NCBI GenBank assembly: GCA_025766275.1
Contig: JAFKAC010000041.1
Coordinates: forward strand, 434,001 to 498,000
Direction: 5' to 3'
Length of the DNA stretch: 64,000 nucleotides
Source: Lactarius indigo
Lineage: Eukaryota > Basidiomycota > Agaricomycetes > Russulales > Russulaceae
Below the pieces are notes generated by a model, which was given only the letters and a program-made list of their open reading frames with translations, did not search any database and had not been told where the DNA came from. Both the position numbers and the translations under genes were made by a program. Numbering within the stretch: the first letter of the stretch is position 1; every line of letters begins with the position of its first letter. Below are positions 1-64,000 of this stretch, piece after piece.

Positions 1-3000
1 CCCACTGGTCTTGTTGGTAGTTAGCATAAATTCTTAAGTACTGCTCTAATTTTTGGTTAGTTCATTCCGACTGTCCGTCGGTACGTGGGTGGTACGCAGA
101 GCTTATGTTTTGCTGTATGTTCAAGGCAGAACATAGATTCTTTGCTAGTGAGGCCGTAAAGCGGGGATCGCGATCGGATATGACCTTTTCTGGTAGTCCA
201 TAATGTGGTAGTACGTGTCGAATGTAGGCCTGCGCTGCTTCTTCCGTACCAAATTTCTCTTTCCAGGGAATGAATATGTTGGCCTTTGAACAACCTTGAT
301 CGGTGATGGTAAGAATTGCATCGAAGCCATATGATTTTGGTAATTTGACGATGAAATCGAGTGCTATTACTTTGAATGGTAAGGGCGTTCCTTCTGGGTA
401 GATGGGTGAAAGTGGTACGCGTGGTCGATTTGTGAGGTTTTTACTGGCCTGACACGCGATGCATCCCTTGACGTATTCGATCACGTCGTGCTTCATAGCT
501 GGCCACCAGTAGTGTTTTTGTATGGCTGCTAATGTGTTAGATTGTCCGGGATGTCCCGCAGTGGGAAGATCGTGAAACGATCGAATTACCCCCCTCCTCA
601 AGGAGGTGTCGTCCACGATCACTAGTCTGTCGAGATAGAAGTAGAGTCCCGATGAATCGTGTGTGAGCGGGCGGCGAATGGTCGACGCGAAAGAAGGGTG
701 AGCGCGTTGGGCGGCGCGACATTGATCGTCTAGTGTCGTAACGTGGGCGACGTTGACAAAAAGTGAAGGGGGGAGTACAGTGACGTGCTGGTTGTCGAGT
801 TCGTCCGTGACGAGGGCAGGGTGACGGGACAGGGCGTCTGCATGAAGAGTGGGCCCCGGAACGTGTCGAAGTATGATGTTGTAATCGGCGAGGATGTTAA
901 TTAGTCGTGCGACACGACGATTGATGTTCTGGGGAGCCCGATAGTGGAGTAAGTTCTGATGATCTATGAGGACCGTGATGGGGTGTTGCGCGGCAACCAG
1001 CAGATGACGCCAATGTTCGAGACCGCGAATGAGTGCAAGTAATTCGCGATCATAGACGTCGTAGTTTCGTTCGGCGGAGCTCAAGGATTGAGAGAAATAG
1101 CCCACGACTTGAGGTTTCTTTCGTTCGTCTAGCTGAGACAGGATGGCTCCGATAGCATATAGGGACGCGTCCGTCTGCAATTGAAAAGGTAAAGAGATGT
1201 CGGGTTGTCGAAGAGCTGGCCGCGAGCATGCGATGCTGATGAGCGTATTTAACGCTTCTGTGCATTCAGTGGTCCATATGAAAGGGACGTCTTTTCGTAG
1301 TAAGTGTGTGAGTGGACGTGCGAGTTCCGCATATCGCGGGATAAATGGGCGTTGGTAACCTAACACCCCTAGTGTGCTGCGCAGTTGTTTTATTGATGTG
1401 AGCGTTCGCGGCCAGTCTCGTAGCCCTGAGACTTTATCGTCGCCCATTTGAATGGTCCCATTGGCGATGGTCATGCCTAAATAGTCAATTTCGGTCCGTT
1501 CGAACGCGCACTTGGATAACTTTAAAAAGTAGCTTTCGTCTAAGAGCGTCTGTAACACTTGTCCCACAATGTGTCGATGATGATCGAAATCTGTGATGGT
1601 GGCCACGAGGATGTCGTCCATATAGATGAAAAGTTCGGTCGGGTATTTGAGCAATAGATTTCGAAAGATGCGATTCATCGCTCGTACGAATGTAGCAGGG
1701 GAATTGGTCAGTCCGAAGTACATTACCATCGGCTCGAATAATCCTCGCGGCGTTTTGAATGCAGCCTTCCATTGGTCGCCGTCGCGGATTCGGATATTAT
1801 TGTAACCCCACCGTATGTCGAATTTCGTGAACAACGTTTTGTCGGCCAGTTGATCTAGCAGATTCGAGATAAGTGGTATCGGATACGTATCTTTCAGCAT
1901 GATCTGATTGAGTGGCTTGTAATCTTGCACTGGGCGGAGTTTCCCGTCCTTTTTCTTGAGAAAGAAAAAGGATGACGCATAAGGTGATTTGGATTCGCGA
2001 ATATACCCCTTTTTCAAGTGCTCTTTTAAGAATTCGTCCAAGTGCGTTAATTCTTTGGCATTGAGTGGGTATATTTTGCATTTCAGCGTGGCCGGGGCAT
2101 CGGGCAGGAGGGTTATCGCGTGGTCATCTTCTCTGATAGGCGGGAATCGGTTAGCGGCTTCTTCCGAAAAGACGGTTGCCCAGGCTTCGTAATGTTCAGG
2201 TAGTACGTCGTTTTCCTTGAGTGCCCTTTCCGCCATCTGCTGCGCGATGGTCTCGATACGAATTATTCGTTCCACGACCATTTTTCGTGATTCTCCCTGA
2301 AGTTGATTGATTGACCAATCAATTTGTGGATTGGTTTCCCTAAACCAGGGATGACCAAGTATCATACGCGGCCGTCCTAGGTGAGTAACGTATAGCAGGG
2401 TGTCGTATCGTTGCTTTCCCCACGTGATACTAACTCGGCAGGCCTTCGTGATGGTACCATGTTCGTTACGAGTTCCATCAACGTTGTACACTAGTCGTCC
2501 ATCGATGGTCGTGGTTTGGATATTGAGTGCTTTGGCGCATTCCTCGTCGATGAAGTTGTCCGAGGCCCCGGAGTCGAGTAATGCAGGGACCATGGTTGTG
2601 GTATTGGCGATGGGCATATCGATGGTGAGTGCGTCACTTGAAGTACTCTGGATGGCATTGATCTCCGTTGTTTCGTCCTCGTCATCTTCGTCTAGACTAG
2701 CTTCCATTAGCAGCTGGGAGATCATGTCTTTTCGCTGAGCGACAGACAATCCCAGTACGCCCGTCATTAATGTTTCTACGGACATTTCTTGCTTGACGGG
2801 CATTGGTGCGGTCACGGCTACAACCTCGTTAACGCGCGCCGGTGTTCTTTTATTCGGGCAGTCACGAGAGAGATGTCCGGTCTTCTTACAGCGGAAGCAC
2901 AAGCCTTCTTTTCGACATCGGTCCATTTCTGCAAGTTCCTGGGGTGTTCGCATATGAGGAACGTATGTTTGTGTGGCGTCCACCTCCATAGGTATCACTT

Positions 3001-3345
3001 GATCGTTCTTGTTTACTGGTTTCGGTGGTCGCGTATTTTGGATCGGGATCACGTTTGTTCTCCCGATTTGCGCGATACAATTAGTGATCGTGCGATATCG
3101 TTGGATTTCCTCTCGGGTCGCATCTTCCCAGTCTTGCATGGTGACTGGCATTTTACTTCGTTTGAGACAAGACACTAATAGTCCTTTGCGAAGTCCTCGA
3201 CGAAATAAGTCGACGGTCCCCTTTTGGGTCAAATCCCAGTCTGCGGCTTCGGCGAGTTGCTTAAAGGTTGCGATGTATTCATCTATTTCTTCACCTTTCA
3301 TGGTGAGTGCAGTTAGCTTAGCATAGGCGTTTTGCTGGCTCAAGG
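1..3345 (-). pseudogene. Element A gag C-terminus and pol, with nonsense codon
   Basis: This is the continuation of the A Gag-Pol. In order it holds the end of the capsid domain, a CCHC zinc knuckle (CFRCKKTGHLSRDC, about residue 150), an aspartic protease (LLDSGASDNF, about 255), reverse transcriptase with YMDD, RNase H, and integrase with the HHCC region (GCIACQ) and catalytic Asp residues in LDFIVKLP and VISDRDPRF. The frame stops at TGA 62-64, immediately after TDGQSE, where the other elements have Arg. Reading on past it, the integrase frame stays open to position 1, including a LEQYLR motif. The simplest explanation is CGA to TGA, a CpG transition. The integrase C-terminus and any chromodomain are beyond the window. 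Confidence 0.93.
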
Positions 3346-3737
3346 TGTCATGAACGCCCCATATTTTTCATCCCCTTCTCTTCTTTTTCCATTCTTCCTT
3401 CGCTTCTTTGCTTTGCTGGCACCCGCTTTGCTGGCAGTTGCCTCGCTGGCATTGTATTGCCTCGCTGGCACTCCTGGACACTAGCTATATAAACCCCGTA
3501 GTACACCCTGTATTTCCTTAGCTTTGGCTTTGTCAATCTACTGCCTTGTCCCTCAGCACAGTCCTCTCTTCTCTATCACAGCCCTCTTCTCTGAAGCCTT
3601 GTTGCCTTGAGCTATATCAAGGAACACCCACAGACTTAGGTGCCGTTCTGCTCAGCAGCGGACCAACTCAGTATCCTTTGCCTTAGGCAGGACCTGTTAC
3701 AGACTGACCCGACACACGCCCCGGCAGTGGCGTGACA
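3346..3737 (+). repeat. 5' LTR of element B
   Basis: 392 bp, TGTCATGAACG...GTGACA, identical in length to the 3' copy. It contains short direct repeats of the type TTTGCTGGCA and CTCGCTGGCA in U3, a TATATAAA box at 3486-3493, and the predicted start of transcription near 3519. The three differences from the 3' LTR are CCCCG/CCCCA, GCCCCGG/GCCCTGG and GGCG/GGTG, every one a CpG transition. Confidence 0.95.
3486..3530 (+). promoter_or_regulatory. TATA box and predicted 5' end of element B transcript
   Basis: TATATAAA at 3486-3493 lies about 30 nt upstream of TAGCTTTGGCTT (3519-3530). That 12-mer is the exact reverse complement of the sequence just inside the LTR (3739-3750). Complementarity between the RNA 5' end and the primer-binding site is the hallmark of Tf1-type self-priming, so this both predicts the transcription start and the priming mode. 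It is an inference from sequence only. Confidence 0.7.
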
Positions 3738-3738
3738 T

Positions 3739-3750
3739 AAGCCAAAGCTA
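3739..3750 (+). other. Self-priming primer-binding site of element B
   Basis: AAGCCAAAGCTA begins one base after the LTR end and is complementary over 12 nt to the predicted transcript 5' end (3519-3530). I see no conventional TGG-starting complement to a tRNA 3' end here. Confidence 0.7.
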
Positions 3751-3771
3751 CCGACCTCAGAACTAGCCACC

Positions 3772-5481
3772 GTGGCTAGCATCAAACTCGACCTTCTCCC
3801 TGACGATCAGTGGACCGAAGTCTTCCGTCGTTGGAACGACGATTTACCGATACACGTTCTTGGGTGTGCTTATTGGAACTCATCACACGTTGACAGACGC
3901 GGAGGCTATCGAGCTTCCCTTAACGGACGCATTTATAACCTCGACTTCATAAACCACCGGTGGCACGTCCTTGAAAAACGCGGCACCGAGTTTTTCACTA
4001 AAACATCCCTCGCCATCCCCCGCAATAACGACGTCGGTCTTGGCTGGTGGAACCCAGAAGACGACGAGAATCCCGAACGGTATCATCTCGACCACCCCGA
4101 AACATTTCCTGAACCGACCGCACCAGTCCGCGTAGACTCTCCTCTTGAGGACAGCGTTCCTACCGAGGAAACACCTGCTGACGTGTCAGCACCAATTGAA
4201 AACGAACTCGACACAGTTCTAGAGAACGTACCCATCGATGCCCCAGACTTCTGGCAGCAGATTGCAGCTGCTTCGGCACCCGTCTCACCTGTATTCCCAC
4301 CTCTCCTTACTGTCACAGCACCACCCGTTATCACCCCATCAGCACCCGCCATGTCATCAGGATCCGCAGCCAACGCCTCATCTGGGGGGAAGCTCAGCGG
4401 CAATGCCCCCGCCATATTTGATGGCTCCCGCGATAAGTCAAAGAAGTTCCTAAGGGAATTTGACCTGTATCGCGGCATGAACGAAGACTCTTCAGTCATC
4501 CGATCACCCTACCAGCGCGTGTTCCTAGCGCTGTCCTTCATCCGTGGCCCGAATGCAGACGACTGGGTCGATACCCAATTGGAAGGACTACGCACGAAAG
4601 TCAACGGCACTGCGACAGCAGCAGCCGTCCCCAAATCAGAGGAATCGCTGTGGAACGACTTCGTCACCAATTTCAAATCAGCATACACCAATGTCACAGA
4701 AAAACAGGACGCTTACCAGCTCCTAAAAGCGCTCCAAATGAAGGGAGCAGATCTTGACACGTATACCGCCACATTTCAGAACCTTGCCGCGAAGGCAGGA
4801 TATGCTCTCGACGCTGCAGCCACAGTCGACCTCTATTCGGGAGGACTGCCGCGTGGCCTCTTATCGGCCATCTTGAAACGCGATAACGTCCCTGAAACAT
4901 TCACTCAGTGGGTCGAATCGGCACAAAAAGAACAACGCAAATACGCGATGCTTCGCGCTCGTGTAGGCCTCAACGACGGAGGCAAAAAGATCGGCGGAAG
5001 AACTAGACAAGAGTGGTCTCAGCTGTTCAATTCAAACAGCAACCAAGGAGGAGGACGACGTACCAATAACCAACCCAGCCAGCAGACCACGACCCCGATC
5101 CGCGATCCCGATGCGATGGACGTCGACCGCGCTCGCATCGCGCTGACCGACGAAGAAATGCAGTGCTGCCGATCAGAAGGACGCTGCTTCCGCTGCTTCG
5201 GAAAGGGGCACCTTTCATGCGACTGCCCGAAACGATCAACTAGCCAGGCTGGCGGTGGGACAACAACGATCCGCCAAAACGACAACCGTCGCGGAAACAC
5301 GACTTCCGCGCGCATCGCCGAGGTCGAACCTACACAAACACCAGCGATATCTGCCCCCAGCCCAGCCGCGCCGACCCCACAGAAAAAGAATGGCGACAGT
5401 TTCGTCGCCCAGGTCCGCGCCATGAAAAACAACGAGAAGGAGGCCATTCTTGACGCCCTCTTCATGGACGAGGATTTTTAG
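3772..5481 (+). CDS. gag: Gag of chromovirus B
   Basis: 569-codon frame encoding the structural protein that packages the element RNA. Residues 1-110 form a Trp-rich N-terminal domain containing FINHRW, 115-195 are Pro/acid-rich, about 205-375 is the retrotransposon capsid domain (NAPAIFDG onward), and a CCHC knuckle (CFRCFGKGHLSCDC) lies near 465. The frame has no ATG at its start: it opens GTG-GCT in an otherwise ideal context (GCCACC before, G after). There is no ATG anywhere from the predicted transcript start (3519) to 4238, and the first in-frame ATG is 4351, just before the capsid domain. Either GUG initiation makes a long Gag, or only a short Gag from 4351 is made. It ends GAG GAT TTT TAG, a likely frameshift site into pol. 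Confidence 0.92.
   Translation: MASIKLDLLPDDQWTEVFRRWNDDLPIHVLGCAYWNSSHVDRRGGYRASLNGRIYNLDFINHRWHVLEKRGTEFFTKTSLAIPRNNDVGLGWWNPEDDENPERYHLDHPETFPEPTAPVRVDSPLEDSVPTEETPADVSAPIENELDTVLENVPIDAPDFWQQIAAASAPVSPVFPPLLTVTAPPVITPSAPAMSSGSAANASSGGKLSGNAPAIFDGSRDKSKKFLREFDLYRGMNEDSSVIRSPYQRVFLALSFIRGPNADDWVDTQLEGLRTKVNGTATAAAVPKSEESLWNDFVTNFKSAYTNVTEKQDAYQLLKALQMKGADLDTYTATFQNLAAKAGYALDAAATVDLYSGGLPRGLLSAILKRDNVPETFTQWVESAQKEQRKYAMLRARVGLNDGGKKIGGRTRQEWSQLFNSNSNQGGGRRTNNQPSQQTTTPIRDPDAMDVDRARIALTDEEMQCCRSEGRCFRCFGKGHLSCDCPKRSTSQAGGGTTTIRQNDNRRGNTTSARIAEVEPTQTPAISAPSPAAPTPQKKNGDSFVAQVRAMKNNEKEAILDALFMDEDF
5470..5481 (+). other. Candidate -1 frameshift site at gag/pol of B
   Basis: The gag terminus GAGGATTTTTAG is identical to the gag terminus of C1 and C2. 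Pol lies in the -1 frame in all of them, and that frame is open from the TTT codon onward. Slippage of a Phe tRNA by one T before the stop codon would join Gag to Pol (next codons TTA GCC). Confidence 0.55.
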
Positions 5482-5528
5482 CCAGCTCGGATCCCACGGC
5501 CTGGGTTCGAGCCTTCCAAGTAGACAGC

Positions 5529-8500
5529 ATGTACGTATGCCGACGAAATAGCCTGCAAATATCAGTTATTTTCCAATCTACGTGCGAAACGGCCGAAATC
5601 GCGCTTGTCGACAGTGGCGCAACCGAAAATTTCATCCACTCTCGAGTCACTCAACGACTAAAACTTCCCACACGACAACTTACCACACCTCGAACGATTC
5701 GAAACGTCGATGGCACCGAGAATCGAGCAGGGCGGATCGATAAATACATCGCATTGAAAGTACAACTCGGAAACCGGCACGCGACTCAGCGTTTCTATGT
5801 TACCGACCTAGGGGACGATGACATCCTGCTAGGATACCCGTGGCTTCAGCAATTCGAGCCAGTAATTGACTGGAAACAAGGGACGCTCACCCCAGAACCT
5901 CTCCACCTCTCCACCCTCCTCGTACCCATGACGCGCCGATCTACTACGATCCAAGTCGAAGCCCCCGACGGGGGAGACGCATTCGTAGTCCAGAACAATC
6001 CCTGTAGCTCGGAAACGAAGCCGATTAACGGTCAAACGCGAAAAACGAGCCCTGTAACGAAAAAGGGTCAACACCAGGCAATGACACCTTACCTAGTCGT
6101 AAGGGCGGCCGCTTTCAACGAGTGGCGGTCGCTTGTAGACGCCATCGACCCCTGGGAAGCTGGAGACGAGCTACATATTAGAATACCAGGAGAGGAGGCA
6201 ATCCGAGGAACGAATATGGCCCAACAGTGGGCCATAGAGGCGAATAAAGACAAGGCGAAGCTTACTGAAGATTCGATCCCCGCCGAATACCGCCGCCACA
6301 TTAAGGTGTTCTCCGAAGCGGAATCTCAACGTTTCCCACCATCACGTGACTGGGATCATGCAATCGAACTCGCCCCGGACGCGCCTGCCACCCTTGACTG
6401 TAAAGTATATCCCCTAACTAAGGATGAACGAGGGGCACTGCGAAAATTCTTAGATGAACATCTGGCGAAGCAGTACATCCGCCCATCACACTCCCCCTAT
6501 GCCAGCCCCTTTTTCTTTATTAAGAAAAAGGATGGAAAACTACGGCCGGTCCAAGACTATCGACGCCTAAACCAACACACCATTCGCAACACGTACCCTC
6601 TTCCCCTCATTAAAACCCTCACAGAGGGCCTCAGAGGCAGCCGCCTCTACACCAAATTCGACATTAGATGGGGGTATAATAATGTGCGAATTAAGGAAGG
6701 CGACGAATGGAAAGCAGCCTTTAAAACAGAGGAAGGACTGTTTGAACCGCGCGTTATGTTTTTTGGGCTAACCAACTCACCCTCGACCTTCCAAGCCATG
6801 ATGGACACCATTCTACGCACCCAGCTGAAGGCAGAGAGCCGTCGCTATGTCTTCGATTACATGGACGACATTCTTATTGCTACCCCAGATGACCTCTCCC
6901 TCCACCGTGCCATCGTCCATGAAGTACTTGACATCCTAGAACGCGAGAGCCTCTTCCTTAAACCAGAAAAGTGCACCTTTGAAGCACGACGGGTGGAGTA
7001 TCTGGGACTCATTCTTGAAGGCGACAAAATCGAAGCTGACCCTGCAAAACTTGCTGGACTCAGAGACTGGCCTCGCACCCTTAGAACAGTTAAACAAGTA
7101 CGCAGTACCCTAGGCGTCTTTGGATACCAGCGACCCTTCATCCCAGGCTTCGCCAACATTGCTCGCCCACTTACTAATCTCCTGAAAAAGGACTGCCCCT
7201 TTATCTGGACACCTGAATGCACGGCCGCTATTGATAAACTCGTTGCCATCCTCACCAGCACTCCAGTTCTCTGGCAACCCGATCTGAGCGCTCCCTTTGA
7301 GGTTGAAGTCGACGCTTCTGCCTTTGCCACTGGTGGCATCCTATATCAGCGTGACGCCAACCATAAACTTCGCCCAGTCGCCTATCACTCCAAAACATTC
7401 AATGAGGCAGAGCGTAACTACGATATCCATGACCGTGAACTCCTTGCAGTTATCACTGCCCTTAAGGAGTGGCGACACTTCCTCCTCGGCTCCCCACATC
7501 CTGTCACTATCTATACCGATCACGCGAACCTCCAGTACTACAAACAACCCCATAAGATCAACCGACGTGTCGCCCGCTACATCCCCTTGCTTGGGGAATA
7601 CAATCTCAAACTCGTCCACAAACCAGGTTCTACTAACCGTGCTGACGCCCTCTCCCGGCGACCTGACCATGATGATGGTTCTGCTGATAACCAAGACATC
7701 ACCGTCCTCCCCGCACCACTGTTCATCCACACTACTCAGCTCTCCTCTCTCGAGCGGGATGTTCGCACCCTTCAAGCGTCACATATCCCCACGATTCTGC
7801 GCTGGAAAGCCACTTACAATCTTTCCCTTTCAGACGGTTCCTGGTGGCATGACGGCCGCCTCGTGGTCGTGGAAGACCCCGGTCTTAGGAGGGGGGTAAT
7901 TTCCCTTTATCACGACTCCCCTAGTGCCGGCCACCCAGGAATTGCCAACACTCACGCCCTAGTTTCACGCGACTACTGGTGGCCAGGAATGCGAAATACT
8001 ATTATAGCCTACGTCAAAGGCTGTGCTGCTTGTCAGGCAAACAAAGCCATCTCCCATCGACCGCGACCCCCACCTTTCCCAATTACCACCAATCCCTCAG
8101 CACGGCCATTCGAAACAGTAACTATGGACTTCATCACCAAACTCCCCCTCTCTCGTGGATTTGACTCCATATTGACAATCACGGACCACGATTGCACCAA
8201 GGGAACGCTGTTTATCCCTTGTAAAGAGTCGATCGATGGACCGGGAGTAGCCGCGCTTTATCACCGACATGTCTACCCCCACTTTGGACTACCAACTCGT
8301 GTTATCACCGATAGGGACCCCCGCTTCGCCTCCACCTTCTCCCGGCAGCTATGCAAGTCCCTGGGGATCACACAAAACATTTCAACTGCATATCACCCGC
8401 AGACAGACGGGCAATCGGAGCGATCCAATCAGTGGTTGGAACAATACCTGCGCTTCTTCTGCAACGGACGACAGACAGATTGGGTAAATTGGCTCCCCTC

Positions 8501-9182
8501 AGCCCAGTTCGCACACAACAGCTGGCCAAACGCCACCACACACCGCACCCCATTTGAGCTCCTCATGGGGCACACCCCTCACACCCCGGGCAGCCACCTA
8601 GCTAACCAGGTTGCTCCATCTGTCAGTGAGCGTCTCGCTGCAGTTGCAGATTTACGCATCCTGGCACAACAGGGCATCAAAGCAGCTCAGGAGATGACGA
8701 CCAAAATCCCTGCCTCCTTCGTCCCCTACAAAGAAGGTGACCTCGTCTGGCTAGAAGCAAAGAACCTTACCACATCGCATCCTACCGCTAAACTGGCACC
8801 TAAACGCTATGGTCCATTCCCCATTACCAAAGTCATCTCCCACGTTGTTTATCAGCTGGCGCTTCCGTCGACATGGAAGATCCACAATGTCTTCCATGCA
8901 TCCCTCCTCCTTCCTTACCATGAAACTACCGAGCATGGTCCGAACTTTTCGCGGCCAGCCCCTGACCTTATCGATGGGGAGGAGGAGTATGAGGTTGAAG
9001 AGATTCGCGATTCGCGAAGACGACGCCGCCAACTCCAGTACCTAATTAAGTGGAAAGGATACCCTGACGCAGATAACACTTGGGAATCCCACAACAATGT
9101 CCATGCCCCTGAACTTGTCCAGGCGTTCCATGACATGCATCCAGACGCCATCCGACTCGGTGACGTGGAAGTCACCCCTTAG
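5529..9182 (+). CDS. pol: Pol polyprotein of chromovirus B
   Basis: 1217 codons from the first ATG. The frame is already open from 5478, so the true N-terminus is probably made by -1 frameshifting from gag. In order it encodes an aspartic protease (LVDSGATENF), reverse transcriptase with YMDD, RNase H (DASAFATGG, HDRELLAV), integrase with an HHCC zinc region (GCAACQ) and the D-D-E residues (MDFITKLP, VITDRDPRF, TDGQSERSNQWLEQYLR), and a C-terminal chromodomain (LQYLIKWKGYPDADNTWE). The chromodomain is expected to guide integration to particular chromatin. No break is visible and all catalytic motifs are present. The pre-protease segment DPTAWVRAF resembles NPSAWVRAV of element E, supporting translation upstream of the ATG. 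Confidence 0.96.
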   Translation: MYVCRRNSLQISVIFQSTCETAEIALVDSGATENFIHSRVTQRLKLPTRQLTTPRTIRNVDGTENRAGRIDKYIALKVQLGNRHATQRFYVTDLGDDDILLGYPWLQQFEPVIDWKQGTLTPEPLHLSTLLVPMTRRSTTIQVEAPDGGDAFVVQNNPCSSETKPINGQTRKTSPVTKKGQHQAMTPYLVVRAAAFNEWRSLVDAIDPWEAGDELHIRIPGEEAIRGTNMAQQWAIEANKDKAKLTEDSIPAEYRRHIKVFSEAESQRFPPSRDWDHAIELAPDAPATLDCKVYPLTKDERGALRKFLDEHLAKQYIRPSHSPYASPFFFIKKKDGKLRPVQDYRRLNQHTIRNTYPLPLIKTLTEGLRGSRLYTKFDIRWGYNNVRIKEGDEWKAAFKTEEGLFEPRVMFFGLTNSPSTFQAMMDTILRTQLKAESRRYVFDYMDDILIATPDDLSLHRAIVHEVLDILERESLFLKPEKCTFEARRVEYLGLILEGDKIEADPAKLAGLRDWPRTLRTVKQVRSTLGVFGYQRPFIPGFANIARPLTNLLKKDCPFIWTPECTAAIDKLVAILTSTPVLWQPDLSAPFEVEVDASAFATGGILYQRDANHKLRPVAYHSKTFNEAERNYDIHDRELLAVITALKEWRHFLLGSPHPVTIYTDHANLQYYKQPHKINRRVARYIPLLGEYNLKLVHKPGSTNRADALSRRPDHDDGSADNQDITVLPAPLFIHTTQLSSLERDVRTLQASHIPTILRWKATYNLSLSDGSWWHDGRLVVVEDPGLRRGVISLYHDSPSAGHPGIANTHALVSRDYWWPGMRNTIIAYVKGCAACQANKAISHRPRPPPFPITTNPSARPFETVTMDFITKLPLSRGFDSILTITDHDCTKGTLFIPCKESIDGPGVAALYHRHVYPHFGLPTRVITDRDPRFASTFSRQLCKSLGITQNISTAYHPQTDGQSERSNQWLEQYLRFFCNGRQTDWVNWLPSAQFAHNSWPNATTHRTPFELLMGHTPHTPGSHLANQVAPSVSERLAAVADLRILAQQGIKAAQEMTTKIPASFVPYKEGDLVWLEAKNLTTSHPTAKLAPKRYGPFPITKVISHVVYQLALPSTWKIHNVFHASLLLPYHETTEHGPNFSRPAPDLIDGEEEYEVEEIRDSRRRRRQLQYLIKWKGYPDADNTWESHNNVHAPELVQAFHDMHPDAIRLGDVEVTP

Positions 9183-9193
9183 AACGGGGGTAA

Positions 9194-9585
9194 TGTCATG
9201 AACGCCCCATATTTTTCATCCCCTTCTCTTCTTTTTCCATTCTTCCTTCGCTTCTTTGCTTTGCTGGCACCCGCTTTGCTGGCAGTTGCCTCGCTGGCAT
9301 TGTATTGCCTCGCTGGCACTCCTGGACACTAGCTATATAAACCCCATAGTACACCCTGTATTTCCTTAGCTTTGGCTTTGTCAATCTACTGCCTTGTCCC
9401 TCAGCACAGTCCTCTCTTCTCTATCACAGCCCTCTTCTCTGAAGCCTTGTTGCCTTGAGCTATATCAAGGAACACCCACAGACTTAGGTGCCGTTCTGCT
9501 CAGCAGCGGACCAACTCAGTATCCTTTGCCTTAGGCAGGACCTGTTACAGACTGACCCGACACACGCCCTGGCAGTGGTGTGACA
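9194..9585 (+). repeat. 3' LTR of element B
   Basis: 392 bp, begins TGTCATGAACG directly after the purine tract and ends GTGTGACA before the CAAGG duplication at 9586-9590. All three changes relative to the 5' LTR are on this copy and convert CpG to TpG or CpA, consistent with cytosine-methylation decay since insertion. Confidence 0.95.
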
Positions 9586-10377
9586 CAAGGTGTCCGTCCA
9601 AGCGTTTTCGAAATCAGTTACAAAGTTGGTCCATAACGTTTCGCTGGTTTCGGGAACGGGATTCGTAGGATCGTTGATTCTTTGTTCGAGCTTTTTATCC
9701 TGCGCTTGGTTCCAGCTTTCGACCGCTCGTCCCCGGATGAGTGTGAGCGCGAGGGCTACTCGTTGGTAAGGAATGACCATTCTTTCATTCGTCCGGTTAA
9801 CTCGGCGGTACTGATTGAATTCGTGAAGGAATTGTCGGCTTCTGTCTCGGTTCCCATCGAAGAACGCTGGTGCTGCCCCTTGTAGAGGGCCCGTGATAGT
9901 TGTCGTGCTGCTGCCACTCCCCGATCCGCTTCCGCTGGCCATTGGTGCACTAAGTGGTGCCGTTGCGCTGGGTACTGGGACTAATTGGGGTGATTTCCTT
10001 TTTCCTTTTTGCTTTGCAATTTGTCGTTTATGCTCGGGCCAATTGTAGGTGGGCATGGTGCTAGTTTGCTTTCGTCGTTTTAGACCCCACAGTAGTGGCT
10101 CGTCCACACGCGCGTTCGTATATGTGTACCACCCGGTGTTTTCGAAATATACTTCGTACCACTCGTTTTCGTCTGCCGCAAATTCAACGTCCAAGGCCGG
10201 GCTGGGGTCTCGTCGTACGATGTACCCTCGTCCTGGTACCCAGTCGATTCCTCCGGTTACGATGTCCTGTAAGTTCTGGGTGTCACGTCTGACGACTAGT
10301 CGTTTTACGGTTGGGTCGTGGTCTGCTGGTTCTGGTTCAAAGTAGGCGTGGGTTCGATCGAGAGCCACGATGATCAC
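9586..10377 (-). pseudogene. Element A gag, N-terminal part, interrupted by element B
   Basis: This is the first half of the A Gag, joined across element B to the reading frame at 3345. The frame opens without ATG. The likely start is GTG-GCT at 10368, matching the GTG-GC openings of B and E, and the first in-frame ATG is at 10056. Residues 1-110 form the family's N-terminal domain, with an F-x4-W module (FENTGW). A basic stretch and a Ser/Gly-rich linker follow, then the start of the capsid-type Gag domain with a GAAPAFFDG motif. The capsid domain breaks at Asp-Thr-Leu, where B inserted. It is not functional in this copy unless B is removed. Confidence 0.85.
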
Positions 10378-10467
10378 GCGTCCGTCTGGGACTGTCCGTG
10401 CTGTTTCGGTTTGTCTGGGAACGCCTTTTCGCCTCGTTCAGCGGCAGAGTAGGGAGGTCTACTCTTA

Positions 10468-10893
10468 TGTTACGGTTCCGAAGGACCGTCCGGTTTTTCC
10501 ACGGAGCTGAGCTCGACGCGTGAGTAGAGTTGGGACTTGTTCTGCGAACAAGTCAAGCTTCGGGGATATCTAGGCTCAACTCAGAGAGTATCACTAGAGA
10601 GTGGGGATGTCACACGGGGTTCTAAGGGGAGGCAGACTAAGTCGGATTCGAGAACTAAGAGTAGACAAAGAATGTACTACTCTACTGGCTACGTCTTATA
10701 GTCGTACATACTGGGGTTTTCGGGGGCCGTTTTCTACAAGCCACGTCACCTATCGATTGCTATGTGGACAATTCGTGATACTAGCACCATAAGGCGTGCT
10801 TAAGACGAGACCGAACTTCTGCAAAACTTACGGGGACCGAGATGTGGACGCGCGTTGCGTGACGTGACGTCACGATGTCACGTGACCGTGACA
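10468..10893 (-). repeat. 5' LTR of element A (about 426 bp)
   Basis: On the minus strand it begins TGTCACGG and ends CCGTAACA, the TG...CA ends expected of an LTR. The outer boundary is set by comparison with F2, which lacks the insertion. A TATA-like box (minus strand, near 10694-10699) lies about 30 nt upstream of GTCTACTCTTA (10656-10666). That 11-mer is the exact complement of the first 11 nt inside the element (10457-10467), so it probably marks the transcription start and the self-priming site. From there to 10057 the minus strand has no ATG. The partner LTR is outside the window, so pair divergence cannot be measured. Confidence 0.75.
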
Positions 10894-12587
10894 TTCGGCC
10901 ACAGGACTACCAAAGCTTGCCAGTGCTGAGACGCACAGAATTCTTCCCTTACCGCTTCAAAGGTATGTCGGGACCATATATTAACTATTATCATGTAGTG
11001 ACTTTGTTTAGGGATGGCGTGCTTTGTCTGCGACGAAAAACAGACCAACTACTTGGAAATAAACAGTCAAGGCTGTTCGAGATGTGGGTCGACAGTGAAC
11101 CGGAAGAATGGACGACGCGTCCTTGAACATATGGGCGCACACATCCTACACGATGGTCTGCTTGATAGTTCCGAAGAGCTCTGTGGGCTGTGTCTTCGCC
11201 CTGCTCCAATGTGCCAGATCTACCTAAGGAAGGCCTGCGGAGCTGCTGGAAGCGTCTCGGTGGACCACAAGAAGTCAAAATGTGTCAATATGACACATTT
11301 CAACTATGCAACTGCCTCCACTTCTTCTGAGGCATCTCCTTGCTCAAATGTTCCAGTTATCTGCCCCCGTTGTCCTGACGATAGTCCTGCTGTATGGACA
11401 TACAGTCTCCATGCACACTTCCGAGGGCAACATCGCATCCAATCTCCGGACGACTTCCCCATCACAATTTGTCTGTCTCAATCTGAGAAAGATGGTATGC
11501 GAAAAGTCTGGAATTTGCAGTTCAAGGCCCAGAAGCAACGCAAAACAAAGCCAAAGAATATACTGTCACTTGCTATCTCGGAGGCACACCGTGCCCAGCT
11601 TTATCTCCAGTGAGTCTGATGTTGTCCAAGAATTCGCTCTCAGACTAAGAGCCCGTCTTAACTAGATCGGGTACGGGTGACAAGGAAAATCAAGAGGACA
11701 ACTTAGGTGCACGCAATGTTGACTTCCATAGTGACTCTGGCCATCATCTGGAGGACGTGATGGAGTGGGACTCGGAGCGGGAGTTTGACAATGACGATGG
11801 TGACGGCGGCGGTGACAATGGTGGTGACAGAGATGACGACGATGAAGAGAATGAGCCAAGTACGGTATTTCCTTCATAATACATACTTCGTAGGCTGATC
11901 CCTGTTTGATAGCTCTTCCTCCATCGTCTCCGACCTGGTATCCAAACGCATCCGTGTCTCCACCCCTTTCCCCAACTCCTGCCCCACAGACTGCACCTTG
12001 GACTGCACACCAAACTGTGCACGCTCATGGATTAAACGTACTGCCCGTTGGATTGTCCATATCCGCCCTCAAATCCACCACCACACCCCCAGAATCGTCT
12101 GCGCAGGCACAAGCGCAGGCCCTCAAATCAAGCACGGAGCCATGCACACGGCCTTCAGATCTTATCGCCCACCCACCCGAATTGACTGCGGTGAAAGACG
12201 TGCCGCTGGCCATTACCACCTTGGCTCCCCTATCATCTCTTCCAGAGTCTCTGAGTCGTGCATTGCCCGAACCGGCTGTCAGCACTTGAGGACGTCAGCT
12301 GAGAAAAGCGAACGTCCTCAGTCTGAACATGTGTACGTGTGGTGTTACGATCACCGAGTCTGAGATCAATACAGGGGTAAATGTGATGAAGTGTCGAGTT
12401 TCTGGGTGTGAGACAGTCTGGGTGCGTTCTTTGTATTTTTCTTCCCTTTCCTTGTCTTTTCTGTCTTGCTTCCTGCTCACACAGCTACCAGTTCCATCAA
12501 GCGTGTATGGATTACAAATTCGCACCCAAAAATTGGGCTTGCGATAGCTGCGCAGGAGGGACAAATCAACGCCGTCGTCGGATGTAG
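10894..12587 (+). CDS. Cys-rich PHD-finger gene, copy F1, 5' end cut by element A
   Basis: Multi-exon gene whose upstream part is separated by element A and lies outside the window. Exon 10894-10962 is followed by a 49-nt intron (10963-11011, GTATGT...TTTAG). The next exon encodes a Cys-rich domain with several C-x2-C pairs (CFVC, CSRC, CGLC, CPRC). A short intron appears to follow YLQ near 11611, then an acidic Asp/Gly-rich segment (about 11674-11860). The last two exons form a C4HC3 PHD finger (MCTCG, GCETVW|FHQAC, WACDSC) across a 70-nt intron (12422-12491), ending at TAG 12585-12587. An in-frame TAG near 11663 in both copies leaves the middle structure uncertain. I recognise the family as repeated in mushroom genomes but cannot assign a function. 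PHD fingers usually read histone tails. F2 is a near-identical inverted copy. Confidence 0.7.
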
Positions 12588-12862
12588 TTTACATAAATTC
12601 TATGACATGTGACTTAAACATATTACAAATTTATGCAAAACATAAACATGTGACTCAAAATTTCCGTATATGGCAAGGGGGGGGGGGGGGGGTCGGAAAG
12701 CCCCTAAAAGACAAAACCTGACTGGATATCAATTTTTCCCATCCCGCTCCCCCCTTGCCGCAAGACACCTCTAATTTCTACCTTGCAAATATCTATCACA
12801 CCATTTCTAACCCAAATTGATCCAACATTTCTGGTTCTCTTCCTGCTTCTCCACCCACATTC
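12588..12862. other. 3' flank of F1 with G-run, then unassigned sequence up to C1
   Basis: A 16-nt G run lies at 12677-12692. Homology with F2 continues to about 12765 and stops within CCCCCCTTG. The remaining 100 bp to the C1 insertion shows nothing I recognise. Confidence 0.6.
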
Positions 12863-13549
12863 TGTGATGACTCACTGTCACTCGACAGGGGGTCACGACG
12901 TAGGCAGAGACTGGGGGCTGAGAGGGTGTGGAGAAGAGATGCTCGACGACAGAAGAACTCAAGATTCGCTCTTGGCTCAGTAGAGAGGTAGTGGCGCGCG
13001 AAGAGCGGGGCACTCGAAGGAGCTGTGAGGCAAGAGGGAGGATGTCACAAGTGGACAGTCTGAGGGACTGTCCGTAGAATTGCACCAGCTTATATACTAC
13101 AAGGGGTGGTCTGTGCGTAGGTTTAGGGCAGGCTTAGGGCCCGTCCACGGGTGCTGCGCAGTACTGCGCAAGGGAACATTCTAGAGACATCTAACAATAG
13201 TGTCCAATCAGAAGAGGTTTAAACATAGAATGGCTGCGCCACAGTCGATGGCGCAATCTTTCGTCAGGATGGCGTGATTCCGCAGTCAATGCGGGAATCC
13301 CCGAGGGGTGGTGACTTGGGTGATTATCTTTGTTGATTGATCAACAATCAACTGTTGATAAGTACACGTGTACACTACACGTGGCTTGAGAGACGTGACT
13401 GATCACGTGACAGATCACGTGATCGTTTGAGAACAGAATTCAAACTCCGATTCGGAATTCCCCTTTAGGAAGGTGATTACATAAGACCGGGCCGACGCGG
13501 ACCGGTCCTAAGCGCCCTTGAGTCACGACCGAATTATAGGTTCGTGACA
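12863..13549 (-). repeat. 3' LTR of C1
   Basis: 687 bp, minus-strand ends TGTCACGAACC and GTCATCACA. The U3 region holds two closely spaced CACGTG palindromes (13404-13409 and 13416-13421), which C2 also has. CACGTG is the classic binding site for bHLH factors such as Cbf1/Pho4 and may serve as the enhancer. One difference from the 5' LTR was seen. Confidence 0.94.
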
Positions 13550-13560
13550 GTATCCCCTTT

Positions 13561-16500
13561 TTAGCGTCGTGCTATTCCACGAGCACTAATGGTCTTTGGT
13601 CGAGGGGCGGAAGGGTTGTCCTTGTGGAAACGTTGGACAAGATCTTGGGCGTGGGTCATTTGGGAGGCGGGGAGCCAGGAATTCTCGGAGTCGGGGTACC
13701 CCTTCCATTTGATCAGGTAAAGTACGCCTTTCTTGTTGGGCGATACCCTTGACTGCAGGACCCTTTCGACTTCATAGTGTTCGTCTTCCCCTTGGACAAT
13801 TTCGGGGGGTGGTCGGGTAAAGTTAGGGCCGTGCGTGGTGTTTTCTTTGTACGGGGAGATCAAGGAATTATGGAAGACCGGGTGGATTCGCCATGCCTTT
13901 GGGAGTTGGAGTTTGCAGTTAACTCCCCAGGAAGATAGGACTTTGAAAGGACCATGGCGTCGCGGGGCGAGTTTAGCTTTGGGGTGGGTAGTATGGATAT
14001 TAGTCCCTTCCAGCCAGACTAGGTCGTCTTTATCGAACTTGTGAGGGGTTGTGCTTGACTTGGAATTTCTCATTACTTCTGCGGCGACTTTGAGGGCTGC
14101 AGTGACTTCAGAGCGGATTCGGTTCAATGCATCTAGTCTTTCCTCGGCTGCGGGTATCTTGCTTTTGAAGTGGATGGGGGGAATGAACTCCGGGTTGTAC
14201 CCATACCACACTTCAAAGGGTGACTTGTGAGTTGCACTGTGCTGTCGTGCGTTGTGCGCAAATTCCATGAACGGGATAAGGTCTACCCAGTTGTCTTGTT
14301 GGAAGTTACAGAAGACACGGAGGTACTGCTCGAGTTCTTGATTTACGCGTTCAGTTTCTCCATCTGTTTGCGGATGGAAAGCTGTGGACAGGGTAGATTT
14401 GACTCCTAATTTATTCCAGATTTCTTGCATTACTTTCGATGCAAATTGAGGGCCTCTGTCCGAAATGACTTGTCGGGGTAGACCAGTACGTCTCCAGACG
14501 TTTTCCAGGTAAAGTTGAGCAGTTTCGTCTGCTGTGATGGTCTTGTTACACGGGGAAATGACTACTGCTTTACTGAGTCGGTCAACGACTACGAACAACG
14601 AGTCGTAGTTGTGGGAGGGGGGAAGGTCGGTGATAAAGTCCATTGTGATGGTTCCCCAGATTTCTTCAGGAATAGCGTTGGGTTGCAGGGGTACTTGGGT
14701 TCGTGGTTTAATTTTCGTGGATTGGCAGGTGGCGCATCCATCGACGTATTCTTTGACAAACGTCGACATCCCTGGCCACCAAAAGTCTCGGGAAAGGAGT
14801 TCATAAGTCTTCCATCGCCCTGGGTGTCCTGTGGCAATGTGGTCGTGATACTGAGTTACGATATCTCTTCGTAAGTTGTCGTCTTTGGGTACATAGATTT
14901 GTCCTCGGAATAAGATGACTCCATCTTCTAAGTTCCACTCTTCTAGCCCCTTGGTTAGGGAACGGGGGCCATTCTTTAAGAGGGTCTCTAGGGCTGTGCT
15001 GACTTCTTTGTCATAGGTGTGTGTGTCTCGGATGCGTTGTCGAAGTGTATTATCGCCGTGGATGGTAACCGCAGCTCTTTGCACTGCGTTGACTGAGAAA
15101 AACTTTGTATCCAGGAGCACTTGTTTTTCATCTTCATCCGCTATCCCCTTTTTGTGATCTGGACGCCGGGACAGTGCATCAGACTTGTTCTGAACACCAG
15201 GCTTGTGGATGATGATGAACTGGAAACGAGAGAGGAAAAGCGCCCACCGCGCTTGTCGACGGGAAAGTTTCTGCTTCGTCATGAAGTAGGCCAGGTTGTT
15301 ATGGTCAGACCAAATTTCGGTGGAATCACTACGTCCCTCGAGGTAGTGTCGGAAGGCATGAAGGGCATGAATAATGGCCAAAAGTTCCTTATCGCAAATC
15401 TCGTAGTGGCGTTCAGCCGGGAGAAGAGACTTCGATAGAAAGGCAACGGGGTGCCACTGGTGCAGAGCATCAGGTTGTTCAAGGACTGCGCCTGTGGCGA
15501 AGTCGCTGGCGTCAGTGATGAGTCGGAAGGGCTTGGAATGGTCGGGAAGGGCCAGGACAGGGGCTTCCGTGAAGCATTTGATCAGGGTGCGGAAAGCGCT
15601 TTCCGCCGCAGTACCCCAAGAAAAAGGTACGTCTTTCTTGGTTAGATCGAAGAGTGGTCGGGCGATGTTGGAATAATCTTTGATAAATCGCCGGTAAAAG
15701 TTACAGAAGCCTAGGAAGGCTTGGACTTGTTTGACTGTTCGCGGGGTAGGCCATTCGGTGATTCCAGCAACCTTTGCAGGATCCATGGATACTTGGCCAT
15801 TGGAAATGACGATGCCAAGGTATTCAACAGAGGTTTGTGCAAACACGCACTTCTCAGGTTTCAGATAGAGATCATGACGTTCCAGCCGTTGAAGCACGTC
15901 GTGTGTCAACGCTGTAAGGGAGGAGATATCTTCCGTGAAGATCAGGATGTCGTCCAGGTAGACTATTACATGTCCACCGTCAATCAGAGACTCGAAAACT
16001 TGGTTCATGAACGTTTGAAACGTTGCTGGGGCATTACAGAGACCGAATGTCATTACGGTCGGCTCGAAAAGACCTAAGGAGGTTTTGAAGGCTGCCTTGT
16101 GCTCATCGCCTTCCCGGATACGGATATTGTTGTACCCCCAACGAATATCCAACTTGGTAAAGTAACGCGCATTGTGAAGTTTGTCGATTAACTCGGGAAT
16201 GAGGGGTAGGGGTGCCGCGTTCTTGATTGTGATGTCGTTCAGGGCCCGGTAGTCTTGCACCGGCCGGAGTTTCCCATCCTTCTTGTCCACAAAGAAGAAA
16301 GGAGAGGCCATGGGAGACTTGGATGGTCGGATGTAACCTTTTCGCAGGTGCTCGGAAATGTACTCCTTGAGTGCGTCAGCCTCTTTAGGCGTGAGTCGGT
16401 AGATGCTACAATTCTTCATAGTGGCTCCAGGTTTCAGATCAATTGCGTGATCCCAGGGTTGGTGCTCAGGTAAACGGTGAGAGGCAGTCTCACTAAAAAC

Positions 16501-17184
16501 GCGGGTGTATCGTTGGAAATGACTCGGGATGTGCTCGGAGGAAGGTTTAGGTGCGGTCTTCGCAGCTATCTTGGTACTCGTAGTGATTTTTGCTCGGATT
16601 GCAAGGTGATCGTACTTGCAGAGACTGTGACTCCACAGCCATGGTTCATAAGCTTCTTGGGTGAACGCGCGTTCAACAGGTTCTATCTCTTCGATAGTTG
16701 GGAGGCAAGCTCTTGTTGCATCGTCAGGTCCTAGCTCTAGGATGTTTATTGTAGTATTTCTTGTTTGAGGGACTCGGGAAGAAATAACAACACTCGTTGT
16801 TGACAGAGTACAGGTTTTCGGGCATCTTGTAAAGGCTATCTTGGGTTGATGCCAATCGATTTCCGGGTTATGTGCTCGGAGCCAATCCGTTCCTAGGATT
16901 ATATCGTGCTCCCCAAGGGTGGTGGCATATAGCTCTACCATTTCGTCGTGATAAGCGTCTTCCGCTGTTCTGATCCGTAATCTCTGGATCGTGGTGTACT
17001 TGACTGAACCCATCTTATTGGGTGACCCATCCACGTTTCTAACTGGTAAAGGTCGGATTAGTGTTCTCATTGTGAGCCCGTTTGCACGCGCAAACCCATC
17101 ATCCACGATGATGCCCTCCGCACCGCTGTCCAACAGGGCGCGGGCACTGATTTCTCTGCCAGACTTCTTTCCTACTAGTGTCAC
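13561..17184 (-). CDS. pol: Pol polyprotein of C1
   Basis: 1207 codons as listed. The start is arbitrary because the -1 frame is open without ATG from the gag stop at 17330. It encodes protease (LLDSGAEG), reverse transcriptase (VIVYLDDILIF), RNase H (DASDFATG, YEICDKELLA), integrase (HIATGHPG and GCATCQ zinc ligands, then MDFITDLP, VISDRGPQF and TDGETERVNQELEQ with the D-D-E residues) and a C-terminal chromodomain (LYLIKWKGYPDSENSW). Expression probably needs -1 frameshifting at GAGGATTTTTAG. Every catalytic motif is intact. The stop is followed within 12 nt by the purine-rich tract and 3' LTR. Confidence 0.96.
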   Translation of the reverse strand: MTLVGKKSGREISARALLDSGAEGIIVDDGFARANGLTMRTLIRPLPVRNVDGSPNKMGSVKYTTIQRLRIRTAEDAYHDEMVELYATTLGEHDIILGTDWLRAHNPEIDWHQPKIAFTRCPKTCTLSTTSVVISSRVPQTRNTTINILELGPDDATRACLPTIEEIEPVERAFTQEAYEPWLWSHSLCKYDHLAIRAKITTSTKIAAKTAPKPSSEHIPSHFQRYTRVFSETASHRLPEHQPWDHAIDLKPGATMKNCSIYRLTPKEADALKEYISEHLRKGYIRPSKSPMASPFFFVDKKDGKLRPVQDYRALNDITIKNAAPLPLIPELIDKLHNARYFTKLDIRWGYNNIRIREGDEHKAAFKTSLGLFEPTVMTFGLCNAPATFQTFMNQVFESLIDGGHVIVYLDDILIFTEDISSLTALTHDVLQRLERHDLYLKPEKCVFAQTSVEYLGIVISNGQVSMDPAKVAGITEWPTPRTVKQVQAFLGFCNFYRRFIKDYSNIARPLFDLTKKDVPFSWGTAAESAFRTLIKCFTEAPVLALPDHSKPFRLITDASDFATGAVLEQPDALHQWHPVAFLSKSLLPAERHYEICDKELLAIIHALHAFRHYLEGRSDSTEIWSDHNNLAYFMTKQKLSRRQARWALFLSRFQFIIIHKPGVQNKSDALSRRPDHKKGIADEDEKQVLLDTKFFSVNAVQRAAVTIHGDNTLRQRIRDTHTYDKEVSTALETLLKNGPRSLTKGLEEWNLEDGVILFRGQIYVPKDDNLRRDIVTQYHDHIATGHPGRWKTYELLSRDFWWPGMSTFVKEYVDGCATCQSTKIKPRTQVPLQPNAIPEEIWGTITMDFITDLPPSHNYDSLFVVVDRLSKAVVISPCNKTITADETAQLYLENVWRRTGLPRQVISDRGPQFASKVMQEIWNKLGVKSTLSTAFHPQTDGETERVNQELEQYLRVFCNFQQDNWVDLIPFMEFAHNARQHSATHKSPFEVWYGYNPEFIPPIHFKSKIPAAEERLDALNRIRSEVTAALKVAAEVMRNSKSSTTPHKFDKDDLVWLEGTNIHTTHPKAKLAPRRHGPFKVLSSWGVNCKLQLPKAWRIHPVFHNSLISPYKENTTHGPNFTRPPPEIVQGEDEHYEVERVLQSRVSPNKKGVLYLIKWKGYPDSENSWLPASQMTHAQDLVQRFHKDNPSAPRPKTISARGIARR

Positions 17185-17327
17185 CTTGAGAACGATTGAA
17201 GGAGCTCTCCTATTCCGAATCGTCTCTACAGGTACAGGCTCGGCTCCGAGCGTCTCTAGTAGGGAAAGGCCGTGTACAACGCTACTGGCACGAATACTTC
17301 CAATCGACAGTGCTGCGATGGAAGAGC

Positions 17328-18932
17328 CTAAAAATCCTCATTGATAGGCACCGAACGCGGACGCGCATCCGGGTCGTAAGGTAGTATCTCTCGATACATC
17401 GCCCCTATACTTGCGGGGTGGTCAGTAGGTACTTCCTCCTGACCGTCTTCATCAACAAAGGCACCTCGTGCCCTAACGTTGTTGTCAGATTGGCCTCTTT
17501 TGGCCTTCATTGCCGTTGTCTTTGCTAGGCATTCCTTGAGAATGTGGCCTGGCTTGCCACAGTAGAGACAGAGTTTGTTCTTGAATCGGTGGTCGCGCTC
17601 TTCCTTTGTGAGTCTTCCACGGGATTTACTCGGACGGGATGAAGAAGCATTGACGTTAATGCTGTCGTCTTCCATCAGGACCGCTCGTCCTGAAGCAGAT
17701 TTCTGGGATTTGTTGTACTGGTTGATAGCGTGACCCGCGTAAACTCGATAGACGCGGTCGAATTCTCTTGCTTTCTCTACAAGATCATCGAAGGTCGTGG
17801 GCAAGGGGGATACGCCGAGTAACTTCATGTTCAAGGCGGTTGGAATAGCTTGTCGGAAGGCATACATCTTCGTTTGCTCATTTGCACCACTGCGTTGGGC
17901 ATGGGTGGACCATTCCTGGAACCACTCGTTGAACGGACGAGTGCCCATTTTCATGGTATACATCTTGTTTGTGGCTTCCATAGCCGTATGAGCGGGGACG
18001 AAGTGTTTGTTAAAGTCAGATTTGAACGTTGCCCACGTTCCAAAGGAAACGGCGGCTCCGCCGGTCGGGTTTAAGGCTTTCTTCTGCCTATCCTGGGCCC
18101 ACTCGCCCGCAGAGGTGCCCACCTTAAAGTAGGTAAGGGCCGTGGAAATCTTCTTATCATCGGTGTCGAAGATAGAACTGTTCAGGTGAAAATAATTTGC
18201 CAAATTATTCCAGAAAGCTTCTGCTTTATCAGGCTTTCCGTCGAAGGGTTCAGGTGCTGCTCCTAGGATTTTTGCGGGAGGGGGTGCTGCCATAGTTGTA
18301 CTTGGAGGGGGAACAGGTACGGGGGGTACAGAGGTTCTCGGGGAAGCTGTTACACTAACAGTGACGGGTGGCGATGGGAGTCGAGGAGGGGGCGTCGGGA
18401 ATGGCAGGCGACTTGGACCAGGGGTACTTGGGGAAACTCGAGGGGAAGATGGTCGGGAGGTTACTTGGGAAAGTAAGCCAGAAAGGGTCTTAGTGGTACT
18501 TTCTAAGATCTGGGAAACTTCAGCTACGTCGCTGTCAGAGTCGGGGGATTTGTCTTTAGTCGGGGTTGCGAACTCTTCGCTCTCGGGTGGCTCTTCCGAG
18601 TCAGAAAATCGAACTTTTCGATTGTTGTTGTACGTCCAAAGCTCTTTGACGAAGTTCCAGCGGACTACTTTTCCGCGATAGGTGCCGTGTAATGTGTCGT
18701 AATCAAGGTTCTCAACCTTTTCAATACCAGGGTAAACTCTCTTGAGATCTTCAAATAATATGCGTTCTTGGGTTTCAACCTTTGTCCAGGGGTGTTTTCC
18801 AGTGGGACTAGTAATGTTCTGTCCTTCCCACTTAGCGTGATAAAGGTTGTCGTCGTCGGAGAAGAAGGCGTCGTGGAAATATACAGGGATGTAGACTTTT
18901 TCTTGTTCCGTAAGAGGTCGTTGCGTGCTCAT
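17328..18932 (-). CDS. gag: Gag of C1
   Basis: 534 codons starting at a true ATG that overlaps the ORF3 stop (ATGA, 18929-18932). This is the first ATG downstream of the predicted transcript start, about 3.3 kb away. An N-terminal domain carries the F-x4-W module (NFVKELWTY). A Ser/Pro-rich linker follows, then the capsid domain opening AAPEPFDGKPDKAEAFW, a CCHC knuckle (CLYCGKPGHILKEC) and the C-terminal PINEDF, ending GAG GAT TTT TAG. The protein packages the genomic RNA into particles. Confidence 0.95.
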   Translation of the reverse strand: MSTQRPLTEQEKVYIPVYFHDAFFSDDDNLYHAKWEGQNITSPTGKHPWTKVETQERILFEDLKRVYPGIEKVENLDYDTLHGTYRGKVVRWNFVKELWTYNNNRKVRFSDSEEPPESEEFATPTKDKSPDSDSDVAEVSQILESTTKTLSGLLSQVTSRPSSPRVSPSTPGPSRLPFPTPPPRLPSPPVTVSVTASPRTSVPPVPVPPPSTTMAAPPPAKILGAAPEPFDGKPDKAEAFWNNLANYFHLNSSIFDTDDKKISTALTYFKVGTSAGEWAQDRQKKALNPTGGAAVSFGTWATFKSDFNKHFVPAHTAMEATNKMYTMKMGTRPFNEWFQEWSTHAQRSGANEQTKMYAFRQAIPTALNMKLLGVSPLPTTFDDLVEKAREFDRVYRVYAGHAINQYNKSQKSASGRAVLMEDDSINVNASSSRPSKSRGRLTKEERDHRFKNKLCLYCGKPGHILKECLAKTTAMKAKRGQSDNNVRARGAFVDEDGQEEVPTDHPASIGAMYREILPYDPDARPRSVPINEDF

Positions 18933-19522
18933 TCACCTCTTCTGGTGAGGCGGGTGACAGTCCAACTGTCCAGGTTCCAGGGATAGTAGACCTTGTACGC
19001 AGGGAGGAGGATAGCTCTATCCGGACGATGGGGTCTTTGTGAACGACGGATCCAATGGTATTCTTCCCAAATACCAAAGTGGGTCAGAGTTGTCTTACTT
19101 CTCCACAAGAAGTCTTGGAAATACAAGGGGCTTGTCGAAATCTCGCTTATGCGCGTAAGCGGCTGGGAAAAGTACAGGGTTTCAAGATTGTGCCGGTTTT
19201 GGTACAACAGAGAACAGTGCCTTCTGAACACGTCGAGTTCTCGGGGGGTTCTGGTTGGTAAGCTCTTGGCTACTAGGATAGCCTCAGGGAGATGACAATG
19301 GATTTCTCGGGGTTGGGTCTCGAGATACTGAGCTTCGTCGCTGCTCGTGGAATGCTGCCTCGCAATCGGAGTTGCTTGGATACTGGGGTACACTGGTTCA
19401 CTCGGACCAGCTTGGTTAATACTCGGAAGGGGGATCTGGGTGTTGGTAGCTCGACGAGCTCGGGGGGCCCTTCTTGGGGTTACAGGGGTACTCGGGGTGG
19501 AGGCTATGGGCCGATCGTCTAC
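18929..19522 (-). CDS. ORF3 of C1, unknown protein
   Basis: About 197 codons, the homologue of C2 ORF3. Its frame contains no Met codon. In C2 the frame starts at AG|TGGAC, but here that sequence is AG|TAGAC, so a splice-created start codon would read ATA. This copy may have lost ORF3 expression or may use another start. The N-terminal 60 residues are Pro/Arg/Thr-rich. The C-terminal 130 are compact and aromatic, rich in Trp and Tyr, ending in the module PWNLDSWTV. The TGA stop overlaps the gag ATG. No database family is recognised. Confidence 0.75.
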   Translation of the reverse strand, partial: VDDRPIASTPSTPVTPRRAPRARRATNTQIPLPSINQAGPSEPVYPSIQATPIARQHSTSSDEAQYLETQPREIHCHLPEAILVAKSLPTRTPRELDVFRRHCSLLYQNRHNLETLYFSQPLTRISEISTSPLYFQDFLWRSKTTLTHFGIWEEYHWIRRSQRPHRPDRAILLPAYKVYYPWNLDSWTVTRLTRRGE

Positions 19523-19660
19523 TTGGAAGCGACGATGAGTTCTTCTTTGGGCGGCGTGTGAGGATGCCAGGTTAATTGCCCAATGAATTGGATCCAGGAT
19601 TTGACTCGGAAAATTGTCAAATTTTACACTCGTAAAATTTATCTCGACAATCTATACTAT

Positions 19661-20644
19661 CTAGGCCTTTTCTCTATAAGGTAGATAGTTAACTCCAGGG
19701 GACCACAACACTACGTTGGGGGGTGTCGGGGGGGTGTCGGGACGATAACCGCAGGTGCAGACTTCTTGAGAGCACCAACAGGGGCCTGAGGTCAGAGTCG
19801 GTCCCCAACCGTCGTTTGGGCTAGGCGGCTGGTTAGTATCTCCGTTATGCAGGGAGACGTCGGAGTCTGAAGATTCGTCTTCAGTTTCAGGGGAACTAGG
19901 GGGGAGCCGATCTGTAATTCGGCGGAGCAAGGGCGGAGTCCGGAAGGTTTCTCTGGCGTTGAGAATTGACACTAACTCTGGGTCGTCAGAGGTCGAAGGG
20001 GGATAGTGCCAGATGCTAGGGTTGACAAGGTTCCGGTCAGGGTTTGACAAGGTAGTTTCCCACACAGAGGTGGCGAAGGAGTAAGTGAACTCTGAACTAT
20101 CAGAGATGACTAGACGGGGGGCGGAGTCGGGGTGAATGACCACTCGAATCTCTTGGAAGGAAATCTGTATTTCCTGGTATGTGAGGCGGAGTCGGTCGAC
20201 AAAGTGAAGAGAGAAGCCGTCTTCGAGTTGCCGGACGTAGTGGTCACGACGAGGGGGAATGTGGACAAACCAAAGATAGTCGCTTTTGGCCCACACTAGG
20301 AGTTGGTCTGTTGGATGGTTGGTGGCAGAGACGGAGTTCGAAAGGTGCCAATAAAGGAGTTGTTCGTCGGCAGCCTTGACGACTTCAGAAAGATCGTCAA
20401 CAAACTCGTGGTAAACCCTTTCGGGGATGACTTCTCCAAAGTCAAAGAGGTCGATAAGGGTACGTAAGGCGGTAGGAGGTTCTGTCCAACAGTCAAGGCG
20501 GGGGTTATCGATGAGGTCGTAAGTGGAAGTGACGGGATAGTAGCGGTCAAGTTGCCGCTGCCTGTGGGACTCGAAGTTAACTCGGGCTCGCGCGAGCCTT
20601 TGTTCTTCAGATAAGTTGAAGGTGAACGGAGTAGAAGGAGGCAC
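19661..20644 (-). CDS. ORF2 of C1, unknown protein
   Basis: 327-residue frame, highly similar to C2 ORF2, with no internal Met. It opens GTG directly after an in-frame TAA. That G is the last base of a candidate 3' splice site (AG|TG), so splicing from a donor preceded by A gives ATG-CCT. A local donor A|GTAAGT lies at 20696/20695, giving a 52-nt intron (20644-20695). The protein has an Arg/Gln-rich N-terminus, a central aromatic domain with module YSFATSVWET, then an acidic Ser-rich tail and a Cys cluster (CWCSQEVCTCG). I see no signal peptide or membrane span, so it is not env-like. Function unknown. Confidence 0.85.
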   Translation of the reverse strand: MPPSTPFTFNLSEEQRLARARVNFESHRQRQLDRYYPVTSTYDLIDNPRLDCWTEPPTALRTLIDLFDFGEVIPERVYHEFVDDLSEVVKAADEQLLYWHLSNSVSATNHPTDQLLVWAKSDYLWFVHIPPRRDHYVRQLEDGFSLHFVDRLRLTYQEIQISFQEIRVVIHPDSAPRLVISDSSEFTYSFATSVWETTLSNPDRNLVNPSIWHYPPSTSDDPELVSILNARETFRTPPLLRRITDRLPPSSPETEDESSDSDVSLHNGDTNQPPSPNDGWGPTLTSGPCWCSQEVCTCGYRPDTPPTPPNVVLWSPGVNYLPYREKA

Positions 20645-20751
20645 TTAAATCACTCGATTTAAGTCCCAAACCCAAATAAGTAAACACTTACTTACTTTGC
20701 GTTGCACTTAAAACACTCGTTTCAAGACAAGGCAAATATATAACCACTTAT

Positions 20752-22014
20752 CTAAAGTGGCTGGTCGTCGGGGAAAGTGGAAATAAAACTAAAAGGGTCG
20801 GCAGGAATTCGAGGGGAAAGACAATAAGCAAGAAGGTGGGGGGCAGAACGAACCAAATCCTCAAAGAAATAGGCCTGTTGATAGGCGTAAATTTGTCCGT
20901 TAAAAGCGAAACGTAAATGTCCGTAAGTAGTCACAATTCTTCCGTCCAAAAAGTCCTGGATCTCTAGGGTCACTAGAGAGTCGATGTACCCAGCCCTGTG
21001 TACGTTAGCAAGGGGGGCGAAGGCGCGTCGCAGACCTTCCCTAAAGTCGTAACGGATGGTCCCAAGGGGGGTGTCAGGGGAAGGAAGGTCGTAGATGGCC
21101 TTGGAACAGATGTACAAAGGAGGGAAGTCGGGGTGTTGAGCGGGGTCAACAACGCGTGGGAAAAGGGTGTAGACGTGAGGGGGAAGAAGACGGAAGGGGG
21201 TGACAGAAGGAAAGACTGGAGGGAAATTAGCGAGCGAGGTGGCAAGGGGAACTTTACTGATCAGTTCCCGGAGGGTCGTGGAAGCGGGCCGCCAAGATTC
21301 CCCTTCGGGGGTGATGACGGAGATGTACTGGTGAGGGTGTTCTCCTTGGGAAAGGAGGCAAGGGGGGGCTTGGTAAGCGGTGGGGCCGAGGGGGGGAAGG
21401 TTCTCCTGGTCGGGATGAGGGGCCGGAGGGAAGACGGGGCCTTGTTCTGCTACTCGCTCGTAGTTAATCGGCGAGTCGGGGGTTGCAAGGCGGGAGGGGA
21501 CCGGAACAGGAGACGGAGAGCGACGAGGAGTCGGAGGAAGAACAGGAGGTGGCGAAGGAGAGCCACGAAGAGAAACAGGGGGACGGGGGGTCGGAACTCG
21601 GAGGGGAGGCGCAGACTCGGCGCGGGGTTCAGAGGTCGAGGGGACGACGTTCCCGTTGAGGTCGATGATCTCGAGGACCTCTTCGTAGAACTGGGCGGTG
21701 CTGGGGGACAAGGGACGAGGGGATGGACGAGGGGTGGCTTCTTCAGCCGGAGCGTAAGGGTAAACTAGTTCGGGGGTTGCGTCCCGAACGAGGGCAACAG
21801 GGGCGGGGGGTTCGTCACCACCGAAGGTGGCGGGGGTGTAGGGGGTGGTGAAGCGGAGGCTGTCTAGACGGACAGCGGAGGTGGAGGGAACAGGGGAGGT
21901 GCGGGAAAAGTCGAGGGGGCTACCTTGGTTGTCGAACTCTGACTGGTAGCTGGCAGAATCTCCGTCCCACTGACCGTACTGCGAGAAGTCGTACTCGTAG
22001 TCAAAGTCAGCCAC
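20752..22014 (-). CDS. ORF1 of C1, unknown protein with splice-created start
   Basis: 420-residue frame with no internal Met, about 95 percent identical by eye to C2 ORF1. Upstream in frame is a stop a few codons before, and the first codon is GTG overlapping a 3' splice site. Removing the intron 22014-22068 joins A (22069) to TG (22013-22012), giving ATG-GCT-GAC. Residues 1-30 are Tyr/Asp/Ser-rich, 30-210 Pro-rich with acidic patches, and the C-terminal 200 form a globular domain ending in FSFNGQIYAY-type module sequence. No known domain or membrane segment is recognised. Conservation of frame in two diverged copies shows it is a real coding region. Confidence 0.87.
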   Translation of the reverse strand: MADFDYEYDFSQYGQWDGDSASYQSEFDNQGSPLDFSRTSPVPSTSAVRLDSLRFTTPYTPATFGGDEPPAPVALVRDATPELVYPYAPAEEATPRPSPRPLSPSTAQFYEEVLEIIDLNGNVVPSTSEPRAESAPPLRVPTPRPPVSLRGSPSPPPVLPPTPRRSPSPVPVPSRLATPDSPINYERVAEQGPVFPPAPHPDQENLPPLGPTAYQAPPCLLSQGEHPHQYISVITPEGESWRPASTTLRELISKVPLATSLANFPPVFPSVTPFRLLPPHVYTLFPRVVDPAQHPDFPPLYICSKAIYDLPSPDTPLGTIRYDFREGLRRAFAPLANVHRAGYIDSLVTLEIQDFLDGRIVTTYGHLRFAFNGQIYAYQQAYFFEDLVRSAPHLLAYCLSPRIPADPFSFISTFPDDQPL

Positions 22015-22068
22015 TGGAGCAGCCCGGAGTCAGTCTATTGGTTAGACTGTCCAAGTGTGATGACTCAC
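22014..22068 (-). other. Candidate leader intron of C1 spanning LTR end and primer site
   Basis: Donor GTGAGT (22068-22063) lies inside the LTR and acceptor CTCCAG ends at 22014, with CTAAC- and CTGAC-like branch motifs between. At 55 nt it is typical for a fungal intron. It contains the last bases of U5 and the primer-binding site (22044-22053), so the spliced RNA could not be reverse transcribed. C2 has the same intron. Confidence 0.65.
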
Positions 22069-22742
22069 TGTCACTCGACAGGGGGTCACGACGTAGGCAG
22101 AGACTGGGGGCTGAGAGGGTGTGGAGAAGAGATGCTCGACGACAGAAGAACTCAAGATTCGCTCTTGGCTCAGTAGAGAGGTAGTGGCGCGCGAAGAGCG
22201 GGGCACTCGAAGGAGCTGTGAGGCAAGAGGGAGGATGTCACAAGTGGACAGTCTGAGGGACTGTCCGTAGAATTGCACCAGCTTATATACTACAAGGGGT
22301 GGTCTGTGCGTAGGTTTAGGGCAGGCTTAGGGCCCGTCCACGGGTGCTGCGCAGTACTGCGCAAGGGAACATTCTAGAGACATCTAACAATAGTGTCCAA
22401 TCAGAAGAGGTTTAAACATAGAATGGCTGCGCCGCAGTCGATGGCGCAATCTTTCGTCAGGATGGCGTGATTCCGCAGTCAATGCGGGAATCCCCGAGGG
22501 GTGGTGACTTGGGTGATTATCTTTGTTGATTGATCAACAATCAACTGTTGATAAGTACACGTGTACACTACACGTGGCTTGAGAGACGTGACTGATCACG
22601 TGACAGATCACGTGATCGTTTGAGAACAGAATTCAAACTCCGATTCGGAATTCCCCTTTAGGAAGGTGATTACATAAGACCGGGCCGACGCGGACCGGTC
22701 CTAAGCGCCCTTGAGTCACGACCGAATTATAGGTTCGTGACA
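22056..22742 (-). repeat. 5' LTR of C1
   Basis: 687 bp, minus strand. It contains TATATAAG at 22282-22289 and, about 30 nt further, AGACTGTCCA (22245-22254), the predicted transcript 5' end. That 10-mer is complementary to the primer-binding site at 22044-22053. CACGTG palindromes are present in U3 as in the other LTR copies. Confidence 0.94.
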
Positions 22743-23041
22743 CATTCTCCCCGCCAAATTATGCAGTTTGGGTCAACTCACTTTGGGTAATGAGCTTGGT
22801 TATCAGTCTCACCTGTGCTCTCCTCGCGACATTGCTACAGCAGTGGGCACGGAGGTACCTCAAGGTCACTCAGCCATGTTACAGTCCACACAAGTGAGCC
22901 TGGATCCATGTGTTCTACTTTGAAGGAGTCGAGAAGTTTCTACTTCTGTGGGTGATCAAAGTGTTGCCCACACTGCTACATGTTTCTCTATTCCTATTCT
23001 TTGCTAGTGTTGAAATGAGAGAGTGCGTCCACACGCCACAT
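22743..23041. other. Unassigned sequence between C1 and the foldback element
   Basis: Starts with the CATTC duplication of C1. No ORF, repeat or RNA gene is recognised. Confidence 0.5.
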
Positions 23042-23232
23042 AATGATCTGCCATGAATTCCATAACTCATGGGCCATCCGACGGGAAGAACCCCTCATGA
23101 CTCATGGGCCAACCGACGTCGGCCGATGCACAAAATTCTTCCAAAATTGATGGGCCAGCCGATGTCGGTTGAGGCTGCTTTGGTTCCAGAGCAATTTCCG
23201 AACTAGAGATTGTTATTGACTGATTCTGAAGA
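23042..23232 (+). repeat. Outer terminal inverted repeat, left
   Basis: About 190 bp, inverse of 27729-27925. It contains internal repeats of the motif CATGGGCCA followed by CCGACG-type sequence. A few substitutions separate the two copies. Confidence 0.8.
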
Positions 23233-24960
23233 CAGGAAAGTGGATTCCTATCCAGGATGCAATCCGGAAAGTATTCTGGATTTCCGTCTATGTCCAGGAA
23301 ACTGGATTTCTATGTGGGACAGAATCTGGAAAGTATTCTGGATTTCCATCTATGTCTAGGAAACTGAATTCCTATCCAGGATGCAATCCAGAAAATACTC
23401 CGGATTTCCATCTATGTCCAGGAAACTGGATTTCTAACCAGGACAGAATCTGGAAAGTATTCCGGATTTCTATCTATGTCTAGGAAACTAGATTCCTATC
23501 TGGGACACAATCCGGAAAGTATTCTAGATTTCCGTCTATGTTTAGGAAACTGGATTCCTATCTGGGACACAATCTGGAAAGTGCTCTGGATTTCCATCTA
23601 TGTGTAGGAAACTAGATTCCTATCCAGGATGCAATCCAGAAAGTATTCTGGATTTCTGTCTATGTCCAGGAAACTGGATGTCTAACTAGGACTGAATCCA
23701 GAAAGTATTCTGGATTTCCGTCTATGTTTAGGAAACTGGATTCCAATCCAGGATGCAATCCAGAAAATACTCCAGATTTCCATCTATGTCCAGGAAACTG
23801 GATTTCTAACCAGGACAGAATCCGGAAAGTATTCTGGATTTCTATCTATGTCTAGGAAACTGGATTCCTATCTGGGACACAATCCAGAAAGTATTCTGGA
23901 TTTTCGTCTATGTTTAGGAAACTGGATTCCTATCTGGGACACAATCCAGAAAGTATTCTGGATTTTCGTCTATGTTTAGGAAACTGGATTCCAATCCAGG
24001 ATGCAATCTGGAAAATACTCCGGATTTCCATCTATGTTCAGGAAACTGGATTTCTAACCAGGACAGAATCCAGAAAGTATTCCGGATTTCTATCTATGTC
24101 TAGGAAACTGGATCCCTATCAGGGACACAATTCGGAAAGTATTCCAGATTTCCATCTATGTCCAGGAAACTGGATTCCTATCTGGGACACAATCCGGAAA
24201 GTATTCTGGATTTCTGTCTATGTTTAGGAAACTGGATTTCTATCTGGGACAGAATCCGAAAAGTATTCCAGATTTCCATCTATGTCCAGGAAACTGGATT
24301 CCTATCTGGGACACAATCTGGAAAGTATTCTGGATTTCCGTCTATGTCCAGAAAACTGGATGTCTAACTAGGACTGAATCCAGAAAGTATTCTGGATTTC
24401 CATCTATGTTTAGGAAACTGGATTCCTATCCAGGATGCAATCCGGAAAATACTCCGGATTTTCATCTATGTCCAGGAAACTGGATTTCTATCTGAGACAC
24501 AATCCGGAAAGTATTCTGGATTTCTATCTATGTCTAGGAAACTGGATCCCTATCTGGGACACAATCTGGAAAGTATTCTGGATTTCTGTCTACGTTCAGG
24601 AAACTGGATTCCTATCTAGGATAGAATCCAAAAGTTACTCTGGATTTCCATCTGTGTCTAGGAAACTGGATTCCTATGTAGAATGCAATCCAGAAAATAC
24701 ACCAGATTTCTATCTACGTCCAGGAAACTGGAAGTCTAACCAGGACAGAATCCAGAAAGTATTCTAGACTTCCTTCTATGTCCAGGAAACTGGATTCCTC
24801 TCTGGGACTGAATCTGGAAAGTACTCTGGATTTCTGTCTATGTCTAGGAACCTGGATTTCCATCTGCAAAGAGGACACTGGCTTCCTATCTACAACAGAA
24901 TCTAGAAAACACTCCACATTTTCATCTGCAGACAGACAACTAGATTCCTATCTAAAATAG
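23233..24960 (+). repeat. 62-bp tandem array, left arm
   Basis: Roughly 28 units of 62 bp. Each unit contains a near-perfect short palindrome of the type TCCAGAAAGTATTCTGGA or TCCGGAAAGTATTCCGGA and the phrase GGAAACTGGATTCCTATC. Units decay toward the centre (after about 24850). Because 62 is not a multiple of three, the open frames through the array are not genes. Confidence 0.93.
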
Positions 24961-25261
24961 AATCCAGAACAAACTCTAGATCTGCATTTGTAGACAGGAA
25001 ACTGGACTCCTATTAGGAACAGTGGATTTATATCCATGAATTGGAATAGTCAATTTCCATCTTATCAGCAGACTCCTAGTGGATTTATAACTATAGGTGG
25101 GAACATAGATTTCTATCTGCAAGTGAAAGCAGATTCCCATCTGTGGAAGAAAATATGGATTCTCATTTAAGAAAGAGTGTATGGTAGAGTAGATTCCCAT
25201 GTCACAAAAGGGAACAGTGGATTTATATACATAGGAGTAAGGGAATGATAGCACTTTCCAC

Positions 25262-25628
25262 ATTGTGTCCCAGATAGGAATCCAGTTTCTTGGACATAGA
25301 CGGAAATCCAGAATACTTTCTGGATTCTATTCTAGTTAGACATCCAGTTTCCTGGACATAGATGAAAATCCAGAATACTTTCTGGATTGTGTCCCAGATA
25401 GGAATCCAGTCTTTTAAACATAGATGGAAATCCAGAATACTTTCCAGATGCTGTTCTAGTTAGACATCCAATTTCCTAGACATAGACAGAAATCCGGAAT
25501 ACTTTCCGGATTCTATTCTGGTTAGAAATCCAGGTTCCTGGACATAGATGGAAATCCAGAGTATTTTCTGGATTGCGTCCTAGATAGGAATCCAGTTTCC
25601 TAAACATAGATGGAAATCCAGAATACTT
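25262..25628 (-). repeat. 62-bp tandem array, right arm, first part
   Basis: About six units of the same 62-bp repeat in inverted orientation, interrupted at 25628 by the LINE insertion and continuing at 26754. Confidence 0.9.
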
Positions 25629-26420
25629 GAGTACTCGCGTGCGGCACCACATACGATAATCATCCTCTCCAACAACGAGAGTGCGATCTCACACATTACC
25701 AACTACCGCTCCCTCGAAAACCAGAGGGAAATACTTACATGGCATAACTCTTTATCTTCTTTCTTCTCACAGCCCAGGGACACGAGAATCTCTCTCGTGT
25801 GGTCGCCTGTTGACCGGAAGAGAGCTCCCGATTCCAACGCCTACAAGACCGTAGCAAACACCTGCCAAACAGCCCCACCCTCCAGGGCCAACCCCATCCG
25901 CTCAGCTACATGGGTCAAAAAACAACTTTGTGGTGCCGCCTTTCGCACATGGGGCGAAGAATGGCGCGCTAACATATCCAACCTGTCCGCCCCCCGGGCA
26001 TACTATCACTCTATCCACCCATCACACCCTCCGGACGGACACAACCACCCCCTATGGCTGGCCGCCATACCCCCCAAAAAGCCCAGTGACGATTATGTGC
26101 CCATTACCCGACGCACTCACGCCACTGCCATGCAACTCGCCACCTTACACTCATTCACTTCCGACTACTCCCTACGTCATCGGCCCGACCTTCCAATAGA
26201 AGAGTCCATGTGTCACGCGTGCAAGGTACCCTATTCATTCAAACACATCATCTATCACTGCCCTCTGTACGCGCGCCATCGCTCTCGGGCCTTTGATCAT
26301 TTCCTCGACCACACCACAACCCCCCTCCGCATCTTTTATGTGCTAGAGAATCAATTATGCAGGTTTTTACAATCCTCCAAAGCTGCATCAAAACCTAGGC
26401 GTCCACGTCAACCTGGATGA
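25629..26420 (+). pseudogene. LINE ORF2 C-terminal fragment (RNase H remnant and zinc motif)
   Basis: The frame is open from the truncation point to the stop at 26418-26420. The first 60 residues (IIILSNNESAISHITNYR, then LVWSPVD) match the end of an RNase H domain of fungal LINEs. The last part carries the C-terminal zinc motif C-x2-C with H and C ligands (CHACKVPYSFKHIIYHC). Endonuclease and reverse transcriptase are missing, so the copy cannot move on its own. The position usually held by a catalytic Asp in the ILSD motif reads Asn here. The element type resembles Tad1-like fungal LINEs, which is inferred from motifs only. Confidence 0.8.
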
Positions 26421-26756
26421 AGGAGCTCTCCAACCTCAACTTGCCACCCTGTGCCCTGCACAGCCCCGTAAGTGCTACCCCTTTTGTGTTCCGTGCCTGA
26501 AAGGCCCTTGCGCTTGCGATGACATCATATTCACGCTTCCTTTTTCCCGTGACCCGGTTTCCTCTTGACTATGAGGTGGCCAAGTGTACTAGCTACAGCT
26601 ACTACAATTATTCTCTCGGCATTCCCAGCCCACACGCGAGCTCTGCTTACGTATACTTGTATCATTTTGGTGTTTCTTACGCTAAGACCGGCTTTGTATT
26701 TTATTGTACTGCTCCAGAATATAAATTCATCAAAAAAAAAAAAAAAAAAAAAAAAA
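25629..26756 (+). mobile_element. 5'-truncated LINE (non-LTR retrotransposon) with poly(A) tail
   Basis: Inserted in the right arm of the foldback element. It is flanked by a 15-bp duplication AAATCCAGAATACTT (25614-25628 and 26754-26768), ends in an A run (26732-26756), and is truncated at the 5' end. All three are hallmarks of target-primed reverse transcription. The A run overlaps the first bases of the duplication. About 310 nt of 3' UTR separates the stop codon from the tail. Confidence 0.9.
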
Positions 26757-27728
26757 TCCAGAATACTTTCCGGATTCTGTCCCAGATAGAAATCCAGTTT
26801 CCTGGCCATAGATGGACATCCAGAATACTTTCTGGATTGCATCCTGGATAGGAATCCAGTTTCCTAAACATAGATGGAAATCCAGAGCACTTTCCAGATT
26901 GTGTCCCAGATAGGAATCCAGTTTCCTGGACATAGATGGAAATCCAGAATACTTTCTGGATTCTGTCCCAGATAGAAATCCAGTTTCCTAAACATAGATG
27001 GAAATCCAGAATACTTTCCGGATTGTGTCCCAGATAGGAATCCAGTTTCCTGAACATAGATGGAAATCCGGAGTATTTTCTGGATTGCATCCTGGATAGG
27101 AATCTAGTTTCCTAAACATAGATGAAAATCCAGAGCACTTTCCAAATTGTGTCCCAGATAGAAATCCAGTTTCCTAAACATAGACGGAAATCCAGAATAC
27201 TTTCCGGATTGTGTCCCAGATAGGAATCCAGTTTCCTAGACATAGATAGAAATCCGGAATACTTTCCAGATTCTGTCCTGGTTAGAAATCCAGTTTCCTG
27301 GACATAGATGGAAATCCGGAGTATTTTCTGGATTGCATCCTGGATAGGAATCTAGTTTCCTAAACATAGATGAAAATCCAGAGCACTTTCCAAATTGTGT
27401 CCCAGATAGAAATCCAGTTTCCTAAACATAGACGGAAATCCAGAATACTTTCCGGATTGTGTCCCAGATAGGAATCCAGTTTCCTAGACATAGATAGAAA
27501 TCCGGAATACTTTCCAGATTCTGTCCTGGTTAGAAATCCAGTTTCCTGGACATAGATGGAAATCCGGAGTATTTTCTGGATTGCATCCTGGATAGGAATT
27601 CAGTTTCCTAGACATAGATGGAAATCCAGAATACTTTCCGGATTCTGTCCCACATAGAAATCCAGTTTCCTGGACATAGATGGAAATCCAGAATACTTTC
27701 TGGATTGCATCCTGGATAGGAATCTACT
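26754..27728 (-). repeat. 62-bp tandem array, right arm, second part
   Basis: About 16 inverted 62-bp units. Blocks of roughly 240 bp are repeated almost exactly (for example around 27070-27310 and 27310-27550), showing recent segmental duplication within the arm. Confidence 0.92.
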
Positions 27729-27925
27729 TTCCTGTCTTCAGAATCAGTCAATAACAATCTCTAGTTCGGAAATTGCTCTGGAACCAAAGCAGTCTCAACC
27801 GACATCGGCTGGCCCATCATTTTCGGAAGAATTTTGTGCATCGGCTGATGTCGGTTGGCCCATGAGTCATGAGGGGTTCTTCCCATCAGATGGCCCATGA
27901 GTTATGGAATTCATGGCAGATCATT
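27729..27925 (-). repeat. Outer terminal inverted repeat, right
   Basis: Inverse copy of 23042-23232, with scattered substitutions such as CATCGGCTGATGTCGG against CGTCGGCCGATG on the other arm. Confidence 0.8.
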
Positions 27926-28165
27926 GGCTGCACGCGTGAGTTACCTCAGTGTCAGGCATGAGTGAAACGCGAGGTGTAGTCTTGCATCACAATCCTTAGA
28001 TACGATTCGGACTCTACTTTACGAGTATGATCAGGGACAATCCGTTCCCCTCTACTTAGTTGAGATATCATTGGTACTGGTGATTTCACGTGTAGTAGCT
28101 ACGTTCTTTACGATGTATTTAAGTCGCCTTATGCACACCTGGTACTTCAGTCGTTTCTGACAACA

Positions 28166-29077
28166 GTGCCAGGCAAGTACTTTTTATTGTTCTATCTAAT
28201 ACAGTCATTTCTGACAATGGTGCCAGCCCACTGCGTTTTATCAGCCGGCCTGGTGGTACTCCTATGCAACATCAATCTCACTATCTTCAAAATGGTGTTG
28301 TCATGGGTCGGCGTTTGCATGGCCCTGTACGGATGTTTCATGTTCATTCCAATTTTTCGCCACAACAGCCTGTACTACACACTGCTTACATCGCTGACGT
28401 GGCCCATCATCGTTGGGATACCGTTCATCGTCTTTCGGGCTCTTTGGCACCTCACTCAACTGGATTGTTTCAGTGGCAAAGTTTATCGTCGCTGTCGTTT
28501 TTTGGAGGAAAGTTATCGCAAGATGCTTGTGCAAGGCATACAGAAGACAGCTGAGGAAACTGCCCTGAACTCACCACTGGAGATTGATACTTGCGCATTT
28601 ATGTGGACGTTTGACAGTTTGGACAAAGACCACGAACTGGAGCGCTTCTTTGCTGGCTTACCTGGCTTCTGCAGCTTGAAAGTGGTCAATGATCCTCTGC
28701 CCAGTCTTCCTTGGGATCAACAGAAGAAGTTTTTGACGGCATTGATGGGGCTGTTTGACCGCACTTTCTCATCTGATTTGCTACCCGAGCCTGTCAAAAA
28801 GCGGAGGGCCATAATATGCGCGAAGGCTACCGATCCGATAATCACTCCCATGGCATTGATAATTCTCAAGAGGATTTTGGCCAACTACCAACAGAGTGGT
28901 CTGCTTGTCGCTGAAATTGTGCGGACTGTGAGGAGCTGGGGCTACAACATGCGTGAGGATATTGTTTCGGTTGCTGAAGCTACATTCACCAAAATCCTTG
29001 CAAGGCCGCAACAACACGATGACTCTTGGTTTATTCTTGCCTCGACTGAACTTGGCGTCCAAGAAGCTGTCCTCTGA
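28166..29077 (+). CDS. DUF6535-like membrane protein, possibly 5' truncated
   Basis: 303-codon frame. Three hydrophobic segments lie near residues 5-30, 40-65 and 70-95, followed by a soluble region with LEIDTCAFMWTFDSLDKDHELERFFAGLPGF, which I recognise from a large Agaricomycete family of unknown function (DUF6535). Family members are usually longer, so this is likely a fragment or short member. The first codons are doubtful: a 25-bp phrase CAGTC(G/A)TTTCTGACAA is repeated at 28149 and 28202, and the stretch between could be an intron (GTACTT...ATACAG), which would put the start at the ATG at 28217. No neighbour suggests a function. Confidence 0.6.
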   Translation: MPGKYFLLFYLIQSFLTMVPAHCVLSAGLVVLLCNINLTIFKMVLSWVGVCMALYGCFMFIPIFRHNSLYYTLLTSLTWPIIVGIPFIVFRALWHLTQLDCFSGKVYRRCRFLEESYRKMLVQGIQKTAEETALNSPLEIDTCAFMWTFDSLDKDHELERFFAGLPGFCSLKVVNDPLPSLPWDQQKKFLTALMGLFDRTFSSDLLPEPVKKRRAIICAKATDPIITPMALIILKRILANYQQSGLLVAEIVRTVRSWGYNMREDIVSVAEATFTKILARPQQHDDSWFILASTELGVQEAVL

Positions 29078-29245
29078 GACTAAGGTAGCAGACACCAGGA
29101 ACGGGCACCCCTTATATAAGCACTAAACCCTAGGGTTTGTATTATGTAAGCAGGACCAATCCCACCACCCAAACATCATAAAATCCAATTTAGATTCTGC
29201 TTAAACAGGGAGAGGGGGGGACTTGGGGGGAAGTAAACAATGTCA

Positions 29246-32200
29246 TTATGAGAGTACAGAAGCCCTAACTTCCTTGATCATATCTGGTGGAAGTATACAA
29301 TGGCCATGATACTTTTTATTTGCCCCCACAGCCTGTGCACCTGTTAAGCCTTCTCCATATGCATGAATGAACTGTGCTGAGTGGTTAGCAAACCTATAGA
29401 CCAATTGAGTACACAAGGATTACAGCAAGAAACAATTGTGCTCACCAATGGATTTGATCAAGGGGTACATCATCAAGACTTGCTTTCACATTCTCCTCCA
29501 ACTGTTTCATAGTAGCAGCCCAACCAGCAAGGCAGAAGCGAAGCTTTGCAGCTCCCCAATACTGCTCAATAAAGTTCAGCTCACAGTGGTACTTGGGGTA
29601 AAAATCACAGATGTGGCCACGGTGCTCAACAAGTTCTTGAAGTTGTGACTTCTGAGAAATAAAGTCAGGCTGATTAAAGAGGAGGCAACGGCAGCAGCAG
29701 TTTGTCTGCCCTTCAGGGCATTTGAAGCATGGGCACTCAGCAGGCAAACCAGTCTCTGGCCAAAGGCCACGCTCCTGTATAATCTGCTCCATCCCCTTAA
29801 ACCAACCTGACATGGTAGGGTGGTCATCAGGAAAGTAAAAAGACTGCAGCTCCTTAGTTTGAGGGTGAACACCATGGCCCATCCTTGGCCCATCCTTAAA
29901 AGGTGTCCAGTGAGCTCTGGGATCTGCAAAGCAGTAATAAGATATCTAAAAGTAAGCAAAATAAAAAGATTACTTTTAGCCATGTTTCTTGCAGACAGAG
30001 CATTAGGAGCTCGCTTCTGATGTGAAGGGGCATTGTCAAAGAGGAAAAGTCCCTGTGCATAGCCCTTTGTCTTGCCCTCAAAGATATCAATTGCACCATC
30101 AACCTGTTCAAGCAGGTCATTTGCATCAAAATATCCATCCCAATTCAGACCAGGTTTGAAAATAACCCTGGCTTCTCTGCTCAAAAAGAATGGTTAGCAC
30201 ACAAGCCTCCCAAGAGAAAATCACACGGACTCTTTGCCATCACATAAGCAACCCCAATCAGCGGTGAGAAATTTGGAAATCATGATGGATTGTCCATTCC
30301 CCTTTGGCTGTGGTGTGGGCTTATCACCCTTGTGTGCCCAGCAAGTCTTTTGCAAGTCATTCTGAAAAAATGTGGACTCATCATGGGTGACAAGGATGAG
30401 GCAGAAGCGACCATGGGCCTCAGGGACAGGGAAGCCCTTCAAAAGAGGAAGCAGGTCACCATTGTTGTCCCACAAGTGGAAGCGCTTTTCATATTCCTTC
30501 CACCTCTCAACAAAAGCCTTGCAATATTTGACAACATCTTTGTGTTTGTGCCCATCAATGTACATGCCCTTCTGAGGTTGACCATACTGCCAGTCAAGTT
30601 TTGAGAGCCAGTGACATGCTGTGCACTCAGAAATCGTTGGCTTCATAATCCCAGACCACGAGAATTTCTCTTGCAGCTCCGGTGCAGACACAACCTCGAC
30701 AATATCCCCAGCAGTGACATGCCCAGACTTTGCATGCTCCAGTAAACGCAGCTGAATAGTCTGCTTTATGTCTTCGTCTTCCAGGATCATCCAGTGGGCC
30801 TGTCTGTATCTGTGTGACGGGAGCTCCCCAATGTGGACAAAGTCCAGAACCCACTGGCGCAAGTTGCACATGCGCTTTTTGCCACCTCCCTGGATCCTTG
30901 CAACAACCAAGGATGCCTCCCTCCATGTATATTGGAGAGCTGGGTTCAGGTAGAGATTCAGCACGCCAAGCATTCCAGTGAGGCAAGTCCGAAGGAAGAC
31001 ATCAAGGTGCAGGTCTTTGCTCTTGGCTGTGAGTGATGCGCATGCTTTTCCGAGCTTTTCATGGTCCTTCCAGAGGTCCAAGGCTCTGTCAAAGGGTGTT
31101 TTGGGGATAAGGTAAGTAGGGTCACAGCCACAGCGGAGGGCCTCAAGAATTGCATTCATGGTATATTTTGCATCTTCGGCTCCTTGACCTGCTTGTGCGG
31201 ATCCCTCACCATCACTATCACCACCCCCAAGGCCATCAGGGCCTTCTGGCCCACTGTAAAGAGACCCTTCAGTATCCTGCAACAAGGCCAGTTCGCTTTG
31301 CGAGTTGCTATGGTCACCCCTAGGCTCAAGTCCCAGGTTTTCGTGTCTGCTTGATCCAACACTCGGTGTGTGCACTTTGTCTTCTGAGGAACTGTCTTCA
31401 TTATCAGCTCCTCCTGTCACAGAAGACCCAGTCATCTCGGAGGGTGCGTAGCCCTGGCTGCACCAATTGACTTCACGTGCCTCGGCACCTGGTTCTGGCA
31501 CTGACCTGGGTTCATCCTCCTCTTCTTCCACCAGCACCATGTTCTCCCAACCATTCCCAGATCCCTTGGATAGAGCAGTGATGGTGAACCCCGGTGTTCT
31601 GAATGGCACAGAACCCCCACCACGCCAATCAACTGAATGCGCGCTGGCACCCAATTCTGGGTTGGAGCCAGGTGAGCTCTCCTCCTCTTCTTCTGCCAGT
31701 GCAACACCTCTGTGACCAGTTCTCCCAGATATGGCAGTAAAAGGAAGCTCCGGTGTCCCAGAGGGCGCAGAGCCCCTGCTGTGCATGTCAATTTCCTGCA
31801 GGTCCAAGTCAGCACTTTCGCGCACGTTTTGCACCTCAGCCTCCTCCCTCTCCCTCCTCTTCAATTCCATAAAGGACGCAAGGTCGAGAAAGCCTTTTGA
31901 AGTGAGGGCTTTCCAAGCCTTTTTGCAGCGGTACTGGGTCTTTTTGGAGTCGCCACAGTAAGTCTTTGGTGTCTTTCATTTTCATGCTTGCTCATCCTTC
32001 TCTATTTGAACAGCAAGGTGCTGGGCTTCTTGCAACATGAATGAAAACTGCTCCATGTCGGGTCGCTTAGGGCCATTGTCCAGATTGTCCAGATCTGTGT
32101 TGCTATCAGCACTTTCAATTTCATCTTGGTTAGGTTCATGTTCATCATCCACTGCAATCGCCACAGGTGCACTGACTTCTTCTTGAGGCTCTGGGTCAGG

Positions 32201-32384
32201 GTTACTGTCTGCAAAGTACATTTCCATTTCTACTTTCAAGATTGTCCATTAATCTGACCGCCAACAAGTCAAGCATGGACTCACCTGCAGCGCCACCTCC
32301 TCCTTGTCTCACCTCGCTCTTCTTCCTTCATGCAAGTTCAAGTGTTTTGATACTGGCACGATATTGTCTTGATTTCCTCCCCAT
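29246..32384 (-). pseudogene. DDE transposase, five exons, three nonsense codons
   Basis: Exons by splice motif and frame continuity: 32285-32384, 30225-32208, 29974-30176, 29446-29923, 29246-29393. Introns are 76, 48, 50 and 52 nt. The start MGRKSRQYR is at 32384. Catalytic motifs are all visible: first Asp in THDESTFF, second in LFDNAPSHQKR, Glu in KYHCELNFIEQYWGAAK. This is the pattern of IS630/Tc1-mariner-type enzymes found in mushroom genomes. The N-terminal half is acidic and repetitive. Three in-frame TGA codons (32328-32330, 31982-31984, 31976-31978) sit where Arg fits the context (A-R-R-K-K and A-R-K-R-K), consistent with CGA to TGA decay. An internal ATG at 31870 could still give a long product with the catalytic core. 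Terminal inverted repeats were not identified. Confidence 0.8.
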
Positions 32385-32737
32385 TATCTTTGTGTCTGGT
32401 GTATAATTTTCTTCGCGAATACAATGCCTGCATCTTCCACCTGAATCCCAATGTCCGCACAGCACACATGTTTAAGTCACGTGATAGCTTATATAAGCTG
32501 GACCAATCTCGCTGAGTTACTTTGCACGTTTTGTGAAAACACATCAGCATTTGAGCACGTTCCTGGATCAAGGGGGGAGTGGGATGGGAAAAATTGATAT
32601 CCAGTCAGGTTTTGTCTTTTAGGGGCTTTCCGACCCCCCCCCCCCCCCTTGCCATATACGGAAATTTTGAGTCACATGTTTATGTTTTGCATAAATTTGT
32701 AATATGTTTAAGTCACATGTCATAGAATTTATGTAAA

Positions 32738-33180
32738 CTACATCCGACGACGGCGTTGATTTGTCCCTCCTGCGCAGCTATCGCAAGCCCAATTTTTGGG
32801 TGCGAATTTGTAATCCATACACGCTTGATGGAACTGGTAGCTGTGTGAGCAGGAAGCAAGACAGAAAAGACAAGGAAAGGGAAGAAAAATACAAAGAACG
32901 CACCCAGACTGTCTCACACCCAGAAACTCGACACTTCATCACATTTACCCCTGTATTGATCTCAGACTCGGTGATCGTAACACCACACGTACACATGTTC
33001 AGACTGAGGACGTTTGCTTTTCTCAGCCGACGTCCTCGAGTGCTGACAGCCGGTTCGGGCAATGCACGACTCAGAGACTCTGGAAGAGATGATAGGGGAG
33101 CCAAGGTGGTAATGGCCAGCGGCACGTCTTTCACCGCAGTCAATTCGGGTGGGTGGGCGATAAGATCTGAAGGCCGTGTG
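32738..33180 (-). pseudogene. PHD-finger gene copy F2, 3' segment
   Basis: Inverted near-identical copy of 12141-12587. It carries the last exons with the PHD finger (GCETVW|FHQAC...WACDSC) and stop at 32738-32740. The gene is cut at 33180 by element E and resumes at 50832 after one GTGTG duplication. Downstream similarity to F1 ends at CCCCCCTTG near 32572. Confidence 0.8.
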
Positions 33181-33689
33181 TGTTATGGTACGGACTTGGT
33201 GACTCATTACATACGACTCATGACCGGTTATGACTACAGTCTGGTATCAGTATTAGTCATGGACTCTTACATCGCATCAGTCAGCATGGTAGTACACATG
33301 TGATTGTGACTCGTGTATGACTCATTCCTAGGATAGCTGTACTAGGGTTCGAGCTAGTTACGCTACTGGTTACCTAACATTATAGCGGCGCTTTAAAGCC
33401 CGCGAGTATCTGTATAAGTAGTCGACTTGAAAGACCAAGAGTCCCCATCTTGGTCTTCTTCAATCCACCATCTCGATTCGCCTCTTGTCTGCCTTAGTCC
33501 CTGACTAAGTGCGCCTCCGCTTCTACCCACCAAGGGGTAGTACTTCTTTGTCTTAGCTGCAGCGTGTGTCAGAGTACCCCTGTTCAGCTTGCGTTGGGTT
33601 GACACGTGATCCCCATTCGCCTATACTTCTGCTAAGTCGAATACGCCTTCTCAGAGTCCAAGTCGGACTAACGCCGGTGGAGCGTAACA
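33181..33689 (+). repeat. 5' LTR of element E
   Basis: 509 bp, TGTTATGG...GCGTAACA. It has a TATA-like TATAAG at 33413 and a leader hairpin GACCAAGA/TCTTGGTC. Compared with the 3' LTR and the solo LTR at 52766, this copy has lost CpGs, for example TGTTACGG to TGTTATGG and TTCCGC to TTCTGC. Confidence 0.95.
33413..33457 (+). promoter_or_regulatory. TATA box and predicted 5' end of E transcript
   Basis: TATAAG at 33413 lies 34 nt before ATCTTGGTCTT (33447-33457), which is the exact reverse complement of AAGACCAAGAT just inside the LTR (33692-33702). This is the same self-priming arrangement as in A, B and C. Confidence 0.65.
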
Positions 33690-33710
33690 TTAAGACCAAG
33701 ATCCTCAACC

Positions 33711-35672
33711 GTGGCGTATTCAACCAGAGACCAGTGGACGTCATTCCGTCCCTATCATATTGAAAGACGAGGAGATCGCAACATACCTACAAGATTTCTA
33801 GGAGCAGCTCAGTGGAGAGAACGAGGAGAAGATACCGGGTACTTCGTAGAGTTTAACGGTCCTAACCGTTTCCGACCCGTTGAGTTCAATTTTGAACATC
33901 TCTGTTGGACCGAGGTTACTTGGAACCCCATAGACCATCGCTGGGACATCGTACGACCAGCCGGAAGAAACTATAACTGTGACATCGACGCGCGAGAACT
34001 TAATAGCCGCGCAGACTATGGTCCTATTGACGGACAAGCACAAGAACATACAGACGAAGGAATTAGCGGAGAAGAAGCCTCCGAAAGTCAATCGCCAAGC
34101 AGGGGAACAACCCCAGCAGAAGAGGCCAGCCTAGGGGCTATTGGTGATCATATCATACAACGAACTGAGTCCCTCACCATCCATCAACCCGAACCAGAAG
34201 TAATTCACATCCATAGTCCAGCAGTCGCAATGGCAACTGCCACTATCACGCAAGAAGAGCTGCAGCTCACTACAGAAGCAAGGGATCAAATAGCCTTAGA
34301 AGAACAGAGGCGTATCGCTGAAGAATCGCGAGCCAATTTGGCTCCCATCAACCCATATACCGGTCACCGAATGACCGACGATGACGTAGCAATCCACCGT
34401 GCAATCGGACCCGATGTCGCTGATCCTCCCAGCGGGGGAGGTGGACCTCCTAACGATCTACCAAGAGGAGGAGGAGGACCCCCACCTCGAGGACCCGGAT
34501 TCGAAGGATTTCCTGGGGGGTTTCCAGGCGGACCACCAGGAGGACCACCTGGAGGAGGATTACCAGGTGCAGGTCCCATCGTTCCCCCTCCAAGTAACAA
34601 ACTGGCTGGCGAAGCACCTACAGTATTCGACGGGGAACGCGCCAAAGTTGAGGCGTTTCTCACTCAATGGCATGTCTACTGGGGCATGAATGCCGATGAG
34701 GGCATCATGGCAACTCCATACCGACGTACCTTACTTTTTCTCTCTTACATCAAAGGTGTCAACGTTAGCGAATGGGTATTGGCCATGCTTACCTGGCTCA
34801 ACGGCCAGATACAAGTCGGTATACCCCGTACTAGTGAAGGATTATGGAACGAAGTTACGCGCAGTTTTATGCAGCGCTTCCGAAATACCATGGAACAGGA
34901 GCAAGCCCAATACGAACTCAAGAAAGGAGTTAAAATGATAGGGGGCAACCTAGATGAGTATTGCACCCAATTCGAACAGCTCATACGCCGCGCTCAGTAT
35001 AGGCTCGATGATCCCCAAACACTGGATCTATTCGCAAGCGGACTACCAAAAGACCTATATGAAAAGGTCTACACCCTCAACAATCCTCGCAACTATCGCG
35101 AGTGGAAAGAAGCTGCCACAACCCACCAACAACAATACCTTCATCTTAAAGCGGTGTTAAATAAGGGAATACCCCCAGGACAGGGACAAGGATGACCGCG
35201 TCAACAACGACAGTGGCAGGGACCACCAAGGAGTTCCTGGCAACCGCGGAACCTACCCCGAGATCCTAATGCTATGGATACCTCGGCGGACCGAATTCGA
35301 GGGCGACTTGCAGGAGCAGAAGATATACTTGCTCCGCGTCCCCCATACCGACCAAGGGGAGGATTCCTCCAACGGGGAGGAGGACGTAACAACCAAAGGC
35401 CAGTCACTTGCTATAACTGCGGAAAGGACGGACATATGGCACGAGATTGCAGACAACCACAAAGAGGCTACCAGCCTCAAGCATCTACTAGTCGGTATAT
35501 CGACACCGACTATCATCAACAAGAACCTGAAGTCGCTACTAGGGCGGTCCAAGACGTACCCCCTCAACAACGCGCCAGTGACTGGCTTAACGGAGTAGCA
35601 GGAGAATCAGACGATGTAAAGGACATTATCCTCCAGCAATTGTGGAAAAAGGAGGGTTTTCAGGACGCCTGA
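33711..35672 (+). pseudogene. gag: Gag of element E with premature TGA
   Basis: The frame opens GTG-GCG (context TCAACC before it) without ATG. No ATG occurs from the predicted transcript start (33447) to 34018, and the first in-frame ATG is near 34230. The N-terminal domain carries FEHLCW (F-x4-W). A Gly/Pro-rich stretch follows, then the capsid domain (AGEAPTVFDGERAKVEAFL). TGA at 35193-35195 interrupts the frame after GQGQG. The same frame continues to a CCHC knuckle (CYNCGKDGHMARDC) and ends at TGA 35670-35672. The premature stop fits CGA to TGA. Pol is again in the -1 frame and overlaps the gag end. Confidence 0.9.
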
Positions 35673-36428
35673 ACCCATCGGCCTGGGTGAGGGCGGTTAA
35701 TTGTAACAGTGTAATCATGACTCGCTATCGTTCTATGAGAGTTCCAGTATTGATCTGCACCAGTTACGCAATGGCCGACATACGAGCACTAGTCAATTCA
35801 GGAGCAACCCATTGCTTCATGAAACCCTCCTTCGCAAAAAGGATGGGACTCGGGACCAAGTTACTCGATATCCCGAAGAAAATATGGAATATTGATAATA
35901 CGGAAAATAAATCGGGGCGTATCACTCATTATACGGATGTCGATGTCCAAACTAAAGGAATCCACAAGGAAATACGCTTCCTTATCACGGACATCGGCAA
36001 CGAAGACATCGTGCTCGGATACCCCTGGCTCGCTATTTATGACCCACACATCAAATGGTCACAAGCTGCCATCCACGAAGACATGCTCCCCATCATTATT
36101 CGCTCGACCAATCCCTACCTCAAAACAACAACGGTTGCGGCGGCCATCGCTCAGAACGACAATTATGAAATTGTACACTCTTGTGTTATCACAGACGAAC
36201 AACGACAACAGTTTGAAGAAGGGTGCCGAATTAGAGCCACCGCCACCGACCTCGCTATTGCTGCTCAGCAATATGTTACTAAAGCTGAGTTACCTCCCGA
36301 ATACCGCGAATTTGAACGTCTCTTCAGCGAAGAAGCATCGGACAGGTTTCCACCCAGCAGGCCCTGGGATCATGCTATCGAATTCAAACCAGGGACAGCT
36401 GACGCCATCGATTGCAAAATATACCCTA
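35642..36428 (+). pseudogene. pol: Element E pol, N-terminal part (inactive protease)
   Basis: The -1 frame relative to gag, open from about 35642. It starts with a segment (NPSAWVRAV) like that before protease in element B. The protease motif reads LVNSGATHCF: the catalytic Asp of D-S/T-G is Asn (codon AAT at 35795-35797), explained by GTCGAT to GTCAAT, a CpG transition. The frame reaches the start of the RT region (DHAIEFKPG, DCKIYP) and is cut at 36428 by C2. It resumes after one CCCTA at 46275. Confidence 0.9.
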
Positions 36429-37124
36429 TGTCACGAACCTATAAACCTGGTCGTGACTCAAGGTGCTTAGGACCGGGCCGGACTGGACCGGGCTTATGTC
36501 ATCAACTTCCTAAAGGGGAAATCCGAAATCGGAGTTTGAATTTCGCTCTCCGACGGTCACGTGATGTGTCACGTGATTACTCTGTCTCTCCAAGTCACAT
36601 GTGTACACGCACGTGTATCAATCAACAATTGATCGTTTATCGATCAACGAAGATAATCAACCAAGTCACAAGGAACATGTGTTCTAATCACGGGTTCCGC
36701 AGCTGCTGCGGAATCACGCCACTATGGCGCAATATGGCGCCATCGACTGCGGCGCAGTCGTACCATGCTTACCCTGTATTCTGATTGGACGGTATTAATA
36801 ACTTGTCTCTGGAATGTTCCAGTCCGCAGTATTGCGCAGCACTCGTGAACAGGCCCTAAGCCTGCCCTAAAGTTACGCACAGACCACCCCCTGTAGTATA
36901 TAAGCCAGCTCAATCTATCGGACAGTCCCTCAGACTGTCCACTTGTGACATCTTCCTCTCTTGCCTCTCAGCTCCTTCGAGTGCCCCACCTTGTGTGCGC
37001 CACTACCTTCTTTGAGCCAAGAACGCCTCCTCTTCGCCCCCTTCGACACTCTCTCCGTCTCTACCTCGCCCGCCGTCGTCTTCAACCGTACCCCTCGCTG
37101 TCGAGTGACAGTGAGTTCTCCACA
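36429..37124 (+). repeat. 5' LTR of C2
   Basis: 696 bp, TGTCACGAACC...CTCCACA. U3 holds paired CACGTG palindromes (36558-36563 and 36570-36575) and AT-rich inverted repeats. TATATAAG is at 36897-36904. A 5' splice donor GTGAGT sits at 37111, 14 nt before the LTR end. Confidence 0.96.
36897..36941 (+). promoter_or_regulatory. TATA box and predicted 5' end of C2 transcript
   Basis: TATATAAG at 36897-36904, then AGACTGTCCA at 36932-36941, the exact complement of the primer-binding site TGGACAGTCT (37127-37136). The spacing fits transcription starting near 36931. C1 has the same arrangement. Confidence 0.7.
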
Positions 37125-37166
37125 CTTGGACAGTCTCTCCAATAGACTGACCTCGGGCTTCCCCAG
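37111..37166 (+). other. Candidate leader intron of C2 that creates ORF1 ATG
   Basis: Donor A|GTGAGT after 37110, branch-like ACTGACC, acceptor CCCCAG|TGGCTGAC ending at 37166; 56 nt. Joining A37110 to TG (37167-37168) makes ACATGGCT, with G at -3 and +4, a good start context. The intron removes the LTR end and the primer-binding site. C1 conserves donor, branch, acceptor and length. Confidence 0.68.
37127..37136 (+). other. Self-priming primer-binding site of C2
   Basis: TGGACAGTCT, two bases inside the LTR end, complementary over 10 nt to the predicted RNA 5' end at 36932-36941. It lies inside the candidate leader intron. Confidence 0.65.
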
Positions 37167-38428
37167 TGGCTGACTACACCTACGAGTACGACTTCTCGCA
37201 GTACGGTCAGTGGGACGGAGATTCTGCCAGCTACCAGTCAGAATTCGACAACCAAGGTAGCCCCCTCGACTTTTCCCGCACCTCCCCTGTTCCCTCCACC
37301 TCCGCTGTCCGTCTAGACAGCCTCCGCTTCACCGCCCCCTACACCCCCGCCACCTTCGGTGGTGACGAACCCCCCGCCCCTGTTGCCCTCGTTCGGGACG
37401 CAACCCCCGAACTAGTTTACCCTTACGCTCCGGCTGAAGAAGCCACCCCTCGTCCATCCCCTCGCCCCTTGTCCCCCAGCACCGCCCAGTTCTACGAAGA
37501 GGTCCTCGAGATCATCGACCTCAACGGGAACGTTGCCCCCTTGACCCCTGAACCTCGCGCCGAGTCTGCGCCTCCCCTCCGAGTCCCGACCCCCCGCCCC
37601 CCTCTTTCCCTTTGTGGCTCTCCTTCGCCACCTCCTGTTCTTCCTCTGACTCCTAGTCGCCCTCCGTCTCCTGTTCCGATCCCCTCCCGCCTTGCAACCC
37701 CCGACTCGCCGATTGACTACGAGCGAGTAGCAGAACAAGGCCCCGTTTTCCCTCCGGCTCCTCACCCCGACCAGGAGAACCTTCCCCCCCTCGGCCCTAC
37801 TGCCTACGTGGCACCCCCCTGCCTCCTTCACCAAGGAGAACACCCCCACCAGTACATCGCAGTCGTTACCCCTCAAGGGGAATCTTGGCGGCCCGCCTCC
37901 ACCACACTCCGGGAACTTATCACTAAGATCCCCCTCGCCACCTCCCTTGTCTCTTTTCCTCCAGTTTTCCCTTCCGTCACCCCCTTCCGTCTTCTTCCCC
38001 CCCACGTCTACACCCTTTTCCCGCGCATCGTTGACCCTGCTCAACACCCCGACTTCCCTCCCCTGTACATCTGTTCGAAGGCCATCTACGACCTTCCCTC
38101 TCCCGACACCCCTTTCGGGACTATCCACTACGACTTCAGGGAAGGACTGAGACGCGCTTTCGCCCCCCTTGCTAACGTCCACAGGGCAGGGTACATTGAT
38201 TCTCTAGTGACACTAGAAATCCAGGACTTTTTGGACGGAAGGATTGTTACCACTTACGGACACTTGCGTTTCTCTTTTAACGGACAAATTTACGCTTACC
38301 ACCAGGCCTATTTCTTTGAGGACTTGGTTCGTTCCGCCCCCCATCTTCTTGCTTATTGCCTTTCGCCTCGAATTCCTGCCGACCCCTTTAATTTCATTTC
38401 CACCTTTCCTGACAACCAGCCACTTTAG
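37166..38428 (+). CDS. ORF1 of C2, unknown protein with splice-created start
   Basis: 420 residues, no internal Met, stop at 38426-38428. An in-frame TGA lies six codons upstream of the GTG, so the start must be at or next to the AG|TG junction. Predicted N-terminus Met-Ala-Asp-Tyr. Residues 1-30 are Tyr/Asp/Gln-rich, about 30-215 a Pro-rich disordered region with acidic clusters, and 215-420 a folded domain with aromatic and Pro residues (RLLPPHVYTLFPR, FREGLRRAFAPL, IVTTYGHLRFSFNGQIY). No signal peptide, membrane span or known catalytic motif. High similarity to C1 ORF1 with mostly conservative changes indicates selection on the protein. Function unknown. It could be an accessory capsid-associated or nuclear-entry factor, but nothing proves this. 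Confidence 0.88.
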   Translation: MADYTYEYDFSQYGQWDGDSASYQSEFDNQGSPLDFSRTSPVPSTSAVRLDSLRFTAPYTPATFGGDEPPAPVALVRDATPELVYPYAPAEEATPRPSPRPLSPSTAQFYEEVLEIIDLNGNVAPLTPEPRAESAPPLRVPTPRPPLSLCGSPSPPPVLPLTPSRPPSPVPIPSRLATPDSPIDYERVAEQGPVFPPAPHPDQENLPPLGPTAYVAPPCLLHQGEHPHQYIAVVTPQGESWRPASTTLRELITKIPLATSLVSFPPVFPSVTPFRLLPPHVYTLFPRIVDPAQHPDFPPLYICSKAIYDLPSPDTPFGTIHYDFREGLRRAFAPLANVHRAGYIDSLVTLEIQDFLDGRIVTTYGHLRFSFNGQIYAYHQAYFFEDLVRSAPHLLAYCLSPRIPADPFNFISTFPDNQPL

Positions 38429-38453
38429 ATAAGTGGTTATATATTTGCCTTGT

Positions 38454-38473
38454 CTTGAAACGAGTGTTTTAAG
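38454..38473 (+). other. RNA hairpin 1 with GAGT loop
   Basis: CTTGAAAC-GAGT-GTTTTAAG: 8-bp stem (one G-U pair), four-base loop. Present unchanged in C1 (20707-20726, minus). Confidence 0.55.
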
Positions 38474-38517
38474 TGCAACGCAAAAGTAAGTAAGTGTTTA
38501 CTTATTTGGGTTTTGGA

Positions 38518-38537
38518 CTTAAATCGAGTGATTTAAG
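38518..38537 (+). other. RNA hairpin 2 with GAGT loop at ORF2 acceptor
   Basis: CTTAAATC-GAGT-GATTTAAG: perfect 8-bp stem. Its last two bases are the AG of the candidate 3' splice site before ORF2. Conserved in C1 (20644-20663). Confidence 0.55.
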
Positions 38538-39520
38538 TGCCGCCTTCTACTCCATTTACCTTCAACTTATCTGAAGAACAAAGGCTCGCACGAGCCCGAG
38601 TTAACTTCGAGTCCCACAGGCAGCGGCAACTTGACCGCTACTACCCCGTCACTTCCACCTACGACCTCATCGATAACCCCCGTCTTGATTGTTGGACTGA
38701 ACCCCCTATCGCCTTACGCACCCTTATCGACCTCTTTGACTTTGGAGAAGTCATCCCCGAAAGGGCTTACTACGAGTTTATTGACGATCTTTCTGAAGTT
38801 GTCAAGGCTGCTGACGAGCAACTCCTTTATTGGCATCTTTCAAACTCCGTCTCTGCCACCAACCACCCAACAGACCAACTCCTAGTGTGGACCAAGAGTG
38901 ATTATCTTTGGTTCGTCCACATTCCCCCTCGTCGAGACCACTACATTCGGCAACTAGAAGACGGTTTCTCTCTTCATTACGTTGATCGACTCCGCCTCAC
39001 GTATCAGGAAATACAGATTTCCTTCCAAGAACTCCGAGTGATCATTCACCCTGACTCTGCCCCCCGTCTAGTCATCTCTGATAGTTCGGAGCTCACTTAT
39101 TCCTTCGCCACCTCTGCGTGGGAAACTACCCTGACCAATCCCGACCGAAACCTTGTCAACCCAAGTATCTGGCATTACCCCCCATCCACCTCTGACGACC
39201 CAGAGTTAGTCTCGATTCTCAACGCTAGAGAAACCTTCCGAACTCCGCCTTTACTCCGCCGAATTACAGATCGCCTTCCCCCTAGTTCCCCTGAAACTGA
39301 AGACGAATCTTCAGACTCTGACATCTCCCTTCATAACGGAGACACTAACCAGCCGCCTAGTCCAAACGACGGTTGGGGACCAACTCAGACCTCAGGCCCC
39401 TGTTGGTGCTCTCAAGAAGTCTGCACCTGCGGTTATCGTCCCAACACCCCCCCGACACCCCCCAACGTAGTGTTGTGGTCCCCTGGAGTTAACTATCTAC
39501 CTTATAGAAAAAGGGGCTAG
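38537..39520 (+). CDS. ORF2 of C2, unknown protein
   Basis: 327 residues, no internal Met. The GTG is preceded directly by an in-frame TAA, so nothing upstream can belong to it. AG|TG at 38536-38539 allows a splice-created ATG, either from the leader donor (A37110) or from a local donor A38485|GTAAGT (52-nt intron 38486-38537). Features in order: Glu/Arg/Gln-rich start, an aromatic central domain (YLWFVHIPPRRDHYIRQL, LTYSFATSAWETTL with the F-x4-W module), a Ser/acidic stretch, then CWCSQEVCTCG near 290, a possible metal-binding Cys cluster. Highly similar to C1 ORF2. No known family recognised. Confidence 0.86.
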   Translation: MPPSTPFTFNLSEEQRLARARVNFESHRQRQLDRYYPVTSTYDLIDNPRLDCWTEPPIALRTLIDLFDFGEVIPERAYYEFIDDLSEVVKAADEQLLYWHLSNSVSATNHPTDQLLVWTKSDYLWFVHIPPRRDHYIRQLEDGFSLHYVDRLRLTYQEIQISFQELRVIIHPDSAPRLVISDSSELTYSFATSAWETTLTNPDRNLVNPSIWHYPPSTSDDPELVSILNARETFRTPPLLRRITDRLPPSSPETEDESSDSDISLHNGDTNQPPSPNDGWGPTQTSGPCWCSQEVCTCGYRPNTPPTPPNVVLWSPGVNYLPYRKRG

Positions 39521-39529
39521 ATAGTATAG

Positions 39530-39568
39530 ATTGTCAAAATAAATTTTACGAGTGTAAAATTTGACAAT
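39530..39568 (+). other. RNA hairpin 3 with GAGT loop between ORF2 and ORF3
   Basis: Inner stem AAATTTTAC/GTAAAATTT closes a GAGT loop, with an outer stem ATTGTCAA/TTGACAAT. The loop is the same four bases as in hairpins 1 and 2. The inner stem is conserved in C1 (19619-19640). Confidence 0.55.
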
Positions 39569-39660
39569 TTCCCGAGTCAAAAAACCTGGATCCAATTCAT
39601 TGGGCAATTAACCTGGCATCCTCACACGTCGCCCAAAGAAGAACTCATCGTCCCTTCCAA

Positions 39661-40254
39661 GTGGACGATCGGCCCATAGCCTCTACCCCTAGTACCCCTG
39701 TTACCCCAAGAAGGGCCCCCAGAGCTCGTCGAGCTACCAACACCCAGATTCCCCTTCCGAGTATTAACCAAGCCGGACCAAGTGAACCGGTGTACCCCAG
39801 TATCCAAGCAACTCCGACTGCAAGACAGCATTCCACAAGCAGTGACGAAGCCCAGTATCTTGAAACTCAACCCCGAGAAATCCATTGTCACCTCCCTGAG
39901 GCTATCCTAGTAACCAAGAGCCTACCAACCCGAACCCCCCGAGAACTCGACGTGTTCAGAAGGCACTGTTCTCTGTTGTACCAAAACCGGCACAATCTTG
40001 AAACCCTGTATTTTTCCCAGCCGCTTACGCGCATAAGCGAGATTTCGACAAGCCCCTTGTATTTCCAAGACTTCTTGTGGAGAAGTAAGACAACCCTGAC
40101 CCACTTTGGTATTTGGGAAGAATACCATTGGATCCGTCGTTCACAAAGACCCCATCGTCCGGATAGAGCTACCCTCCTCCCCGCGTACAAAGTCTACTAC
40201 CCCTGGAACCTAGACAGTTGGACTGTCACCCGCCTCACCAGAAGAGGTGAATGA
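39661..40254 (+). CDS. ORF3 of C2, unknown protein
   Basis: 197 residues, no internal Met. It begins at CCCTTCCAAG|TGGACGAT, a plausible 3' splice site where a preceding A gives ATG-GAC-GAT. Residues 1-75 are Pro/Thr/Arg-rich. From about 85 on it is compact and aromatic (DVFRRHCSLLYQNRH, FQDFLWRSKTTLTHFG, YHWIRRSQRPHRPDR) and ends with YYPWNLDSWTV, a W-x4-W version of the module shared with Gag N-termini. The stop overlaps the gag ATG by 4 nt (ATGA), as in C1. The tight overlap could allow reinitiation on gag. Function unknown. Confidence 0.82.
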   Translation: MDDRPIASTPSTPVTPRRAPRARRATNTQIPLPSINQAGPSEPVYPSIQATPTARQHSTSSDEAQYLETQPREIHCHLPEAILVTKSLPTRTPRELDVFRRHCSLLYQNRHNLETLYFSQPLTRISEISTSPLYFQDFLWRSKTTLTHFGIWEEYHWIRRSQRPHRPDRATLLPAYKVYYPWNLDSWTVTRLTRRGE

Positions 40255-41801
40255 ACACACAACGACCTCTCACACCAGAAGAAAAGGCCCACATCCCAGT
40301 ATACTTCTTCGATCCCTATTTTTCTCTCACCGATAATCTTTACTACGCCAAGTGGAAAGAGGAGGACATCTCCAGCCCTACTGGAAAACACCCGTGGACG
40401 GTTGTCGCCACCCAGCACCAAATTGTTTTTCAGGACCTAAAGGAAGCCTTTCCCGGTATCGACAAGGTCAAGGACCTAAGTTACAACTCCCTACACGCCA
40501 CCTTCAAGGGAAAGAACGTTCGTTGGAACTTTGTAAACGAACAGTGGATCTACCTAAACAACAAACCAGTCCATTTTAACACACCTAGTCAATCCGAAGA
40601 TTCAGACAGCGACACAGAGGAAGTATCGCAAATCCTAGACACTACTACCAAGAAACTCTCCGGTCTACTCTCCCAAGTAACCTCCCGACCCTCGACACCT
40701 CAGATTTCCCCTAGTACCTCAGGACCAAGTCGTTTCCCTGCAACAGACCCACCACATCGACTCCCATCACCACCCCTAACCGTTCAAGCCTCTTCCTCAG
40801 TACCCCCCTTATCCGTTCCTCCCGTACCCACTGCAATGGCAGCCCCCGCACCTGCAAAAATTTTAGGCGCAGCGCCTGAACCCTTTGATGGCAAGCCCAA
40901 CAATGCTGAGGCCTTTTGGAACAACCTTGCCAATTACTTCCATCTAAACCGGGATATCTTTGACACTGAAGATAAAAAGATATCCACTGCCCTTACCTAT
41001 TTCAAGGTCGGAACCCCAGCAGGAGAATGGGCTCAAGATAGGCAAAAGAAAGCCTTAAACCCGACCGGAGGGGCAGCAGTATCCTTTGGCACCTGGGCGC
41101 AGTTCAAAACTGACTTTAATGCACACTTCGTTCCTGGTCACACTGCCATGGAATCCACCAACAAAATGTATTCTCTAAAGATGGGGACCCGACCTTTCAA
41201 CGAATGGTTCCAAGAATGGTCAACCCATGCTACACGAAGTGGTGCAAATGAACAAACCAAGATGTATGCCTTCCGACAAGCTATTCCAACAGCTCTGAAT
41301 ATGAAGCTGCTTGGTATATCCCCCATCCCTACCACCTTCGACACCCTTGTTGAGAAAGCAAGAGAATTCGATCGCGCATATCGAATTTACGCTGGTCACG
41401 CCATTAACCAGTTTAACAAAACCCATAAGACCACCGCAGGACGGGCCGTCCTAGCAGAGGACGATAGCGTTAATGTCAACGCTTCCTCATCTCGTACTAC
41501 CAAACCAAGGAACAAACTCACCAAAGAAGAGCGAGAGTACCGCTTCAAGAATAAACTCTGCCTGTACTGTGGCAAGCCAGGCCACGTACTTAAAGAATGT
41601 CACGCCAAGACGGCAGCCATGAAGGCCAAAGGAGGCCAATCCAACAACAACGCTAGGGCGCGTGGCGCCTTTGTTGATGAACCAAGTCAGGAGGAAGCAC
41701 CTGCTGACCACCCAGCAAACATTGGAGCGATATATCGAGAGATACTCCCTTTTGACCCGGACGCACGTCCGCGTTCGGTGCCTATTAATGAGGATTTTTA
41801 G
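40251..41801 (+). CDS. gag: Gag of C2
   Basis: 516 codons. The ATG at 40251 is the first ATG after the predicted transcript start 3.3 kb upstream, and the next one (40836, in frame) lies just before the capsid domain, as in the other families. N-terminal domain to about residue 105 with NFVNEQWIY, acidic and Ser/Pro-rich linker to about 195, capsid domain about 205-390 (AAPEPFDGKPNNAEAFW onward), CCHC knuckle CLYCGKPGHVLKEC near 436, and C-terminus PINEDF. It ends GAG GAT TTT TAG (41790-41801), the proposed frameshift site. It forms the particle and binds element RNA. Confidence 0.96.
   Translation: MNTQRPLTPEEKAHIPVYFFDPYFSLTDNLYYAKWKEEDISSPTGKHPWTVVATQHQIVFQDLKEAFPGIDKVKDLSYNSLHATFKGKNVRWNFVNEQWIYLNNKPVHFNTPSQSEDSDSDTEEVSQILDTTTKKLSGLLSQVTSRPSTPQISPSTSGPSRFPATDPPHRLPSPPLTVQASSSVPPLSVPPVPTAMAAPAPAKILGAAPEPFDGKPNNAEAFWNNLANYFHLNRDIFDTEDKKISTALTYFKVGTPAGEWAQDRQKKALNPTGGAAVSFGTWAQFKTDFNAHFVPGHTAMESTNKMYSLKMGTRPFNEWFQEWSTHATRSGANEQTKMYAFRQAIPTALNMKLLGISPIPTTFDTLVEKAREFDRAYRIYAGHAINQFNKTHKTTAGRAVLAEDDSVNVNASSSRTTKPRNKLTKEEREYRFKNKLCLYCGKPGHVLKECHAKTAAMKAKGGQSNNNARARGAFVDEPSQEEAPADHPANIGAIYREILPFDPDARPRSVPINEDF
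41790..41801 (+). other. Candidate -1 frameshift site at gag/pol of C2
   Basis: GAGGATTTTTAG, identical to B and C1. The -1 frame is open from here for about 200 nt with no ATG before the protease, so pol cannot readily start by itself. Confidence 0.58.
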
Positions 41802-41995
41802 GCTCTTCCATCGTAGCACTGTCGATTGGAAGTATTCGTGCCAGTAGCGTTGTACACGGCCTTTCCCTACTAGAGACGCTCGGAGCCGAGCATGTACCTG
41901 CAGAAACAATTCGGAATAGGAGAGCTCCCTCAATTGTTCTCAGAGTTACACTAGTAGGAAAGAAGTCTGGCAAAGAAATCAGTGCCCGTGCCCTG

Positions 41996-44900
41996 TTGGA
42001 CAGTGGTGCGGAGGGCATCATTGTGGATGATGGGTTTGCGCGTGCAAACAACCTAACAATGCGAACACTAATTAAACCCTTACCAGTTAGAAACGTGGAT
42101 GGGTCTCCCAACAAGACGGGATCTGTTAAGTATACTACGATCCAGAAACTACGGATCAGAACTTCTGACGACAACTACCATGACGAAACTGTGGAACTCT
42201 ATGCGACTACTCTAGGGGAGCACGATATAATCTTAGGAACAGATTGGCTCCAAGCGCATAATCCTGAGATCGATTGGCATCAACCAAAAATAGCCTTCAC
42301 CCGATGCCCAAAAACCTGCGCCCTGTCCTCCTCAGCGGTTGTCATCTCTTCGAAAACACCACAAACGCGACATACGACTATTAACATCCTCGAACTCGAC
42401 TCTGGCCAAGAAACCTGTCTCCCCATAAATGAGGAAAGTGAACCCCTGGAACCTGCCTTCATTAACGACGCCTGGGAACCCTGGCTGTGGATCCACAGCT
42501 TTAGCAAGTATGACCACCTTGCCATCCGAGCAAAAATAACTACAAGCACCAAGATAGCAGCACGCACTGCACCTAAGCCTTCCACCGACCACATTCCGAG
42601 CCACTTTCAACGATACACTAAAGTATTCAGCGAAATCGCATCCCACCGACTACCCCAACATCAGCCCTGGGATCACGCAATTGATCTCAAACCAGGTGCC
42701 ACTATGAAGAATTGTGGCATTTATCGACTTACGCCAAAGGAATCCGATGCCCTCAAGGAGTACATCTCTGAACACCTAAAGAAAGGTTACATTCGACCAT
42801 CTAAGTCACCTATGGCCTCCCCCTTCTTCTTTGTCGACAAAAAGGATGGCAAACTCCGACCTGTGCAAGACTACCGCGCCCTCAACAACATAACCATTAA
42901 GAACGCAGCCCCCCTTCCCCTTATCCCTGAACTTATCGACAAACTCCATGGTGCGCGCTACTTTACCAAGCTAGATATTCGTTGGGGATACAACAATATC
43001 CGCATCCGCGAAGGCGATGAATACAAGGCAGCCTTCAAAACATCCTTAGGACTCTTTGAGCCAACCGTAATGACTTTTGGCCTCTGCAATGCCCCTGCCA
43101 CTTTCCAAACATTTATGAACCAAATCTTCGAGTCCTTGATTGACGGTGGACACGTAGTGGTCTACCTCGATGACATCTTGATCTTCACCGACGATATCTC
43201 CTCACTCACAGCGTTGACACACGACGTGCTTCAGCGGCTGGAACGCCACGATCTCTACCTGAAACCTGAAAAATGTACGTTTGCACAAACCTCAGTCGAA
43301 TACCTCGGAATCGTTATTTCCGATGGCCAAGTCTCTATGGATCCTGCAAAGGTTGCAGGAATTACTCAATGGCCCACTCCGCGCACTGTCAAACAAGTAC
43401 AAGCCTTTCTAGGCTTTTGCAATTTCTATCGACGCTTCATTAAAGACTACTCCACGGTCGCCCGTCCATTGTTTGACCTAACCAAGAAAGATGTCCCCTT
43501 TTCTTGGGGTACTGCGGCGGAAAACGCTTTCCGCGCCCTGATTAAATGCTTCACCACAGCTCCTGTCCTTGCCCTACCTGACCATTCTAAACCCTTCCGC
43601 CTCATCACTGATGCGAGTGATTTTGCTACCGGTGCCATCCTGGAACAACCTGATGCCTTGCAACGTTGGCATCCCGTCGCCTTCCTTTCTAAATCCCTCC
43701 TTCCTGCCGAGCGTCACTACGAAATCTGTGACAAGGAACTTCTTGCCATCATCCATGCCTTACATGCTTTCCGCCACTACCTGGAAGGGCGGGACGACGT
43801 TACTGAAATCTGGTCTGACCATGGCAACCTTGTCTATTTTACCACGAAGCAGAAACTTTCCCGCCGACAGGCCCGTTGGGCCCTTTTCCTCTCTCGCTTC
43901 CAGTTCATCATCATCCACAAACCTGGTACACAAAATAAGTCTGATGCCCTGTCTCGGCGTCCAGATCATAAAAAGGGGATAGCGGATGAAGATGAAAAGC
44001 GAGTACTCCTAGACACCAAATATTTTTCCATCAATGCAGTACAACGAACCGCAGTAACCATTCAAGGAGATACCACCCTCCGGCAGCGTATCAAAAACAC
44101 CCAGACCTATGACAAGGAAGTCAGCATGGCCCTAGAATCCCTTCTAAAAAATGGCCCTCGATCCCTAGCTAAAGGCCTAGAAGAGTGGAACTTAGAAGAT
44201 GGCATTATCTTGTTCAAAGGACAAGTCTACGTTCCAAAAGACGACAACTTACGAAGAGACATTGTTAAAACATACCATGACCACGTCGCCACAGGACATC
44301 CAGGGCGATGGAAAACCTACGAGTTAATATCCCGAGACTTCTGGTGGCCAGGAATATCAACCTTCGTCAAAACCTACGTTGATGGTTGCGCCACATGCCA
44401 AGCTACTAAAATCAAACCACGCACCCAAGTACCCCTACAACCAAATGCAATACCTGAAGAAATATGGGGAACCATCACAATGGACTTTATCACCGACCTT
44501 CCCCTATCCCACAACTACGATTCACTATTCGTAGTAGTTGATCGACTCAGCAAAGCCATAGTCATTTCCCCTTGCAACAAGACCATCACGGCAGATGAAA
44601 CAGCCCAACTCTACCTTGAAAATGTCTGGAGACGTACCGGCCTACCTCGACAAGTCATATCCGACAGAGGCCCCCAGTTTGCATCAAAGGTCATGCAAGA
44701 AATTTGGAACAAACTCGGAGTCAAATCCACGCTATCCACAGCTTTCCACCCACAAACCGATGGAGAAACTGAACGTGTCAACCAAGAACTCGAACAATAC
44801 CTCCGTGTCTTCTGCAACTTCCAACAAGATAACTGGGTGGATCTAATTCCATTCATGGAATTTGCACACAATGCCCGACAACATAGCGCAACCCACAAGT

Positions 44901-45562
44901 CCCCCTTTGAGGTTTGGTATGGATACAAACCAGAATTCATTCCCCCGACCCACTTCACCACCAAAATACCAACAGCCGAGGAGAGACTAAATATGCTAAA
45001 TCAAATCCGCTCCGAAGTTACTGCAGCCCTTAAAGTAGCAGCGGAAGTCATGAGAGGGTCGAAAACACCCACCCCCTCTCATGAATTCAAGACAGGCGAT
45101 CTAGTCTGGCTGGAAGGGACCAACATCCATACTACCCACCCCAAAGCTAAACTTGCCCCACGACGCCATGGCCCCTTTAAAGTCCTTTCCACCTGGGGAG
45201 TCAATTGCAAGCTCCAACTCCCCAAGGCATGGCGCATTCACCCAGTCTTCCACAACTCCTTGATCTCTCCGTACAAAGAAAACACCACGCATGGCCCCAA
45301 CTTCACCCGACCACCCCCGGAGATCATCCAAGGGGAAGACGAACACTACGAAGTAGAAAGGGTCTTGCAATCCAAGGTATCGCCTAACAAGAAGGGCATA
45401 CTCTACTTGATCAAGTGGAAGGGGTATCCCGACTCTGAAAATTCCTGGCTCCCCTCCTCCCAAATGACCCATGCGCAAGACCTTGTTAGTCAATTTCACA
45501 AGGCCAACCCCGGTGCCCCTAAACCAAAGTCAACTAGTGCTAGTGGAATAGCACGACGTTAA
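41996..45562 (+). CDS. pol: Pol polyprotein of C2
   Basis: The listed start is a TTG within the protease motif. The real protein most likely begins at the frameshift (TTA at 41798), adding about 66 residues of pre-protease. Order: protease LLDSGAEG, RT with YLDD (VVYLDDILIF), RNase H (DASDFATGAILEQ, CDKELLAI, WSDHGNL), integrase zinc region (HVATGHPG, GCATCQ), catalytic residues in MDFITDLP, VISDRGPQF and TDGETERVNQELEQYLR, GPY-like region, and a chromodomain (LYLIKWKGYPDSENSWLP). TAA at 45560-45562 is followed by AAAAAGGGGATAC, the polypurine tract, and the 3' LTR. No defect is visible. Confidence 0.96.
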   Translation: MDSGAEGIIVDDGFARANNLTMRTLIKPLPVRNVDGSPNKTGSVKYTTIQKLRIRTSDDNYHDETVELYATTLGEHDIILGTDWLQAHNPEIDWHQPKIAFTRCPKTCALSSSAVVISSKTPQTRHTTINILELDSGQETCLPINEESEPLEPAFINDAWEPWLWIHSFSKYDHLAIRAKITTSTKIAARTAPKPSTDHIPSHFQRYTKVFSEIASHRLPQHQPWDHAIDLKPGATMKNCGIYRLTPKESDALKEYISEHLKKGYIRPSKSPMASPFFFVDKKDGKLRPVQDYRALNNITIKNAAPLPLIPELIDKLHGARYFTKLDIRWGYNNIRIREGDEYKAAFKTSLGLFEPTVMTFGLCNAPATFQTFMNQIFESLIDGGHVVVYLDDILIFTDDISSLTALTHDVLQRLERHDLYLKPEKCTFAQTSVEYLGIVISDGQVSMDPAKVAGITQWPTPRTVKQVQAFLGFCNFYRRFIKDYSTVARPLFDLTKKDVPFSWGTAAENAFRALIKCFTTAPVLALPDHSKPFRLITDASDFATGAILEQPDALQRWHPVAFLSKSLLPAERHYEICDKELLAIIHALHAFRHYLEGRDDVTEIWSDHGNLVYFTTKQKLSRRQARWALFLSRFQFIIIHKPGTQNKSDALSRRPDHKKGIADEDEKRVLLDTKYFSINAVQRTAVTIQGDTTLRQRIKNTQTYDKEVSMALESLLKNGPRSLAKGLEEWNLEDGIILFKGQVYVPKDDNLRRDIVKTYHDHVATGHPGRWKTYELISRDFWWPGISTFVKTYVDGCATCQATKIKPRTQVPLQPNAIPEEIWGTITMDFITDLPLSHNYDSLFVVVDRLSKAIVISPCNKTITADETAQLYLENVWRRTGLPRQVISDRGPQFASKVMQEIWNKLGVKSTLSTAFHPQTDGETERVNQELEQYLRVFCNFQQDNWVDLIPFMEFAHNARQHSATHKSPFEVWYGYKPEFIPPTHFTTKIPTAEERLNMLNQIRSEVTAALKVAAEVMRGSKTPTPSHEFKTGDLVWLEGTNIHTTHPKAKLAPRRHGPFKVLSTWGVNCKLQLPKAWRIHPVFHNSLISPYKENTTHGPNFTRPPPEIIQGEDEHYEVERVLQSKVSPNKKGILYLIKWKGYPDSENSWLPSSQMTHAQDLVSQFHKANPGAPKPKSTSASGIARR

Positions 45563-45573
45563 AAAGGGGATAC

Positions 45574-46269
45574 TGTCACGAACCTATAAACCTGGTCGTG
45601 ACTCAAGGCGCTTAGGACCGGGCCGGACTGGACCGGGCTTATGTCATCAACTTCCTAAAGGGGAAATCCGAAATCGGAGTTTGAATTTCGCTCTCCGACG
45701 GTCACGTGATGTGTCACGTGATTACTCTGTCTCTCCAAGTCACATGTGTACACGCACGTGTATCAATCAACAATTGATCGTTTATCGATCAACGAAGATA
45801 ATCAACCAAGTCACAAGGAACATGTGTTCTAATCACGGGTTCCGCAGCTGCTGCGGAATCACGCCACTATGGCGCAATATGGCGCCATCGACTGCGGCGC
45901 AGTCGTACCATGCTTACCCTGTATTCTGATTGGACGGTATTAATAACTTGTCTCTGGAATGTTCCAGTCCGCAGTATTGCGCAGCACTCGTGAACAGGCC
46001 CTAAGCCTGCCCTAAAGTTACGCACAGACCACCCCCTGTAGTATATAAGCCAGCTCAATCTATCGGACAGTCCCTCAGACTGTCCACTTGTGACATCTTC
46101 CTCTCTTGCCTCTCAGCTCCTTCGAGTGCCCCACCTTGTGTGCGCCACTACCTTCTTTGAGCCAAGAACGCCTCCTCTTCGCCCCCTTCGACACTCTCTC
46201 CGTCTCTACCTCGCCCGCCGTCGTCTTCAACCGTACCCCTCGCTGTCGAGTGACAGTGAGTTCTCCACA
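45574..46269 (+). repeat. 3' LTR of C2
   Basis: 696 bp, one difference from the 5' LTR. Ends CTCCACA before the CCCTA duplication. The last 120 nt contain the same GTGAGT donor. Confidence 0.96.
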
Positions 46270-49200
46270 CCCTATGACTCAGGAGGAAGACAAGAAACTA
46301 CGCGAATGGATCGACGAACAACTAAAAAAGGGGTACATACAACCCTCTAAATCTCCATACGCCTCGTCCTTCTTCTTTATCAAGAAGAAGGATGGTAAGT
46401 TGTGACCCGTTCAGGACTACCGAAAAATCAACGCCGTCACCATCCGCAACCAATACCCACTCCCCCTCATCTCTGATCTTATCACCGACCTCAGTAACGC
46501 CCACATCTATACCAAGCTCGATGTTAGATGGGGATATAACAACATACGCATCAAAGAGGGAGACGAGGAAAAAGCGGCGTTCAAAACGCGATATGGACTA
46601 TTCGAACCAACAGTGATGTTTTTCGGCTTAACCAATTCCCCAGCGACGTTCCAGACTATGATGAACTTCATCTTCAGGGACACCATCGCAAAACATGAAA
46701 AACGCGGCACGGTTATTCGGGTCTACATGGACGACATTGGCATTGCTACGGGTCTTACTCATTCCTTATCAGATCACATCGAGGCAGTTAAAGACGTCCT
46801 CCACGTATCCGCGGAACACGATTTATATTACAAACTCGAGAAATGCCTCTTCCACTCCCCGCGTATGGATTACCTGGGGGTAATCCTTGAAAAGGGGGTG
46901 ACACGCATGGACCCCGTCAAAATTTCGGGTATTAAAGACTGGCCAACGCCAACCAAAGTTAAGGACGTCCGCTCTTTCCTTGGATTCTGCAATTTTTATC
47001 GACCCTTCATACGAGGATTTGCAACCAAAGCGCGACCACTCAACAAACTTACGCGCAAAGATACCAAATGGCACTGGGGGAACGAAGAAGAAAAGGCATT
47101 CCAAGACCTTAAAACTCTCGTCACTAGTGAACTTGTCTTAGCGCATCCAGACCTCACACAACAATTCGAATTAGAAGTCGACGCATCTGGCTTCGCCACA
47201 GGCGCAGTCCTTCTTCAACGAAAAGCAGACGGCAAACGACATCCCATCGGCTACTACTCATCCACCCTCAATGAGGCCGAACGAAATTATGACATCTACG
47301 ATCTCGAACTCCTCGCGATCGTCAAAGCCTTTCGTCACTGGAGACCCCTCTTAGCGGGTTCCCCTCACAAGATCAAAGTGTTCTCCGACCATCTCAACTT
47401 GCAATACTGGAAATCGCCACAAAAGATCAGTAGACGCGTGGCCAGGGAAGTACTCGAACTCTCAGAATACGATTTTGAGATTCATCACATCAAAGGGACT
47501 TCTAATGGACGCGCTGATACACTATCGCGGAGACCAGACTATGACCAAGGAGAGAACGACAACAAAGGAATCACGGTACTGCCAGAAAGCGTCTTTGTGC
47601 GCGCTACTATACTGGAAGAACCACAACACCCACATTGGAGACCCGAGATCCTACTGGTAGAAATGACTCCGGAACACCCTATTTATGAACAAGACACAGC
47701 TAAGTTGAAACCTTGGGTTGACGCTCACAAGCTAAAAGACATCGAAGGGACGTGGTACAAAGACGGACGCCGAGTGGTCACCGGCGGGATCCATGACAAA
47801 CGTACCATCATCGCGGCCCATCACGACTCCCCAGTCTATGGTCATCCTGGTATCAAACGAACTCTCCAACTCACCGAACGACATTATTGGTGGCCACAGA
47901 TGAAAAACGATGTCACGGACTATGTCAAAGGCTGTGCCGAGTGCCAGCAACATAAAGTTAATCTTCATCCCATCAGAGCACCTCTACAACCCATCTATCC
48001 TAAACCGGAAGCCCTGCCATTCGAAACCATCGCAGTGGATTTCATCACTAAGCTCCCTGTATCCCGCGGTTATGACTCAATTCTGACCGTGACCGATCAC
48101 GACTGCACTAAAGCAGCTATTTTCATCCCATGTAACGAAGAGATAACAGCCGAGGGAACGGCCGCTCTGTACGTCTCCCATGTCTTCCCACGCTTTGGAC
48201 TCCCCTCGCGTGTCATCAGTGATCGAGACCCTCGCTTCGCATCCAAGTTCATGTGGGAGATATGCAAAATCCTTGGCATCAGCCAAAATATCTCAACCAC
48301 TTATCATCCCCGAACCGACGGCCAATCAGAACGAACAAACCAATGGCTAGAACAATACCTCCGCTTCTGGGTGAACGAACGACAAGACGACTGGGTTCGT
48401 TATCTGCCAATGGCAGAATTCACGCATAACAATTGGCCTAACGAGACCACGCGGGAGTCCCCCTTCTTTCTCTTATCAGGGTTCAACCCTCACGCTGATT
48501 GGACCGATAGGCCTTCCCCTATCCCACAGGTGTCTTTGCGGTTAGATCAGTTCAAACAAGCACGCCAACGAGCCTTCTCTTGTATGCTCTGGGCGCAAAA
48601 GTCATGGATCAAGCATAAAGATACGCCCAAGTTCGAAGAAGGAGACCTTGTGTGGCTAGAAGGACGCCACTTACGCACACACCAACCAACCGCGAAACTT
48701 GCTGCTAAACGGCATGGACCGTTTAAGGTCATCCAGGTGATGTCCCCTGTCAATTATCGCCTCGGACTTCCCACGCAGTGGAGCATCCACGATGTCTTCC
48801 ACATAGATCTTCTCACACCTTATCGTGAAACACCCACGCACGGACCAAACTATCAGCGCCCACCACCGGATTTGGTCGATAACGAGGAAGAGTATGAAGT
48901 CGAGAAGATTCTGGACTCTCGGCGATTCGGCAGAAGACGCCGGCTCCAATACCTCGTGAAATGGAAGGGGTACCCAGACTCCGATAACCAATGGATCGAT
49001 AAGGATGACGTATTTGCCGATGAAGCCATTCGGGAATTCAAACATTCGAACCCTGACAGAGAAATGCATATAAGGACGGCCCTCTGTCGTGATAAGTCCC
49101 CATCTCTCATTCCTCTCATGTCCTCTGCTCGACGCAATGACCAGCTCGCACTCCTCTCTACCCTTATCAACGACTCCTCCGCCACGCCTGTTGACCCCGA

Positions 49201-50290
49201 CTCCACCAACGACACCACGACCGCTGGAACTACAGATGGAGGCTGTACCTCCATGCAGCATGAGGAAGACGGCCCTATCACTAGTGAAGAACTGCACCAG
49301 ACATTGCAACGATTCCCTGTGCCCGTACAGGGAACTCTCGACGACGATCCAGCAACAACTCGACCAGCACCTCCGCCAATGTACGCCCTCACAAACCCCA
49401 ACACTGGTGAGCCTGAAACCTTCCTCATGGAAGACGAACTCTTTCGGCTTCAAGCAGCTGTCCTGCACAGTACGACCTCCCGACGCTATGAAGAAGTACG
49501 AACAAGAATGGAAGGAGACGGCGGCGCGGTGGCAGCAGGAGCAACTGCATATCGCCGCCTGCCGACGACGAATGATGAAGGAGCGGAGGGAGTATTGGAT
49601 GAAGATGAGGATGAAGACGAGCTTAGAGACTATTACCCCATCAGGCACGCATTCCTTAATCATGAATTCTACGCTGAAGATCCAGCCGCCACTCCCTACC
49701 TCGTCGACGCAGCGGGGGGGCCTCTACACAGAGGACGAGTCGCCGTGGCACAAGCGGCTCGTTATACACCAATGGGGGAACGAGACCCAGCAACCAGGGT
49801 CGTCGTCCCTGAAGGGTTCCAGGTCAATCGAGGACCCGATTACATTCCGTTCCCGATCAAGCTCCCCAACGGACCGACGGTACAAGCATCCCACGTACAG
49901 GTTATCCGAGGAGGAGACCCCTTCGTACTCGGACTAGCCCCGGGGTCGGGCTTCCTCTATGGAAAACCCCTCTACGCTACCCCGCACCTTCCAAAAAACA
50001 ACCGCGCATTCATACCTCACGAGGAGTATTTTATGCTCCGCGATCGTCACCCCACCGACTTACTGCTAATGCGCATCGGAGACGTCACCCTTACTCAGGA
50101 ACTGTGCCGTTTCCGGCAGTTCGCCTTTGCCGAAGACCAGCTGGAGAAGCGGATCCGGCAATTGCAGTTGGAGCGGGAGATGGTAGTTGCAGACAAAAAG
50201 GACAGTCTCTATCGTCTCGAGAGGGCTAACATATTGGTGCGGATGGAAGATGAAGCGGAACGAATGAGGCAAGAATCGGTAGCGGACTAG
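46270..50290 (+). pseudogene. pol: Element E pol, RT to chromodomain plus long C-terminal extension
   Basis: Resumes the E pol frame after C2. TGA at 46403-46405 interrupts RT between KKKDGKL and PVQDYR, where Arg is invariant in the other elements, so CGA to TGA is the likely event. From 46406 the frame is open to TAG 50288-50290: RT (YMDDIGIATG), RNase H (DASGFATGAVLLQ), integrase (GCAECQ, VDFITKLP, VISDRDPRF, TDGQSERTNQWLEQYLR), chromodomain (LQYLVKWKGYPDSDNQW, near 48950). Then come about 415 more residues: a Ser/Thr/Asp-rich linker, an acidic run (DEDEDEDE), a folded-looking part (PEGFQVNRGPDYIPFPIK) and a C-terminal coiled-coil-like segment (LEKRIRQLQLEREM). B and C Pol stop soon after the chromodomain. 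Confidence 0.93.
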
Positions 50291-50322
50291 TGAGGTGGGC
50301 CTCACTCCTGAAAAGGGGGTGA

Positions 50323-50831
50323 TGTTACGGTACAGACTTGGTGACTCATTACATATGACTCATGACCGGTTATGACTACAGTCCGGTATCAGTATTAGTC
50401 ATGGACTCTTACATCGCATCAGTCAGCATGGTAGTACACATGTGATTGTGACTCGTGTATGACTCATTCCTAGGATAGCTGTACTAGGGTTCGAGCTAGT
50501 TACGCTACTGGTTACCTAACATTATAGCGGCGCTTTGAAGCCCGCGAGTATCTGTATAAGTAGTCGACTTGAAAGACCAAGAGTCCCCATCTTGGTCTTC
50601 TTCAATCCACCATCTCGATTCACCTCTTGTCTGCCTTAGTCCCTGACTAAGTGCACCTCCGCTTCTACCCACCAAGGGGTAGTACTTCTTTGTCTTAGCT
50701 GCAGCGTGTGTCAGAGTACCCCTGTTCAGCTTGCGTTGGGTTGACACGTGATCCCCATTCGCCTATACTTCCGCTAAGTCGAATACGCCTTCTCAGAGTC
50801 CAAGTCGGACTAACGCCGGTGGAGCGTAACA
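50323..50831 (+). repeat. 3' LTR of element E
   Basis: 509 bp, TGTTACGG...GCGTAACA, preceded by the polypurine tract AAAAGGGGGTGA. Relative to the 5' and solo copies it carries CpG losses such as TACGGAC to TACAGAC, ATACGAC to ATATGAC and TTCGCC to TTCACC. Confidence 0.95.
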
Positions 50832-52324
50832 GTGTGCATGGCTCCGTGCTTGATTTGAGGGCCTGTGCTTGTGCCTGCACAGACGATTCTGGGGGTGTGG
50901 TGGTGGATTTGAGGGCGGATATGGACAATCCAACGGGCAGTACGTTTAATCCATGAGCGTGCACAGTTTGGTGTGCAGTCCAAGGTGCAGTCTGTGGGGC
51001 AGGAGTTGGGGAAAGGGGTGGAGACACGGATGCGTTTGGATACCAGGTCGGAGACGATGGAGGAAGAGCTATCAAACAGGGATCAGCCTACGAAGTATGT
51101 ATTATGAAGGAAATACCGTACTTGGCTCATTCTCTTCATCGTCGTCATCTCTGTCACCACCATTGTCACCGCCGCCGTCACCATCGTCATTGTCAAACTC
51201 CCGCTCCGAGTCCCACTCCATCACGTCCTCCAGATGATGGCCAGAGTCACTATGGAAGTCAACATTGCGTGCACCTAAGTTGTCCTCTTGATTTTCCTTG
51301 TCACCCGTACCCGATCTAGTTAAGACGGGCTCTTAGTCTGAGAGCGAATTCTTGGACAACATCAGACTCACTGGAGATAAAGCTGGGCACGGTGTGCCTC
51401 CGAGATAGCAAGTGACAGTATATTCTTTGGCTTTGTTTTGCGTTGCTTCTGGGCCTTGAACTGCAAATTCCAGACTTTTCGCATACCATCTTTCTCAGAT
51501 TGAGACAGACAAATTGTGATGGGGAAGTCGTCCGGAGATTGGATGCGATGTTGCCCTCGGAAGTGTGCATGGAGACTGTATGTCCATACAGCAGGACTAT
51601 CGTCAGGACAACGGGGGCAGATAACTGGAACATTTGAGCAAGGAGATGCCTCAGAAGAAGTGGAGGCAGTTGCATAGTTGAAATGTGTCATATTGACACA
51701 TTTTGACTTCTTGTGGTCCACCGAGACGCTTCCAGCAGCTCCGCAGGCCTTCCTTAGGTAGATCTGGCACATTGGAGCAGGGCGAAGACACAGCCCACAG
51801 AGCTCTTCGGAACTATCAAGCAGACCATCGTGTAGGATGTGTGCGCCCATATGTTCAAGGACGCGTCGTCCATTCTTCCGGTTCACTGTCGACCCACATC
51901 TCGAACAGCCTTGACTGTTTATTTCCAAGTAGTTGGTCTGTTTTTCGTCGCAGACAAAGCACGCCATCCCTAAACAAAGTCACTACATGATAATAGTTAA
52001 TATATGGTCCCGACATACCTTTGAAGCGGTAAGGGAAGAATTCTGTGCGTCTCAGCACTGGCAAGCTTTGGTAGTCCTGTGGCCGAAGGTCTTGAAACAG
52101 GCTACAGGAAAGCGTCACCAGGAAGCTGCCTTCAAAGAGAAATGTCAGCTTTCCAGGTGTTAGAATTGAAATCGCAGGATTCAGCGATTGGACATATCGA
52201 CCATCGACGTTCTCGCAATTCGCCTCCATTTGCATGGACCAGCACCAGTCATGTACATGCGTTGGATCATCTTCAACTGTTGCAGGAACAAGGCGCAGGA
52301 GTTGGCAGTCTACCTTAGCAGTCG
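50832..52324 (-). pseudogene. PHD-finger gene copy F2, central segment
   Basis: Near-identical inverted copy of F1 10894-12150, extending about 260 bp further upstream than F1 shows in this window. It encodes the Cys-rich domain (CFVCDEKQ, CSRCG, CGLCLRP, CPRCPDD) with the same 49-nt intron. Upstream it reads DDPTHVHDWCWSMQMEANCENVDGR-type sequence and SLFQDLRPQDYQSLP. The frame continues through the solo LTR E' into 53389-53811 once one AGTCG is removed (LLADPTAKVD across the joint). The segment is cut at 50832 by element E. Confidence 0.75.
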
Positions 52325-53388
52325 TGTCACGTTTCGGACTCCTGGTTACTGCACATGATGAACGGACCCTTACTGTACCGGTTGCAACTACAGCGGTAAG
52401 GTATATTAGTTGCGGACTTATCTACGACAACGCGGTGATACGGTAGCACGATAGGAGATACGGTACTGATAGCTGACTGAGAACGGATGCCACCGATACT
52501 AGTACTAGTAGTACTAGGGTTTGAGCTACTTACGCGACACGTTGGACGCTACTTACTACGACTCATAGCAGCGCTTGAAAGCCTGCTAGAATATGTATTT
52601 AAACTGTCTTGTGAAGACCAAGATACGCCATCTTGGTCTTCTTGAATCGTCACTTGTTTCCCCTTTCTTTCTTCGCATCCATCTTAGAAGTCTCTTCATT
52701 TCCCTATCTCCAACTTCATTCGTGACTAAGTCAACAAGTCTTGCCGGTGTACCTCCGAGTATTCATGTTACGCTCCACCGGCGTTAGTCCGACTTGGACT
52801 CTGAGAAGGCGTATTCGACTTAGCGGAAGTATAGGCGAATGGGGATCACGTGTCAACCCAACGCAAGCTGAACAGGGGTACTCTGACACACGCTGCAGCT
52901 AAGACAAAGAAGTACTACCCCTTGGTGGGTAGAAGCGGAGGCGCACTTAGTCAGGGACTAAGGCAGACAAGAGGTGAATCGAGATGGTGGATTGAAGAAG
53001 ACCAAGATGGGGACTCTTGGTCTTTCAAGTCGACTACTTATACAGATACTCGCGGGCTTCAAAGCGCCGCTATAATGTTAGGTAACTAGTAGCGTAACTA
53101 GCTCGAACCCTAGTACAGCTATCCTAGGAATGAGTCATACACGAGTCACAATCACATGTGTACTACCACGCTGACTGATGCGATGTAAGAGTCCATGACT
53201 AATACTGATACCGGACTGTAGTCATAACCGGTCATGAGTCGTATGTAATGAGTCACCAAGTCCGTACCGTAACAATTCACTAGGGCAAGAGCGTGGACCT
53301 TCGTGTTGTCGCGTCAGCAAAGGACATTCCGCTAAGTTGTTATTGCCTCTTCGGGCTCAAGTCGAGCTAATGTTGTGACGACGTTACA
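52325..53388 (+). repeat. Solo LTR E' (related to E), with nested solo LTR
   Basis: Starts TGTCACGTTTCGG and ends ACGTTACA, flanked by AGTCG at 52320-52324 and 53389-53393. Without the nested LTR it is about 550 bp. It shares with E LTRs the phrase CTAGGGTTTGAGCTA and the leader hairpin GACCAAGA/TCTTGGTC, so it is a related subfamily. It lies in an exon of F2. Solo LTRs arise by recombination between the two LTRs of a full element. Confidence 0.8.
52766..53274 (-). repeat. Solo LTR of E family, inverted, inside E'
   Basis: 509 bp, same length as the LTRs of E and nearly identical to them, in reverse orientation. Flanked by ATTCA at 52761-52765 and 53275-53279. It retains CpGs that the E LTRs have lost and so serves as an outgroup for their decay. 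Confidence 0.95.
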
Positions 53389-53811
53389 AGTCGGGTCGGC
53401 AAGAAGGCGGATGGCAAGTTCATCAAGGTTGGATTGGGATGCAAACCGAAGTCGATTAACCTGGGCCACAGCCAGGACGACAAGCGTACCACACCGGACA
53501 AGTAAAGCGACTGGATTGCCAATGTGAAGAGTAGGCCCCAAAGTAGCGTCGTCGCAAGGCATGATCGAGCCAGACCACGAGTCAGTCTCAGCGGTGCCAG
53601 CAGAAGTTGGACCAAAGCACGGTATGTTTTGTACACGCCGCAACCGATCTGTCAATGATCGAGTGGTACGAGAAGCCATTCGATGGCGGAGGGCCTTCGC
53701 TTTTGATGTTTTCTGGCCTTGTACAATAATTGTGGAGTTGACATTATTTCTTGGCATTTCGTCGGCAATTGCGTCCTCCAAATCCCCATCGTGTGTGCAA
53801 GAGAGGGGCAA
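53389..53811 (-). pseudogene. PHD-finger gene copy F2, upstream segment
   Basis: Minus-strand frame ending at the solo LTR. It contains VVLAVAQVNRLRFASQSNLD and ELAIRLLADP, which I recall from the repeated Agaricomycete family of the F genes, and it joins the central segment in frame. The first ATG is not obvious and the frame opens with TTG near 53811, so the true 5' exons may lie further right. Function unknown. Confidence 0.6.
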
Positions 53812-53848
53812 GGAGAGGGTCGATTGAGTATTGTGAGTTAGGTACTTT

Positions 53849-53873
53849 CCGCACGGTTCTCACGGTCCGGTCC
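53849..53873 (+). repeat. Candidate terminal inverted repeat, left
   Basis: 25 bp beginning CCGCACGGTTCTCACGG, matching the reverse complement of 59214-59238 at 22 of 25 positions. The pair brackets the Mutator-like gene. No matching target duplication was found, so this is tentative. Confidence 0.4.
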
Positions 53874-54281
53874 GCCTCTGGACCGGACTCAGTTTCAGTC
53901 TCCGCCTAAACAGACATTTGACTGATCATTCGAACCAAACTTTTTTCGACGATTAGCTAATAAACAAAATGACTTAAACATGTTATTTTTTCAAGACAAT
54001 CAATAAGCACGACATGTATTGATTGTTAGCTAATCATGAAAGTCACATGGGCCCCGAGCACCGCCGCCCAATCGGTGTAGGCAATGAAATGGTCCAACTA
54101 GGGAGCTGGAGTACGTGTGAGCGAGATCCTGAAGACGGTGAGACGAAGACGGAGGGTGGAGAAAGTAAGCAATGAAATGGTCCAACCAAGGGGTTGGACT
54201 ACGTGTGCGCGAGAGGACGAGTGCGTAAGCAAGAAGGGAGGGGGAGAGGTGAGCGAGAATTGACTTACATGACTGACCCAC

Positions 54282-54612
54282 GATGGTCTTCGGCTTCGAA
54301 GAGGAGGATATTGAGTGACCGTGGGGGGTAACTGGAGCCAGTCGAGTCCGCGAAGGAGGATGGCCGAAGAGATAACCTCTGGGCCGATGGTCTTCGGCTT
54401 CGCAGAGGATATTGAGTGACCGTGGGGGGTACCTGGAGCCAGTCGAGCCCAAGGAGGATGGTCGAAGAGATAACCTCTGGGCCGACGATCTTCAGTTTCC
54501 CAGAGGTGGAGGAGGATATTGAGTGACCGTGGGGGATAACTGGAGTCCACGACGGTCTTCGGTTCTGCAGAGGAAGATATTGAGTGACCGTGGGGAATAA
54601 CTGAAGCCTCGA
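54282..54612 (+). repeat. Degenerate minisatellite, about 100-bp units
   Basis: Four units starting at 54282, 54386, 54484 and 54551. Each begins GA(T/C)G(G/A)TCTTCGG-like and contains ATATTGAGTGACCGTGGGG. The later units carry deletions. Confidence 0.8.
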
Positions 54613-55666
54613 CAAGGCTCGATTCTACCGAAGCGAACTTGACGGGTCCTGGCATGTGCGCATCAAAAGGTGTTTGTGGCGATACCGAAGACGCTGGTGA
54701 GGTAGAAGCCGAATAAGAAACCGCCAGGGTATCGAGGGACGAGGAGGGGTATGAAGCGATCGGAGGTCTGGGAATGACGAGGTCATGCTTCAGGAGAGAG
54801 GCACGGGTCGTGAAAGAGGGGCAAGGAGGGGTATGAGGTCGGTGGGACATGAGCGACAGAGAACGGACAAGGTGACAGAGGGCCGGCGAGGGAGAGAGTA
54901 AGAGTGTAGGCAGTGGCGGCGGGGCTGGCAGCGGGAGTGAGGCCGGTGAGGTGTGATAGCGCGGCCGACCAGGCTGACGGTGAGAATAGGGCGGTGAGAG
55001 CGAGAGTGATGGCAGCGAGGGCGAGCGGGCCGGCAAGGTATAAGGCTGGCAAGGCAGAGGGTGAGGGTGAGAGTAGGGCAACGAGAGTGATGGCAGCGAG
55101 GGCGGCTGAGCTAGGAGGCGAGTCAGAAGATGGGAGGGCCACCGGAGTGACTAGGAAACGTACCTTTAATACAGAAGAGGTAGAGCGTAGACGTAAAACG
55201 ACATGAGGGAAGTGGGGTGCAGCAATCCAACTGAGTTGGAGTGGTGGAAGGCGGCGCGGGGGTGACAACTGAAGAGATGAGACAGAAGCGACAATAAGTG
55301 GGAAACGAAGCGACCCACGAGGCGGGAAACGAAGCAACCACGAGGTGGGAAACGAAGCGACCACACAGCTTGGGCGTAAAGAGTCGCAAGTGCGGTGAAA
55401 GGGTGAGCGCGAGGTGTGGTGGAGAGCGTAAGTGATCCAACCCAGGTCCGAATAGTAGAACGCGGGCCAGGGGACGGGAATATTGTATCGCTCAGGTGCG
55501 CTTCGTACACGCAAAACCGAAGGTGAAGGGATTATATTACGGCGGAAAGCCATGTAGTAGCACTACTGGTATATAGGGATGTACTACTTTGCAGACATAC
55601 GGAAGGGCAAACGGAAACGAAAAAGAACCAAAAAAAAAAAACCTATTCTACTCTATTGCGGGGCGG

Positions 55667-58482
55667 TTAACGAGGCTGGGGGGAGGAGAAATAACTGTAA
55701 GGCCAATACGAAGGATATACTGAATGATACGAGGCATGTGGGTACATTCTGGGAGGGTAAGCAACGGGGTGCCATGCAGTGGGGGCAGAAAGGGGTAGGG
55801 GAGTGGATGGGTGCGAGAGATGGTTTTCTGAGGGGGCGGAAGGTGCACCTGCGTTGTGCGCCGCGGCTTGAGTTCCCGGGGAGGTATACCACGCGACGGG
55901 GGCGAAAGAAGATGATGGGGGGGCCGAGGAAGAGGGGGGCGCGGATAGGGCTGGAACACCTGCACGCTTGCGGGCACGCTTCGGGAGTTGTGTGAGAGGG
56001 GGGTCCGCTGCGGCGCGGGCGCGTGCTTCAGCGTTCTGGGCTGCGGTTCGCGCATCTGGCGCAGCGTCACGGCCGGAACTGATTCCGCCACTGTACGGAT
56101 CCGTTAGCTTGACTTTCTTGCGATTGAGGTTCCCAATGCGTTCAGTTGCTGGGGGTTCAACTTGAAGTTCTGGGGAGGACGCGAGGGGAGAGCGAGGTCT
56201 CCTCCTTTGTCGCTTTGCTCCCATTCACTCGGCGGTCTCGGCCCATGTGCCTTGATTGGGTGGGATGGCATCCTTTTCTGGGAGTGGGCTCTCTGAACTG
56301 CGTGAGTTCTGGACAACGGCGGTCAGGCGGGACTCAACCATCTGAAGGTTTCGAACCGTCTCAGGAGACGACGGTGCACCGTCCGTGAGGAATGCTTTGG
56401 AGACAGCAATGACATTCTCCACAATCGATGCAGCACTCGTATCGCTCTGCACCGAGCCCTCTCGAATTGGTTGCACCTTCTTCGGGGACCTGTCTACTAC
56501 CGCTTCTATTCGCTGATCACCGTTCCCAAAGAAATGGGCAACGGCGGAGACGTGCTTGCACAGCTGGACCCTGGGCCAGTCGGGGCAGTCACAGGACTGC
56601 GTGCCAAGCTCAACCAAATACCTACGCGACGGGTTTGTTACAGATTGCACGTAAAAACAATCGCCGCCTAGGTCGCGGATACTCTCGGCATTCATTTCCG
56701 GTGTTCGCGAGAGAATTTCCTTGCGACGCTTGGCGGCCAGATCTTCCCCCTCAAATCCAAGCTGCTGGCGATCATGCCGGTTCTCGTACGACGGAAGCAT
56801 AAGAATTACAAGGGTGTGGACCAGATGGTCCACGCGGCAATTGCGCTTCCCCTCCAGCCACTTCGATTTTAATACATGATGATAGCTAGATGGACATTGA
56901 TTTGAGTGATCCAGCCTGATCTTCTATGTGATAGGATTACTTACGACTCAATAAGCATATTGGTATCACCCTCTTGAAAGATCGTCCGATTCTGCCTTGA
57001 GATCCCTGCCCAAAGGGGCACAACATTCATCCAATTGGTCTTGAGGTACTCCACAAAGCTTTCGGGAACCTTGTCGCTGGTCTGGATCCACTCCCAGGTC
57101 GAATCAAACGTTGATTGATCGGGGGTTTTGACCCATTCCCGTACACGTTGCCAAAGATCCGGGAACTCATCCGTGCAGAAGCGCATCCGCATTGCGCGGA
57201 GCACGTGCCACCAGCACAATAGCACTGTGGTCTCCGGGTATATGGTTTTGATTGCCCCCATTTGCGCCTTGTCACGATCGGTCATTGTTATTCGCGGTGT
57301 GATCTCCGGGTTCCGCGTTTTTATGAAATTGAAAAAATATTCAATTGTCGCTTCCGTGCCATTTGATGACAGCATCCACGCGACAGGAACACCTGTCAAG
57401 CGGAAGTGGTGTAAGCGACCATAAGCGGGAAGCGCCACAAAGTGCACCATGGCCCCACAGATCCCTCACAATCAGGGTAAAAAGCTGCACCCCTGCATAC
57501 TGAGTGGTGTTGTGGGTGGCATCAACTGATAAAAAATTGGAGCCAAGCGCACGGAAGCGGTCCCTCTGGAATTGAGTCTGTATGCATAGGACAAAACAAT
57601 CTGGAGATAATCCAGATTCAGGTGGAGGGGGATCCCTCTTGTCCTTCAGGACGGCCTCAGCACCGCCCTGCTGGAGCCGAGTGACCCACAGTCTAACGGA
57701 GATCGCGTCATTGTTGTCGAGGCGTATTTCATCATTCTCCACTACCCGACGTAGGCGGCTGACGTCGCGCATTGTCATGTGGTAATCGCGGTCCGTCCGC
57801 TTACAGGATTCGCGCACCCGTTTCAGCTAAACAATAGCCGTTGACTTGGGAAATGAAGCAATTACATCGCACTTACTATTGCCTGTGAGCCCATGCCCGT
57901 GTAAACCATTTCCATTACTAGCTTTCTAATGTTGTCTGACAATCTGAGGAATCGCAAATTGTCGTCGCCAAGCGCGTGATCGTGCTGGGCCTCGTACTTC
58001 CCGAGAATAGTATCGGTGTCTGGATACAGCTTGACAATCAATTTGCATCGGCAGCCCGTCTTCATCGAAGGGATCTTCCGATCCCATTGATTTGTATTTT
58101 CGTACTCTGTCTTCCCGCCCGAGAACTCGCGTGAACACTGGTACTCGCGCTGCGCCCGCCAATTTAGTGAGTTAGACTCTTCAGTACGGCTAAGAATAAA
58201 CTTAATAGTATTCTTGTATTCCTCGGCAGCGAGCCAGACCTGGAATTGGTCATCGTTAGCCCATTCCAGTGACATTTCCCCTTTCTCGCGATCGTAGGTA
58301 ATGCTCCTGTACGGCGGCTTTGTGACAGCACGTTTCCCGCGGCGCAGCTTCGCGTCGGAAACAAGGTAGGTGTCGCCCCTTTCGGTAATCGAGGGGCCGG
58401 TGGGAATATCGAAGGTGGGCATTATGGGAGATTGGGAAGAGGGATTGTTTGTCCTTCCTTCCCTTCCCTCATACACACCCAA
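55667..58482 (-). pseudogene. Mutator-like (MULE) transposase with SWIM finger, one nonsense codon
   Basis: Four exons by splice motifs and frame: 57877-58482, 57448-57826, 56945-57392, then 56885 to the end. Introns are 50, 55 and 59 nt. The N-terminal exon resembles a FAR1/WRKY-type DNA-binding region (Cys/His pattern CRCKL...HDH). The catalytic core has LSVDATHNTTQY (first Asp), ITMTDRDKAQMGAI (second Asp) and CWWHVLRAM. A SWIM zinc finger follows (CDCPDWPRVQLCKH). TGA at 56225-56227 falls between AETAE and MGAKRQRRRPR in one continuous frame, again where CGA would give Arg. After it the frame runs 185 codons of basic then Pro/Ser-rich tail to 55667. Because the stop is beyond the SWIM finger, a truncated enzyme could still be made. 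Confidence 0.82.
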
Positions 58483-59401
58483 ACTGATACACAGACCGCG
58501 TTATTGACGCATTATTTATGCGTTGTTTACGCGTTTATTTATTTACTGTTATTTCATGATGAACAGCACAAGAAGAACCTATACTCACAGAGGGCAAAAG
58601 GTCTGTGGTGAGATATAGGGTGCAACTGGTAAGCAGCAGAGGGTGAGTCTTGTAGTGAAGCAGAGAGGGTGTCTGGCACACAGCAGTGAGAGAACTGATG
58701 TGGACCAGGGCATACAGGCAGTCTACTTATACTGTACAGAGGTGTGACACTAGTACAATAGAAGTAACTACAAGTCACAGAGTACAAGGAGCACATTGTT
58801 CTGCAACAGGACAAAGGAGTGTGCATATGGAGAACAAAGCGTATAGAACAAGAAGAGTCCAGACTGAGATGATATCATGATGACATCATAATAAAGATAG
58901 GCCTAAAGCAGAACAAGGAAAGATACAAGAATGCATAGTACAATGAAAAGTCTGGAAGTAGTCCATATGATGTCATTGTACAGTGATCTCATAGAAGTCC
59001 TAGATTGTACAGATCAAATCTAATCTAAAGCAGTCCTAATTAATCTACAGCAGTCCGTATCTGTAAGTCTGGTCCATATGAGCCGCTTAAGTGCACAAGG
59101 GCCACTTATCAACATTTCACTCTGGTATTTACTTGGTGGAAATAAAATATGGTTGCCCAAAAGTTCGAAGAAATCGGACTTTGAATTTGAGTGGCGTGAG
59201 AACCGGCAAGACCGGCCCGGACCGTGAGATCCGTGCGAAAAGTCAAAGACTGCGAGCGTGACAGACAGCCTTTTTGCTAACTCCATAGAACAACAAAATT
59301 TTAACAAAAAAAAAAAAAGATCCCCATAACACTGGCATAGACATCTAAGAGAGACGAGAAGATTTTCTCCATTGTGCACACCAACAAGGAAACCATTCAA
59401 C
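58483..59401. other. Intergenic stretch, no gene recognised
   Basis: AT-rich upstream region of the Mutator-like gene (58500-58560), then purine-rich sequence with several GTACA and AGTACA motifs that could be old LTR material. An A run lies at 59308-59320. The candidate right terminal repeat is at 59214-59238. Confidence 0.4.
59214..59238 (-). repeat. Candidate terminal inverted repeat, right
   Basis: Reverse complement begins TCGCACGGATCTCACGG and matches 53849-53873 at 22 of 25 positions. Confidence 0.4.
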
Positions 59402-60268
59402 TTAGGGCAATGTATACATTGGGTCGTCTACACTTTGAATGGTACGCGTGGGCTCTAACGAATTGGTCAACAAGAAGTCGCCATCTAAATATAAGACGAT
59501 GAGTGATTCAGCCGTAGCCGGTGCCACTTGAAAATACGGACTAGGGGTATCGTTTTCCACAGATCGCCAACGCGCCTCCTCCAAATCCTTAGCGACGCCA
59601 CTCACAACGTGTCGTTTCACGATCCTGTTTGAGGCGGCTGTTGGGTCTAACTTTATGAGCCATCTCTCGTCCAAAAGCCTCCCAGCATCGGCCCACGGGG
59701 GGAGTGAGAGGAAGGTATACAGTCCTTCTATTATTACGATCCTGTGCTCAGGGAAAATTGTGACAGCGTGCGGAGTTGGATCCTTGATAGTATGATCGAA
59801 GGACGGGGCAGTGATCGTGCATGTGCCCGACACTGGTTCTCGCAAGCTGCGAACGAACGAGACATAGCCATGACCATCGAATGTCCAGTGGGCGCCCCGC
59901 CGGTCGTAGGCGAGCTTAGGATCAGGGAATGCATCGAGTTGGGCTCGGGTCAAATGCCAGCCATCGAGACCCACGTGAATAGCTCTTAACCTCCCGGGGG
60001 GAGTCGGGCTGTGATTTGATGCTGCAACCGACTGGCGATGCACCTCATCCATGGCCACATTGTTTGGTTTCTGTGGTGACGAGCACAGCCAAGGTGGATT
60101 ACCTGAGGCTGGTACCAGCAATTTTCCGACTAGCAGGCTGGAATTCGAAGGAATGCTATGTCCCATTGTCAATGAGATGTACACAAAGTGGCATGTTGAC
60201 AGGAACGATGGCTCACTGGGGAAAGTCGGTCGACGACACCCTCGGGATGTGTGGGCGACGACTCCCAT
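59402..60268 (-). CDS. YFH7-like P-loop kinase (uridine kinase/PRK superfamily), Walker A altered
   Basis: 288-codon frame, stop at 59402-59404. The start may be the internal ATG at 60166 (MGHSIPSNSS). The body matches fungal ATP-dependent kinases of the YFH7 type: GLDGWHLTRAQLDAFPDPK, RRGAHWTFDGHGY, APSFDHTIKDP, IVIIEGLYTFL, KRHVVSGVAKDLEEA and a C-terminal TRTIQSVDDP. These enzymes phosphorylate an unknown small molecule and resemble uridine and phosphoribulokinases. The nucleotide-binding loop near the N-terminus reads VGKLLVPASGNPP, whereas the family has G-x4-G-K-S/T, so the lysine is missing. A misread intron or decay could explain this; I found no splice pair that restores it. The only apparently ordinary host gene in the window. 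Confidence 0.62.
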   Translation of the reverse strand: MGVVAHTSRGCRRPTFPSEPSFLSTCHFVYISLTMGHSIPSNSSLLVGKLLVPASGNPPWLCSSPQKPNNVAMDEVHRQSVAASNHSPTPPGRLRAIHVGLDGWHLTRAQLDAFPDPKLAYDRRGAHWTFDGHGYVSFVRSLREPVSGTCTITAPSFDHTIKDPTPHAVTIFPEHRIVIIEGLYTFLSLPPWADAGRLLDERWLIKLDPTAASNRIVKRHVVSGVAKDLEEARWRSVENDTPSPYFQVAPATAESLIVLYLDGDFLLTNSLEPTRTIQSVDDPMYTLP

Positions 60269-60658
60269 ACTTGTGTCATAATACTATTACCACACCTACC
60301 GATTTGGGTGTGTGGCTAAATGTGGCAATATAAATAAGTTGCCCTGACCCTATCGACTCAACGTTAAGCTTAAGGTCTTAACTTGTACGCTCCTCCATGC
60401 AATACGAGAACGAAAATCAACTAGCACTCTCGGTTGACAGCAATATCCTTCGGTATGTCAGAAGCACTTCTTCCCTGAAATGCTTGACAGCGTCTCTAGT
60501 GCTGAACCCAACCACTATTAAGAACAAGTTCATGGTTCGGGTTACCAAGGATGGTTGTGCAATCAACCCCCACCCTGGCTGTCTTTTTACCTTCATACCC
60601 TCCCTTTCAACCAGGTTTTATTGCCATAATGACGGTGAACCTGTTGGACCAGGTGTGT

Positions 60659-60660
<2 letters not shown>
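60269..60660. other. Intergenic stretch, nothing recognised
   Basis: Probable promoter region of the kinase gene and leader of the next locus. No ORF beyond a Pro-coding frame created by the C-run. Confidence 0.4.
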
Positions 60661-60716
<56 letters not shown>

Positions 60717-60770
60717 ACCCCCCCCCCCCCCCTCCCCCCCCCCCCCCCCCCCCCCCCCCCGCCCCCCCCC
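60661..60770 (+). repeat. Poly-C/poly-G tract
   Basis: 110 nt with only three non-C bases (A 60717, T 60733, G 60761). Length may be an assembly estimate. Confidence 0.95.
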
Positions 60771-60794
60771 TTGCTCTATTCTTTGACTGACGCC

Positions 60795-63172
60795 GCTGTA
60801 TCGTGGCCTCCAAGGACATCACGGTTGGATACACTGGTTCACTCACCCATGTCCCTCATGGCGGGTCCCCAAATATCGATTATGGCCGACACTTCACAGT
60901 ACACACCAGAAGAGCTCTTTGTGCTCCAGGATTTAAGCATAAGGACGGAAAACCAGCCCATCTGTTCTCTTCACGCAACCCTAAGACAGTACAAAGGTCT
61001 AGCGCGCATATCACGCTAACCACACGTGCCGACTGATTACACCGTATAGACACTTCATTGGATGGCCACAAACGGCGTGGACGGGGTGTTTTCTACAGCG
61101 CTTGTTGGCCTATGCGATATCGCGAGCGGAGGAAATGACGGAAACAGGCGCATCCGCGATGAAGTCGGCGACCATGTCAAAAGGGCTGCTGAAGAGAAGG
61201 CCGAGTTTATGCCATCATGTGAGCGTGCTCGCCCTTACTCTCAACGTCCTAACGTCTTTCCCCGGTCAGGTACGACGTTACTGGTGTCCAGCCGGATCGC
61301 GTGCAGGAGATAATCGAAGCAGACTGGTATCATTTACTGCAAGAAAAGCGCTTTTTGCTCAGCCCTAATTATCTACGGGAAGATGGAAAGCCTGTGATCG
61401 CAATCTGGGGTGCGCAGCTCTCCTGACCACGATTGTAAACAATTTGCTTAGCCATTTTACATTTCCCAAGGTTTCGGCTTCAAAGACAGCAAACACACAC
61501 CTGCCCAAATGCGCGCCTTGACCACCTTTTTCCGCAACTCGACGCCTGGCGGAGCCTACCTTTTAGGCGGCGCCTGCACATTGGCGTACTTCAGATTCCG
61601 ATGCAGACAGCAACCCAGACTTTGTCACTGCCTGGATGCAATCATTCGACGCGATCTCCCTTGGACAGTGGGGCGATATTCAGATCAGAAGAGCGCTGAT
61701 GCATTCGCTGAAGATCGCATTCAGGGCGATGTCATGTTCCTTGCCAAATGGACAATGACGCGCGGCAAGCGCGTAGCTTATGTGCCCGTGGTGCATCCAG
61801 GTGGTTCGGTACGCCTCCTCTCCATGGTTAATTCGAAGGCTGACCAAATCCTCAAAGGGATTTAATACGTCTGATGGGCACTGGGCACGGAACGGCGCAC
61901 CACGCGAAGGTGGGCGATTCTTATGGAGACAGATATACAATGCCCACAAGTGGGGGGCTCGTATGATGTATGGCGCGATGTGGGATGAATACGACGAGGG
62001 AACCCAATTTTTGCCCGCCATCACGAAAACAGAGGACCTTCCTCACGACCAGGACAATAAGTTCTCGCTTATCGCGTATGATGTAGACGGCTACGATGTC
62101 CCCGCAGATTGGTACATGCGTATTGCAGGCTATGGATCCGAACTAGTAAAAGGTGAGCGACACCTCGAGGACCGATTCCCGGAAAAGGAGCTACGCGATT
62201 GGGAGTACTCACACCCGAAGACCGAGATTCGACCATCTCTAGAACCCACGCACGCTAGTGGGAGCGGCATCCATGGTGGCGGCAGTAGCAGCGCAGGCGG
62301 AGAAGGGCAATCATATGAGGACTGGTTAAAGGCAGAGGGACAGGGCAAGGACAAGGAAGAAGCACCTCCACCACCTTACTCGCTTGAAGCAGAAGAAGCT
62401 GCTGGTGTGCAGAGCGTCACTGCACAAGGCCCGCCAACCCCGACCACAACGCGTCCCTCACAGCCTCATACGGATTCACGTCCCCCTCCCCCCATCCCTC
62501 CGCGACACGACCTACAGTCTAGTCCCTCTACGCCGTCTCAGAACGACACAGGAGCCGCCCCTCCGGTTCCCCTCAGCTCTCGCCCCACATCGACAGCCCC
62601 TTCTCCCGGTCCTTCACAGTTACCTTCTCTTCTCGGACATGGCCCATCCCAGTCAGCATATCACAGTCAAGCCACTTCGTCCAACCCTGCAGCGTCACAG
62701 CCGGCACCAGTTCAGTCATTCTACCCGGACAGCACGCCTCAGCATCTCAGCCCCTATCGCAGTATTCACAAGACACCTCCGCTGGCTCGAGCTCGTATAC
62801 ACGACCTACAGTCCAGCTCCGACGCCAAACTTCACCCCATTACCACAGCCAGCGAGTCCATGGTCTTCTCAGCCCCCCACATCACCCATGTGGGTACCTC
62901 AGGATTGGAACCATCCATCCCAATCGTTGCCTCCGTCCCGATTCCCAGTTCCTCCTACCCAAGCCTCGTATGGCTATCCCAGCGGGTATAGTGAGCCAAT
63001 CACTTTCCCAGAAGTCATGCGCCCAGTGGGACCAGCAGACTACGGGTTTACAATGCCACAGGTCACTCCAATCTTGGAGTCTCAACAGTTCAATCCAGGG
63101 CCGCCGCCGCCCTTAGAGCCGCGTGAGTCTCACAACCGCGCTCATCAGACAACTACTATACGAGTATGCTGA
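60795..63172 (+). pseudogene. GH99/GH71-like (xylosidase/arabinosidase-type) gene with frameshifts
   Basis: Coding pieces in order: LFSSRNPKTVQR (about 60960-61000), TNGVDGVF (61065), YDVTGVQPDRVQEIIEADWYHLL (after an intron ending at 61268), FGFKDSKHTPAQMRALTTFFRNSTPGGAYLLGG (61480-61575), KSADAFAEDRIQGDVMFLAKW, then FNTSDGHWARNGAPREGGRFLWRQIYNAHKWGARMMYGAMWDEYDEGTQF-type sequence from 61860. Introns of about 50-60 nt fit at each gap. Single-base frame changes are needed near 61057, 61195, 61577 and 61655, and again around 62800 where the Pro/Ser-rich tail shifts frame. Similar proteins are annotated xylosidase/arabinosidase. The C-terminal half is low-complexity Pro/Ser/Gln. Either a decaying gene or an indel-rich assembly; the start was not located. 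Confidence 0.6.
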
Positions 63173-64000
63173 ACAATTGGCTTGACACTGACCAACGTGC
63201 TAGGTCCGCACAGTACCTACCCGAACCCTCTCTGCAACTGCCGCAGCCCGCCCCGGCAGCACACGCCTCTCCCCGCCGCCGACGCGCCTACCTCAAGTCG
63301 TCTTTCCCCTCGCCCTGGGGAGTTTCCCCTCCCCCGACGCGCGTGCACTCGAACGCGTCGCTTCTCCACCCCAAGCACCAGGGCAGGACTTACCCGCGCG
63401 CTCACTGAGCCTCGCACGCGGCGTGGCTGATAAGGCCATAAGTTTGAGTTCAGGGTCAGAGTCAGGGTCTGGGAATATCGGTGGGGACACGACGCGGCGG
63501 GAAAGCATTGTGAAGCGTGGACTGGGCAGTGTCTCTGCTGGTTCGTTTTCAGTTTCACCTATTTTTCTCGGAAACAATTTAAAGTTCTCGTCACAGCGGG
63601 AAGTAAGGTTTTGGCAAGTTTACAAAGTGACCGGGTGTGTCTCATAGATTGTGTTTTTTTTGGACGTCAATTAGTGTGCGAGCCCTGGGAAAACCTTGTG
63701 TAACAGAGACTTTGAGTATTGAAATAACCCGGACTTGTATGTTGTGTCAGTCTTATGAAGAACTGGCGCGGTGTTCTGTGGACTGTTGAGCGCCTCGGGG
63801 TGCCTTTCGGCGTCCGTGGTATAGGATACCAAACTGCTGCGCTGCTGAGGCCTGCAATGGAACGGGAGACACAGGTTGTCAGGACGCCTATGTCAGCCTC
63901 ATTTCATTGATGCGTAGGATGAGGGGCGGTTGATCCGCGATGAGTGAGGATGGGGTTGTGAACAATTGAATGGTTGTAGTCTGGCCGATGTATCTTCAGA
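63173..64000. other. Unassigned sequence at right edge
   Basis: GC-rich Pro/Arg-coding sequence to about 63420, then sequence without a convincing gene. The short frames are not supported by any motif. Confidence 0.4.

Follow-up and report, generated by a model that had tools for sequence, protein, structure and literature searches.

A 3.3-kb AUG-free leader, three Met-less accessory ORFs, and putative splice-made start codons in a chromovirus family of Lactarius indigo

The single transcript of retroviruses and LTR retrotransposons must serve as both genome and message. Retroviruses use one 5'-proximal splice donor to feed the subgenomic mRNAs of their accessory genes, and the arrangement proposed here is similar in having a common donor near the 5' end. 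In the familiar retroviral cases an exon already holds the AUG, whereas splicing would have to put it together at the junction in the fungal family described here. Two copies of this family, C1 and C2, lie within the window, a 64,000-nt stretch of Lactarius indigo DNA. They code for reverse transcriptase (RT), RNase H, integrase, and a chromodomain, as do Tf1/sushi-type and other fungal chromoviruses. What sets them apart is a trio of additional Met-less ORFs and a leader that is AUG-free over 3.3 kb, neither of which is, to our knowledge, a feature of Tf1. The Tf1 primer-binding site (PBS) is complementary to the transcript 5' end (PMC7175516), and a similar complementarity of 10 nt in C2 marks a candidate self-primer.

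Two other systems invite comparison. Rice tungro bacilliform virus (RTBV) and the badnaviruses (Caulimoviridae) have accessory ORFs upstream of the main ORF that are cleared of internal AUGs, which lets ribosomes scan through them, and in RTBV ORF I starts at AUU and adjoining ORFs have fused stop and start codons (PMC5902531). Reverse transcription, AUG-cleared upstream ORFs, and a fused stop/start are shared with the C1/C2 family, in which the candidate CUG of ORF3 would be a non-AUG start as well; their structural proteins are unrelated. The cleared region of RTBV, as described there, is ∼900 nt and lies behind a shunted leader with upstream ORFs (uORFs), whereas ∼3,320 nt are cleared here and a uORF leader of that type is absent from both C1 and C2, in which no ATG precedes that of gag on the predicted transcript. 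In the same account RTBV ORF II has its own AUG and splicing serves a distal ORF; in the C1/C2 family the AUGs are absent from the genome and are proposed to arise at splice junctions. In BARE1 of barley (Ty1/copia), spliced and unspliced RNAs separate translation from replication, and removal of 104 nt yields a stop codon after gag (PMC3735527). Splicing in the C1/C2 family would instead create start codons, and that of the first intron would also remove the PBS.

The elements and their AUG-free leaders

C1 and C2 are members of a multicopy Ty3/gypsy chromovirus family. The 5' LTR of C2 (36429 to 37124, plus strand) forms a direct repeat with 45574 to 46270 (99.86% identity over 697 nt); its end at 37124 is set by the CCCTA target-site duplication, and the 3' LTR runs from 45574 to 46269. 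C1 has a 5-bp duplication too, CATTC, and its LTR pair is 99.85% identical. A TATA box, TATATAAG (36897 to 36904), is identical in all 22 copies covering the site, and we infer a transcript start near 36931. The 5' segment of this transcript (36933 to 36943) contains AGACTGTCCA, a candidate self-primer with 10 nt of complementarity to TGGACAGTCT in the PBS (37125 to 37136), which is directly 3' of the LTR. Self-priming of the Tf1 type would also call for RNase H cleavage of this 5' end to yield the primer. The gag gene (40251 to 41801; Retrotrans_gag, PF03732, E = 4.9e-08) is followed by pol (41792 to 45562), in which Pfam matches identify RVP_2 (residues 45 to 172), RVT_1 (349 to 509), RT_RNaseH (597 to 703), H2C2 (817 to 874), and rve (895 to 987). 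This order of protease, RT, RNase H, and integrase fits a Ty3/gypsy (Metaviridae) chromovirus, with a chromodomain at the integrase C terminus (Chromo, PF00385, E = 5.4e-13, residues 1186 to 1237). The C1 counterpart of the region from the 5' LTR start to the end of the third ORF is at 18929 to 22742 on the minus strand, with its gag ATG at 18932.

The sequence-only reading had proposed that in both copies the stretch from the predicted start of transcription up to gag is devoid of ATG, and this held up on counting. In C2 there is none from 36931 to 40250, where dinucleotide content predicts 19.4, and the C1 zone has none against 19.0 expected; the first AUG of the unspliced RNA is that of gag at 40251, also as claimed. 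The ATG-free stretches extend from 36814, 5' of the TATA box, to the gag ATG in C2 and from 22372 to 18932 in C1, and at 3,437 and 3,440 nt they are the longest in the window on their respective strands, the runners-up being 888 nt (C2 strand) and 653 nt (C1 strand). CAT is common on the same strand, as had been noted (32 in each zone), and ATG is the most strongly depleted trinucleotide in both. The avoidance is supported as being specific to AUG.

We note that the sense strand of the zone is C-rich and G-poor, and a bias of composition or mutation could in principle deplete ATG. This explanation is very improbable and we reject it, since it is contradicted by the dinucleotide expectation, by codon shuffles, by the gag and pol genes of the same element, and by decayed copies. 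When the codons of the C2 ORFs are shuffled with proteins and codon usage kept fixed, the off-frame ATGs average 9.8 with a minimum of 3 (n = 1,000), against 0 observed, whereas gag (13 observed, 12.4 shuffled) and pol (48 and 39.3) have no ATG avoidance. The shuffles are weaker for single ORFs in six copies (P = 0.017 to 0.10 for ORF1, up to 0.015 for ORF2, and 0.023 to 0.047 for ORF3). Ahead of a codon starting with G, xAT codons make up 0 of 37 cases in the C2 ORFs versus 49 of 89 in C2 gag and pol, and 5 of 821 when 23 copies are pooled.

The avoidance extends throughout the family and is kept by selection, for which the sequence-only reading had argued from two copies; the count over genomic copies that it had called for gives 12 ATGs in 24 copies against 432 expected. 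(Of the minus-strand loci L014, L017, L021, and L022, two include sequence taken from L004 and L007 and the other two were entered as partial.) The zone is devoid of ATG in 13 of 21 full-length copies and has only one or two recent ATGs in the other 8, and at the 12 ATG sites most other copies have ACG (9 sites), GTG (2), or ACA (1). ATG-rich copies with intact ORFs, a possible counterexample, were also looked for: two loci have 24 and 20 ATGs, gained mainly from ACG, and both are decayed, with a broken ORF2 (among the loci examined). The gains in these decayed copies indicate that ATGs are otherwise kept out by selection, and AUG is shown by sequence to be selected against in the zone family-wide.

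Three Met-less proteins upstream of gag

The three long Met-free ORFs described earlier are present, although their given total of 944 codons was slightly low. In C2 they span 425, 327, and 229 codons from stop to stop with zero Met, and 420, 327, and 222 codons from the proposed starts. The bodies of ORF1 (37167 to 38428) and ORF2 (38538 to 39520) are Met-free other than the junction AUG counted in these lengths, and ORF3 (39586 to 40254) ends in a UGA that overlaps the gag AUG (AUGA); all three have homologs. The C1 equivalents are at 22013 to 20752, 20643 to 19661, and 19597 to 18929 (minus strand). These ORFs are shown by sequence to be selected as proteins: the median dN/dS is 0.103 for ORF1 (250 pairs), 0.068 for ORF2, and 0.047 for ORF3, compared to 1.7 to 2.0 in a wrong-frame control. 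Only 24 Met are found among 26,080 aligned residues of their homologs, and 39 of 48, 37 of 47, and 7 of 7 aligned parts are Met-free for ORF1, ORF2, and ORF3, respectively. The ORF2 C terminus is conserved (CWC..E.C.C...P.TPPTP..VLW), and in a diverged subfamily, B (five loci), ORF2 identity is 51 to 58%.

Pfam searches gave no match for the three ORFs in the window or for 25 ORF2 family members, and PDB sequences did not match the three family profiles at E up to 1. A weak match to Ilarvirus coat in one of eight ORF3 members (E = 0.038) is taken as chance.

Putative introns, hairpins, and start codons

The sequence-only reading lacked the splice-site pairs, the PBS within intron 1, and the ORF3 CUG, and consequently gave no account of how Met-less ORFs are translated. 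Putative intron 1 (56 nt, 37111 to 37166; C1, 22068 to 22014) has donor D1 (ACA|GTGAGT), acceptor A1 (CAG|TG), and a branch-like CTGAC, and it contains the PBS; its conceptual removal gives GAC-AUG-GCU at the start of ORF1. Putative intron 2 (52 nt, 38486 to 38537; C1, 20695 to 20644) has donor D2 (A|GTAAGTAAGT) and acceptor A2 (TTTAAG|TG), and its removal similarly gives A|UG-CCG at the start of ORF2; the AAG acceptor is weak and no clear branch site was seen in this intron. The ends agree with the GT..AG rule and donor consensus of spliceosomal introns, being GTGAGT..CAG in 22 of 22 copies for intron 1 and GTAAGT..AAG in 24 of 24 for intron 2, with A|GT at D1 and AG|TG at A1 kept in 22 of 22 and the D2/A2 pair in 24 of 24. 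The base 3' of the A1 TG varies (G, T, or A) and the TG is invariant. Subfamily B has D1/A1 in all four loci covering the site and D2/A2 in all five, and GTRAGT is found in the C2 leader only at 37111, 38486, and 38490. In the conceptually spliced leader no AUG precedes the junction in 21 of 21 copies for ORF1 and in 16 of 21 for ORF2, and C1 spliced in this manner codes for MADFDYEYDF (420 aa) and MPPSTPFTF (327 aa). The AUGs of ORF1 and ORF2 seem to be created by removal of the putative introns.

Lactarius gene models are consistent with this. Among 33 with the ORF1 N-terminal pattern, 15 have [SL]SD|M, the exact D1/A1 junction product, with L at the junction position in 2 and V, which is the unspliced GTG reading, in 6; of 10 proteins with an exon upstream of ORF2, 6 read N[AT]T|MPP and 4 do not give MPP. 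These models are predictions, several of which add an upstream Met or take other acceptors; annotated relatives are present in Lactarius sanguifluus. Four junction-pattern searches for intron-less genomic copies found none, with matches that stayed at control level or were unrelated: the first had three matches and one in the control (one inspected, unrelated), the second had three without ATG at the junction and two in controls, the third had five with one in the control (the two with A before TG inspected, unrelated), and the fourth had none. RNA spliced only at intron 2 would retain the PBS, so the absence of such copies is mildly against abundant intron-2-only splicing. A splice acceptor directly before gag is unsupported, as the CACCAG there is CACCGG in L018 and L031.

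The C2 sequence also has hairpins with a GAGT loop. H1 (CTGTC-GAGT-GACAG, 37099 to 37111) overlaps D1 and is too invariant in sequence for covariation. H2a (CTTGAAAC-GAGT-GTTTTAAG, 38455 to 38474) is followed by H2b (CTTAAATC-GAGT-GATTTAAG, 38519 to 38538), which overlaps A2 and has a paired double change in subfamily B. H3 (AAATTTTAC-GAGT-GTAAAATTT, 39541 to 39562) is between ORF2 and ORF3 and matched in 21 copies; with a GAGT loop it was not found in subfamily-B loci.

The probable start of ORF3, judging by conservation, is a CUG at 39586. In C2 this codon has A at -3 and G at +4, and CTG in strong context is present in all 23 copies that were compared. The C2 leader 5' of this position has no strong-context CTG against 3.1 expected (P = 0.053), and that of C1 has one. 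We rejected an ORF3 start made by splicing at CCAAG|TG (39661), a site that reads TAG or GCG in many copies, and no further conserved AG|TG was seen close to the start of ORF3 in its frame. Frameshifting from ORF2 was also rejected: the linker is variable in length, and the reading frame of ORF3 closes ahead of the ORF2 end.

Might ORF1 and ORF2 instead be read from unspliced RNA by badnavirus-style leaky scanning, starting at GUG (GTG-GCT and GTG-CCG), with CUG opening ORF3 and AUG opening gag? Initiation at GUG is poor in eukaryotes, and both GUGs are in weak context (C and T at -3). A conserved CUG in strong context is present at ORF3; at ORF1 and ORF2 there are only a weak-context GUG and a conserved splice junction. 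We regard this reading as unlikely: all copies have the acceptor GTG in frame and several metagenome proteins begin with V at the GTG, but it provides no reason for an invariant A-preceded GTRAGT donor 50 to 56 nt upstream and leaves the CTGAC and AG signals unexplained. RTBV does offer a precedent for AUG-free ORFs and leaky scanning over ∼900 nt (PMC5902531).

A single RNA as genome and message

The model that we favor, a splice-regulated AUG-free polycistron, has as a whole a probability of roughly 0.8 on the sequence evidence. Ribosomes would scan 3.3 kb of unspliced RNA to the gag AUG, and this RNA, which retains the PBS, could be reverse-transcribed. Removal of intron 1 would create the ORF1 AUG and take away the PBS, so that the spliced RNA becomes a dedicated mRNA, and removal of intron 2, or joining of D1 to A2, would create the ORF2 AUG. 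A minority of scanning ribosomes would start ORF3 at its strong-context CUG and the rest proceed to the overlapping gag AUG. The GAGU-loop hairpins over D1 and A2, perhaps bound by an element protein, would restrain splicing such that sufficient RNA is left unspliced. The avoidance fits ribosomes scanning the whole leader to gag, as the sequence-only reading had it; the scanning, like the transcript start and the splicing, is something we infer.

Separate transcripts or internal initiation could serve the ORFs, in which case AUG avoidance would spare the unspliced RNA uORF translation or nonsense-mediated decay and would not be for Gag scanning as such. Any scanned AUG in a 3.3-kb leader would create a uORF, and the avoidance spans all three ORFs, yet leader scanning is still required and an internal entry site adjacent to gag needs no AUG-free zone; we think this quite improbable. 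It overlaps in part with the favored model.

The single genome-length RNA of these elements probably carries three accessory genes 5' of gag in 3.3 kb without AUG. That two of their AUGs are absent from both the genome and the genomic RNA and arise only at A|UG junctions, with intron-1 splicing also removing the PBS and the hairpins setting the balance, is fairly likely. If true, a single switch would resolve the conflict between genome and message, as splicing creates a start codon and, for intron 1, also loses the primer site. The family is also a natural record, over 3.3 kb and dozens of copies, of selection against upstream AUGs, so that scanning strength, the cost of upstream AUGs, and CUG start use in a filamentous fungus become measurable. 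Genes of this kind will be missed or wrongly modeled by annotation pipelines that insist on ATG; the Lactarius models examined carry the name "hypothetical protein," and fusion or truncation affects several of them. The family brings to light three protein families without a Pfam or PDB-sequence match.

The AUG-free leader and its genomic setting

The retrotransposon copies C2 (36429-46269, + strand) and C1 (about 22742-12863, - strand) are Ty3/gypsy chromoviruses with LTR pairs that are 99.86% and 99.85% identical, respectively, and each has a 5-bp target duplication. Their leaders, reaching from the predicted transcript start (~36931 in C2) to the gag ATG, share 91% identity. The sequence-only reading had described this zone as free of ATG in both copies, and the counts bear it out, with 0 ATG in C1 and in C2 and ~19 expected in each. 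Using 1.5 kb of C2 leader sequence to search for the family in the assembly containing the window (90.3 Mb, 291 contigs) gave 40 scored places among 302 candidates, of which 24, including C1 and C2, yielded whole or partial leaders. Together these carry 12 ATGs versus 432 expected. ATGs are absent from 13 of the 21 full-length leaders and number one or two in the other eight, and the partial copy L029 has three within 1,647 nt. All 12 look like recent mutations, because most other copies read ACG (9), GTG (2), or ACA (1) at those sites.

A diverged second subfamily in the same genome, subfamily B, has an ORF2 that is 51-58% identical to that of the first. Its locus L035 has no ATG in 3,076 nt (15.2 expected), L036 none in 2,252 nt (11.5 expected), and L039 two in 2,961 nt (14.5 expected). 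Two decayed members with a broken ORF2 have 24 and 20 ATGs versus 27.9 expected, mostly at former ACG, which indicates that ATGs return once selection is gone. Compared with an intact relative, the decayed L037 and L038 have mainly C>T and G>A substitutions (138 + 82 and 117 + 88), the pattern that a repeat-directed or methylation-linked process would leave.

C2 is nested, with CCCTA duplicated, in another Ty3/gypsy element (33672-50290), whose gag and pol parts lie on either side of it. Tandem-repeat arrays adjoining C1 (23233-24866 and 25253-27734) are common to both places in opposite orientation, and a 1.26-kb segment is present in two inverted copies (10890-12149 and 50832-52091) that are 99.8% identical. 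Within C2, gag and pol have a -1-frame overlap of ~10 nt (41780-41802, GATTTTTAG), and a -1 frameshift is likely where gag ends.

Methionine-free proteins and selection on RNA

Three ORFs lacking methionine precede gag. ORF1 has 420 codons in 21/21 copies, and the length and frame of ORF1-ORF3 are kept in nearly all copies; ORF3 of L018 has a single 9-nt deletion, and there are internal stops in ORF2 of L020, L028, and L021 and in ORF3 of L016. Among 250 pairs from 23 copies (L029 excluded, stop codons skipped), median dN/dS is 0.103 for ORF1, 0.068 for ORF2, and 0.047 for ORF3, versus 1.7-2.0 in a shifted frame, which argues that these are real, methionine-free proteins. Homologs in Lactarius species and metagenomes (44 matches for ORF1, among the best 8000 candidates scored, 35 for ORF2, and 7 for ORF3) have methionine at 24 of 26,080 aligned residues; C2 gag and pol have 21 in 1,774. 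Conservation within the ORF2 family is highest near the C-terminus (39435-39500), which reads CWC-x4-CxC followed by P-x-TPPTP-x2-V-x-LW and may be a metal site.

An xAT codon followed by a codon starting with G creates an off-frame ATG. In C2 ORF1-ORF3, xAT is used before G in 0/37 cases and before other bases in 38/126, and its use before G in gag and pol is 49/89. Because the choice of xAT is synonymous, this avoidance reflects selection at the level of the RNA rather than the protein.

Start codons at candidate splice junctions

GTRAGT is found in the C2 leader only at 37111, 38486, and 38490, each time 50-56 nt upstream of an ORF's first codon and directly preceded by A. The matching candidate acceptors, CAG/TG at 37166/37167 and AAG/TG at 38537/38538, delimit putative introns 1 (37111-37166) and 2 (38486-38537). 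Conceptual joining of A to TG starts ORF1 (420 aa) as MADYTYEYDF in C2 and MADFDYEYDF in C1, and ORF2 (327 aa) as MPPSTPFTF in both copies. The splice-like donor/acceptor pair before ORF1 (D1/A1) is intact in 22/22 covering copies and that before ORF2 (D2/A2) in 24/24; subfamily B keeps D1/A1 in 4/4 covering loci and D2/A2 in 5/5. The base after the A1 TG varies (G, T, or A, giving Ala, Ser, or Thr at residue 2), and the TG itself is invariant. The first AUG of the conceptually spliced leader is the junction in 21/21 copies for ORF1 and 16/21 for ORF2, each of the five exceptions having one of the recent ATGs. No spliced, intron-less copy was found in the genome.

Screening fetched proteins for the ORF1 N-terminus found 33. 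Fifteen, all Lactarius gene models, read [SL]SD/M, as the D1/A1 junction encodes (CTG TCG AGT GAC A/TG), and two further Lactarius models have a different exon ahead of M; eight metagenome proteins begin with M and three with V, and the remaining models have an internal V (three) or L (two). Of 10 ORF2 models with an exon before intron 2, six read N[AT]T/MPP, two reach M via another acceptor, and two lack M. The Lactarius models, which are predictions, give an independent hint of both junction methionines.

No splice-made AUG was found for ORF3; the sole candidate acceptor, CCAAG/TG, was rejected because it is not conserved. The linker ahead of ORF3 differs in length between copies, but all 23/23 have a candidate start CTG in strong context (-3 A, +4 G). 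This codon is likewise CTG in subfamily B, with one nearby change in L038. Homology begins at this codon, with Leu in 5/7 homologs (P0081 is shifted and P0083 begins later) and unrelated residues upstream. Strong-context CTGs upstream of it number 0 in the C2 leader versus 3.1 expected (P 0.053) and one in C1. Initiation of ORF3 at CUG is likely, albeit less certain than other parts of the model. The stop codon of ORF3 and the AUG of gag overlap in AUGA.

Proposed splicing control, candidate self-priming, and known systems

Conserved GAGU-loop hairpins lie over donor 1 (37099-37111), before donor 2 (38455-38474), over acceptor 2 (38519-38538), and before ORF3 (39541-39562). In subfamily B the acceptor-2 hairpin has a paired double change from U-A to C-G, and that before donor 2 has G-U replaced by A-U. 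We suggest that these hairpins would hold down splicing; a protein-binding or packaging role is also possible. C2 donor 2 (38485-38496) is also within a hairpin, AAGTAAGT / TTTACTTATT, whose partner strand is not kept in subfamily B. The primer-binding site (PBS) is inside intron 1, so RNA without this intron could not be primed there. The complement of its TGGACAGTCT occurs as AGACTGTCCA close to the RNA 5' end, an arrangement like Tf1-type self-priming as described in PMC7175516, in which the PBS is complementary to the RNA 5' end.

Leaky scanning through AUG-free ORFs is reported as established in rice tungro bacilliform virus, over ~900 nt, and as predicted in badnaviruses (PMC5902531), and RNA pools of the barley retrotransposon BARE1 are reported to be divided by splicing (PMC3735527). 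Among open-licence PMC papers, a weak negative, we found no report of splice-made start codons as a retroelement strategy or of an AUG-free polycistron like that of C1 and C2. As judged from its sequence, the C1/C2 family would be a chromovirus that expresses its genes by a new strategy.
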